NCBI GenBank assembly: GCA_028284945.1
Contig: JANQQJ010000012.1
Coordinates: forward strand, 1-42,093
Direction of reading: 5' to 3'
DNA from: Alphaproteobacteria bacterium
Lineage (GTDB): Bacteria > Pseudomonadota > Alphaproteobacteria > SMXS01
DNA: 42,093 nucleotides
Of this stretch, positions 1 through 42,093 are shown piece by piece. How positions within the stretch are numbered: the stretch's first letter is position 1; each line of letters starts with the position of its first letter. A program made the translations under genes and the position numbers. Below the pieces are notes generated by a model. The model ran no database searches. It saw only the letters and a program-made list of their open reading frames with translations, and was not told the DNA's origin.

Positions 1-1817
1 GCGGCAAGTCGGCACTGTTCAACAAGCTGACAGGGGGGCGGCAGAAGGTCGCAAACTATCCCGGCGTCACGGTTGAACGGCGCAGCGGCCGTCTGACCAG
101 TGGCCCCAAGGAGAAGCAAGTCGACGTTATCGACTTGCCCGGCAGCTATGCCTTGACACCCAATAGCGCCGATGAAGCGGTTACCCGGGACGTTCTATTG
201 GGCAAGTTGGACGGGGAGCTTCCACCCGATGTTATTCTTTGCGTGATCGATGCCACCAACCTGCGCTTTCATCTGCCGCTTGTATTGGAGCTGAAGCATC
301 TTGGCCGCCCGCTGATGGTGGCCCTCAACATGATGGATCTGGCCCGGCGTGACGGGGTCGAGATTGACCCGGATCGGTTGAGCCGGGAACTCGGTGTGCC
401 GGTCGTGCCCACCGTCGCCGTGCGCCGTGCTGGAACGCAGGACCTGATCGAAACGCTCCGCGATGACCTCGATGCCCTGTTACAGACAGCAGGCATGCCG
501 GCGACCGAAACGATGGATATTCGCGACCTGCGCAAGGAAGCGCGCAGAATTGCAAGTGCTGTCACCATTTCGGAGGGGACGGAGCACAAAGTCACCCGCA
601 TTCTGGACGAGATTTTTCTCAATCGGGTTTTCGGGCCACTTATTCTGGCCAGTCTGCTTTTCCTGATGTTCCAGGCGGTGTTCGCCTGGGCCGCCACGCC
701 CATGGATTGGATCGACGCAAGCGTTGGCTGGCTGCAGGCACAGGCGACTGCGCTACTGCCCGGCGGCTATTTCCAGAGCCTGATTGTCGATGGCATCCTG
801 GCTGGTGTCGGCAGCGTCGTGATCTTTCTGCCGCAGATCATCATTCTCTTCGCCTTCATCCTTGTTCTAGAGGCGTCGGGCTATATGGCGCGCGCGGCGT
901 TTCTGATGGACAAGTTGATGGCCAGCGTGGGGCTGAATGGCCGGGCCTTCATCCCCCTGCTTTCCAGCTTTGCCTGCGCCATTCCCGGCATTATGTCGGC
1001 CCGAACCATCGACAATCAGCGAGACCGGCTGACGACGATCCTCATCGCGCCGCTGATGACCTGCTCAGCGCGATTACCGGTCTACACGCTGATCATCGCC
1101 GCCTTCATTCCCAGTACCACCGTAATGGGAGGCATAGGCCTGCAGGGGCTAGTGATGTTCGCGCTTTATGGCATTGGCATCCTAAGTGCGCTGCTGATTG
1201 CGGGCGTTCTGAAGCGCACGTTAACACGGGGTCCGGCACAGCCATTGCTGCTGGAACTGCCCAAGTACCAGCTTCCCCGGCCCGGTCAGCTTTTGATCGG
1301 GCTTTGGGAGCGTGTCCGTATTTTCATTCGCCGAGCCGGGACCATCATTCTGGTGGCCATGATCGTTCTTTGGGCGCTGGCGTCATTCCCTGCGGCGCCC
1401 GCTGATGCCACGCAACCGGCCATCCATTACAGCGCCGCCGCCTGGCTTGGCCGGGGACTTGAGGTGCTATTTGCCCCGATCGGGTTTAACTGGGAGATTT
1501 CCATCGCTCTGGTACCGGGCATGGCCGCGCGGGAAATCGCGGTCGGCGCGCTGGGCACCGTCTATGCCCTTTCCGGGTCTGAGGACGTGATCGAAACCAG
1601 CCTTCGCGCGACCCTTCAATCCGCGTGGTCGCTGCCAACGGCGCTGGCCTTCCTGGCCTGGTACGTCTTTGCCCCGCAGTGCCTGTCGACCCTGGCGGTC
1701 ACGAAGCGTGAGACCAATTCCTGGCGCTGGCCGCTATTCATGGCGAGCTATATGTTTGCGCTGGCCTATGTGACCGCAGGCATCACCTATTGGACCGCCC
1801 GCGCGTTAATCGGTTAG
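1..1817 (+). CDS. feoB: Ferrous iron transport protein B, 5' end missing
   Basis: GTP-gated inner-membrane Fe(II) importer. The reading frame is open from base 3 and begins inside the P-loop (GKSALFNKL), so only about ten N-terminal residues lie outside the window; about 604 residues are present. The G domain shows the G3 motif DLPG and the G4 motif NMMD. A helical linker follows, then a polytopic membrane domain with the two FeoB gate signatures, CAIPGIMSARTI and CSARLPVYTLIIAAF. The C-terminus lacks the Cys-rich tail seen in some FeoBs. An internal TTG at 135 falls in the middle of the G domain and is not the start. feoA would be expected upstream, outside the window. Confidence 0.97.
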   Translation, partial: GKSALFNKLTGGRQKVANYPGVTVERRSGRLTSGPKEKQVDVIDLPGSYALTPNSADEAVTRDVLLGKLDGELPPDVILCVIDATNLRFHLPLVLELKHLGRPLMVALNMMDLARRDGVEIDPDRLSRELGVPVVPTVAVRRAGTQDLIETLRDDLDALLQTAGMPATETMDIRDLRKEARRIASAVTISEGTEHKVTRILDEIFLNRVFGPLILASLLFLMFQAVFAWAATPMDWIDASVGWLQAQATALLPGGYFQSLIVDGILAGVGSVVIFLPQIIILFAFILVLEASGYMARAAFLMDKLMASVGLNGRAFIPLLSSFACAIPGIMSARTIDNQRDRLTTILIAPLMTCSARLPVYTLIIAAFIPSTTVMGGIGLQGLVMFALYGIGILSALLIAGVLKRTLTRGPAQPLLLELPKYQLPRPGQLLIGLWERVRIFIRRAGTIILVAMIVLWALASFPAAPADATQPAIHYSAAAWLGRGLEVLFAPIGFNWEISIALVPGMAAREIAVGALGTVYALSGSEDVIETSLRATLQSAWSLPTALAFLAWYVFAPQCLSTLAVTKRETNSWRWPLFMASYMFALAYVTAGITYWTARALIG

Positions 1818-1861
1818 TTCGCGCTATTGAATTATCCTGCGAGTGCGTCGAAGCTTCGCTA

Positions 1862-2215
1862 ATGAAGCAACTGATAAAATTGATTCTATCGACAGACAAA
1901 GAGTCAAATGCGCGCCGCGTCCTGGCAAAATTGAACCACCAAATTCCAGTCGTTGATCCAGTGCTTTCCGACCACCATAGCGGAGGCATAGAAGTCCAGT
2001 GGAACCTTGAGCTGAAGACGGAAGAATGGAGCGACGCGGTTCTTAAGGCGCTTGAAACCGCGCAAAATTTTGGGCGAGCCTGGACCATCCACGGCAATGT
2101 GGGGGAGGCACTTGATCTTGTCTCGTCTCAATTCTCAGTAGCGGGTATTGAATTTGCGCAGATAACAGTGAGCAAACAATTTGACTCATCCGCAAATCAT
2201 TCTCCCGGGTCATGA
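1862..2215 (+). CDS. Small hypothetical protein, 117 aa
   Basis: I do not recognise this family. The product starts MKQLIKLILS and is soluble, with mixed alpha/beta character and no signal peptide or membrane segment. The frame stays open further upstream to 1790, overlapping the feoB end, but the ATG at 1862 gives a more natural N-terminus. No clear Shine-Dalgarno sequence precedes either start. The bases are visibly richer in A and T than the flanking genes, which may mean a recent arrival or a weakly expressed orphan. It lies 44 bases after feoB on the same strand and converges with the cupin gene. It might not be expressed. Confidence 0.55.
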   Translation: MKQLIKLILSTDKESNARRVLAKLNHQIPVVDPVLSDHHSGGIEVQWNLELKTEEWSDAVLKALETAQNFGRAWTIHGNVGEALDLVSSQFSVAGIEFAQITVSKQFDSSANHSPGS

Positions 2216-2242
2216 GACACAACATGATCCAAGGCAGCGCAA

Positions 2243-2635
2243 CTATTCAGGCCACCAAACGGCTGCGTTGAACACGCTAGGGCCTCGACCAACAGATTGG
2301 GCATCAAAATGGACCGCAACCCAGACTGAAGGCTGCTCGGGGTCGGTAAAGTCGACCCTGTGGCGGGTTCCCGCAGGGATATGGCACCAGTCCCCGGGCT
2401 TCATGGTAAGCCGATCATCTTCAAACTGCAGCACGGCAGAGCCGGTTAGCAGCAGCACCCATTCATCGTCTTCGGGGTCTTGCCATTGATCAGGCGGATC
2501 GGACTGGCCGGTCGAAACAATGCGCAGAATGCGCACCCCGGCGCCCTTCGCCAGCAGCGTGAATTGCTCCTCTTCGAGACTGTCCGGGACAGCCGCGAAT
2601 AGATTGCCGCTGGTGACGTCGCCGGGCGAGGTCAG
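2243..2635 (-). CDS. Single-domain cupin protein, probable CTG start
   Basis: Small beta-barrel cupin with the metal-site pattern of the family: DDEWVLLLTGSAVLQFEDD, then MKPGDWCHIPAGTRHRVDFTDP. Substrate unknown. The first ATG/GTG/TTG-type start in frame is a GTG at 2536, which gives only 97 residues. However, the frame upstream encodes NLFAAVPDSLEEEQFTLLAKGAGVRI (shown here only as the family-type N-terminus, about 33 residues), the opening these cupins normally have. The only near-start codon before the stop at 2642-2644 is CTG at 2633-2635, overlapping the TGA of the ferredoxin gene. I therefore infer a translationally coupled CTG start and a product of about 130 residues. Function is sure only to the fold. 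Confidence 0.8.
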   Translation of the reverse strand: MTSPGDVTSGNLFAAVPDSLEEEQFTLLAKGAGVRILRIVSTGQSDPPDQWQDPEDDEWVLLLTGSAVLQFEDDRLTMKPGDWCHIPAGTRHRVDFTDPEQPSVWVAVHFDAQSVGRGPSVFNAAVWWPE

Positions 2636-2835
2636 TCTTCCTCAACAATGATGGCACCGGCAGGGCACATCATCTGTGCTGCCTCTGCATTCCGGTGCAG
2701 GTCCAGATCGTCATCACCGATTTCAGGCACAAGAACGACTGCTTTGCCCTTGGGTCCACGTTCGAACAGCTCCGGCGCAAAATTGTAACAGCGGCCATGC
2801 GCCTCACATTTGCTCGCGTCGATCGATACTTTCAT
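2632..2835 (-). CDS. Ferredoxin, [3Fe-4S]-type, 67 aa
   Basis: Small electron carrier. The sequence MKVSIDASKCEAHGRCYNFAPELF, with a later MCPAGAI, gives the Cys-x5-Cys...Cys-Pro arrangement of the one-cluster ferredoxins that often serve cytochrome P450s; His rather than Cys sits between the first two ligands, typical of a 3Fe-4S site. The start at 2835 is chosen over an in-frame ATG at 2853 because a purine-rich GGGGAGAGGA lies just upstream of it. No P450 or ferredoxin reductase is in the window, so the partner is unknown. Its stop codon overlaps the probable start of the cupin gene. Confidence 0.9.
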   Translation of the reverse strand: MKVSIDASKCEAHGRCYNFAPELFERGPKGKAVVLVPEIGDDDLDLHRNAEAAQMMCPAGAIIVEED

Positions 2836-2927
2836 AACGTCCTCTCCCCTCACCGTGGAATGTGCTTTCCCGTGGGGCAGAGTTTAGGACAACGGCGACC
2901 GCGCTTCCACCAGAACGACCGGCAGAT

Positions 2928-3356
2928 CTATCCAGCAGATGGCGGGCTGGGTGGCATGGTCTCGAATTTCGGCAGCGCCGGGTCGAGCGTATCCCACGAC
3001 GGGCCACGGCTGTTGTAGACCACCATCTGAGGCTCAAAAAGTTCAGGATCGTCGAGGCTCGACGCCCGCAGGGCCAACATGCCCGGCATCCCCGAATTCA
3101 CCGAATAGACCGCGCAGCCACACTCGGGACAAAAGGCCCTGCCGACAATATTGCCGCTATCTGCTGGGCTTTCATAGATTTTGACCGTGCCCGTGATCGT
3201 CATCGCGTCGGGCGATACCATCATATGTGACCCATGACCGGTTCCGCTTGCCTTGCGGCAATCGATACACTGGCAATGGCCCATCACCATCGGTTCGGCG
3301 TCGCCGCGATAACGCACGGCGCCGCATAGACAGCCGCCTTCGATCTTTTTGGTCAT
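2928..3356 (-). CDS. GFA/CENP-V family zinc protein
   Basis: Belongs to the glutathione-dependent formaldehyde-activating enzyme-like (Mss4-fold) family, about 142 residues. The zinc-binding cysteines are all present: GGCLCGAVRY (C9, C11), HCQCIDCRKASG (C28, C30, C33) and FCPECGCAVY (C76, C79, C81). The start at 3356 is preceded by AGGAGATCGACA, a good ribosome site, whereas the longer in-frame start at 3386 has none. Many members have no proven formaldehyde activity, so the reaction is uncertain. It lies between msrA and the ferredoxin on the same strand with gaps near 90 bases. Confidence 0.9.
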   Translation of the reverse strand: MTKKIEGGCLCGAVRYRGDAEPMVMGHCQCIDCRKASGTGHGSHMMVSPDAMTITGTVKIYESPADSGNIVGRAFCPECGCAVYSVNSGMPGMLALRASSLDDPELFEPQMVVYNSRGPSWDTLDPALPKFETMPPSPPSAG

Positions 3357-3443
3357 TGTCGATCTCCTGTTCCAGGTACGCCACAACGGCGGACCTTCCG
3401 ATAGCTAGACGGACGCGCAGGCGCCGGACCGACAATTTCAGCG

Positions 3444-3983
3444 CTAGGCTGCGTCGATCAGAAGGCTGGCGAATTGCTGGCGGAACTTTGCCACCTTGGG
3501 GGCGACAATCGCCATGCAATAGCCCTGGTTGGGGTTATTCTCGTAGAAATCCTGATGGTAACCCTCGGCCTCATAGAAGGTCGTGGCGGGCTTCACTTCG
3601 GTCACAACCCCGCCACCCCAGAGCTCATTGGCACGGCCGATGGCGGCCTCTGCAGCCTCTTTCTGGGCATCGGAATGGAAGTAGACACCTGAACGGTACT
3701 GGGTGCCGATATCATTGCCTTGCCGGTTCAACTGGGTCGGGTCGTGTGTCGCAAAGAAAATATCCAGCAGCGTGTCATAGGACACCACCGCTGGGTCGAA
3801 CTCGATCTCGACCGCCTCTGTATGCCCGGTGCGGCCACTGCACACCTGTTCGTAGGTCGGGTTCGGCACCTGCCCGTCGATGTAGCCTGACACCACACGG
3901 CGAACGCCCTTTACCCGGACGAACACCGCCTCTGTACACCAAAAACAGCCGCCTGCGACTGTTGCAATCTCTGTTTCACTCAT
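3444..3983 (-). CDS. msrA: Peptide methionine sulfoxide reductase MsrA
   Basis: Reduces the S-epimer of methionine sulfoxide in oxidised proteins, using a catalytic cysteine in the GCFWC motif (C13) near the N-terminus. The family signature continues with GYIDGQVPNPTYEQVCSGRTGHTEAVEIEFDP in outline, and with the C-terminal YHQDFYENNPNQGYC, whose cysteine could be the resolving residue. Length, 179 residues, is normal. Two in-frame ATGs exist; the one at 3983 sits 8 bases after AGGAG, while the one at 3989 has only 2 bases of spacing, so the former is chosen. The gene follows the secreted-protein gene by 11 bases and is probably co-transcribed with it. Cytoplasmic. Confidence 0.96.
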   Translation of the reverse strand: MSETEIATVAGGCFWCTEAVFVRVKGVRRVVSGYIDGQVPNPTYEQVCSGRTGHTEAVEIEFDPAVVSYDTLLDIFFATHDPTQLNRQGNDIGTQYRSGVYFHSDAQKEAAEAAIGRANELWGGGVVTEVKPATTFYEAEGYHQDFYENNPNQGYCMAIVAPKVAKFRQQFASLLIDAA

Positions 3984-3994
3984 CGCCATGTCTC

Positions 3995-4879
3995 CTAGTA
4001 GCCGCGATCATAACGGTAGCCTTTGGGCGGCAGAAAATTGCGCCGATGCAAGCGCGCTTCACGGGCCCTGATGAACTCCCGCTCGCTGATCAACTGACCA
4101 TTGCGGTCATAAGTCCGCGTGATGACTGGAAACCCGTTGACGCCAGCGAGCCCGAAGACCATGCCCCGCATTTCCCGGCCGATGCGCGCGACCACATCCT
4201 GAAAAAATTCAGCCATGGGTTGGGTCTCCGACAAAATTGCCGAACCAAGTTCCACCCGCAGCGGATCGACGGCGCAAACCTCGTGGGTTTTGTTGCCCCG
4301 CCGGTAGCGTTCCCAGATAACACAGGTGCCGAACCAGCTTTGTTCGGTACGCCGGGTCTGGCGGATATCCACCCGGCGATTGTTCTGCCACCGATTGGTC
4401 CCCCGATATGTTGGCTCTCTCGTTTCATCACCATCGCGCGCTGCATTCTGAAGCGCTTCGGCAAACAGCGAAAACACATCGATCTGCCCGCGGTCGTCAT
4501 AATCGGATCGCCGGTTGTCGTCGTAATCGTCGCGCCGCCGGTTGGGCACGTTGTTCTCGTTAATGACCTGGTAGGAACGGTTGTTGTGATCGATCAGGAT
4601 CAATTCGTCGAGCCGATTACCCCGGCCCGGCCTGAAGATAACTTCATTGCCTTCATTGATGACCACCCGCCGGCTTGACCCTTGATACCGATTGCGGTCA
4701 TCCCTAACGGTCTCCTGCCTCAGACCAAGTTTGACCTGGCCCTGATGCGCAAACCCGATGGAGGTCTCGGTCTCGCCGGTGTCATATTCATAGGTGCGCA
4801 TCTCGAACAGTACGCCCGCGGACGCCACAGTGGGCACCATACTGAGAATTACGACACCCAACCATCGTGACAACACCAT
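3995..4879 (-). CDS. Secreted protein of unknown function with charged low-complexity linker
   Basis: Begins MVLSRWLGVVILSMVPTVASA, a clear Sec signal peptide cleaved before GVLFEMRTYEYD, so the mature protein is probably periplasmic (about 273 residues). Start at 4879 is supported by ACGGAGGAATCGA directly upstream; a longer frame reaches 4951 without such a site. The N-terminal half is beta-rich. The middle holds a low-complexity stretch of Arg, Asp, Asn and Tyr (RRRDDYDDNRRSDYDDRG). Two cysteines in the second half (GTCVIWERY and HEVCAVD) could form a disulfide. I do not recognise the family; it faintly resembles periplasmic DUF4412-type proteins. Placed 11 bases upstream of msrA, so a link to envelope stress is conceivable. 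Confidence 0.8.
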   Translation of the reverse strand: MVLSRWLGVVILSMVPTVASAGVLFEMRTYEYDTGETETSIGFAHQGQVKLGLRQETVRDDRNRYQGSSRRVVINEGNEVIFRPGRGNRLDELILIDHNNRSYQVINENNVPNRRRDDYDDNRRSDYDDRGQIDVFSLFAEALQNAARDGDETREPTYRGTNRWQNNRRVDIRQTRRTEQSWFGTCVIWERYRRGNKTHEVCAVDPLRVELGSAILSETQPMAEFFQDVVARIGREMRGMVFGLAGVNGFPVITRTYDRNGQLISEREFIRAREARLHRRNFLPPKGYRYDRGY

Positions 4880-4978
4880 TCGATTCCTCCGTTTCCTTCC
4901 CTGGCCCCGCCGCGGTCGCGACAGGAAACGTGCGTCATGATAACGCTGCATCAGGACGTCACAAAGTACAGAGGTAGG

Positions 4979-6187
4979 CTATGCTGCACCGGCCCGCAAA
5001 TTTCCGATCCAACCTGCGAAGACCTTCATGGACCGGCGCAGGCCCAGCAGCCGGGCCATACGGATGGCCAATCTGACCGCTGATAAAGGGGCTTTAGCGC
5101 TCAAAAGAAGCTGTGCCGCCTGCCGCGCCAGGGCCGGGTCACTGGTTCCTCGCGCGCAAAGCGGCCGAAGGACGCGGACCGCGTCGTCCCTTCGCCCGGC
5201 ACTCAATAATGCGGTGGCCAAAGCGACCAGAGACCCTTCTTCTTCCACGCCACCTGCCAGCGCCCGGTTTGCCGATTCCGTACTGCTGTCGACCAACCCC
5301 ATGCGCGCGTCAAGCGAGGCCTTGTGCGCCCAGTTATCGGCGCTCATGGAGTTTCTTTCCGCGGACCACAGCAAGGCCCGATAGGCGTCAATATCGCGCT
5401 TTTTTACCTCATCGGGCAGCGCTGCCTGGGTATCGGCCGGAAGCTCCGGCAGGGTGCTGTCACGACCGATCCATTGTTCGAGGAGGTCGAGATAACTGGC
5501 AAAGAAGGGCCGTTCGAAAAACGGGTGCGCGACCAGTGCGTCACCGGCATCAAACGGCAATTCGCGGCAAACCAACTCATCCGGCAGCACGAGAACGGAC
5601 AAGGCCTCGCCGTCAATTTCAATAAGCGCGCGGTGCGCCGTTAACCCCTCCAGATCAACCGGACGCCATTCGGCGCCAAGATCGAATAACAGCGCATTAA
5701 CGGCGATCTGGTCAGACAGCAACTCCGGGATAACCTTGTCCCAGCGTTCGAAGAACGCGTGGGTCGCCACCGTTGGCCTGGCGGCAAAAAAGCCACAACA
5801 CAGCGTAAACCCCCACGCGTCGCAGATATTATGGGGAATTCCATACTCCCGCGAGAACACCAGATCATCCTGGAATTCCGCCAAGACCGGCAAGGGATTC
5901 TCGAGCCAAAACGCGTCCAAGTCGGAGTGAACAATGGTGTCACCGCCGTGCAACTGGTCCTTCAGAAATGCGAAGCGCCGATACCAGAATGCGTGCCGGT
6001 CAATCTCTGCAGACGCCGTTTCTGGCTCCCGAACCGCATGGACGCGGGCGTCACTTGAACACCACGCGAATGCCTCATCGTCCATGCAACAGACGATGGG
6101 AGATTGGCCGAAACTGCTTTCAGCCTGCTTGAGCCAAAGTTCAAGCAGGCGGAGATAGGGACCATTGACCGAGGTGAGAACACGCAT
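4979..6187 (-). CDS. Putative nucleotide-diphospho-sugar transferase with helical repeat tail
   Basis: 402 residues. The N-terminal 240 residues resemble GT-A type glycosyltransferases of the Nucleotid_trans kind: MRVLTSVNGPYLRLLELWLKQ opens the fold, and IVHSDLDAFW contains a DxD motif (D89, D91) for metal-sugar-nucleotide binding. The segment FFAARPTVATHAFFERW followed by DQIAVNALLFD fits the acceptor side. From about residue 270 the protein becomes alpha-helical with TPR-like repeats (YRALLWSAERNSMSADNWAHKASLDA and following). No signal peptide or membrane segment, so it is cytoplasmic or peripheral. Donor and acceptor are unknown. It lies 26 bases after the aminotransferase gene, probably in the same transcript. 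Confidence 0.75.
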   Translation of the reverse strand: MRVLTSVNGPYLRLLELWLKQAESSFGQSPIVCCMDDEAFAWCSSDARVHAVREPETASAEIDRHAFWYRRFAFLKDQLHGGDTIVHSDLDAFWLENPLPVLAEFQDDLVFSREYGIPHNICDAWGFTLCCGFFAARPTVATHAFFERWDKVIPELLSDQIAVNALLFDLGAEWRPVDLEGLTAHRALIEIDGEALSVLVLPDELVCRELPFDAGDALVAHPFFERPFFASYLDLLEQWIGRDSTLPELPADTQAALPDEVKKRDIDAYRALLWSAERNSMSADNWAHKASLDARMGLVDSSTESANRALAGGVEEEGSLVALATALLSAGRRDDAVRVLRPLCARGTSDPALARQAAQLLLSAKAPLSAVRLAIRMARLLGLRRSMKVFAGWIGNLRAGAA

Positions 6188-6213
6188 GGTCAGGCCCGTC
6201 TCATCAGCTGGCG

Positions 6214-7344
6214 TTAGTCCTTACCCATTGCATCGGCAAAAGCTTGCGTACAAATGGTTACCGCCTGCGGATGAGCCGTCTGACCCATAAGGCCGACACG
6301 CCAGATCTTGCCGCCAAGCTGGCCAAGGCCGGCGCCAATCTCCAGATCATAGGTCTCCAGCGCGGTTTTTCGGACCGCCGCCTCATCGACGCCGTCGGGG
6401 ACTGTGACCGCGTTCATCTGCGGCAGGCGGTAAGGTTCATCCACCAGCAGCCCCAGACCAACACCTTCCAGGCCTGCCTTCAGCCGCTCATGCATCGCAG
6501 CATGCCGTGCCCAGGAGTTCTCAATGCCTTCTTCCGACAGCATCACCAGCGCTTCGTGCAGACCATAGAGCGCATTGACCGGCGCCGTGTGATGGTAGGA
6601 ACGGCCGCCGGTGCCATCCCAATAGCCCATCACTTTGGTGAGATCGAGAAACCAGCTGCGGACAGGTTCCATACGGTTCCGAACGGTCTCCGCCGCCCGC
6701 TCCGAGAAGGAAACCGGCGACAGACCCGGGGGCGCAGACAGGCACTTTTGCGTGCCAGTGTAAACCGCGTCGATCTCCCAGGCATCGATCTCAACCGGAA
6801 TGCCAGCCACACTGGTCACCGCATCCATGACGACCAGGCAGTCATGCGCATGCGCCAGTTTCGATAGGGTCTCGGCGTCTGACCGCACGCCAGTCGACGT
6901 CTCCGCGTGGACAAAGGCGAAGACCTTGGCGTCCGGATTGGCTTTCAGCGTGTCTTCAACCACATTCGGGTCGACCGGCTGCCCCCAGGGGAACTCGACC
7001 GGGACGGGCACGCCACCCGCATTGGCGACATTCTCTGCCATGCGGCCACCGAATACGCCGTTGATTGCGATCACCACCTTGTCACCCGGTTCAACCAGAT
7101 TGACAAAACACGTCTCCATGCCTGCCGATCCGGGGCCAGAAACCGGAAAGGTCAGCGCGTTGTCCGTACGCAATGCCATGCGGATCAGGGCCTTCAAGTC
7201 TTCCATGAAATCCTGAAACCAGGGGTCCAGATGGCCAACGGTGGGCCGCGCCATCGCCTGAAGCACACGGGGGTGCACGTTTGACGGGCCGGGGCCCATC
7301 AGGACGCGCGGGTTGGGATTCAAGGACGTAAAGGCGTTGCTCAT
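6214..7344 (-). CDS. Class V PLP aminotransferase, alanine/serine-glyoxylate type
   Basis: 376 residues, normal for the AGXT/SGAT family, which transfers the amino group of alanine or serine to glyoxylate. MGPGPSNVHPRVLQAM is the typical opening. The PLP-binding lysine is K200 in TGTQKCLSAPPG, with the ring-nitrogen aspartate D174 in VMDAVTSVAGIP. SGPGSAGMET and the C-terminal GAGLGQLGGKIWRVGLMG also match the family. The start at 7344 is preceded by ACAGGATCAATCC, a modest ribosome site. It sits between an MFS carrier gene upstream (68-base gap) and the glycosyltransferase. Sequence alone cannot settle the amino donor. Confidence 0.93.
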   Translation of the reverse strand: MSNAFTSLNPNPRVLMGPGPSNVHPRVLQAMARPTVGHLDPWFQDFMEDLKALIRMALRTDNALTFPVSGPGSAGMETCFVNLVEPGDKVVIAINGVFGGRMAENVANAGGVPVPVEFPWGQPVDPNVVEDTLKANPDAKVFAFVHAETSTGVRSDAETLSKLAHAHDCLVVMDAVTSVAGIPVEIDAWEIDAVYTGTQKCLSAPPGLSPVSFSERAAETVRNRMEPVRSWFLDLTKVMGYWDGTGGRSYHHTAPVNALYGLHEALVMLSEEGIENSWARHAAMHERLKAGLEGVGLGLLVDEPYRLPQMNAVTVPDGVDEAAVRKTALETYDLEIGAGLGQLGGKIWRVGLMGQTAHPQAVTICTQAFADAMGKD

Positions 7345-7412
7345 ATGGATTGATCCTGTCTTCAGTTCTGGCGGTGTTTTAGCGGACGTTCTCGTTCAGC
7401 GCACCGGATAAT

Positions 7413-8714
7413 TCAGGCAGGCTGTGCTGACGCCGTCGCGCCAATCTCCTGAAGATCCTCACGGTAAGACTTGCCGGCCCAGTAATAATGGACAGCGCCC
7501 CATATGCCGAGCATCGATACACCAAACAACGCATAACGCAGCGATTCTTCACCGTAATAGGGGGCGAGCAGGTCACTGGTGATGCCAATCGCTGACGGCC
7601 CCAGCCCAAGACCGATCAGGTTGATGACGAACAGCAACACGGCTGACGCCTGCGCCCGCATACGCACCGGCGACAGGGTTTGAACCATGGCAAACGTCGA
7701 CCCTTGATAGGTCGCCCCCAATGCAACGGTGAGCGGCATGAACCAGATGGCGATCCAGAAGTCAGCCGTCAGATAGAACCCGATAATGAAGGGAATCGCC
7801 GCCATCTTGCAGACAAAGACGATCCAGGGCGTCCACCGCGCATCTCTCATACTCAAACGGTCGGCGGCCTTACCGCTTGCGATCGCGCCGATGATGCCCA
7901 TAAAACCGGCGATTGGGCCTAAAATCACACCAACTTCGGCAATGGTCAGCCCGTGGGACCGCATCAGAAACGGCGCCCCCCAGCTCGCAACGCCATAGCC
8001 CACAAACGCAACCAGCGTGCACCCGATGATCGTATGGCGCAGGCTTTTGACCCGCCACAGATGGGCAAAGACCTCCGCCAAGGGGATAGTTTCTGTCTTC
8101 GTAGCAGCACCGCCTGTCGCACCTCTGGGAGGTTCCTTAACCGTGAACCGGACCAGGACGGCCAGAAGAAGCCCGGGCAACCCGACCGCGAAGAACGCAT
8201 ACCGCCAGCCCCAGGTCTGTGCGATCCATCCGCCCAGCACGGCGCCCAGCATGATGCCGATATGGATGCCCCAGGAATAGATCGCCAGCGCCGATGTTCG
8301 TTGCTCAATCGGGTACATGTCAGCGATCATGGAGTGGGAAGGCGGACTCGACCCCGCTTCGCCGATACCCACGCCGATCCGCGCCAGGGCAAGCTGCCAG
8401 AAATTCTGCGCCAGACCGGAGATTGCGGTCATCGCCGACCAAATCGCCACGGCAAGCGAGATAATGTTTCGCCGGTTGCTGCGGTCGGCCCAGCGGGCAA
8501 CAGGAATACCAAGGGTGGCGTAAAACACCGCAAACGCAAAACCGGTCAGAAAGCCCATAGCCGTATCAGAGACGTGGAATTCGTTCTTAATCGGCTCGAT
8601 CAGGATGTTGATGATGCTGCGGTCAATGAAGCTGGACGTATAGACCGTAACCAGCAGGAACATCGCATAGCGGCGCTCACCGACACTCATCGGTTGGTCT
8701 TGATGGTTGCTCAT
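7413..8714 (-). CDS. MFS transporter, spinster/sugar-phosphate permease-like
   Basis: 433-residue inner-membrane carrier with twelve predicted membrane helices. The MFS loop 2-3 signature is present in the form GIPVARWADRSNRRN, and a second, weaker copy is GKAADRLSMRDARW after helix 8. The stretch RIGVGIGEAGSSPPSHSMIADMYP is typical of the spinster-like group that moves organic anions or lipids. The start at 8714 follows GGCGGGGAGGCCC, a strong ribosome site. The substrate is not evident; being first in a run with the aminotransferase gene, it might carry a small carboxylate or amino acid. Confidence 0.93.
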   Translation of the reverse strand: MSNHQDQPMSVGERRYAMFLLVTVYTSSFIDRSIINILIEPIKNEFHVSDTAMGFLTGFAFAVFYATLGIPVARWADRSNRRNIISLAVAIWSAMTAISGLAQNFWQLALARIGVGIGEAGSSPPSHSMIADMYPIEQRTSALAIYSWGIHIGIMLGAVLGGWIAQTWGWRYAFFAVGLPGLLLAVLVRFTVKEPPRGATGGAATKTETIPLAEVFAHLWRVKSLRHTIIGCTLVAFVGYGVASWGAPFLMRSHGLTIAEVGVILGPIAGFMGIIGAIASGKAADRLSMRDARWTPWIVFVCKMAAIPFIIGFYLTADFWIAIWFMPLTVALGATYQGSTFAMVQTLSPVRMRAQASAVLLFVINLIGLGLGPSAIGITSDLLAPYYGEESLRYALFGVSMLGIWGAVHYYWAGKSYREDLQEIGATASAQPA

Positions 8715-8916
8715 GGGCCTCCCCGCCCTATTCTTTTAGTGGTACACAAAAGCATCTCGCCCGCCGCAGCGCCAGCAGATAGTCAAGACACCATGCCTGC
8801 CGACCGTGGACCCACAAAAACTGCCATGCTAAGGATGCGCCCGCGCCGGTAGGTGCGCGGGGCCAATCCGCCACCGGCCATACCGCCAAGAACAAGCCCC
8901 AACAAGGAGACTTCCG

Positions 8917-9438
8917 TTGACCCGTTCCCCCCTGTTTAAACTGTTTTCCCTCGTCGCTCTGGCGATCGTCGCGATGCCTCTGGCCGCATTGGCCCAAGAC
9001 GCAGAAGCGCCCACGGTCACCGAACGCTTTGACGACTGGGTACTGTCCTGCACGACGGCTGAAGATGGCCAGGAAGCCTGCGAAATACGTCAGGTCCTGC
9101 TGACATCGGCCGAGAATCGTCTGGTCGCGGCCATGGCGCTGACCAATGCCGGTGGGTCATACAGCCTGCTGGGCATTGTCCCGCTCGGTGCACGCCTCCA
9201 GGAAACGCCCACGCTGGCAATCGACGATAGCAGCAACGTCGTCTCCGGGAATTACGTTCAATGCCTGGGGTCCGGCTGCCGGGTGATGTTCTCTATCACC
9301 GACAGCACTGTCGATGCCATGGGGAGTGGCGAGAACGTTCGAATCACCCTCACGCGTCCGAACGGACAGCCCATTCGCATCGGTTTCTCACTGAAGGGGT
9401 TCACCGCCGCGCGCAACGCGCTCGACGCACGCTCCTAA
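8917..9438 (+). CDS. Invasion-associated locus B (IalB) family periplasmic protein
   Basis: 173 residues with a Sec signal peptide (TRSPLFKLFSLVALAIVAMPLAALAQ), followed by the IalB-type core: RFDDWVLSCTTAEDGQEACEIRQVLL, then CLGSGCRVMFSITD and LSLKG-like end FSLKGFTAARNAL. Four cysteines are placed as in the family and probably form disulfides. IalB proteins occur across alphaproteobacteria, mostly with unknown roles outside Bartonella. The start codon is TTG at 8917; AAGGAGA six bases before it, and the fit of the signal peptide, decide this. Divergent from the MFS gene, and converging on the phosphatase gene with an 11-base gap. Confidence 0.88.
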   Translation: MTRSPLFKLFSLVALAIVAMPLAALAQDAEAPTVTERFDDWVLSCTTAEDGQEACEIRQVLLTSAENRLVAAMALTNAGGSYSLLGIVPLGARLQETPTLAIDDSSNVVSGNYVQCLGSGCRVMFSITDSTVDAMGSGENVRITLTRPNGQPIRIGFSLKGFTAARNALDARS

Positions 9439-9449
9439 ACCGAGACGAT

Positions 9450-10181
9450 TCAGCCGGCGCTTTCGACGACCACCAAAGACAGGTTATCGGGGGCGCCGCG
9501 CTCGAGGCACAAGCGAACCAGTTGGTCCGCTGATTCGCTCAAGCCCTCTTGGGCAATGATCTGAGCGATTTCCTCAGCCGAGCAAACATTGGTGACCCCG
9601 TCGGTTGCCAATAGGAAAATATCACCCGCTTCCACCGGCCCGTGGACCGTATCAAGCTCGGTACCATCATGCGCGCCAATCGCCCGGGTGATGACATTGC
9701 GCATGGGATGATCTTCGGCGTCTTCATCCGTGATATCCCCAGCATCGACCAGTTCCTGGACAAAGCTGTGGTCCTTGCTCAAAAGCTCGGCTTGCCCGTT
9801 TCTGATCCGGTAGAATCTGCTGTCGCCAGCCCAAAGGCAGGCAAAGTGATCGTCGAAGATCAGCATCGCGACCACGGTTGCACCCATGGTCTGGTCATCG
9901 GAAATGGCCGCCCCCTGGCGGTAGAGGTCGGCATTTGTTACTTCGAGGGCACCGCGCACCGCGCCTAAGAAACTGCGGCCGTCAGCCGGTGCTGGAATCG
10001 CTTCAAGAGCATCAACAATTCGGGCCGACGCAACATCACCACGTTGATGTCCGCCCATGCCGTCGGCGACTGCAAACAGACCGATATCGGTTTTTTCAAG
10101 GAACGCGTCCTCGTTCAGGCGGCGAACCTTCCCTCGATGAGTCCGCCCCACAGAGCGGTACGTCAGCAGTCCATTATACAT
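9450..10181 (-). CDS. PP2C-family Ser/Thr phosphatase (PppA/Stp1-like)
   Basis: Metal-dependent protein phosphatase of 243 residues. All family motifs are seen: RGKVRRLNEDAF, VADGMGGHQRGDVAS, GATVVAMLIF, WAGDSRFYRIRNG, LLATDGV and the C-terminal GAPDNLSLVVV, which together provide the metal-binding aspartates. No membrane segment, so cytoplasmic. It is the last gene of the minus-strand signalling locus, 27 bases after the DotU/TssL-like gene. In type VI secretion the analogous PppA removes the phosphate that PpkA places on the FHA protein; the kinase and FHA genes in this locus make the same job likely here, by inference. Ribosome site weak (GGGGCGAG). Confidence 0.94.
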   Translation of the reverse strand: MYNGLLTYRSVGRTHRGKVRRLNEDAFLEKTDIGLFAVADGMGGHQRGDVASARIVDALEAIPAPADGRSFLGAVRGALEVTNADLYRQGAAISDDQTMGATVVAMLIFDDHFACLWAGDSRFYRIRNGQAELLSKDHSFVQELVDAGDITDEDAEDHPMRNVITRAIGAHDGTELDTVHGPVEAGDIFLLATDGVTNVCSAEEIAQIIAQEGLSESADQLVRLCLERGAPDNLSLVVVESAG

Positions 10182-10208
10182 GTCTGGCGGACTCGCCCCG
10201 TTAAAGAC

Positions 10209-11744
10209 CTAGAACCAAGCCGGTTGAAGGTACCGCTGCGCGGTCAAAGCATCCGACCGCACATTCTTTTGCAGCACAATAACCATCTTGTCAGGAAAGT
10301 CGGCGTTCCCGGCGCCCGCGTCAATAGTCTCTGGCAAAGGACCGATACCCCAACTGTTCAATCGGGACTGATCGGAAATCCAGCTTGATAGATGCTCGCG
10401 CACTTCTTCGGCGCGCGCTTTTGCTAATTGACGGGCCTGATCCGCCGCCGCCCCAAAGGCAACGCCGCCACCGGCCATCGCGATAAGATCGACCGGGCCG
10501 TCACCTTGGGACAACGCCGCGCCGAGACGGCGCACGGTGCCGGCGCTGGCGGTATCCAGTTCACTGCTGCCAGGTTGGAAAAGGGTTGAGGCAGGGACGC
10601 TGAACAAAATGGAGGTTTCGGTTTCAGCGACCTGAACGGCGCCAGACGCTATGTCGGTCTGTATGGCGGTCTTGGCCCTGGATGCCAATTGATCGGCAAC
10701 AGGTTGCAGCAAACTGGGAGTTTCAACCGCAACATCAGCGCCCTGGTCACTTGCTGTGCCACCGCCATAGACCCAGACGGCCAGGGCAAGCGCCCCAACG
10801 ACCAAAAGAATGCCGGCTGCTGCCATGGTGACCGGGTTTACCAGTGCCAGGCTTCGGCCGGTTGCGCCACCGGCATAGGAAACAGCCCCCGGCCGTTCCC
10901 CCCGTGCGGCCCGGTCTCTTATGCGGCCAAGGAGACGTGCACGATGTTGATTGAGCAGCAACGGGCCGCGCGGGTCGGTCCGCAGCGATCCGCTGTATCC
11001 CAGTGCGAGCGCGATATAGAGCAACTCCCGCAAGCGCGAGTTGACACCGGTCTGTTCCATCGTGTCGACCAGCTCGAAAAAGCGTGCGCTTGCCGCCTCG
11101 CGGTCTAGCCCCTCACCGACAAGCAGTCGATCCCGCCACTTATCCTTGTCCGGCCAGCGGCCACTGAGAACCAGATCGTCGATCAACGCGGCGAGGACGA
11201 ACCGTGCCGGCTCTGCCTCCTGCTCTGCCAGCGTGAATTGCTGTGCTTCTTCATCAAAAACGAACAGGCTTTCCTCGGCTGCGAAGCGAACAGCAGCCAG
11301 ATCAGGCACCTCGCCGGGCGACTCGCTCAACAGTGCCGCCAATCGAAGAAGCCGTGCGCCAGCGGCAACAATCAGGTTGCCGTGCATAAGGTCGACGTCA
11401 ACACGGCCAAAACTCAAACTGTCAGGACCGCTCAGGTCCAACCGGACCGTATCAGTGGCCACGGCAGCGGGCTCTTCTACCACGGCTTTCGGGGGTTCAG
11501 CCGGGACCGGCGGCGGCACTTTGGGGGGCTCTGAGGGCGGCGCAGGTTCCGGCGCCGGCGGTGCCGGCTCCGGAGCAGGGGGTGATTCAGAGGCGGGCGG
11601 AGGCGCCGGCGGACTGGTTTTGGCCGGGCCGATAATGGTTTGGTCCAGATCAGGCGACGATGCCTCTTCCTGTTCCGGCGGCGCCGGTTCAGGGGTTACG
11701 TCATTCTCGTCATCGTCTAGCCCGAAGGGGTCCTTGCCAGCCAT
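10209..11744 (-). CDS. DotU/TssL-like protein with Pro-rich N-terminus and OmpA-like C-terminus
   Basis: 511 residues in four parts. Residues 1-95 are disordered and very rich in Pro, Glu and Ala, with a DQTIIG motif at T36. About 122-280 match the IcmH/DotU (TssL) cytoplasmic fold: ARLLRLAALLSE, RFVLAALIDDLVLSGRWPDKDKW, FFELVDTM and LRELLYIALALGYSG. One membrane helix lies at about 304-326. The tail (about 375-495) resembles an OmpA peptidoglycan-binding domain (LFQPGSSELDTASAGTVRRLGAAL, LAKARAEEVREHL), but the usual GHTD-type aspartate is replaced by AMAGGG. TssL anchors the type VI membrane complex with TssM and TssJ; neither is visible here. A GGAGG 8 bases before the ATG supports the start. 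Confidence 0.8.
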   Translation of the reverse strand: MAGKDPFGLDDDENDVTPEPAPPEQEEASSPDLDQTIIGPAKTSPPAPPPASESPPAPEPAPPAPEPAPPSEPPKVPPPVPAEPPKAVVEEPAAVATDTVRLDLSGPDSLSFGRVDVDLMHGNLIVAAGARLLRLAALLSESPGEVPDLAAVRFAAEESLFVFDEEAQQFTLAEQEAEPARFVLAALIDDLVLSGRWPDKDKWRDRLLVGEGLDREAASARFFELVDTMEQTGVNSRLRELLYIALALGYSGSLRTDPRGPLLLNQHRARLLGRIRDRAARGERPGAVSYAGGATGRSLALVNPVTMAAAGILLVVGALALAVWVYGGGTASDQGADVAVETPSLLQPVADQLASRAKTAIQTDIASGAVQVAETETSILFSVPASTLFQPGSSELDTASAGTVRRLGAALSQGDGPVDLIAMAGGGVAFGAAADQARQLAKARAEEVREHLSSWISDQSRLNSWGIGPLPETIDAGAGNADFPDKMVIVLQKNVRSDALTAQRYLQPAWF

Positions 11745-11776
11745 GTCAGCGAACCTCCGCGCGGCGTCTCGCGATT

Positions 11777-12760
11777 CTAGTCATCCGCATTCTCCAGCTC
11801 ACGCAGACGCGCTTCATAGCCATTCCTGAAATCTGTCATGAATTGGCTGCTATCCAGATCAGCGACTTCTCTCTCGACGGTTTCGAAGTACTTCTGATAC
11901 GCGTCCCATGACGCAGACTTCTTGCCGCCTGCCGACATGATCGACATCGCACTCCGCTGACTCAATAGACGCTCTACCTCCAGCGGGTTCAGCCGGTCAA
12001 TCAGCTGGGCCACCGCACTGTGCATGCCCGACAACAGCGCCATCTGATGCCGCTTAACATCCTTGAACGCCTCATCCACCGCCTCATCTGCCGGCATGTA
12101 TCCGGGACTATCGGAAGCAAGAATTCGGAACGGTAATTCTTCGGGCGTCAGCGCCTTGAACGGGTTAGCCTTGCCGCGCGTGACCAGGGTTGCTTCGGCC
12201 CGGAACTGCGCCTTGACCACCGACCGGTCATGCAACAGGTCATGCAGGTTATCGATGAACTGCCGATAGAGCTGGCCCGCCGCAAAAAGCGTGTGGGCGT
12301 CGGCGCCCCGCATCAGCACTGGGTCAAGACCCGCCCCTTCGATGAAGGCCTCCAATGCTGACGAAGAAACCGGCGTGGCGGGAGCCTGTGACGCGGCGCT
12401 CTGTGCCGGCGTTGGTGCACTCGCTACATCAGCACCCGCATCCGCCTCGAGCCGAAGCTCAAGCGTATAGCCCCCGATCGAGAAGGTGTCCCCATCGGCT
12501 GCACGGTACGGTTCGCCCTTGGGCTGGCGGTCGGACGATCCGTTCAGGAATATCCCGTTCGAGCTATGGTCGGTAACCGTCGCACCCGTAGCATCGGCGG
12601 TGATCTCGCAATGATGCCGCGACAACTGCCGGTCGGGATCATCAAGCACCCAGTCGCAATCCGTTCCACGGCCCAACATCATCGTGGAATTCTCCAAGGT
12701 GCGTTCGCCTGAAGACGCGCCCCCTTCTGCGCTATAGAGCTTGAGATTTACGCGCGGCAC
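11777..12760 (-). CDS. tagH: T6SS-associated FHA protein TagH
   Basis: 327 residues with a GTG start at 12760, chosen because AGGAG lies 9 bases upstream and because starting there (PRVNLKLYS) avoids a 92-base overlap with the preceding gene. Residues 6-104 form an FHA domain with all phosphothreonine-reading elements: MMLGRGTDCDWVLDD, LSRHHCEI and SSNGIFLNG. After an Ala/Pro linker, residues about 145-325 match the TagH C-terminal domain (LYRQFIDNLHDLLHDRSVVKAQF, NPFKALTPEELPFRIL, AQLIDRLNPLEVERLL, YQKYFETVEREVADLDSSQFMTDFRNGYE in outline). In type VI systems TagH/Fha recruits a phosphorylated partner during assembly. It sits directly upstream of the DotU/TssL-like gene, as in type VI clusters. 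Confidence 0.88.
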   Translation of the reverse strand: MPRVNLKLYSAEGGASSGERTLENSTMMLGRGTDCDWVLDDPDRQLSRHHCEITADATGATVTDHSSNGIFLNGSSDRQPKGEPYRAADGDTFSIGGYTLELRLEADAGADVASAPTPAQSAASQAPATPVSSSALEAFIEGAGLDPVLMRGADAHTLFAAGQLYRQFIDNLHDLLHDRSVVKAQFRAEATLVTRGKANPFKALTPEELPFRILASDSPGYMPADEAVDEAFKDVKRHQMALLSGMHSAVAQLIDRLNPLEVERLLSQRSAMSIMSAGGKKSASWDAYQKYFETVEREVADLDSSQFMTDFRNGYEARLRELENADD

Positions 12761-12797
12761 TCGGTTTTTCTCCTGATAATGTCTGACCTCTTGCGGG

Positions 12798-14999
12798 TCA
12801 GCGGTTTGATGCGTTGGCCATTTTGCGGGGCCCGGATAGCTCCCCACGAGACACAGAGATGCGTTGCTGCTGCTGCGCTTGCTCAGCATTCAGATCGGCA
12901 ATCAACGATTGATACTCGGGCAGCCCCCGCAGTGATGCAAGCGCCGGGTCCCAGCGAACCGCCGAGATTCCGGCAAATCGATGCAATACAGCACGGCTAA
13001 GCGCCGCCATCGCCTGCTCGGTCTCGCCGCGGACAGCAAGCACACGGGCCTCCAAATACGTCAATTGTGGTGTATCGATACCTGCCGCGCGGTGCTCTGC
13101 CAGATAGGCGTCTACGCTTCGTAGCAGCGCGTCTGAGCCAGCCTGATCGCCTAAATGACGCCGCGCCTGCGCAAGCGTAACAGCCGGCAATAAGATCGGC
13201 GTGCGCGCAAACAATGGCCCCACTGCCCCGCCACCGGAATCCATTGGCCCCAACAAATCGACAACGGTCTCGTCATGACCGGCGACCGCTTCAACGTCAG
13301 CCAGCTCATAGGTTAGCGCCTGGGAGCCGGGTTGCGCCTGATAGGCTGCCCGCGCACCGGATACGGCACTGCCGATATCGCCCCGGGACAGGTTCACCCA
13401 CTGACCGATGTCATTAAGCCTCGGCGCCGCATCATCTATCGCACCGATGTCCAGCAGGGTCAGACCCAGCGCCAATCGCACCGCTGGGTCGGCGGGATCA
13501 TCAAGATACGCGCCCCGCAACAAATTGATCGCCTCGACCGGCCGCCACATATCCGCAAGAAGCGCTGCACGGGCGAGACTAACGTTCCGGTTATCCGGAT
13601 AGAGTTGACCCATCCGCGTTAACAAAGCCTCTGAATCGCGCAACTGTTTTCTCTCGGCCATCAGGCGCGACATATTCAACGCGACGGCAAGACTATCAGG
13701 ATCGGCGGCAAAGGCCTGATCCAGACTGAAAAAGGCCTCCAGCCGTTGCCCCGTCGACAGGTGTGCCTGGTAAAGCCAGAGATGCGCGTCCCCCAGTCCG
13801 GGGTCTATACTGACCGCACTCTGCAACGCGGCGATAGCATTATCGGTTCTGCCGCTGGTGAGCTCGAACAGGCCCTCGATGGCCTTAACATAGGCGGATG
13901 GTTCAGAGACCAGGCTCTTTGCCTTTGTCAGGTAGGGTCGCGCCCGGGACAACGCGTCAGAGACCTTCATTTCCCCATAGGTTTCTGGCGACCGGGCCTG
14001 TTGAAGCAAAACTTCAGCGCTTCCTGCATAAGCGTCGGCGAAATCCGGGTCCGCCTTCATGGCTTGGCTGAAATACACCAGTGCGGCATTGAGGGATTCG
14101 GGCGTACGCTTGGTCATTTCGGCGCGGCCCATCGCGAACAGCTCAGCCGGGTCCGCCACCTCTGCTAGTTCCACGGGCGCCTGCTCGGCGTCCCCCGTCA
14201 TGATCCCGCTGACCTTGGTGACAATCTCGTCCGAGATGTCGTCCTGCACTGCAAGAAGGTCGGTAACGTCGCGGTCCACCGTTGCCGACCAGACCTGAAA
14301 CCCCTCCTTCGCATCAAGCAGACGCGCCGTCACACGAAGCTGATCGCCTACCTTCTGCACACTGCCTTCTAAGACAGCATCCACTTCAAGTGACCGCGAA
14401 ATTTCTCTTACGCTGGCACCGTCTGAAAACTGGATCGACGCGGACCTGGACGCTACCTGCAGTCCCGGTACCATCGACAAGCGGTTGCGAACGTCCGACG
14501 CAAGCGCCTGCGAGAACATCGCTTCTTCGGCTTCTACCGACAGATTTTCAAACGGCAGGACAGCGATCGCCGATCCACCCACCTGCCGGTCACTCGAGCC
14601 ACCGCCCGTCCCACTGCCGGTCAAGAACACGCTATAGACCATTGCCCCGGCGATAATGACGACCGCCGCCAGCATCACATAGTCTCCGATCCGAACCCGG
14701 CCAGAGGCCGCCTCGCCTCCCTTGGTCCGGCGCAGCCCCTCGGGTGTCATTTCGAACGCCCAAGCTATGAGCATTGTAATTGGAAAACCGACCGCAAGCA
14801 GGAAGAAGACGAAGGAGCCCGCCCATTCCGGCAGCAAAAGTATTTCAGCGGTCTCGGATATCACCTGGACCATGACCCAGCTGACAACCATATAGGCCGC
14901 TGCCACGCGCACCACGTTGCGCCGTTTAAGTTCCGAAATGAGTCCTATCACGCCCGCCGCCTGAAGATGTGTCTCGTCAGCCGGTTGGTCCTCGCCCAC
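12798..14999 (-). CDS. Membrane protein with FlgO/TolB-N-like domain and TPR array
   Basis: Up to 733 residues. The start is uncertain: a GTG at 14999 gives the longest product, and a GTG at 14951, just before IGLISELKRRNVVRVAAAY, gives the N-terminus usual for this family; neither has a clear ribosome site. Three membrane helices lie at about 29-50, 60-83 and 106-127. A FlgO-like domain follows (SAIAVLPFENLSVEAEEAMFSQALASDVRNRLSMVPGLQVASRSASIQF in outline, residues 143-265), then tetratricopeptide repeats to about 700. Such proteins often carry an N-terminal CadC-type or cyclase domain; here only the membrane anchor is present. It lies 37 bases upstream of tagH, so probably co-transcribed. 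Exact role unknown. Confidence 0.85.
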   Translation of the reverse strand: MGEDQPADETHLQAAGVIGLISELKRRNVVRVAAAYMVVSWVMVQVISETAEILLLPEWAGSFVFFLLAVGFPITMLIAWAFEMTPEGLRRTKGGEAASGRVRIGDYVMLAAVVIIAGAMVYSVFLTGSGTGGGSSDRQVGGSAIAVLPFENLSVEAEEAMFSQALASDVRNRLSMVPGLQVASRSASIQFSDGASVREISRSLEVDAVLEGSVQKVGDQLRVTARLLDAKEGFQVWSATVDRDVTDLLAVQDDISDEIVTKVSGIMTGDAEQAPVELAEVADPAELFAMGRAEMTKRTPESLNAALVYFSQAMKADPDFADAYAGSAEVLLQQARSPETYGEMKVSDALSRARPYLTKAKSLVSEPSAYVKAIEGLFELTSGRTDNAIAALQSAVSIDPGLGDAHLWLYQAHLSTGQRLEAFFSLDQAFAADPDSLAVALNMSRLMAERKQLRDSEALLTRMGQLYPDNRNVSLARAALLADMWRPVEAINLLRGAYLDDPADPAVRLALGLTLLDIGAIDDAAPRLNDIGQWVNLSRGDIGSAVSGARAAYQAQPGSQALTYELADVEAVAGHDETVVDLLGPMDSGGGAVGPLFARTPILLPAVTLAQARRHLGDQAGSDALLRSVDAYLAEHRAAGIDTPQLTYLEARVLAVRGETEQAMAALSRAVLHRFAGISAVRWDPALASLRGLPEYQSLIADLNAEQAQQQQRISVSRGELSGPRKMANASNR

Positions 15000-15417
15000 C
15001 CGACAACGGCACTATAGGCGACGACCGAACGGCTTGGTAGGGCCTGCACGGCAGCAATTCGATGTTTAGTTTGAGGTATTTGGGCGTGATGCTGCCGCGA
15101 TTCGGCTGAATGCCATTATCTGAAGGCGCTTCAAATCACCCGCGGCACCCTATAACCACTGTCGCACCGCTGAACGTAACCCCAAATGTTGTGGCCCTGA
15201 GGATCAAGGTCGGAATATATAGTGGTATCCGTGCGAATGTGCTGGTCCATTGCGATGTGACATTTACGGCTGACAAGGAATAGTCAATCATACTGTTGTT
15301 CCAGTCGAATCTGCGGCGAGGCGTCTCGGTTCATCTGGAGATTCAATGCGCTACGCACTATAAACAAGCGCTGTGAAAGATGGGGTTATCCAAGCGAATC
15401 GCCATAGGGGGTCGGTC
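15000..15417. other. 418-base divergent intergenic region
   Basis: Separates the FlgO/TPR gene (minus) from the LysM/TPR lipoprotein gene (plus), so it must hold promoters in both directions. An AT-rich patch around 15213-15222 (GAATATATAG) is the most promoter-like stretch, but no convincing -35 and -10 pair is visible. No long open frame, tRNA or strong hairpin was found. It is the largest gap inside the signalling locus. Confidence 0.5.
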
Positions 15418-16536
15418 GTGCCGCGAGTAAGCAAATATATCGTTATCGTTCTTGCAGCAGGGGCTTTGACAGCCTGTGCGGGTCAGAAACCGGAAGAACC
15501 TGTCGCCCAGGCGCCTGCGCCTGTTGTGGTGGCAGAACCAGAGGTCGTCGATACCGGCCCTGAAGAAGAGGTGTTTGAGGCAACACCGGGCCTGTCTGCG
15601 CGCGAACGGTTCCGCAAGTCGATCCGCCTGTTGGAAACCGGCCAGGCTGGCCAGGCTCAGGCTGAGCTTGAAGCCTATCTGGCCGAGGTCGACAATAGTA
15701 CGCTGGGCCAGAACCTGCTTGAGCAGATCACGACGCCTGTTGAGGACTACTTCCCTGAGGAACACTTCATGGTGAACCTGGCATCGGGCGATTCTTTGTC
15801 AACGTTGGCCAAAGCCTATCTGGGTGATGCGCTGAAGTTCTACATTCTGTCCCGCTATAACGAGCTGGAAAATCCAAGCCAGGTGACAGTCGGACAGGCC
15901 ATCAAGATTCCGGCGACGGAAGAAACGCTGGCTGCCCGCGAAATGATCATCGCCGAGGCCGCCGCGCCCGCACCGGAAGAGGCACCTGAAGAAGTCGCTG
16001 AAGCGCCAGCCGAGGTGGCGCAAGAGGCGCCAGCAGCAGCACCCGAAGAGCTAACAGGTTGGGACAAGGTTAACGCGCTGACGGCGGCGGGCGACTATCA
16101 TGCAGCAGCGGATCATCTGGAAACGATGGGTGGCTCCATGGCCGGCGGCAATGCCGTATCCGCAGCCCAAGTCTATATGACCAGTGCAACGGAACTCGGC
16201 AGAACAGATGCACTCAAGGCGGCTGAACGCTCGCTGCGTGCCGGCTCGCTCTACCTTCAACAAGCAGATGAGCCCGAACGCGCCCTGGAAGCCCTTCAGC
16301 TTTCCACCTCGTTGAATCCGGAAAACACCGAGGCGCAAGAGCTGCTGTCGACGGCGCAAGCCACCGTCGCTGACCAGTATTACCGGGAAGGGTTGGCCGC
16401 CTACCGCAAACAGGAACTCGATCAGGCGATTACCAGTTGGGATCGTGTGCTCGAAATTGATCCGGAGCACGCCAACGCCAATCTGTACCGCGCCCAAGCG
16501 CTAGACCTTAAGGATAAGCTGTCGAAGATGAAGTAG
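15418..16536 (+). CDS. Lipoprotein with LysM domain and TPR repeats
   Basis: 372 residues. The GTG at 15418 is chosen: AGGGGG lies six bases upstream and the product then begins MPRVSKYIVIVLAAGALTAC, a lipoprotein signal with lipobox LTAC and lipidated C20. A longer in-frame GTG at 15373 would spoil the signal. After an acidic Pro/Ala linker comes a short helical segment, a LysM domain at about 117-166 (FMVNLASGDSLSTLAKAYLGD...VTVGQAIKIP) expected to bind peptidoglycan, a second Pro/Ala/Glu linker, and TPR repeats to the end (YYREGLAAYRKQELDQAITSWDRVLEIDPEH in outline). It is the only plus-strand gene in the locus, divergent from the FlgO/TPR gene and converging with a second TPR lipoprotein. 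Confidence 0.87.
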   Translation: MPRVSKYIVIVLAAGALTACAGQKPEEPVAQAPAPVVVAEPEVVDTGPEEEVFEATPGLSARERFRKSIRLLETGQAGQAQAELEAYLAEVDNSTLGQNLLEQITTPVEDYFPEEHFMVNLASGDSLSTLAKAYLGDALKFYILSRYNELENPSQVTVGQAIKIPATEETLAAREMIIAEAAAPAPEEAPEEVAEAPAEVAQEAPAAAPEELTGWDKVNALTAAGDYHAAADHLETMGGSMAGGNAVSAAQVYMTSATELGRTDALKAAERSLRAGSLYLQQADEPERALEALQLSTSLNPENTEAQELLSTAQATVADQYYREGLAAYRKQELDQAITSWDRVLEIDPEHANANLYRAQALDLKDKLSKMK

Positions 16537-16576
16537 GCTGCCGCTGGCTTGCGCGGTACGGGCCCGAGACTTTCAA

Positions 16577-17527
16577 TTAGTTAAACGACTGCAGCCGGGC
16601 GCGCATCCGCTGTGCCTGGTCCAGCCGCTGTTTCGCCTGAAGATGCGTCGGATCATAGGTGAGCGCCTCTGCAAGCAGTTCAATCGCCCGGTCCAGATCC
16701 GAGTTCATCAGATCGAGGCCCTCGGTATAAAGCGAGGTTGCCAGGTCTGACCGAGCGGCCGTGATGGATTTGCTGATCGTTGCCTGGGCGCCTGCCGGCG
16801 TCTCGGACGCCGCCTCAAGGAAGGTTAGCGTTTCACGTAGATTCCCGGACTGACGACTTTTCTGAGCCAGCGCAACATAGGCCCGCTGACGGTAACTTGC
16901 TGCGGTGGAATCCTCCGGGTCGCGTTTCAACTGCTGATCGGCAAGATCGATGACCTCGCGATACGCACCACGCCCAAAGGCAGCTGCTGCTTTTTGATCA
17001 AAGTCGCCCGTGCCACCCTGCTGCTGGGGCTGCGGCTTCGAATGGCTGGCGCGATATTCGGCCAGCGCTTTGTCGTCTTTGGTTTTCTGATTGGCCAGGA
17101 CAGATTGGCGCTCGATTTCCCTTAAACGCCGGATCGCCTGTGCGTCACTGCCATCCAAGGCCAAAACTTTCAGAAAAGCTGTCCGGGCGGCGCTGCGCCG
17201 GTTCTTGGACAGCGCATCTTCACCCTGTTGAAGCAATGCCCGTTTCCGGCTGGCGATAAGGGCCTCGAGCCGGCGAATTTCCTGCTGAGCTTGCCCGTCA
17301 CGAGGTTTTACCGCGGCGATCAATCGCCATTCGACCAGCGATGCCGCAAGATCACCATTGGCCTCGAAGGCCTGGGCGGTCGAGCGCCGGTCGCTGACAA
17401 ATTCCGCTGCAGCATTGTCAACCGGATCGACAATCGTTACTGGCCCGGGTTCTTGCTGAGCGGCACAGGCGGTCAGCACCAGCGCGAGCGCGGATAGGGT
17501 TACGATCTGACGCGCATGCCCTATCAT
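16577..17527 (-). CDS. TPR lipoprotein
   Basis: 316 residues beginning MIGHARQIVTLSALALVLTAC, a lipoprotein signal with lipobox LTAC (C21). The mature protein is a helical tetratricopeptide array (ALLQQGEDALSKNRRSAARTAFLKVLALD, FGRGAYREVIDLADQQLKRDPED, ELLAEALTYDPTHLQAKQRLDQAQ), with a Gln-rich break near residue 160. Its ATG overlaps the TGA of the deacetylase gene by four bases (ATGA), so translation is probably coupled. Architecture mirrors the C-terminal half of the LysM lipoprotein encoded convergently next door, which suggests they share a process at the outer membrane or cell wall. No enzyme motif. Exact function unknown. Confidence 0.85.
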   Translation of the reverse strand: MIGHARQIVTLSALALVLTACAAQQEPGPVTIVDPVDNAAAEFVSDRRSTAQAFEANGDLAASLVEWRLIAAVKPRDGQAQQEIRRLEALIASRKRALLQQGEDALSKNRRSAARTAFLKVLALDGSDAQAIRRLREIERQSVLANQKTKDDKALAEYRASHSKPQPQQQGGTGDFDQKAAAAFGRGAYREVIDLADQQLKRDPEDSTAASYRQRAYVALAQKSRQSGNLRETLTFLEAASETPAGAQATISKSITAARSDLATSLYTEGLDLMNSDLDRAIELLAEALTYDPTHLQAKQRLDQAQRMRARLQSFN

Positions 17528-18552
17528 TTCAGCGATACACTTTCATAGACGGACAGATACTTCTTCAAATCGTTCAGCGTGTGGTCCGAATAAATCATGT
17601 CGCGGCGCAGCAACATGGGATGCGTATAGCTCGCATTACCGCCCCGCTGGACGGTCGCGGCGATCGTATAATCTTCGCCCTCAAGGATGGAAACTGCCGT
17701 GTCGCTGGTATCGCCATAGGGATAAGCGAAATGCCGAATTTTCTCGCCCATCTTCTCGCTCAGGATGCGGTCCGGCGTCTTGACCTCTTTGCCCACGCGG
17801 TCCGAATAGGCCTTCCCCGGTTTTTCCGACCCATTGAGGGACATGCTGGTATGGGACTTGGAGTGCGATTGAATATCGATCACGCCGCTGCGGTCCATCT
17901 CGCGCATCTTGTCCCAGCTGAGCGACAGTCCGCCGCCGACAAAATCGGTATAGATGAACAGCGTGGCCGTCAGGCCCAACCGGCGAAGAATGGGGAAGGC
18001 AATGTCGTAAACCGAGCGATACCCGTCATCGATTGTAATGACCACGGCGCGTTTGGGCAGCGGCTTAGACCCATTCAAAAACCCTTCAAGATCCCGCAGC
18101 GGGATCACCCGATAGCCGTTGTCGATCAGATATTTCATCTGGGCTTCGAATGCACCGGCGGTGACCTGCATGCGATTGCGAGGCCGGCCATTGGTGAATT
18201 GGTGGTAGCAAAGGATCGGCACGACCTGATAGCCGTCGGGATAGACTGCGCTGGAATTGAACGGCCGTTTCGGCAGAATCACAAATTGCCCCGGCGTTAC
18301 GCTTCTACCATTGATGTCTTCCAGGACTGGCGCAAGGGTCTGGTCCCGCAAATACTGCTCGGCAAGCGACGCAAACGTATCGGTGGCGCTGGCACGAACG
18401 ATCATGAAGTCGTTTGTATCGGCGACAACAGACTTTAAAGGACCGGTGATTTCCGTGCGCTGTTGTTGCGCAGCGCAGCCGACCAAGAGAACAGCCAGCC
18501 CAAAAGCAGCAAGCCGCTTCGCCCCCCAAGCGATCGTGTAGCCCCGTTGCAT
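17524..18552 (-). CDS. Lipoprotein polysaccharide deacetylase (NodB domain)
   Basis: 342 residues with a lipoprotein signal (lipobox LVGC, C26). Residues about 49-94 resemble a degenerate LysM-like module (FMIVRASATDTFASLAEQYL...VTPGQFVILP). The NodB domain follows: VPILCYHQF, the metal-site aspartates in VITIDDGYRSVYD (D175, D176), the two histidines in QSHSKSH (H230, H234) and FAYPYGDTS. Such enzymes remove N- or O-acetyl groups from peptidoglycan or exopolysaccharide; the substrate is not evident. The ribosome site AAGGAG is formed by the last two sense codons of the upstream kinase gene, six bases away, and the next gene overlaps its stop, so it is firmly inside the operon. Confidence 0.9.
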   Translation of the reverse strand: MQRGYTIAWGAKRLAAFGLAVLLVGCAAQQQRTEITGPLKSVVADTNDFMIVRASATDTFASLAEQYLRDQTLAPVLEDINGRSVTPGQFVILPKRPFNSSAVYPDGYQVVPILCYHQFTNGRPRNRMQVTAGAFEAQMKYLIDNGYRVIPLRDLEGFLNGSKPLPKRAVVITIDDGYRSVYDIAFPILRRLGLTATLFIYTDFVGGGLSLSWDKMREMDRSGVIDIQSHSKSHTSMSLNGSEKPGKAYSDRVGKEVKTPDRILSEKMGEKIRHFAYPYGDTSDTAVSILEGEDYTIAATVQRGGNASYTHPMLLRRDMIYSDHTLNDLKKYLSVYESVSLK

Positions 18553-18558
18553 TAACGT

Positions 18559-20547
18559 TTACTCCTTCGGCGATGCCCTGATTACGACCGTGGCACCAGG
18601 ATCCTCTCCATCGCCGTCGTCGTCCGTGTCGTCTTGGTCGTTCGCGGATTGGGTTGGCTTCGTCCGCCCCGCGATCACCGTTACGTCGGGATTGTCTATT
18701 TCAGGCTCATTCTCGTCGGCGATTGAGGCCTTGGGCGGCGTTGGCCGTCCGATGACGGTCGCATCCTCCGGCGCTGCTGCCTTTGCGTCAGAAGGCGCCG
18801 TACTGCCTGCCCCGAGCATGACAGTTGCATCAGCCAAGGCATCGTCTGTTTCCACGTCATCCAGAACCGGCTCTTGAACACCGGATGTATTGACTGTGAC
18901 CTCTTCAACCTCGGTTCCTGTCTGCACCCTGTCGCGGCGTATCATGGAAGCCTGAAGCGAATCCGCCATGCGGTTGAAGGAGTTAAACAACTCGCCAAAT
19001 TCGTCATTCCGGGTGTCGGATATGCGCTGATCGAGGTCTCCATCGCCCAGGTCAGCCATGGCCCGGCGCAGCCGCTTCATCGGCCGCGCCAGCAAGCCGC
19101 CGAAGACATAGAGCATGCCAACAACCACAACCATGGTGATCGCGCCCAGAATGAACATCAAAAGCCGCGTCGTCGACATGACGCTTTCCAGCCCCTCGCG
19201 CGATGATGCCAGGTATACCGTTCCGATGGGGCGTGGCTCACCCTGATACATAAACAAGATCGGCGTATCGAACTTGAAGACATGCTCTTCTTCAGCGTTC
19301 TCGACGAGATAGGCCGTGAAGTCGTCGCCCTGGTGGACCAGTTCCGCGCTCTCAGGCGGCATGTAGGGCTGTCCGATCAAGGCCGGGTCGGTCGCGGCGC
19401 GAACGACTCCCGCATTATCTGCAATAGTCAGGTAGACAAAGGTGTCGCGTTCACTGGCGTTCTTGACGTCGATTTCCAGCATGCTCCAGTCTTCGCTGAG
19501 CACGGGCACCGCCGCATCCGTTGCAATAAACTTGGCGAGTGACGCCCCCGAGTCGAGAACCTGTTTCTGAATTGCCTGGCCCTGCTGATAGAACACGCCG
19601 AGCATGCTGACCAGCAAGACAAGCCCCACGACAGCTGCGCTGCCGGCCGCCCACTTGATTTTGAGGGGGACGAATTTGTTCCGCTCCGCCTGATCTTCCT
19701 GGTCGATCAGGGACTCAAGCTCGCGCTCCAGCGCTTCGGCGACTTCTGCGCCGGTCTGGTAGCGTTTCTCGGGCCGCTTGTTGAGCAGCTTGGAGATGAT
19801 GCGCTGAAGGCCAACGGCCAGGTCCGGTGCAGCTTTTTTGATCGGCTCCGGCTCCTGCTGGGTAATCTGCAGCAGCAGTGTCGTCATGCTACCGGCGTCA
19901 AAAGCCTTCTTGCCTGTGACAAGCTCGTAAAGAATGACGCCGACCGAAAACAGATCTGACCGGCCATCAATTTCGGCGCCGAGCGCCTGCTCCGGCGACA
20001 TGTAACGAGGCGTTCCAAGAACGGTGCCCGCCTGGGTCCGGTTGATTTCTTCAGTGCCCGACATGCGCGCAATGCCGAAATCCGCGACCTTGATACTGTC
20101 GCTGCCGCGCGTGAACAGAATATTGGCTGGCTTAACGTCCCGGTGGACCACGCCTTCTCTATGGGCATAGTCGAGCGCCCTGGCGAGCTGAATCCCGATA
20201 TTCAGCACCCGCTTCATCGGCAGCTTGCCACCCTTTTCGAGCACGTCTCCCAGGTCCTGTTCGTCCAGGAACTCCATGGTGATGTATGGGTTGTTGCCAA
20301 CCCGCCCGACGTCGAAAATGGTGACAATGTTGGGGTGCGAAATCGTGCCGGCGGCCTTGGCTTCCCGCAAAAACCGGTTCACATATTCTTCATCAACGCA
20401 GAGTTCGTCCTTCAAAACCTTGATCGCAACCGTGCGGTCGATCTCTGGATCATGCGCACGATAGACGTCAGCCATGGCGCCTTCACCAAGCTGCTCGTCG
20501 ACGATATACCGACCAATGGTCTCGAATTTCTGCGATTTCGCAGACAT
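18559..20547 (-). CDS. Membrane Ser/Thr protein kinase with sensor segment, HAMP and phospho-motif tail
   Basis: 662 residues. The N-terminal kinase domain (about 13-275) is complete: LGEGAMADVYRA glycine loop, K43 in AIKVLK, HRDVKPANILF with catalytic D137, DFGIAR with D156, and GTPRYMSPEQ. Helix one is at about 299-319; about 140 extracytoplasmic residues follow; helix two (LLMFILGAITMVVVVGMLYVFGG) leads into a HAMP domain (ARPMKRLRRAMADLGDGDLDQRI...NSFNRMADSL). The last 120 residues are acidic, disordered and carry four D/G-x-T-V motifs (T575, T597, T623, T653). It is the likely PpkA counterpart of the locus. AGGAGG upstream of the ATG supports the start. Its final codons supply the ribosome site of the deacetylase gene. 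Confidence 0.94.
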   Translation of the reverse strand: MSAKSQKFETIGRYIVDEQLGEGAMADVYRAHDPEIDRTVAIKVLKDELCVDEEYVNRFLREAKAAGTISHPNIVTIFDVGRVGNNPYITMEFLDEQDLGDVLEKGGKLPMKRVLNIGIQLARALDYAHREGVVHRDVKPANILFTRGSDSIKVADFGIARMSGTEEINRTQAGTVLGTPRYMSPEQALGAEIDGRSDLFSVGVILYELVTGKKAFDAGSMTTLLLQITQQEPEPIKKAAPDLAVGLQRIISKLLNKRPEKRYQTGAEVAEALERELESLIDQEDQAERNKFVPLKIKWAAGSAAVVGLVLLVSMLGVFYQQGQAIQKQVLDSGASLAKFIATDAAVPVLSEDWSMLEIDVKNASERDTFVYLTIADNAGVVRAATDPALIGQPYMPPESAELVHQGDDFTAYLVENAEEEHVFKFDTPILFMYQGEPRPIGTVYLASSREGLESVMSTTRLLMFILGAITMVVVVGMLYVFGGLLARPMKRLRRAMADLGDGDLDQRISDTRNDEFGELFNSFNRMADSLQASMIRRDRVQTGTEVEEVTVNTSGVQEPVLDDVETDDALADATVMLGAGSTAPSDAKAAAPEDATVIGRPTPPKASIADENEPEIDNPDVTVIAGRTKPTQSANDQDDTDDDGDGEDPGATVVIRASPKE

Positions 20548-20695
20548 TTCAGCCTCCTATGGGCACAGGGCCCAGCTGACGGCACCCCCTTCAGCAGAGG
20601 CAACTTTAGTGTAGAGAGTGCGCCGCAGCAAAATATTCAGTGCAAAAAAGCCGAAAAAATTGTGCTTTTTCCTGCAAATGACGTCACTTGGCCGC

Positions 20696-21175
20696 CTATT
20701 CACCATCATTGCGCGAAATATTCTCAACGGCTCTGCCCTCAGATCCGGCGATCAATGCCGCACCAACAACTCTTTCATAGAATTCCGCGGGCCCAACGCC
20801 GCCGATAACGGCATAGGCATATCCTTGGGTTTGTTGAGCGTCGAGGACGGACAGCAAAAGCCCTTTTCCAATCCCGTGTTCACGCCAACCCTCGTCGACA
20901 CCAGTGGGGCCAAAGAAGTTTTTTGCCGTTACGTCGTAACAGGCAAACCCCAACAGCTGATCTGCCCGGACAGCGACATGGCAACTGACGGGCTGACGTG
21001 AAAATCCAGCCTCCACCTCCGGCACCCATCCGGGGAACCGGGCGTCAACCCAAGACAGAACCACGGGCTTCTCTGTCAAACCGGCCGGCCTGATGAGAAT
21101 GCCCGATGCCGCAAGCCCTTCCAATACCGGCGCAAGCGGCGGCAGGTCATAGAGCCTGACAATCATGTCCTGCAT
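20696..21175 (-). CDS. GNAT-family acetyltransferase
   Basis: 159 residues with the acetyl-CoA binding signature in outline: FFGPTGVDEGWREHGIGKGLLLSVL, matching the R/Q-x-x-G-x-G loop followed by a helix, and preceded by the usual beta strands (CHVAVRADQLLGFACYDVTAKN). The acceptor is unknown. The ATG at 21175 follows GAGGA with four bases of spacing. It lies between the RsbW-like gene (47-base gap) and the kinase gene (148-base gap) on the same strand, so it is probably transcribed with the signalling genes, though it could be a passenger. No membrane segment. Confidence 0.85.
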   Translation of the reverse strand: MQDMIVRLYDLPPLAPVLEGLAASGILIRPAGLTEKPVVLSWVDARFPGWVPEVEAGFSRQPVSCHVAVRADQLLGFACYDVTAKNFFGPTGVDEGWREHGIGKGLLLSVLDAQQTQGYAYAVIGGVGPAEFYERVVGAALIAGSEGRAVENISRNDGE

Positions 21176-21222
21176 GGCATCCTCGAACGGCGGTGCTGCG
21201 TTTAGAGCCTGGTCAAACTGGC

Positions 21223-21645
21223 TTATTCCGCCGGAATAGTCACCGAAAAGCGGTTCCGGCCCTCATCCGTCCGTTCGTATGACAAGTCGCTGGCGGCTTT
21301 GCGCACCAGCATCAACCCCAGCCCCCCAATCTTGGCCTCTTCAATTGATTTGGGCAGTTCGGGGTCAGATTTGCCGGTTGGATCGAAAGGCTCTCCACCG
21401 TCATCAAACGTCATCGTGATGGAGCCGGGCCCCTGTTGAAGCTCGACCGCAACGGGCTCGTCCCCACCGCCCGCATATCCATAGCGCACAATGTTGGTGA
21501 CGATTTCTTCAAACACCAATTCAGCATTAAAGTGGGCCTTGGTGCCTACGGCGCTGCCATCGAGCCATTCCCGTAGGTCCGCGAAGGCCGTTTCAAAACC
21601 TTCGTGTGTTGCCGGGAACGTCAGAACCTGAGGCTGGTTCGACAA
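21223..21645 (-). CDS. RsbW-like anti-sigma/switch kinase (HATPase_c_2)
   Basis: 140 residues of the GHKL ATPase fold used in partner-switching modules. The N box is ELVFEEIVTNIVRYGY, the G1 box FDDGGEPFDP and the G2 box IGGLGLMLVRKAASDLSYER. In such switches it phosphorylates the STAS protein and sequesters a sigma factor or other target. The frame is the same as that of the upstream STAS gene, separated by a TAG and three codons; the only start available is TTG at 21645. No ribosome site is seen, so expression probably depends on translational coupling. No sigma factor gene lies nearby, so its second partner is unknown. Confidence 0.9.
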   Translation of the reverse strand: MSNQPQVLTFPATHEGFETAFADLREWLDGSAVGTKAHFNAELVFEEIVTNIVRYGYAGGGDEPVAVELQQGPGSITMTFDDGGEPFDPTGKSDPELPKSIEEAKIGGLGLMLVRKAASDLSYERTDEGRNRFSVTIPAE

Positions 21646-21654
21646 TGAAACGCA

Positions 21655-21996
21655 CTAGCCGCTGACAGCGGCGACCGCCTCTTCTTCCGTCGCGGCGATC
21701 GGTACAATGTCGCCCATGGAGACATTGTCGAAAACTTCTTTGACCAACTCCTGCGGCGCATAAAGCGCGATATTGGCTTCCTTGGCGCTCAGCGCGCGGG
21801 CAACCGCGATGAACATCCTGATGCCCATGGACGCAATGAAATCAACGCCCGACAGATCGACAATTGCGCTTTTGCCGCCGGGGACAATCGCCGCGGTAAA
21901 GCGCGTCTCAACCTGGTCGACGCCAGGTGTGTCAAGCCGACCGCTGAGCACGATCTTCTTGAGGTCGTCGTTCATATCCGAGATGTCCATGTCCAC
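21655..21996 (-). CDS. STAS-domain anti-anti-sigma factor (RsbV-like)
   Basis: 113 residues of STAS fold. The phospho-acceptor region reads VDLSGVDFIASMGIRMFIAVARAL, with the conserved serine in IASMGI. When unphosphorylated this class binds the RsbW-like kinase and frees its client. The start is the GTG at 21996, 8 bases after AAGGAG; an ATG two codons on is less well spaced. It lies 9 bases ahead of the RsbW-like gene and about 110 bases after the FHA-SpoIIE phosphatase, the enzyme expected to dephosphorylate it. Cytoplasmic. Confidence 0.93.
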   Translation of the reverse strand: MDMDISDMNDDLKKIVLSGRLDTPGVDQVETRFTAAIVPGGKSAIVDLSGVDFIASMGIRMFIAVARALSAKEANIALYAPQELVKEVFDNVSMGDIVPIAATEEEAVAAVSG

Positions 21997-22106
21997 GATT
22001 AGGGCTCCTTAGAGAGTTCTCAATGGTCAGCACTTTGGATACCGCCAACAGGCCACGCCACGCAAGGCCGGCAAACGGCGCGCGACGGTATCATAGGCAT
22101 CGAATA

Positions 22107-23231
22107 CTACTCGAATGTGACAACAAGCAGCGAGAAGTCGTCGTCGAACGGGCCCGGTTGCGCCACATCTTTGACCGCCTGGAAGAGCCGCTGGGGCTCG
22201 TCGACGTCATCCAGGGGTTCGTTGAGAAGTGGCAGGAAATCGCTGAGCGCCCATTGAACGCCGTCTTTCGTGACGATTTCAAAAACACCGTCACTGAACA
22301 GATAAAGCGTCGACCCCGGCGGCACTGTCGCTTCCGCGCACTTATAACTGTAACCGGGCATAGCGCCGATCATCAGCGACTTTGTTTGGTATTCCTCGTA
22401 TCCCGTGCGACTGACAGGCACCAAATATCCCGCGTGATGACCTGCTGTCGCATAGCGCATCAGCCGTGTCGTCTTGTTGTAGACGCCATACCAGATCGTG
22501 AAATACTGACCGTCATGGGTGTCCATCTGGAACATGTCGTTCAAGCTGCCCAGCACCGCCGCCGGGTCCAGGAAATCGGTATTCGGCAGCGCCCGCTGCC
22601 GCAGCACGTTCAACACCGAGACTGAGTGCATGGCGGCGCCCACACCGTGGCCCGAAACGTCAACCACATAGGCAACAAAGTGCTCGTCATCGAGCTGATA
22701 GTAGCCGAACGCATCGCCACCCAGCGCTGCAGATGGCATGTAGAACCAGTCGGTCTGGATGGGGCCGCGCTTTATGGGGTCCGGCAGCAGCGACAAAACA
22801 TAATTGCTGGCCTTGTCGAGGTCACGGTCCAGTTCTTCGGACTTGGCAACGTCGGTTTTGCTGCGCAGCTCATATTTGTAAATTTGCTGCCCCAGTTGAA
22901 TGATGCTGCCATCGGCAACAATAGCCGGCTCTGTAAGCTTGGCGCCGTCGACATAGGTCCCGTTGGTGGAGCCCAGGTCGCTGATCACCAGCGTGTTGTT
23001 GAGCACGCATGCCTGCATATGGCGCCGGGACACACCTGTATCATTTACAACGACTTCGCCGTTCTGGTCCCGGCCGAAGCCCATCGGGGTGGGACCCACC
23101 TCAATTCGTTCCCCCGGTTTGTTCCCTTGGACGGCAATGAGGTAGTGCCCCATTTCGTCGCGCATTTCTGAAACGGAGCCCGCGCCGCCCGTGACGACGA
23201 CTGTACTGTCCAGCTCTGAGTCTTCAGCCAA
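22107..23231 (-). CDS. FHA domain fused to SpoIIE/RsbU-type PP2C phosphatase
   Basis: 374 residues. A short disordered N-terminus carries LDSTVVVTGG (T10). The FHA domain (about 30-125) has its full reading set: MGFGRDQNGEVVV, GVSRRHMQA and GSTNGTYVDG. A short coiled linker leads to a SpoIIE-type phosphatase domain: YMPSAALGGDAFGYYQLD, VVDVSGHGVGAAMHS, ATAGHHAGYLV, LFSDGVFEI and DDDFSLLVV. It should dephosphorylate the STAS protein encoded next. The FHA domain offers a way for the membrane kinase to steer the switch through phosphothreonine. Start is TTG at 23231 after GGGGGTTGG; no better codon is available. First gene of the minus-strand locus. Confidence 0.93.
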   Translation of the reverse strand: MAEDSELDSTVVVTGGAGSVSEMRDEMGHYLIAVQGNKPGERIEVGPTPMGFGRDQNGEVVVNDTGVSRRHMQACVLNNTLVISDLGSTNGTYVDGAKLTEPAIVADGSIIQLGQQIYKYELRSKTDVAKSEELDRDLDKASNYVLSLLPDPIKRGPIQTDWFYMPSAALGGDAFGYYQLDDEHFVAYVVDVSGHGVGAAMHSVSVLNVLRQRALPNTDFLDPAAVLGSLNDMFQMDTHDGQYFTIWYGVYNKTTRLMRYATAGHHAGYLVPVSRTGYEEYQTKSLMIGAMPGYSYKCAEATVPPGSTLYLFSDGVFEIVTKDGVQWALSDFLPLLNEPLDDVDEPQRLFQAVKDVAQPGPFDDDFSLLVVTFE

Positions 23232-23322
23232 TTTCCAACCCCCAAATGCGGCCCAACAGCGTTGGTGGCGCCAGCATATGAGACGCGGCCATCATAAACA
23301 ACCGATCCACAGGCCCTTATCC

Positions 23323-23338
23323 AAGTCATCGATGACTT
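23323..23338. promoter_or_regulatory. 16-base perfect palindrome, candidate operator
   Basis: AAGTCATCGATGACTT reads the same on both strands. It lies in the 248-base gap between the divergent FHA-phosphatase gene and the TonB receptor gene, 92 bases from the former start and 142 from the latter. The symmetry and position suit a dimeric transcription factor; the protein is unknown. Confidence 0.5.
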
Positions 23339-23446
23339 TTTGTATGGACATCGTGAAAACAGCAGCCTACCGTAAAGTCAGCGTTGCATGTTTGGGGACA
23401 TGCGGTGGATCAGCACCAACAAAAATTGGGCTGGCCGCATTTGAGT

Positions 23447-23462
23447 AGGACAGGGATGTCCT
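23447..23462 (+). promoter_or_regulatory. Short leader hairpin before TonB receptor ribosome site
   Basis: AGGACA and TGTCCT pair around a GGGA loop (a GNRA-type tetraloop), six base pairs, ending six bases before the GGGGAGGA ribosome site of the receptor gene. It may tune translation or mRNA stability; a chance hairpin cannot be excluded. Confidence 0.35.
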
Positions 23463-23479
23463 TTTATGGGGAGGATCTT

Positions 23480-26089
23480 ATGCGTAGATCTTACGCGTTA
23501 TCGTCAATTCGTCAGGTAAGCTGGGGCGGTTCAGCCCTTGCACTTTTGGCAGGCTTGGCCCTGCTAAACCCTTTAGCACCGGCACTTGCGCAGGGCGACG
23601 AGCCGGCTGCCGCAGCAGCATCAACCGGCCCCACTGTAGATACGATCTATAGTACAGCGCGTAAGAAGGAAGAGCGCCTGATCGATACGCCGGTTGCCGC
23701 GACCGCGCTGCCAAAACAGACGCTTGAACGCTACGCCATTACGTCATTCGAAAAACTGAACACGGCCCTGCCAGGTGTTGAAATCAACCGTGCCAGCGGT
23801 GGCGGCGCCGGCGGTAACTTCGTTATCCGCGGGATTGGCCGGCAAGCATCGGACTATGGTGCCGAACAACCTGTCGCCCTGGTCGTTGACGGGTTTTCCT
23901 TTACCCGCGGCCACGCAACCAACATGGCCTTTTTCGACGTTGAAAATGTCGAAGTCTTGAAGGGCCCACAAACCCTGTTCTTCGGCAAGAACAGCCCCGC
24001 GGGTGTGATTTCGGTCACGACGGTTTCGCCGGGGGACGAGTTTGAAGGGTTTGTCCGCGCCAGCTATGAATTCAGGACTGAAAACCCGGTCGTTGAATTC
24101 GGCGTGTCAGTCCCTGTTGTGGAAAACAAACTGGCGATCCGTGTCGCTGGCCGCGGTGAGTTCATGCAAGGCGGCTTCCTGAAGTTCTCCACCGACCCCA
24201 CCATCAATCGTGATCTGACCCCGTTTGAGACGGATGCGCTCTATCCTTCGGTAGGACCGGCCAAGCGAAAATTTCCTGAACAACGGCAGTTTGTCGGGCG
24301 CCTTACCGCTGTCTTCACACCCAATGACAACTTCGACGCGACGTTCAAACTTCACGTATCACGGACGCGCCAGAACGATGCTGGCTCGACCATTCTCTAT
24401 GCCTGCGCCGATGGCCCGGGATCACACCCCTGGTTGAACACGGGCTTCTTCGGTCTGCGGCAGGACACCGGTCAAACATGTCCCGACAAGCTGGGCAAGA
24501 TCAAGCTGGAACGCCCCACGGCGCAGCAGCCTGACGCCATCCATGATGCGAATCCGACGCTTGGCGGACGCCCGAATGAATATTTCCAGCGGACACGCAA
24601 CGTCCTGGCAACGCTGGAAATGAACTGGGACCTGGGCGACATCGTCATCACGTCCGTATCCGGCTTCTGGGACTATAATCAGGACGAGTACACCAACTAT
24701 GACTACACAAGCTTTGCAGTGGTTTCCTCGCTGCAAGGTGAGTCCGGTCAAAGTTGGACGACGGAACTGCGCATGCAGACCGAATACGATTCACCGGTTA
24801 ATTTCATGCTGGGCTTCTTCTATGAAGATATGAACCGTGACCTTCGTGCCCCGGTGCAGATTTTCCCGCTTGGTCCGGCACCGGCCGACCCGGCTATCCC
24901 GACATTCTATCAGGGAAGTTTCCTGACCTATGACCACTTCTGGGATAACTGGATTGAGAGTTATTCAATCTTCGGCCAATTGACCTGGGACATTACCGAT
25001 AACCTCGAGTTCTCGGGTGGTGTTCGCTACACCGAAGAAGACCGCAGCACGGAAGGCACCCAGTTCTATAACCGTCTGGACACATTCTTCCCGTCGATCG
25101 GCCTGCCCGCTGGCGCAGTACCGTTTGCACCGACGGGCAGCATGGCCTTCCTGGAACGCAAGTTCGATGACGTCTCACCGGAAGCCACACTGAGTTGGAA
25201 CCCGATGGACGACATGCTGGTCTACGTTGCCTACAAAACCGGTTATCAGGCGGCGGGTACTTCAAACCCAGGCACGTTCACGAACTTCTTCAATTGCCTG
25301 AGCGGACTTTGCCCGTTCTCACCCGAAGCCATCAACGATGCGCTGACGTTTGACGGGTCTGACGTTGAAGGTTTTGAAATCGGCATTAAGGGTCAGTTCC
25401 TGGGTGGCCGGTTGCGCGCCGACATCACCGCCTTCCGTTATGTCTATAGCGGTCTGCAGGTCGCCATCTTCAACTCCGATACCACGACCTTCACGATCCA
25501 GAACGCAGCCAAGGCCGTTAATCAGGGCTTTGAAGGATCGTTCGACTTCGCGGCCACGGAAAACCTCAGCCTGCGCGGCGCTTTCCAGGTCCTTGAGTTG
25601 AAATACAAGGACTTCTCGAACGCCCAGTGCTACGCCGGCCAGGATGACCCGACGGCGTCAAACTACCGTCCGGAACTGGCCGCGCTGTGTGCTTTTGACC
25701 CGGTTGTCGGCGACCTTGTTCAGGACATGTCGGGCGAGAAATACGGCATTGGCCCGATCCAGCTTCAGTTCGGCTTCACCTGGGACCAGCCGATCAGCAA
25801 TGGCGATTGGTACTTCTCCTTCAGCGGCGACATGATCTGGAAGCAGAAGGGCAAAGAGTTCCTGCGCCAGCCGAATACGGCGGTACCGTCTTCGCTGGTT
25901 GTTGATTTCGCGGCACGTGTTTATCAGCCGGACAGCAATTGGGAGTTCGCGCTGGTCTGTTCGAACTGCTTCAACGAGAAGTATGTCCGGTCGATCCAGG
26001 ATAAGCCGCTGCAGAAGATCGGCGACTTGACGGCACAAGTTGCGCTGCCCCGCCTCATCACGCTGCAGGCGACCTGGCGCTTCAACTGA
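23480..26089 (+). CDS. TonB-dependent outer-membrane receptor
   Basis: 869 residues from the ATG at 23480, which follows GGGGAGG by five bases and opens a signal peptide (MRRSYALSSIRQVSWGGSA to PALAQ). A frame open to 23384 has no such features. A TonB-box-like VDTIYSTARKKEERL precedes the plug, which shows NFVIRGIGRQASDYG, PVALVVDGFSFTRG, DVENVEVLKGPQTLFFGKNSPAGVISV. A 22-strand barrel of typical length ends with a terminal aromatic region (ITLQATWRFN). It belongs to the broad group that takes up iron chelates, vitamins or glycans; nothing fixes the ligand. A GH18 gene lies downstream beyond a terminator. Confidence 0.95.
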   Translation: MRRSYALSSIRQVSWGGSALALLAGLALLNPLAPALAQGDEPAAAAASTGPTVDTIYSTARKKEERLIDTPVAATALPKQTLERYAITSFEKLNTALPGVEINRASGGGAGGNFVIRGIGRQASDYGAEQPVALVVDGFSFTRGHATNMAFFDVENVEVLKGPQTLFFGKNSPAGVISVTTVSPGDEFEGFVRASYEFRTENPVVEFGVSVPVVENKLAIRVAGRGEFMQGGFLKFSTDPTINRDLTPFETDALYPSVGPAKRKFPEQRQFVGRLTAVFTPNDNFDATFKLHVSRTRQNDAGSTILYACADGPGSHPWLNTGFFGLRQDTGQTCPDKLGKIKLERPTAQQPDAIHDANPTLGGRPNEYFQRTRNVLATLEMNWDLGDIVITSVSGFWDYNQDEYTNYDYTSFAVVSSLQGESGQSWTTELRMQTEYDSPVNFMLGFFYEDMNRDLRAPVQIFPLGPAPADPAIPTFYQGSFLTYDHFWDNWIESYSIFGQLTWDITDNLEFSGGVRYTEEDRSTEGTQFYNRLDTFFPSIGLPAGAVPFAPTGSMAFLERKFDDVSPEATLSWNPMDDMLVYVAYKTGYQAAGTSNPGTFTNFFNCLSGLCPFSPEAINDALTFDGSDVEGFEIGIKGQFLGGRLRADITAFRYVYSGLQVAIFNSDTTTFTIQNAAKAVNQGFEGSFDFAATENLSLRGAFQVLELKYKDFSNAQCYAGQDDPTASNYRPELAALCAFDPVVGDLVQDMSGEKYGIGPIQLQFGFTWDQPISNGDWYFSFSGDMIWKQKGKEFLRQPNTAVPSSLVVDFAARVYQPDSNWEFALVCSNCFNEKYVRSIQDKPLQKIGDLTAQVALPRLITLQATWRFN

Positions 26090-26112
26090 TATTGAGTTTC
26101 CTTTCCACTTTT

Positions 26113-26144
26113 GGGGGGCGCCTTCGGGCGTCCCCCATTTTTTT
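26113..26144 (+). terminator. Rho-independent terminator after TonB receptor
   Basis: GGGGGGCGCC pairs with GGCGTCCCCC (ten pairs, one G-U) around a TTCG loop closed by C-G, followed by A and seven T. It ends the receptor transcript 24 bases after its stop codon, which argues against constant co-transcription with the GH18 gene. Confidence 0.93.
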
Positions 26145-26195
26145 GCCTGCGCGATATTGCCTTGAGCACCCATAAGCCGTAGGCGTGGGAACTCA

Positions 26196-27152
26196 ATGTT
26201 TCGTTTGGCCAACATCATTGTTCTGATCATTTGCACATGGTTCGCGCTGAGCCAGACCGCGTGGGCCACCCGCTACGTCATCTATTACAAATCTGACGCC
26301 AGCCCGGCTTCCGCCGTGATCGGACTGCCCTATACGCATGTCATTTTGTCTTTCGTCACCGCGCGCGGTGCGGCGGATGGTGCCGTCCGGCTCAGCACCC
26401 CGGACCGATTGCAGCCCGCCCTTCTTGAGACACATAAACTCAAAGCCGATGGCAAGAAGGTGCTGATTTCATTCGGTGGCGGCGATATGCCGGCGGCCGC
26501 CTATCAATCGCTTGTAGGCAGGGAAAAAGCGTTGGCCGCCGCGCTGGCCGGATTCGTCCGGAAACATGGTCTCGACGGTGTCGATATTGATTTCGAAATC
26601 AGCGCAGCACTATCGCCTCTCGCCGCGGAGCGCCCCTTTCGCGGCAAGCGATTCCTGGTTCAATTGACCAAGGAACTCAGGGCGTTGCTGCCAAGAGACG
26701 CTTTGCTGACCCACGTTCCCCAAGCGCCCTATTTAGACCCCGACTGGCACGGTGAGCCTTATCTAGAGGTTCTTCGCGAGGTCGGCCGCCATATCGACTG
26801 GATCACGGTGCAGTATTACAACAATCCCGGCTTTGATAATCCGACCGGCATCGATGCGGATGGCCAGGGCCGTCCCTCGAGCTTTGCCGGAATCGTGAAT
26901 GGAGCGAACAAGCTAAACTGGCCGGCGCATAAGACGTTGATCGGAAAACCGATCTTTCACCATGACGCGTCGACAGGATATATGTCACCCGCGCGTCTGA
27001 AAGCCGACATTGTCGAACCCCTGGTGAAGAAATATGGCTCAGCCTTCGGTGGCCTAACCGGTTGGCAGTTCTCAACCCTTACTGCAGACCACCGGTATTG
27101 GAATCGCCAGATGGCGCCAGCGCTCAAACTATCGGAAGACAACCGCCCATAA
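26196..27152 (+). CDS. Secreted glycoside hydrolase family 18 protein
   Basis: 318 residues with a Sec signal peptide (MFRLANIIVLIICTWFALSQTAWA). The GH18 barrel signatures are both present: VLISFGGGD on strand three and LDGVDIDFEIS on strand four, with the catalytic acid E134 and the assisting aspartates D130 and D132. WITVQYYNNPG and GLTGWQFSTL at the end also fit. GH18 members cleave chitin or N-acetylglucosamine glycans; no chitin-binding module is present, so the substrate is open. The ribosome site is weak (GGGA). It follows the TonB receptor by 106 bases, which suggests, but does not prove, a common substrate. Confidence 0.9.
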   Translation: MFRLANIIVLIICTWFALSQTAWATRYVIYYKSDASPASAVIGLPYTHVILSFVTARGAADGAVRLSTPDRLQPALLETHKLKADGKKVLISFGGGDMPAAAYQSLVGREKALAAALAGFVRKHGLDGVDIDFEISAALSPLAAERPFRGKRFLVQLTKELRALLPRDALLTHVPQAPYLDPDWHGEPYLEVLREVGRHIDWITVQYYNNPGFDNPTGIDADGQGRPSSFAGIVNGANKLNWPAHKTLIGKPIFHHDASTGYMSPARLKADIVEPLVKKYGSAFGGLTGWQFSTLTADHRYWNRQMAPALKLSEDNRP

Positions 27153-27154
27153 GA

Positions 27155-27180
27155 AAAGAGGCGCCAAAAGGCGCCTCTTT
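27155..27180. terminator. Bidirectional terminator between convergent genes
   Basis: AAAGAGGCGCC and GGCGCCTCTTT form an 11-base-pair perfect stem around a four-A loop. T runs on both strands allow it to serve the GH18 gene (plus) and the acyl-CoA dehydrogenase-like gene (minus), whose stops flank it. Confidence 0.88.
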
Positions 27181-27202
27181 AGAACTCTATCGCGTTTGGC
27201 CC

Positions 27203-28459
27203 TTACTTTTTCAGCCGCGCACCAAGACCCGGACCGCCAGTGCCAGCAAATTCCTCCGGTGCCTCGTGACCCAGAATGATCGCGCCCAGATCCTGATAAA
27301 GCGGGTGGGAGACCCAGCGGTGAGACGCCGCACCATGGGCATCGCGCAGACGACGCTCCAACGGATTCTTCATGTATGACGCGCTGGTCCCTGCCGTGTT
27401 GTGGATCAGATCGACAACCTCCATGCAGGCATTCGCGCCGAAGATGCAGGCCAGGCGGGCATTTTGCGTCGTTCCGGCCGACGGCATTTCCGCACCGGCA
27501 CGAAGCTCGTCCTCGACCTCCGACATAGCTTCCAGCACATAGGCCCGCGCGGCGCGGTACTTGGCTTCAGCTTCGGCCACGCGGTACTGCGCAATCGGCC
27601 GGTCCATCAGTTTCGATGGCGACAGCATCGGGACCTTGTTGTGCGCCAGGTCGACAAAGGCATCAATGGCGCCGCGCGCGACGCCCAACGCAATCGCGAC
27701 CTTGTTGTAAGACAAGCGCAGCGGGATCGGGATCCGGAAGACCGGATTGTCATAATGCGGCGGCATCGCCACGAGATCGACATTGGCATGTTCCGGGCGA
27801 ACCTTTGACTTCACCGCCTTGACCGTGTGGCTGCCGGATCCACGCAGACCGGCAACATCCCAGGTATCAAGGATTTCCCATTCCGACTTGTGCATGAACC
27901 GCATGCGGGTCGTGGTGGGATCGGCATGGGTGATATCCTGGCCTTCTTCAACGACCGGGGCGGGCATAAAGCACCATTCGGAATTCCAGCAACCGCTGAT
28001 GAAGGTTGATTCGCCGGTGACCTCAAAGCCGCCATCAGCCGTTTGAACAGCCGTCGCCGGAATCGAGCCGGTGCCGCCGCCGCCGCACATAATCACGCGC
28101 GGATTGTCGAGATAGATTTCCTTGGCCAGGTCCTTGTCCATGCCACCAGCGGCCATCGCATTGATTTCCGAGCCCAACATGACGTTCCAGCCAACCGAGG
28201 CGTCGATTGCGGTAATGGCTTCGAGAATTTCGACGGTTTCCATCGAACTGGCATCTTCGCCGCCCAATTCGCGGGGCATGGCAAAGCGGAACAGGCCTTC
28301 GTCGATCATCGCGTCGACGCAATCATCGGGAAGCCGGCGCATCTCCTGCGCCTTGTCACCGCCCTCAACGATCACGTCACGAAGTTTCTCAACGCGCTCG
28401 AGGACAGTGCCCTCAAGCCCATACATATTGTTGCTGCCGATTGGCTGTACCTGCGACAT
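27203..28459 (-). CDS. Acyl-CoA dehydrogenase-fold flavoprotein (group D monooxygenase-like)
   Basis: 418 residues of the acyl-CoA dehydrogenase fold. The N-terminal helical region has RRLPDDCVDAMIDEGLFRFAMPRELGGEDASSMETVEILEAI (in outline), the middle beta domain has VTGESTFISGCWNSEWCFM and WDVAGLRGSGSHTVKA, and the C-terminal helices include LIHNTAGTSASYMKNPLERRLRDAHGAASH. The GLRGSGSH loop and the short C-terminal domain resemble the HsaA/DszC-type flavin monooxygenases rather than true acyl-CoA dehydrogenases. The substrate is unknown. AGAAGGATCGTT upstream supports the ATG. It stands alone, bounded by a terminator on one side and the glutathione peroxidase gene upstream. Confidence 0.88.
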   Translation of the reverse strand: MSQVQPIGSNNMYGLEGTVLERVEKLRDVIVEGGDKAQEMRRLPDDCVDAMIDEGLFRFAMPRELGGEDASSMETVEILEAITAIDASVGWNVMLGSEINAMAAGGMDKDLAKEIYLDNPRVIMCGGGGTGSIPATAVQTADGGFEVTGESTFISGCWNSEWCFMPAPVVEEGQDITHADPTTTRMRFMHKSEWEILDTWDVAGLRGSGSHTVKAVKSKVRPEHANVDLVAMPPHYDNPVFRIPIPLRLSYNKVAIALGVARGAIDAFVDLAHNKVPMLSPSKLMDRPIAQYRVAEAEAKYRAARAYVLEAMSEVEDELRAGAEMPSAGTTQNARLACIFGANACMEVVDLIHNTAGTSASYMKNPLERRLRDAHGAASHRWVSHPLYQDLGAIILGHEAPEEFAGTGGPGLGARLKK

Positions 28460-28604
28460 AACGATCCTTCTCCCGGGTTTTTGTCCTGTTGTCCCGAACT
28501 CTAGTCAATCGCGGCCACCATGGCTACGGTGTTCGGAACAACTGTAAAATATCATGCAGTGCTGCTGGAAACACGCCCATGATCGAAATCAAGGGCGATT
28601 AATT

Positions 28605-29153
28605 TTATCCCAACGCGTCCTCGATAGCCTTGACCACAATGGGATCATCCGGCGTCAGATCGGGCGCAAAACGCCCAATCACCTGACCGTCGCGGCCAAC
28701 CAGAAACTTCTCGAAGTTCCACATGATGTCCGTATCGTTATCCGGCGCCAGGCCGTTCTGTTCCAAAAGGCCGCGTAACTGGCCGCCTTCATTGTCGACC
28801 CGGTCCGGATTGGCTTCAATCAGCGCGTCATAAAGCGGATGCCGATCATCGCCGGTTACAGAAATCTTAGAGAACATCGGAAAGTCCACACCGAATGTCG
28901 ACTGACAGAAGCCTTGGATTTCTTCGTTGGTACCAGGCTCCTGACCGGCAAAGTTATTCGCCGGGAACCCCAGCACTTCGAGCCCGCGATCATTGTAGGT
29001 CTTATAGATCTGCTCGAGTTGTTCATATTGCGGTGTCAGTCCGCATTTCGACGCCACGTTGACAACCAGCAGTACAGAACCATCAAAGTCGCCAAGTGAC
29101 GACTCCGATCCGTCAATACGTTGAACCGGAATTTCCTGAATTGGCGTAGCCAT
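28605..29153 (-). CDS. Glutathione peroxidase family protein, Cys type
   Basis: 182 residues, normal for bacterial GPx-like thiol peroxidases that reduce hydroperoxides, usually with thioredoxin. NVASKCGLTPQYEQLEQIY contains the peroxidatic C37; FPANNFAGQEPG provides the conserved glutamine; WNFEKFLVGRDGQVIGRF holds the tryptophan-asparagine pair of the active site. No signal peptide, so cytoplasmic. The ATG at 29153 follows GGGGGAAGACAATT. It is transcribed in the same direction as the Hcp-like gene upstream, with a 97-base gap. Confidence 0.95.
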   Translation of the reverse strand: MATPIQEIPVQRIDGSESSLGDFDGSVLLVVNVASKCGLTPQYEQLEQIYKTYNDRGLEVLGFPANNFAGQEPGTNEEIQGFCQSTFGVDFPMFSKISVTGDDRHPLYDALIEANPDRVDNEGGQLRGLLEQNGLAPDNDTDIMWNFEKFLVGRDGQVIGRFAPDLTPDDPIVVKAIEDALG

Positions 29154-29250
29154 AATTGTCTTCCCCCTGATTTGAATCTCACCAAGGGTAAAGACTATAT
29201 CGATTCCAGCGCGAAACCAGTCCCGTTCGGCAATGGGATTGCTCGATCAA

Positions 29251-29883
29251 CTACTCAATATTGTTCGAGCGAGACGAGTTGTAGTCCCTCGCCGGTTTTG
29301 CCCGCATCGGTTTGACAGCGACCCCACCCGTTGCCCGACCGGCCGTGTCTGCAACCTCAGTTGCCTTGTGATAGCTGAACATGACCTCCTCGGTCGGCGG
29401 TTGCGTGGTCGCCGGTGGACGGCTGATCGAATAAGAGGTCACAAACACCCGCTCCAACTTGTACTTCAGATAGGGTTCCCGCTTGTCGTTTGTTGGAATG
29501 GCGATCTCGATTTCGTCGAAATACGTGCCATTCGCACAGGCTTCCTGAAGTTTCGTGCTGGATTTGTCCAAATGGCCCCGCAGCCGAAGGGTCCCTTGCG
29601 CCGATGACTTGGGACGACCCTGCGCCGCCATCGGCGTGCTCATCGACTGAATATCAATCCACTTTTTGTGATCCTTGTCTGATGTTCCAACGGCGCTTCC
29701 CCATGACCAGGCAAGAACATCGTTCTCGCCTTTATGCTTGGCACCGCTGCTCGGGGTGCTGTCGAGGGCTTCACCCTTGATATCACCAAGTTTCAGATAG
29801 GCCGCCGCATAACCGGGCGCTGCAAAAGACATGGCAAGGCCGACAACTGCCGCACCAGTTAAGAAGGCATTACGTATACGCAT
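29251..29883 (-). CDS. Hcp-like type VI tube protein homologue with Sec signal peptide
   Basis: 210 residues. The N-terminus is a clear Sec signal (MRIRNAFLTGAAVVGLAMSF then AAPGYA). From residue 27 the protein matches the Hcp beta-barrel in order: AYLKLGDIKGEALDS, GENDVLAWSWG, LDKSSTKLQEACANGTYFDEIEI, EPYLKYKLERVFVTSYSIS and PTEEVMFSYHKATEV. A basic tail of about 30 residues follows. Ordinary Hcp is cytoplasmic, forms the tube of the type VI machine and has no signal peptide, so this homologue should be periplasmic or secreted by Sec. GGGAGATGG before the ATG supports the start. No other type VI structural gene is adjacent; the DotU/TagH locus is 6 kb away. Confidence 0.82.
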   Translation of the reverse strand: MRIRNAFLTGAAVVGLAMSFAAPGYAAAYLKLGDIKGEALDSTPSSGAKHKGENDVLAWSWGSAVGTSDKDHKKWIDIQSMSTPMAAQGRPKSSAQGTLRLRGHLDKSSTKLQEACANGTYFDEIEIAIPTNDKREPYLKYKLERVFVTSYSISRPPATTQPPTEEVMFSYHKATEVADTAGRATGGVAVKPMRAKPARDYNSSRSNNIE

Positions 29884-29990
29884 AGTTCCATCTCCCGCTC
29901 TCTTCCCCCGCTTAAGAGTGTCGGTGTTCGGGCCGACGAATGCAAATCACGACCGAAACAATCGCTCGGTGGTCGGTTTTACAATCCCCC

Positions 29991-30614
29991 TTAACCCGGG
30001 AACACGGACCGCACAAATTCGCGGTAGAGCATGACCTGACCCGGCAGAACATTCTTGTCGTCCACGACTTTACCCAGAATGATCCCGCCATCGACCAACG
30101 CTGAAACCATATCGGCCATAGCATCAAGATCGACATCAATGCGGGGTGGATGAAGCGCAACTATCTCATCCAAGAGCGCCCTGAAACGGGCACGCCACGC
30201 CAATACGCCTGCCCTGTTCAACGCCCGGACCTCGCGATCAAACAGCCGGTCCTGATAGCAATACGCCGCAACCAGGCATCCCGGATGACCGTTCGGCAGA
30301 TCGGCCATCAGTTCTGCAAACATCTTGAGCCCAATCAAGAACGCATGCAGCGGATCTTCATGTAGTTCACGCGCCCTATTGAACAGATCGTCCAACATGG
30401 CATCTTCACGGGTCAGATAGCGTTCCAGCAACGCGTGAGCCATCGCTGTTTTGTCAGGAAAATGATAGAAGAAGCCGCTTTTGGTGATCCCGACTTCGGC
30501 GATCAGCTCTTCGATCGAGGTCGCCTCGAAGCCCTTTTCAAGTACCGCAGACTCAGCGACGTCCAGCAGACGTTCACGCGTGTTGGTTCGCTTCGGCGAA
30601 GGCTTGTCGAGCAT
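29991..30614 (-). CDS. TetR-family transcriptional regulator
   Basis: 207 residues. The N-terminal helix-turn-helix is typical: RERLLDVAESAVLEKGFEATSIEELIAEVGITKSGFFYHFPDKTAMAHALLERY in outline, residues 12-65. The C-terminal ligand domain has the form of the TetR_C_33-like group (GHPGCLVAAYCYQDRLFDREVR). Its effector is unknown. It is divergent from the homocysteine methyltransferase gene across a 185-base gap holding a 12-base palindrome, the most likely site of autoregulation and of control of the neighbour. Confidence 0.93.
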   Translation of the reverse strand: MLDKPSPKRTNTRERLLDVAESAVLEKGFEATSIEELIAEVGITKSGFFYHFPDKTAMAHALLERYLTREDAMLDDLFNRARELHEDPLHAFLIGLKMFAELMADLPNGHPGCLVAAYCYQDRLFDREVRALNRAGVLAWRARFRALLDEIVALHPPRIDVDLDAMADMVSALVDGGIILGKVVDDKNVLPGQVMLYREFVRSVFPG

Positions 30615-30679
30615 ATCTTCAGTATACCACAGGTCAAGTTGACACAGAGAACATCATCAGCCTTAGCCCAACAACCCCC

Positions 30680-30691
30680 TCACTATAGTGA
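30680..30691. promoter_or_regulatory. 12-base palindrome, candidate TetR operator
   Basis: TCACTATAGTGA is perfectly symmetric and lies in the divergent promoter region between the TetR gene and the homocysteine methyltransferase gene, 66 bases from the TetR start. Position and symmetry fit an operator of the local regulator; this is inference. Confidence 0.45.
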
Positions 30692-30799
30692 CCTGGATCA
30701 CAATTCCCGCCCACAGACCGGTGTACCACGGGTCGTCTAGAGAAGTAGTCGGCACATCCGCATGTTGACGTGACCCCGACAACCCGATGGAGATTACCG

Positions 30800-31747
30800 A
30801 TGAGTAAATACCGCGACGCCTTACCCCAGATGCAAGGTGGATTTTTTCTGACCGATGGCGGCCTGGAAACCACGCTCGTGTTCCACGATGGGATCGATCT
30901 GCCACATTTCGCTGCGTTCGACCTGCTGCGCGCCGAAGATGGTCGGCAACGCCTTCGGGAATACTATGACCTTTATGCGCGCATGGCTGTCGAAGCGGGC
31001 CACGGGTTTGTTTTGGAAACACCCACGTGGCGGGCCAGCCGCGACTGGGGGGACCTGCTGGGATATTCGCGCGACCAGCTGGCAGCGGCCAACAGGGACT
31101 CGATTGCTTTGATGACCGAAGTCCGTGAGGCCTTTGAAACAGTAGCGACGCCCATGGTTATCAGCGGATGTATCGGTCCCCGCGGCGACGGATATGACCC
31201 GGGCCAGGCAATGACCGCGGCAGAAGCTGAGACCTATCACGCAGAGCAAATTGCGGCTTTCGCCGGTACGGAAGCGGATATGGTGACCGCGATCACCATG
31301 ACCAATGTGCCTGAATCCATCGGCCTCACCCGCGCTGCCCAACGGGCTGGTATGCCGGTGGCGATCTCGTTCACTGTGGAAACCGATGGGCGTTTGCCGA
31401 CCGGCGATACACTCAAAGAGGCAATCGAGGCCGTGGACGACGCGACGGGCAGCGGACCCGCCTATTACATGATCAATTGCGCCCATCCGGATCACTTCTC
31501 AGACGCGCTTGAGAAAGGCGAAGCCTGGGTGATGCGCCTGCAGGGCCTACGCGGCAATGCCTCGCGAATGAGCCACGAAGAACTGGATAACGCCGAAGAG
31601 CTCGATGCGGGGAACCCGCATGAGTTTGGTGCCCTAAAGCGTGGATTGGTAGATCGCTTCGGTCACATCAACGTCGTCGGGGGCTGCTGTGGTACCGACC
31701 ACAGGCATATCGATGCGATTGCCAGCGAACAGCGGCAAGCGGCTTGA
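30800..31747 (+). CDS. Homocysteine S-methyltransferase family protein
   Basis: 315 residues from the ATG at 30800, which follows GGAGA by six bases; an in-frame ATG at 30770 lacks a site. The fold is that of zinc-dependent homocysteine methyltransferases (MmuM/BHMT type): FFLTDGGLETTLVFHDG at the N-terminus, then zinc ligands C227 in MINCAHPDHF and C296-C297 in VVGGCCGTDHRHI. Methyl donor could be S-methylmethionine, betaine or another onium compound; sequence cannot decide. Divergent from a TetR gene and followed 57 bases later by a MOSC-domain gene. Confidence 0.92.
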   Translation: MSKYRDALPQMQGGFFLTDGGLETTLVFHDGIDLPHFAAFDLLRAEDGRQRLREYYDLYARMAVEAGHGFVLETPTWRASRDWGDLLGYSRDQLAAANRDSIALMTEVREAFETVATPMVISGCIGPRGDGYDPGQAMTAAEAETYHAEQIAAFAGTEADMVTAITMTNVPESIGLTRAAQRAGMPVAISFTVETDGRLPTGDTLKEAIEAVDDATGSGPAYYMINCAHPDHFSDALEKGEAWVMRLQGLRGNASRMSHEELDNAEELDAGNPHEFGALKRGLVDRFGHINVVGGCCGTDHRHIDAIASEQRQAA

Positions 31748-31804
31748 TTTGATCGAATTGACGGCGCCGTGCTACAGCCCCTTCAGCGGAAGGGAATAGA
31801 TACA

Positions 31805-32347
31805 ATGCATGGCGTCGTCACCGCGGTCTGGTCGGCTGCAGACCACAACATGGCCAAGGACCCGCACCCCTCGATCCAGCTGATCGCGGGGATTGGCGTC
31901 GAAGGTGACGCGCATGCCGGTCAAACGGTCCAGCATCTGTCTCGTGTGGCTAAGGACCCGACCCAACCGAACCTAAGGCAAATTCACCTGATCCACGGTG
32001 AACTACACGATGAGCTTCAGATGCGCGGGTTCAGCGTCGTCGCCGGACAGATGGGCGAGAATATCACGACCCGCAATATCGACCTTCTAGGCTTGCCCCG
32101 GGGTGCAAGGCTTCAAATTGGTGCTGAAGCCGAAATTGAGGTCACGGGATTGCGCAACCCTTGCCATCAGCTCAATAAAATCGAGCCTGGACTGATGGAC
32201 GCCACACTGGACAGGGCACCCGAGGGCGGCCTGATCCGGAAGGCGGGGGTTATGGCGATTGTCCTCAGCGGCGGGCAAATCCGTCCTGATGACACCATTT
32301 CCGTAACGCTGCCAAAAGAACCGCATCGCCCGCTTAAACCTGTTTAG
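31805..32347 (+). CDS. MOSC-domain protein
   Basis: 180 residues of the beta-strand-rich MOSC fold related to the C-terminal domain of molybdenum cofactor sulfurase. Conserved features: AGIGVEGDAHAGQTVQHLSR, RQIHLIHGEL, AGQMGENITTRNIDLLGLPRG and the cysteine C120 in VTGLRNPCHQL, which may carry the persulfide. The ATG at 31805 fits the family start MHGVVTAVW and follows AAGGGA; an upstream frame reaches 31769. Probably moves sulfur or binds molybdenum cofactor; substrate unknown. Ends four bases from the convergent UspA gene with no terminator visible. Confidence 0.92.
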   Translation: MHGVVTAVWSAADHNMAKDPHPSIQLIAGIGVEGDAHAGQTVQHLSRVAKDPTQPNLRQIHLIHGELHDELQMRGFSVVAGQMGENITTRNIDLLGLPRGARLQIGAEAEIEVTGLRNPCHQLNKIEPGLMDATLDRAPEGGLIRKAGVMAIVLSGGQIRPDDTISVTLPKEPHRPLKPV

Positions 32348-32351
32348 GTCT

Positions 32352-33278
32352 CTACCAGGCCTTGACCACCAGAACATCGCAAGGCGGATTGTTCAGGAAA
32401 CTTTCAGCGACGCTACCCAACAACGCGCGCGATACCCCCACCCTGCCATGGGTGCCCAGCACAACAAGATCCGGATTGAGGTTTCCCACCTCCTGTCTAA
32501 GGACGCCTTCGACATGCCCATGACGGACAAGCTTATTGATGTTTTTTCGGGGGCCGTCGCGGTCGACGGTTGCCGAAATGAGATTCGCCATTTCCTCGTC
32601 AATCATGTCAGCGAGCATTTCTTCATGCTCCTGACGCACCGACCGCCGGACCTCACCCCCGGAGATCAGGCCTTCGAAAGGAACATGGAAGGCATGGACC
32701 GCATGAAGTGCCGCATCGGGTGCAAGACGCAAAGCGCCGACAATGGCACGCCGCGAATAGACCGAAAAATCAACACCGATCAGGGCCTTGCTGTAAGGGA
32801 CTTTCGCCCGGTTGATCACAACAAGCACCGGCCTGGAACCCTGGCGGATCACTTTTTCCATGGTTGTCCCGACAACAGGCCGGCTGCCGGCCTCATTGCG
32901 ATGGCTGCCCAGGATCACCAGATCAGCGTCAGCCTCTTCAGCGGCGCGACCGATTTCGATATCACCTTTGCCGATCACCACGTTCACCGTCGTCTTGACC
33001 ACATCGCCGCCTGCCAGGTCAGAAACCATGTCCTCGATCTCTGTCTGCGCGGCGGCCTTGACGCGGTCTTGAACCGACACCGGCAAATCTTCATCGATCA
33101 CGGTCAAGATCGACAGCTCTGCTTCGAACTGCTGTGCGAGACTAAATGCCCGTGCCATGGCGCGGTCTGAGCGGGCCGACAAATCCGTCGCGACCAAAAT
33201 TCTCTTGATCCTGTTATCTGGTGTCGCTCGCCCACCGTTTGCGCTGGGACTTGGGTCGATGAGATCGGTTGGCGTCAT
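32352..33278 (-). CDS. Tandem universal stress protein (UspA x2)
   Basis: 308 residues holding two Usp domains, about 22-155 and 163-308. Domain one has KRILVATDLSARSDRAMARA and LVILGSHRNEAGSRPVVGTTMEKVI; domain two has ALIGVDFSVYSRRAI and VVLGTHGRVGVSRALLGSVAESFLNNPPCDVLVV. The second domain keeps the G-x2-G-x9-G-S ATP-binding pattern, and the first has a changed version. Cytoplasmic. Its role is likely general stress adaptation. The gene is divergent from the hotdog thioesterase gene. Confidence 0.94.
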   Translation of the reverse strand: MTPTDLIDPSPSANGGRATPDNRIKRILVATDLSARSDRAMARAFSLAQQFEAELSILTVIDEDLPVSVQDRVKAAAQTEIEDMVSDLAGGDVVKTTVNVVIGKGDIEIGRAAEEADADLVILGSHRNEAGSRPVVGTTMEKVIRQGSRPVLVVINRAKVPYSKALIGVDFSVYSRRAIVGALRLAPDAALHAVHAFHVPFEGLISGGEVRRSVRQEHEEMLADMIDEEMANLISATVDRDGPRKNINKLVRHGHVEGVLRQEVGNLNPDLVVLGTHGRVGVSRALLGSVAESFLNNPPCDVLVVKAW

Positions 33279-33503
33279 GAAGGTCTTTCAGGCTGTTCAA
33301 ATGGCATAAATTATGTTGGCTTAGACCTCACCTTATCTAGGCATGTTGAGCGCGATTTAAAGCGATTGACGTACGCGATTTGGAACTTGTTGAGTTGCTG
33401 GAGCAAAGGCAACAGAAAGACAGAAGTGGTAGCGTTAATGAGCGAGCCTGAGGCGTGCAAGTCACAGTGATCGTTTGCTCTCCCCGTAACCAAAGGACAC
33501 ACC

Positions 33504-33911
33504 GTGACCTCAATACCTGAAGGCTTCGAGCCATCCGGCTTCAAGGGCCGCTATCTCAACGAAGTCGGGCCCTATTATGTGAAATCAGACGGAACCGGCC
33601 TGATCGTCGGTCTGTGGATCGCTGAGACACACATCAACTATGTCGACATAGCCCACGGCGGGGTGATGACCACATTGGCCGATGTAGCGCTGAGCCTGCA
33701 GGTAAACCGCAGCGAGGACCCACCCCTGCCGGTCACGACGGTTAGCCTGAACACAAATTTTCTCGGCGCGGCACGGCTGGGGGACTGGCTGGAAGCCCAT
33801 GCCCAAATCGACCGAATGGGAAAAAGACTGGCTTATACATCCGGGAAAATCATCGCGGGCAGCAAGACGATTATGACCATGACAGGCGTCTTTAATATCA
33901 TGCGCGGGTGA
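33504..33911 (+). CDS. PaaI-type hotdog thioesterase
   Basis: 135 residues with the hotdog fold. HINYVDIAHGGVMTTLADVALSLQVNR contains the HGG motif and the acidic residue on the central helix; VTTVSLNTNFLGAARLGDWLEAHAQIDRMGKRLAYTSGKI in outline gives the remaining strands. Members hydrolyse small aromatic or acyl-CoA thioesters. The start is a GTG at 33504, preceded by AAAGGACAC. No neighbouring catabolic operon fixes the substrate. Confidence 0.9.
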   Translation: MTSIPEGFEPSGFKGRYLNEVGPYYVKSDGTGLIVGLWIAETHINYVDIAHGGVMTTLADVALSLQVNRSEDPPLPVTTVSLNTNFLGAARLGDWLEAHAQIDRMGKRLAYTSGKIIAGSKTIMTMTGVFNIMRG

Positions 33912-34243
33912 GCGGCACCCACTACCCGGGCGCGCTCAAATCACTCGCCAGCACATCTCAGGATAGATATTGATGGAGTTTAGGCCTGTTGCACAACAAC
34001 CACAGCTTTGCCCTATCTCCCTAGAATCAACTCAACTTTTTTCGTAACCGCTTGAATGTACGCGGTAAACGGTGAACTACATTCAACCACGCATTTACGC
34101 GCTATCTGGGTTGACGCAGGCAGACAACCCATCCACTATTCATCGTCGCTGCTTGTTTTTGGGAAATGTGCGGAAAACCGGGGCGGCAGAAGAAACCGGC
34201 ACCGCGCAAATAGTTCAACAGTGCGTTCTACGGGGAGGACTCC
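33912..34243. other. 332-base region upstream of second TonB receptor
   Basis: No convincing gene is seen. It contains the inverted repeat at 34052-34086, a T-rich stretch near 34036, and the strong ribosome site GGGGAGGA at 34232-34239. A short frame beginning at 34056 overlaps the receptor start and looks like chance. Confidence 0.5.
34052..34086. promoter_or_regulatory. Nine-base inverted repeat upstream of TonB receptor
   Basis: TTGAATGTA at 34052-34060 is exactly mirrored by TACATTCAA at 34078-34086, 17 bases apart, about 158 bases before the receptor start. It could be a binding site for a dimeric repressor or a stem in the leader RNA. No Fur-box match is evident. Confidence 0.4.
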
Positions 34244-36967
34244 ATGCGCATCACGTTCCTCGTGGCCGGCCCGGTCACGACCTTTCTACGATCTACGGCT
34301 ATGGCCGTTCCAGCAATCCTGCTGGCCGGTGGCATAGCTTCTGCTCATATGACGGGCGCCGATTTCGGCACGCAGCCCGGCGCCGATTTGAGCGGTACCG
34401 TCACATTGCCGGACGGCCAGCAGGCCGCCGTCATCGACAGTGAACAATGTGAAGCGCAGAAGTCAGGCGACGAGACCTGTACTGCGGGCTTCGCTTATTT
34501 TTTCCAGACCGACTCCGCCCTGGCAGCCGGCACGACTGTTGACTATGTCATCACCGTTGATGGCCAGCCGCAAAGCGGTTCAGCCACCATTGGTGCTGGC
34601 GGCGTTTTGGTCGTTATCGCCAGCGGCCGCACCGGTGGCCTCGACGAGGTGATCGTGACCGCCCAGAAGCGTGAGCAGTCTGCTCAGTCTGTGCCGATCG
34701 CGCTGACCGCCGTTGGGCAGTTCCAGCTTGAAAAAGGCACGTTCCGTGACATCACGGATCTGAACGGTCTGTCGGCCAACGTTCGCATCAACGCCGACCC
34801 GACCCGGTCCGGTGGTTCAAATATCACCATTCGCGGTATCAGCCCGACCCGGACGGATGACAACTCTTTCGACTCCCCGATCGGTGTGATGATCGACGGT
34901 GTTCACCTGGGTACGCTTTCCGGCCAGATCCTGGAGAACTTTGACATTGAGCGGATCGAAATTCTGCGTGGCCCGCAGGGTACCCTGTTCGGAAAGAACA
35001 CGGTCGGCGGTGTTGTCCACGTTATCCGTACCCGCCCGACGGGCGAGTGGGGCGCCAAGATCAAGCTGACCGGCGGTAGCTGGGGGCAGTTTGAAGCGCG
35101 CGGCGTATTCAATATTCCCGCTGTCGAGGACAAGCTGGCGCTGAAGGGCTTCGTCACGCACATCGAAAGCGATGGCTTTCTGCGCAACGAGTTCCTCGAT
35201 CGCCGGATGCCTCGCCGCGACTATCAGAACTTCGGCCTGACGGCCCTATGGACGCCGACCGACAACTTCGAAGCGACGTTGACGGTTGAGAAGTTCCAGG
35301 ACGAAAGCGAAGGTGGTGGCTTCCTGACCAACGGTAACACACGCGTGGAAGATGGGTTTGGCCTATGGCTCTCGTGTGCCTTTGGTGCTGTGCCCTGCCG
35401 TGAAAATCGCGACGAAATTGCCCGTTCTGGTTCAACGGATGTCCCGAACCCGGCCAGCTTCGACGTCGAGGCGATTACTCTCAATATGACCTATCAGTTC
35501 ACGGACAACCTTCAGGTGGTCTCCATCACGGCCTATCGTGACATGAAGGAAGATCGTCTGCTGGACTTTGACGGCACCAGCGCCGACTTCATCACCATTG
35601 ACCGTGACAACAACTACAACCAGTTCTCCCAGGAGGTACGCCTGGAAGGCAACTGGGACTCGTCGATCGGTATGATCAACTTCGTTGCGGGTATTCACTA
35701 CTGGCGCAGCGAGTTCCGTCAGGACTGGGTGACCGGTGGTCAATTCTGGGACTTCATCGGATTGCTCAATGTTCCTGAACTCGGTGGTGCTTACGCGTTC
35801 TCAAGCAACACCTGGTTCGATCCGGTACTGGCAGCGGACGTCTGGGGCGCTCTGTCGCCACTTGAAGTCTGCTTGATCGGTGGCTTCGGCAACACACGTT
35901 GTGACAGCGAATCCGATATCGTAAATGGTCTCGGCGCCGGGCTGGTGCAGAAGCTCTATGAAGAGCAGGTCACCAAGTCGATCGCCGTGTTCGCTCAGGC
36001 CGACTGGGAATTCATCCCAGGCTGGACGTTGACAGCTGGTGTGCGCTGGACGGAAGAGAAGAAGGACTTCATCGCCGGCCAGGCCTATCTGGCATCGCTG
36101 GACCGTGTTGATGTCTTCAACTTCCCGGCCTTCGCCGACCTGAATAACAAGTGGACCGATACGTCCCTGAAGTTTGGCCTGTCCTGGCAAGCGACCGACG
36201 ATATTCTGCTCTACTTCAGCTACGCAGAGGGTTTCCACTCCGGTGGCTTCTTCGGTGTTAATCAGAACGTCGCTGACTTCGAACGTGACCAGTACGATCC
36301 CGAATTCGCCAAGACCTATGAATTCGGTGTGAAGAGCCAGTTCTTCGATAATCGCGTTCAGGCCAACCTTGCCCTGTTCTACAACGACTTTACGGACAAG
36401 CAGGAACAGTCCGTTCAGTTCGACCCCAGCACCAATACGGTGGCGACCGTGTTCTCGAACGTCGCCGACGCCGTCTACAAGGGTGTTGAACTTGAGCTGA
36501 CCGCTCTGGTAACCGAAAACTTCACTATCTTCGGTTCACTGGGTTATCTGGACGCCAGCTATAAGTCGTTCCTGATCATTCTTGATCCGACTTGTACCGA
36601 CATCTCCTGTGCGGAAGATGGCTCATTCCTGACGCCGCGTAACGCACCGGAATGGGTCTTCGGTATCGGTGGCTCTTACATCATCCCGCTCGGCAACGAT
36701 GGGGAGCTTGAGTTCTTCATCAAATATGACTGGGTAGACGAAGTTGAAGGAACGCTCACGAACAACCCGGGTTCACAAGGCCCGTCAGTTGAGAACCTTC
36801 AAGCGTCGATCAGCTACCGCCAGGGCGGTTACCTGTTCACGGTCTTTGGCCGCAACCTGACCAATGACCGCAACGAACTGTTCGTCCAGCCGATTGCACC
36901 GCTGTTCAACGCCGGCACGATCAATGCCGGTGCCAGCTGGGGTGTCGAGCTGACCGCAGAGTTCTAA
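34244..36967 (+). CDS. TonB-dependent outer-membrane receptor with extra N-terminal domain
   Basis: 907 residues. A signal peptide ends near ASA34. Residues 35-130 form an extra domain not usual in these receptors, with two cysteines (C69, C79) and beta-type sequence (LSGTVTLPDGQQAAVIDSEQCE...TVDYVITVDGQPQSGSATIGAG). The TonB-box-like LDEVIVTAQKREQ follows at 133-145, then the plug (NITIRGISPTRTDD, VGVMIDGVHLG, FDIERIEILRGPQGTLFGKNTVGGVVHV) and a 22-strand barrel ending ASWGVELTAEF. It is closest in style to receptors abundant in sphingomonads and related alphaproteobacteria. Ligand unknown. GGGGAGGA four bases before the ATG fixes the start. A strong terminator follows. Confidence 0.95.
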   Translation: MRITFLVAGPVTTFLRSTAMAVPAILLAGGIASAHMTGADFGTQPGADLSGTVTLPDGQQAAVIDSEQCEAQKSGDETCTAGFAYFFQTDSALAAGTTVDYVITVDGQPQSGSATIGAGGVLVVIASGRTGGLDEVIVTAQKREQSAQSVPIALTAVGQFQLEKGTFRDITDLNGLSANVRINADPTRSGGSNITIRGISPTRTDDNSFDSPIGVMIDGVHLGTLSGQILENFDIERIEILRGPQGTLFGKNTVGGVVHVIRTRPTGEWGAKIKLTGGSWGQFEARGVFNIPAVEDKLALKGFVTHIESDGFLRNEFLDRRMPRRDYQNFGLTALWTPTDNFEATLTVEKFQDESEGGGFLTNGNTRVEDGFGLWLSCAFGAVPCRENRDEIARSGSTDVPNPASFDVEAITLNMTYQFTDNLQVVSITAYRDMKEDRLLDFDGTSADFITIDRDNNYNQFSQEVRLEGNWDSSIGMINFVAGIHYWRSEFRQDWVTGGQFWDFIGLLNVPELGGAYAFSSNTWFDPVLAADVWGALSPLEVCLIGGFGNTRCDSESDIVNGLGAGLVQKLYEEQVTKSIAVFAQADWEFIPGWTLTAGVRWTEEKKDFIAGQAYLASLDRVDVFNFPAFADLNNKWTDTSLKFGLSWQATDDILLYFSYAEGFHSGGFFGVNQNVADFERDQYDPEFAKTYEFGVKSQFFDNRVQANLALFYNDFTDKQEQSVQFDPSTNTVATVFSNVADAVYKGVELELTALVTENFTIFGSLGYLDASYKSFLIILDPTCTDISCAEDGSFLTPRNAPEWVFGIGGSYIIPLGNDGELEFFIKYDWVDEVEGTLTNNPGSQGPSVENLQASISYRQGGYLFTVFGRNLTNDRNELFVQPIAPLFNAGTINAGASWGVELTAEF

Positions 36968-37000
36968 GAAAAAACCCAATACCCCAATACTCCACTTCAG

Positions 37001-37037
37001 CGGCGTGTTGTCTTCGGACAACACGCCGTTTTTCTTT
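37001..37037 (+). terminator. Rho-independent terminator after second TonB receptor
   Basis: A perfect 12-base-pair stem, CGGCGTGTTGTC with GACAACACGCCG, encloses TTCG closed by C-G and is followed by TTTTTCTTT. It lies 33 bases after the receptor stop. Confidence 0.95.
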
Positions 37038-37065
37038 GTGTCGGTTCGCGAGTGATAAGAAGCCG

Positions 37066-37500
37066 TCAGTTCACACTTTCCAGATCAATCTGGATTGACG
37101 TGTCGCCAGGGCCAAAACCAAATTTTGCCTTCTCGAACGGCGCGGGCCCCATCGTACCCTTGGCATTGTTGGAGAAGCCTACCTTCTCTTTCGGGATCCC
37201 CAGAAAGCCGGTATCCAACTCTCCGTCCATATCTTCATCCCAAATCGCGCTGGCGGCATAGTCACCGGGCACCAGACCATCAAAAACAAAGACGCTCTGG
37301 CCCACCTCATCAACGGGCTGGATCTGATCAGCCACCGGTGTCTTCAAGAACGACTTTGTGGAATCGAACAGGCTGATCATGATCTGGCCCTCACCCGGGC
37401 CGGCGCCGGTTACCGTAACCGTTAGCGTCGGTGATGGCTCTTGCGCCGATACAGATGAGATTGCCACGAGCGCGACGAGACTGATGCCGATAAGGCGCAT
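37066..37500 (-). CDS. Secreted DUF2141-like protein
   Basis: 144 residues starting MRLIGISLVALVAISSVSA, a Sec signal peptide. The mature part resembles DUF2141: LTVTVTGAGPGEGQIMISLFDSTKSFL, then FVFDGLVPGDYAASAIWDEDMDGELDTGFLGIPKEKVGFSNNAKGTMGPAPFEKAKF in outline, with the family's DxDxDGxLD-like acidic loop and phenylalanine-rich end. These are small beta-sandwich envelope proteins of unknown role. The start at 37500 fits the signal peptide and follows AAGGA; the frame continues upstream to 37584 without a better site. Converges on the TonB receptor. Confidence 0.88.
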   Translation of the reverse strand: MRLIGISLVALVAISSVSAQEPSPTLTVTVTGAGPGEGQIMISLFDSTKSFLKTPVADQIQPVDEVGQSVFVFDGLVPGDYAASAIWDEDMDGELDTGFLGIPKEKVGFSNNAKGTMGPAPFEKAKFGFGPGDTSIQIDLESVN

Positions 37501-37604
37501 GGGCGGGTATCCTTTGCTGTTGGCTTGATGAGGAAGCCTAACCGAATTTTCCGCAGGCTGCATTCCTGCGCGCGGACCGTGCAATATTTCGAGGTGATAT
37601 TCAG

Positions 37605-37619
37605 TTGGCGCAACGCCAA
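37605..37619. promoter_or_regulatory. Short inverted repeat between divergent genes
   Basis: TTGGCG and CGCCAA are separated by CAA in the 163-base gap between the DUF2141-like gene (minus) and the MAPEG gene (plus). It may be an operator; the size allows chance. Confidence 0.3.
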
Positions 37620-37663
37620 AGTAGTAATGTCTGCTTCAATATTTGGATAGGAACGGGGGTTTC

Positions 37664-38080
37664 ATGTCATTTCCGGTCATTACCGCGACGCTCGCGGCAT
37701 TTCTGATCATTCTGCAACAGGGCCTGATGTTGAGCGCGGGCTTGCACCGCGCCAAAGCCGGTGTCGGCGTGGGGCTAAGTGATGATCCCAACCTGGAACG
37801 CAAAATCCGCCGGCACGGCAACCTCGCTGAAAACTCCGGCATTTTGTTAATCGGCCTCGGCTTGGTTGAGATGTATGGTGCCCCCTTCGGCGCGGTGGTG
37901 ACCTTTGCGATAATTTTTGCCGTCGCCCGCGTGGGCCACGCCATCGCCTTTTCAAGCCTGACCGGGTCCCACGGTGGTGATGGCAGCAAACTGTTCGTAG
38001 CCATGCGCGCGGTCGGCGCTACGGGAACAGCACTCGGCGGTATCGGGCTGGGGGCCTATCTGGCGTATCTCGTGCTTTAA
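37664..38080 (+). CDS. MAPEG-family membrane protein
   Basis: 138 residues with four membrane helices. MAPEG signatures are present: LMLSAGLHRAKAGVGVGLSDDPNLERKIRRHGNLAENSGILLIGLGLVEMYG in outline, including the family pattern R-x2-N-x2-E-x2 that binds glutathione. Members handle lipid peroxides or conjugate glutathione in the membrane. The ATG at 37664 follows GGGGGT; a TTG at 37643 is less likely. Its stop codon overlaps that of the convergent quinone oxidoreductase gene by three of four bases (TTAA). Confidence 0.9.
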   Translation: MSFPVITATLAAFLIILQQGLMLSAGLHRAKAGVGVGLSDDPNLERKIRRHGNLAENSGILLIGLGLVEMYGAPFGAVVTFAIIFAVARVGHAIAFSSLTGSHGGDGSKLFVAMRAVGATGTALGGIGLGAYLAYLVL

Positions 38081-39051
38081 GGCTCCAGCACCACCCTCCC
38101 CACGGCGGTGCCGTCCATAACGGCGCGCATCGCAGGCTTGAAGTCCGCAAGGGCATAGCTGGCGACAATCGGTGGTGTGACCTTGCCCACCGCATAGAGG
38201 TCAAACAACGCCTCCATGTTCCGGTCATATTGGTCTGCCTCATAGAGCCCGAACTGACGGATATCGACACCGACAAGCGCTGCCCCCTTTAGCAGTGCCA
38301 GGTTGACCGGAAGCGCCGGTATCGCACCCTGAGCAAAACCGATCACGAGGTGGCGCCCCTTCCAGGCCAGGGACCGGAACGCAAGTTCCGTCAGGTCACC
38401 ACCGACGGGATCGAATACGACGTCGACCCCCTTCCCACCTGTCAGATCCTTTATCTGCTGGCGCCAGTCATCCGCGCCGGTCTCGATGGCATGATCGGCA
38501 CCGCATTGCACCGCAAGCGCCCGCTTTCCCTCGGTCGAGGCCGATGCGATCACGCGCGCGTCCAGTGCTTTGGCGACCTGTACACACGCCGTGCCGACGG
38601 CACCTGCTGCGCCGAGTACCAAAATGGTTTCGCCCGCCTGTAACGCGGCCCGCTGCACAAGCGCGTAATAAGCGGTGCTATAGCTGACACGGAATACCGC
38701 ACCATGATCGAACGCCATGCCGGGTGGCATCTTGTGTGTTACCGAAGCGGGCACCACACAGCTTTCACCATAACCGCCAGCCAACGCGCCGGAGAGAACC
38801 CGGTCACCCACAGAAAACGTGTCTACGCCCTTACCAACCTCTGCCACGACACCGGCGAACTCGGTTCCGGGCACGTAGGGTAGCGGCGGCTTTACTTGAT
38901 ACTTGCCCTGCGCGAGCAACAGATCGACAAAGCTGATCCCGGCGGCCTTGACCTCGATACGCAGCTCGCCTTCTCCCAATTCGGCGTCGGGATGGTCTGC
39001 ATATTCAAAAGACTCCGGAAGACCATAGTCATTTGCTGTTACAGCTTTCAT
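38077..39051 (-). CDS. Zinc-free quinone oxidoreductase (MDR family)
   Basis: 324 residues of the medium-chain dehydrogenase/reductase superfamily, quinone-oxidoreductase branch. The N-terminal catalytic domain has YVPGTEFAGVVAEVGKGVDTFSVGDRVL; the Rossmann domain has ILVLGAAGAVGTACVQVAKALDARVIASASTEGK, with NADPH-type spacing. The structural zinc cysteines of alcohol dehydrogenases are absent. It probably reduces quinones or alkenals with NADPH. The ATG at 39051 lies one base after the TAG of the methyltransferase gene, so the two are co-transcribed and probably translationally coupled. Confidence 0.94.
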   Translation of the reverse strand: MKAVTANDYGLPESFEYADHPDAELGEGELRIEVKAAGISFVDLLLAQGKYQVKPPLPYVPGTEFAGVVAEVGKGVDTFSVGDRVLSGALAGGYGESCVVPASVTHKMPPGMAFDHGAVFRVSYSTAYYALVQRAALQAGETILVLGAAGAVGTACVQVAKALDARVIASASTEGKRALAVQCGADHAIETGADDWRQQIKDLTGGKGVDVVFDPVGGDLTELAFRSLAWKGRHLVIGFAQGAIPALPVNLALLKGAALVGVDIRQFGLYEADQYDRNMEALFDLYAVGKVTPPIVASYALADFKPAMRAVMDGTAVGRVVLEP

Positions 39052-39052
39052 C

Positions 39053-39796
39053 CTAGTACCCTTTGGCTTTTGCAGTTACGAGCCGGTAGCCTAGATCGAG
39101 CTCATCACGACCAAGCAAGTCACTATATCTATTGGCCCACGCACCGCTTGCTATATCTGATCTAAGATTTTCAAGCCCTTCAGAGACGTCTCCCATCATC
39201 CAAAAGCAGGAGATGGCGTCACGAACACGCGGATCCAGATAGGCAGCCGGACGGCGCCAATAGGCCCCCAGCATCCCATCGGTACAATCATGCGGAATCG
39301 GCAACGGTGTTGCCTCGAGGGGGCCAAGCCACCATCCAAAATCACTGATCTCCGGCATTTTCCCTTCGTCCACGGTTACAAGTTCCGGCAAATAGTCGGT
39401 AAGCCAGAACCTCTGATGTGAATGGTCAAAGGTCACGATAACGATCTGGTTTCGCGTTACCCGCCGCATTTCCTTGAGACCCTTTGCCTTATCCGCCCAA
39501 TGGTGAACCGTCAGGATCGCCATGGATGCATCAAAGGAATTGTCATTAAAGGGGAGGTCTTCGGCAGCGCCCTGAATGACTGGTGCCGCTGACGCCGGGC
39601 GTTGCCTGATCATCTCAATAGACGGTTCCAGCGCAACCACCTCGCGGTCGAGAGGCTCATAGGATCCCGCGCCCGCGCCGACATTCAGCACGGTTTTGGC
39701 GCCTCCCAACGCGCCTGAAATCATGGCCTCAATACGTGGGTCGGGTTTTCTAAGGTCGGCATAGTTTAGGCCGATCCTGTCATAAGATGTGTTCAT
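39053..39796 (-). CDS. Class I SAM-dependent methyltransferase (type 11)
   Basis: 247 residues. The start MNTSYDRIGLNYADLRKPDPRI at 39796 is typical; an in-frame start at 39835 is less likely. Motif I is TVLNVGAGAGSYEP, motif II ALEPSIEMIRQRP, and the later DASMAILTVHHWADKAKGLKEMRRV fits the methyltransferase 11 fold. Acceptor unknown. It is upstream of and coupled to the quinone oxidoreductase gene, and divergent from the dienelactone hydrolase gene. Confidence 0.92.
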   Translation of the reverse strand: MNTSYDRIGLNYADLRKPDPRIEAMISGALGGAKTVLNVGAGAGSYEPLDREVVALEPSIEMIRQRPASAAPVIQGAAEDLPFNDNSFDASMAILTVHHWADKAKGLKEMRRVTRNQIVIVTFDHSHQRFWLTDYLPELVTVDEGKMPEISDFGWWLGPLEATPLPIPHDCTDGMLGAYWRRPAAYLDPRVRDAISCFWMMGDVSEGLENLRSDIASGAWANRYSDLLGRDELDLGYRLVTAKAKGY

Positions 39797-39860
39797 GGGG
39801 CACGATCTTGGAAAAGGGTCCGAAACTGGGCCCAAACAATTATTTCATTTGGCCATGACA

Positions 39861-39874
39861 GTATGCAGGCATAC
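39861..39874. promoter_or_regulatory. Inverted repeat in divergent promoter region
   Basis: GTATGC and GCATAC are separated by AG, 48 bases before the dienelactone hydrolase start and 65 before the methyltransferase start. It suits a dimeric regulator, but may be chance. Confidence 0.35.
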
Positions 39875-39921
39875 ATAGGCGAAGACAGACTTCAATTGCA
39901 TCCATTTCAGGGGAGGACGCC

Positions 39922-40593
39922 ATGGGCGACCAGATCAACATCACATCGGGCGACGGTTTCACATTCAGCGCTTATGAGGCAAAACCGGCAGGCGCACCAA
40001 AGGGCGCCGTTGTCGTCATTCAGGAGATCTTTGGCGTTAACCCGCATATCCGCGAAGTCGTCGATGGCTATGCGGCTGACGGATACTACGCGGTCGCACC
40101 AGCGATCTTCGATCGTGTCAATCCAGGTATCGAACTCGGCTATGACGAAGCCGGCATGGCTGAAGGCATCGCGCTCGCATTCGAAAAGCTCGATATGGCC
40201 AATACGCTGGCTGACCTGCAGGCGGCGATCAACACGGCCTCAGCCAACGGCAAGGTTGGCGTTGTCGGCTATTGCTTCGGCGGTCTGCTCACCTGGCTAT
40301 CTGCTTGTGAACTCGATGGTGTGAGCGCGGCATCATCTTACTATGGCGGCGGTGTCGCCGGTGAAGCGGGCCGCAGCGCAAAATGCCCCGTCATCATGCA
40401 TTTCGGCGAGCTGGATGCACATATCCCGATGTCGGACGTAGACAATGTGAAAGCCGCCCAGCCGGACGTTCCCGTCTATGTTTACGCTGCTGATCACGGC
40501 TTCAATTGTGATCACCGGGATAGTTACGACGCAGCCTCTGCGGCAACCGCCAAGGAACGCACCCTCGCCTTCTTTGGTGAAAATTTATCGTAG
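39922..40593 (+). CDS. Dienelactone hydrolase family protein
   Basis: 223 residues of alpha/beta hydrolase fold. The active site is complete: nucleophile C118 in VVGYCFGG, D165 in GELDAHIP and H192 in AADHGFNCD, with E35 in IQEIFGVN, as in carboxymethylenebutenolidase. Members open dienelactones in aromatic ring degradation or act on related esters; no other ring-cleavage gene is in the window. GGGGAGGAC directly upstream of the ATG supports the start. Cytoplasmic. Confidence 0.94.
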   Translation: MGDQINITSGDGFTFSAYEAKPAGAPKGAVVVIQEIFGVNPHIREVVDGYAADGYYAVAPAIFDRVNPGIELGYDEAGMAEGIALAFEKLDMANTLADLQAAINTASANGKVGVVGYCFGGLLTWLSACELDGVSAASSYYGGGVAGEAGRSAKCPVIMHFGELDAHIPMSDVDNVKAAQPDVPVYVYAADHGFNCDHRDSYDAASAATAKERTLAFFGENLS

Positions 40594-40604
40594 CAGAGAC
40601 TTAG

Positions 40605-40634
40605 GCTTGCCCGGCTTAGCCGGTTCGGGCAAGC
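40605..40634 (+). terminator. Possible terminator hairpin after dienelactone hydrolase
   Basis: GCTTGCCCG and CGGGCAAGC form a nine-base-pair stem around a 12-base loop, starting 11 bases after the stop codon. No T run follows, so it may be a weak or Rho-linked end, or an mRNA-protecting hairpin. Confidence 0.4.
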
Positions 40635-40834
40635 TTCCACCTGGTTCCAAACATGTGAGATTTTATGTCTCTATCTCGAAATAGGATTGTGCGATAGCGG
40701 CAGGCATGGCGCCTGCCTGGATCAGCCCCGTGCACACCTGCAGTGCTGATCACCATCGCTTTTTTTGTCGCGCCCAGGCGCGACAGCACGCTGCCGTTGA
40801 GCAGCGCGCCTAGTCTGTTTCGAGGAACCAAACA

Positions 40835-41584
40835 GTGATCAACTGGAAGTACTTTACCGTTGGCCATGCCAACCACCTTCTCTACAACCCCCTGAACCCC
40901 GCCAAGCTGGACGAGGTCATCGACCTCGCCGCCCTACCCATGGGCGCCAGGGTGCTCGACATCGCCTGCGGCAACGGCGAATTTCTATGCCGTGTCGCCG
41001 AACGCTACGGCGCATCGGGCGTCGGCATCGACCTCTCGCCCGATTTTGTGCCACTCGCCCGGCAACGGCTAATTGACCGCGGCCTGACGGAACGTCTCGA
41101 GATCATCGAAGGCGACGGCGCTGACTATCAGGCAGCGGCTGAAAGCTCCGACATGGTGTCGTGCCTGGGCGCCAGCTGGATCTGGAACGGCTATGCTGGC
41201 ACGCTGCAGGCACTGTCCCGCTGGACCAAGCCGGGCGGGATCATCCTGTCCGGCGAGCCATTCCTGATCGGCGCTCCCCCTGCTGAATATTTTGAGACGG
41301 AGGATTTTGAGCCCGATACGTTTGGCAGCCATGTCGGCAATGTGCACACCGGCGAACAACTGGGCTTGCGGTTTCTGTCCGCTGTCGTCAGCAGCCATGA
41401 CGACTGGGACCGGTACGAGGGGTATCAGTCGGCAGCCATCGAACGCTATGCCGAGGCCAATCCTGAGGACCCGGATGCGCCCGAAATCCTTCGGATGAGC
41501 CGGCGCAACCGGGACATCTACCTGAAATGGGGGCGCGACCACATGGGCTGGGCCGTCTACGTCTTCATGAAGCCCGGCAACTGA
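40835..41584 (+). CDS. Class I SAM-dependent methyltransferase
   Basis: 249 residues. Motif I reads ARVLDIACGNGEFLCRVAERY, motif II VGIDLSPDFVPLARQRL, and SDMVSCLGASWIWNGYAGTLQALSRWTKPGGIILSGEPFLI in outline gives motifs IV-VI. The acceptor is unknown; the family resembles annotated small-molecule methyltransferases. The start is GTG at 40835, preceded by GAGGAA. The 241-base gap before it holds no gene, only two hairpins. The thiolase gene begins 124 bases after its stop. Confidence 0.9.
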   Translation: MINWKYFTVGHANHLLYNPLNPAKLDEVIDLAALPMGARVLDIACGNGEFLCRVAERYGASGVGIDLSPDFVPLARQRLIDRGLTERLEIIEGDGADYQAAAESSDMVSCLGASWIWNGYAGTLQALSRWTKPGGIILSGEPFLIGAPPAEYFETEDFEPDTFGSHVGNVHTGEQLGLRFLSAVVSSHDDWDRYEGYQSAAIERYAEANPEDPDAPEILRMSRRNRDIYLKWGRDHMGWAVYVFMKPGN

Positions 41585-41708
41585 CGCAGGTTGCACAGGG
41601 TCTGCAGGAGGCGGCAGAGCCCCCCTTCTGCAGACCCGCCACCTATTGTCCTGCCCCCGACAACCGCCTATACCCGCCGCATAAAAATATTCAGTCAGGA
41701 GACATGCG

Positions 41709-42093
41709 ATGCGGGATGTAGTGATTTGCGAACCGAGGCGGACGGCAGTCGGTGGTTTTGGCGGTGCGTTCAAGGATACGCCGGCGCATCACCTGGCGTC
41801 AGCCGTGCTGAAAGACATCGTCGCCCGCACCAATCTGAACACGGATCTGGTCGATGATGTGATCTTCGCCAATTGCTACCCCACCATGGAGGCCCCGGCG
41901 CTGGGCCGCGTGGCCGCGCTGGACGCGGGCTTGCCGATTTCAGCGGGTGGTTTGCAGATCGACCGGCGCTGCGGCTCTGGCCTGCAGGCCGTTATCTATG
42001 CCGCCATGCAGGTCGGCAGCGGCGGCAGCGACATGGTGATCGCCGGGGGTGCGGAAACCATGAGCCGCGCGCCGTTCTATAATGTGGCGAGCC
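41709..42093 (+). CDS. Thiolase (acetyl-CoA acetyltransferase family), 3' end missing
   Basis: The first 128 residues of a thiolase that runs off the window. The opening RDVVICEPRRTAVGGFGGAFKD and the catalytic C88 in IDRRCGSGLQAVIYAAMQV, followed by MVIAGGAETMSRAPF, are diagnostic. Full members have about 390 residues. The ATG at 41709 is seven bases after AGGAG; another ATG at 41704 is out of frame. It may act in fatty-acid degradation or in acetoacetyl-CoA synthesis. Confidence 0.95.
   Translation, partial: MRDVVICEPRRTAVGGFGGAFKDTPAHHLASAVLKDIVARTNLNTDLVDDVIFANCYPTMEAPALGRVAALDAGLPISAGGLQIDRRCGSGLQAVIYAAMQVGSGGSDMVIAGGAETMSRAPFYNVAS

What the first reader, a model, noticed from the sequence alone, without database searches (positions are those of the whole stretch)
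9450..23231. Type VI-like kinase/FHA/DotU locus without a secretion machine
Seen in sequence: membrane Ser/Thr kinase, PP2C phosphatase, TagH and a DotU/TssL-like protein lie together with an RsbU-V-W-like switch, a NodB lipoprotein, LysM/TPR lipoproteins and a FlgO/TPR protein. Known: PpkA, PppA and Fha control type VI assembly, and TssL works with TssM and TssJ. Here no TssB, TssC, TssK, TssM, TssJ, ClpV or VgrG is visible, and IalB and a TonB receptor bound the locus. Inference: an envelope-spanning system, derived from type VI parts, controlled by threonine phosphorylation and possibly independent of a contractile tail.
Basis: partly seen in the sequence, partly recalled or inferred. Interest (0 to 1): 0.87.

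Follow-up and report, generated by a model that had tools for sequence, protein, structure and literature searches.

The report
Type VI switch without its weapon
An alphaproteobacterium and its relatives keep the kinase, phosphatase, phospho-reader and membrane-anchor parts that normally switch on a type VI secretion weapon, but most of these genomes appear to lack the weapon, and the parts sit with cell-wall enzymes as if the switch had been re-used to control the cell envelope.

Summary
All named genes are present at 9450-23231; kinase, phosphatase, TagH and DotU are clear, intact family members. The genome (99% complete) has no TssC, TssK or TssM (IcmF_C). Three relatives from a sister genus share the locus and lack all three; a fourth has the locus plus a separate type VI system. 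In 289 Alphaproteobacteria, TagH without TssC occurs only in this family. TagH, DotU and PP2C are under purifying selection, so this is not a decaying relic. The kinase-NodB-TPR-LysM part is a wider module: it abuts real type VI clusters in Alteromonadaceae and occurs without any TssC found in Halieaceae and Nitrospinota genomes. Kinase tails carry a recurrent acidic-x-T-[VILM]-[VILM] motif (26 of 32 tails; shuffles 1.4). Similar sites lie at the N-termini of DotU and of a second FHA protein, an FHA-RsbU phosphatase, and resemble the TssL phosphopeptide bound by Fha in Agrobacterium. Best reading: the type VI threonine-phosphorylation switch, uncoupled from the machine and coupled to envelope lipoproteins and an RsbU/V/W partner switch. 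No secretion function is shown.

The parts
9450..10181 (-). PP2C-type Ser/Thr phosphatase (Stp1/PppA-like)
   Evidence: PF00481 61.6 bits; NF033484 214 bits, below its 230 cut-off; 57-61% identical in G001-G004; dN/dS 0.055 between G002 and G004
10209..11744 (-). DotU/TssL-like inner-membrane protein: disordered N-terminus with DLDQTIIGP (Thr36), TssL cytoplasmic domain, one TM helix, degenerate OmpA-like periplasmic domain
   Evidence: PF09850 96.7 bits; model resembles TssL 6y4r (TMt 0.78) and TssL1 4b62 (0.75); GHTD..N..LS peptidoglycan signature lost; motif
11777..12760 (-). TagH/Fha: FHA domain plus T6SS_FHA_C domain; probable GTG start at 12760
   Evidence: PF20232 128 bits, FHA 58.6 bits; start judged from homologues and a ribosome-binding-like AGGAG; pThr-binding residues R, S, H, N, G invariant in 5 genomes
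12798..14999 (-). TPR protein, three apparent N-terminal TM segments (read from sequence), TolB-like region, TPRs probably periplasmic
   Evidence: PF14559 86.6 bits; 42-45% identical at the same place in G001-G004; topology inferred
15373..16536 (+). LysM/TPR lipoprotein, divergently placed
   Evidence: LysM 22.6 bits, TPR; conserved in position in G001-G004 and in many Gammaproteobacteria loci
16577..17527 (-). all-helical TPR lipoprotein; start overlaps the NodB stop by 4 bases
   Evidence: invariant lipobox Cys in 30 homologues; model pLDDT 91, TPR solenoid
17524..18552 (-). LysM-like plus NodB-domain polysaccharide/peptidoglycan deacetylase lipoprotein
   Evidence: PF01522 77 bits; PgaB/IcaB-like; catalytic DD and SHSxxH motifs invariant
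18559..20547 (-). transmembrane Ser/Thr kinase: kinase, TM, Cache-like periplasmic sensor, TM, HAMP, cytoplasmic tail with four T-V-[MIV] sites
   Evidence: PF00069 177 bits, HAMP 60 bits; catalytic K, HRD, DFG invariant; tail motifs
20696..21175 (-). GNAT acetyltransferase-like protein
   Evidence: PF13508 22.9 bits, below cut-off; syntenic next to the kinase in G001-G005
21223..21645 (-). RsbW-type GHKL switch kinase
   Evidence: PF13581 78.5 bits
21655..21996 (-). STAS (RsbV-type) protein
   Evidence: PF01740 50.7 bits
22107..23231 (-). FHA-RsbU: N-terminal LDSTVVV motif, FHA domain, SpoIIE/PP2C phosphatase
   Evidence: SpoIIE 130.5 bits, FHA 54.5 bits; N-terminal T motif in all 3 copies found

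Best explanation
The locus is a stand-alone threonine-phosphorylation switch, built from the regulatory part of type VI secretion (kinase, phosphatase, TagH, and the TssL/DotU that TagH docks on) and working without the contractile machine. Proposed mechanism: the transmembrane kinase senses an envelope signal through its periplasmic Cache-like domain and phosphorylates acidic-x-T-[VILM]-[VILM] sites in its own cytoplasmic tail and, in this genome, at the DotU N-terminus. TagH binds these phosphothreonines through its FHA domain and gathers on the membrane with DotU. The FHA-RsbU phosphatase is recruited, or released from a self-bound form, in the same way; it then dephosphorylates the STAS protein and changes what the RsbW-like kinase holds. 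The adjacent PP2C resets the system. The lipoproteins (NodB deacetylase with a LysM-like region, TPR, LysM/TPR) are the sensed or regulated arm in the periplasm, probably wall or polysaccharide deacetylation. Shown: gene content, conservation, selection, absence of TssC/TssK/TssM, the recurrent motif. Inferred: phosphorylation, docking, the RsbW target, and the envelope output.
For: No TssC, IcmF_C or TssK in G000, G002, G003, G004 while the locus is kept in order. In 289 alphaproteobacteria the only three TagH genomes without TssC are from this family. Purifying selection: dN/dS TagH 0.10, PP2C 0.055, kinase 0.12, DotU 0.34. Kinase, NodB and pThr-binding residues intact. Motif in 26 of 32 otherwise variable kinase tails, 39 sites against 1.4 in shuffles (max 6 of 1000). 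N-termini of DotU/TssL: 17 of 23 carry T[VILM][VILM] against 1.4 by shuffling; the window's DLDQTIIGP fits the type VI pattern DLDxT[VIML][VIL]xP. In Agrobacterium, PpkA phosphorylates TssL at DLPpTVVEI and Fha binds it (PMC3953482). The DotU periplasmic domain lost its peptidoglycan signature in all five copies. G005 lost LysM/TPR-TPR-TagH-DotU-PP2C as a block.
Against: The DotU threonine is present in the window and G001 (RTVVEEP) but absent in G002-G004, so docking on DotU cannot be universal there. FHA-RsbU was found in only three of five loci; G003 keeps only STAS nearby and G004 shows none in the region read. Phosphorylation and binding are untested. Only three core type VI genes were searched genome-wide, and only the C-terminal IcmF domain for TssM. 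An Hcp-fold protein lies 6 kb away.
Confidence: 0.6

Rival explanations
1. A relic: an ancestral type VI cluster was lost and these are leftover regulatory genes on the way to decay.
For: TagH and DotU branch among type VI homologues; G005, in the sister genus g2, has already lost the block; DotU is the fastest of the main genes with dN/dS 0.34 and lost its peptidoglycan signature.
Against: Five genomes in two genera keep the block in order with intact active sites, four of them without core type VI genes; TagH 0.10 and PP2C 0.055 dN/dS; orphan TagH and DotU are each one well-supported clade, separate from G001's own type VI copies, so the divergence is old.
Confidence: 0.12
2. An envelope-spanning export or surface-assembly apparatus, in which DotU, the membrane TPR protein and the lipoproteins form a conduit, possibly for the Sec-exported Hcp-fold protein.
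For: DotU is a type VI/IVB membrane-complex protein with a periplasmic domain; the TPR protein has N-terminal membrane segments; three lipoproteins; an Hcp-fold protein with a signal peptide at 29251-29883.
Against: No TssM, no TssC, no TssK; no outer-membrane channel or transport ATPase in the locus; loss of the DotU peptidoglycan signature; no close copy of the Hcp-fold protein in the flanks read around relatives' loci.
Confidence: 0.15
3. A general kinase-FHA-NodB envelope-stress module in which TagH and DotU are incidental passengers picked up from a type VI cluster.
For: The kinase-NodB-TPR-LysM module occurs without TagH or DotU in Halieaceae, other Pseudomonadales and Nitrospinota, in some with a small FHA protein; the kinase/NodB tree places the alphaproteobacterial copies next to copies from genomes without TssC.
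Against: TagH-DotU-PP2C stay together and TagH is under strong purifying selection in the relatives that have them; in G005 they were lost together with the neighbouring TPR and LysM/TPR genes.
Confidence: 0.13

Closest known systems
Type VI secretion threonine phosphorylation pathway (PpkA-PppA-Fha, with TssL Thr14 in Agrobacterium tumefaciens)
   Same: Membrane Ser/Thr kinase, PP2C phosphatase, TagH/Fha with FHA_C domain and TssL/DotU; the DLDQTIIGP site resembles DLPpTVVEI (PMC3953482)
   Different: No TssC, TssK or TssM in the genome; NodB/LysM/TPR lipoproteins and an FHA-RsbU partner switch in place of the machine; DotU periplasmic domain degenerate
Alteromonadaceae type VI cluster ending TssK-TssL-TssM-TagF-PP2C-kinase-NodB-TPR-LysM/TPR (e.g. 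Glaciecola sp. 33A, L054/L160)
   Same: Same kinase-NodB-TPR-LysM/TPR gene set, same kind of tail motif, next to TssL and PP2C
   Different: There it abuts a machine with TssC, TssK and TssM; NodB only 40-47% identical
GarA/OdhI FHA switches of Actinobacteria and RsbU/V/W partner switching
   Same: FHA-RsbU has an N-terminal T motif before the FHA domain, as OdhI/GarA do (background knowledge; FHA similarity), and a SpoIIE phosphatase with adjacent STAS and GHKL kinase
   Different: FHA and RsbU fused in one chain; no sigma factor in the locus
Type IVB (Dot/Icm) IcmH/DotU
   Same: DotU domain passes the NCBI IVB model cut-off (56 against 50 bits)
   Different: Better scores to type VI models and long form; tree places it with long-form type VI TssL; no IcmF_C in the genome

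Membership tests
Type VI secretion system | Sheath protein TssC (PF05943) | tested here: not met
   No match in G000, G002, G003, G004; control genome rings
Type VI secretion system | Baseplate TssK (PF05936) | tested here: not met
   No match in G000, G002-G009; found in G001
Type VI secretion system | TssM/IcmF (PF06744, C-terminal domain only) | tested here: not met
   No match in G000, G002-G009; found in G001. N-terminal IcmF domains not searched
Type VI secretion system | TssL/DotU | tested here: met
   PF09850 96.7 bits; model like TssL 6y4r
Type VI secretion system | TssB, ClpV, VgrG, TssJ | not tested
Type VI secretion system | Cytoplasmic Hcp tube protein | tested here: inconclusive
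   One Hcp-fold protein in the window has an N-terminal signal peptide by sequence, unlike a tube protein
Type VI threonine phosphorylation pathway | Ser/Thr kinase with intact catalytic residues, adjacent PP2C | tested here: met
Type VI threonine phosphorylation pathway | FHA protein with T6SS_FHA_C domain and intact pThr-binding residues | tested here: met
Type VI threonine phosphorylation pathway | Phosphorylation of a partner and FHA binding | not testable with these tools
   Only the site motif could be tested
RsbU-RsbV-RsbW partner switch | SpoIIE phosphatase, STAS protein, GHKL kinase encoded together | tested here: met
RsbU-RsbV-RsbW partner switch | Identified target of RsbW | not testable with these tools
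   No sigma factor or other obvious target in the locus

The most novel reading that the evidence does not exclude
An undescribed, widespread envelope signalling module (kinase with FHA-docking tail, NodB deacetylase, TPR and LysM/TPR lipoproteins, PP2C) that exists independently of type VI secretion, was recruited as the type VI switch in Alteromonadaceae, and in one alphaproteobacterial family captured TagH and DotU to make a machine-free phospho-scaffold controlling the envelope and a partner switch.
Probability: 0.45. Interest if true: 0.75.

Novelty: new variant of a known kind. Interest (0 to 1): 0.62.

Why it matters
If true, the phospho-switch known for firing type VI secretion can work without that machine, which means TagH and TssL/DotU have functions of their own. 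It also suggests a concrete docking code (acidic-x-T-[VILM]-[VILM]) linking PpkA-type kinases, TssL N-termini and FHA readers, testable with peptides. For annotation, it warns that TagH plus DotU is not proof of a type VI system.

Tried and rejected
Literature: four full-text searches for this gene set returned nothing; a broader one on incomplete or orphan type VI loci returned 43 papers, none of whose listed titles concerns a TagH/DotU locus without the machine; a search for FHA-linked partner switching gave only classical systems. Anti-phage defence: PADLOC hits are generic kinase-domain and PP2C similarity with no recognised defence neighbour, so rejected. Fold search of the TPR lipoprotein gave only generic TPR solenoids with low TM-scores, so it named no function. 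DotU as a type IVB protein: passes that model, but type VI models score higher and the tree and long form favour TssL. Relic hypothesis weakened by dN/dS and deep, separate clades. A general DotU-threonine docking claim for the orphan family was dropped because G002-G004 lack the site. The TagH tree has long branches and the exact sister group is not resolved.
Full report
1. The observation. On the minus strand, from 23231 down: FHA-RsbU, STAS, RsbW-type kinase, GNAT-like protein, transmembrane kinase, NodB lipoprotein, TPR lipoprotein; then, after the divergent LysM/TPR lipoprotein (15373-16536, plus strand), a TPR membrane protein, TagH, DotU and PP2C. Kinase and NodB are 6 bases apart and NodB and the TPR lipoprotein overlap by 4, which fits one transcript. 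TagH probably starts at GTG 12760. IalB and a TonB receptor flank the locus.

2. Is there a type VI machine elsewhere? G000 is 3.56 Mb and 99.13% complete. TssC, the IcmF C-terminal domain and TssK give no match, while the same searches find all three in the relative G001 and in a control genome. TssB, ClpV, VgrG and TssJ were not searched genome-wide.

3. Is the locus conserved without the machine? In the same family, G001-G004 carry the same block in the same order, 33-36% identical to the window over DotU, 51-56% in TagH, about 60% in the kinase and PP2C. G002, G003 and G004 (each about 100% complete) lack TssC, IcmF_C and TssK; G001 has the block on one contig and a separate type VI cluster on others. 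In an even sample of 289 Alphaproteobacteria, TagH occurs in 12; nine of these have TssC and the three that do not are G000, G003 and G004. FHA-RsbU/STAS/RsbW accompany the block in the window, G001 and G002; G003 keeps only the STAS gene nearby and G004 none in the region read.

4. Not a decaying relic. Between G002 and G004, dN/dS is 0.055 for PP2C, 0.10 for TagH, 0.12 for the kinase, 0.14-0.26 for the lipoproteins and the TPR protein, and 0.34 for DotU. Catalytic and phosphothreonine-binding residues are invariant. Orphan TagH and orphan DotU each form one clade (100/99 support), distinct from G001's own type VI TagH and TssL. G005 shows the alternative fate: it keeps GNAT-kinase-NodB, but the segment from within the TPR lipoprotein to the region beside the ileS-like gene is gone, taking LysM/TPR, TPR, TagH, DotU and PP2C together; TagH and DotU are absent from that genome. 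The G005 assembly is broken inside NodB, so that junction is not certain.

5. A wider module. A scan with the NodB alignment gave 37 loci. Kinase, NodB, TPR lipoprotein and LysM/TPR lipoprotein recur together in Alteromonadaceae, Hahella, Oceanospirillaceae, Halieaceae and other Gammaproteobacteria; NodB with a TPR lipoprotein in Nitrospinota. Of 36 genomes, 14 have TssC; many of the others are incomplete assemblies, but Paraglaciecola hydrolytica (L069) is a named-strain genome. In Glaciecola, Agaribacter and Bowmanella the module ends a real type VI cluster; in Glaciecola and Agaribacter the order is TssK-TssL-TssM-TagF-PP2C-kinase-NodB. In a joint kinase+NodB tree the alphaproteobacterial copies are sister to two gammaproteobacterial copies from genomes without TssC (98/96), and presence of TssC changes at least four to five times on the tree. 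So the kinase-NodB module is not itself clearly a type VI derivative; TagH and DotU are.

6. A docking motif. The kinase tails after HAMP are poorly conserved, yet 26 of 32 contain [DE]xT[VILM][VILM], 39 sites in all; composition-preserving shuffles give 1.4 (maximum 6 in 1000). Some tails come from related genomes, so they are not all independent. The window tail has DATVM, DATVI, DVTVI and GATVV. The same kind of site is at the DotU N-terminus (DLDQTIIGP, Thr36) and at the N-terminus of all three FHA-RsbU copies (LDSTVVV, DRTTVFV, LESTMVF). Among 23 long-form TssL/DotU proteins, 17 have T[VILM][VILM] in the N-terminal extension against 1.4 expected, with a common pattern DLDxT[VIML][VIL]xP. 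In Agrobacterium, PpkA phosphorylates TssL at Thr14 and Fha binds DLPpTVVEI (PMC3953482). The window DotU keeps such a site and G001 has RTVVEEP, but G002-G004 lack it; there the kinase tail is the remaining candidate ligand.

7. What changed in DotU. The acidic pair D189-D190 of the cytoplasmic domain is kept, and the model matches solved TssL cytoplasmic domains and OmpA-like periplasmic domains. All five orphan proteins lost the GHTD...N..LS..RA peptidoglycan signature, which the type VI TssL proteins with a periplasmic domain in the alignment keep wholly or in large part. This is what one expects if the protein no longer anchors a contractile machine, though it could still bind another envelope partner.

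8. Mechanism. Best supported: a stand-alone threonine-phosphorylation switch. The kinase senses the periplasm, marks its tail (and DotU here), TagH and FHA-RsbU read the marks, PP2C erases them, RsbU acts on STAS and RsbW, and the periplasmic NodB/LysM/TPR lipoproteins are the regulated or sensed arm. Gene content, conservation, selection and motif statistics are shown; phosphorylation, binding and output are inferred. No export function is shown.

9. Scores. New variant of a known kind; interest 0.62. The most novel reading not excluded is a widespread, undescribed envelope signalling module later recruited to type VI secretion (probability 0.45).

Noticed in passing
window 29251-29883 (-): Hcp-family protein (PF05638 82 bits, TIGR03344 below cut-off) with an apparent Sec signal peptide, in a genome without TssC, TssK or TssM. 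Such a protein would be exported to the periplasm rather than form a type VI tube.
   Followed up: partly
TssL N-termini in L007-L018, L054, L062, L067, L075, L158: The Agrobacterium TssL Thr14 site has look-alikes, a common D-L-D-x-T-[VIML]-[VIL]-x-P motif, across long-form TssL of Alphaproteobacteria and Alteromonadaceae, although PMC3953482 reported the site as not conserved in distant orthologues.
   Followed up: partly
L155:9000-12120 (G312): TagH-like FHA_C protein next to a Ser/Thr kinase at a contig end in a gammaproteobacterial assembly with no TssC or TssK found: possibly a second, independent TagH-kinase pair without the machine.
   Followed up: partly
L153 and L154 (G005): Block loss of TagH, DotU, PP2C, TPR and LysM/TPR genes in a relative, joining the TPR lipoprotein start to a remnant of a flanking gene near an ileS-like gene; the contig title names Kuenenia, apparently a mislabel since it matches this alphaproteobacterial family.
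   Followed up: yes
window 26196-27152 (+): Glycosyl hydrolase family 18 (chitinase-like) protein just beyond the TonB receptor.
   Followed up: no
L081 (Desulfobacterales contig): NodB, LysM/TPR, PP2C and a truncated TagH-like protein at a contig end, hinting that the combination extends beyond the groups sampled here.
   Followed up: no
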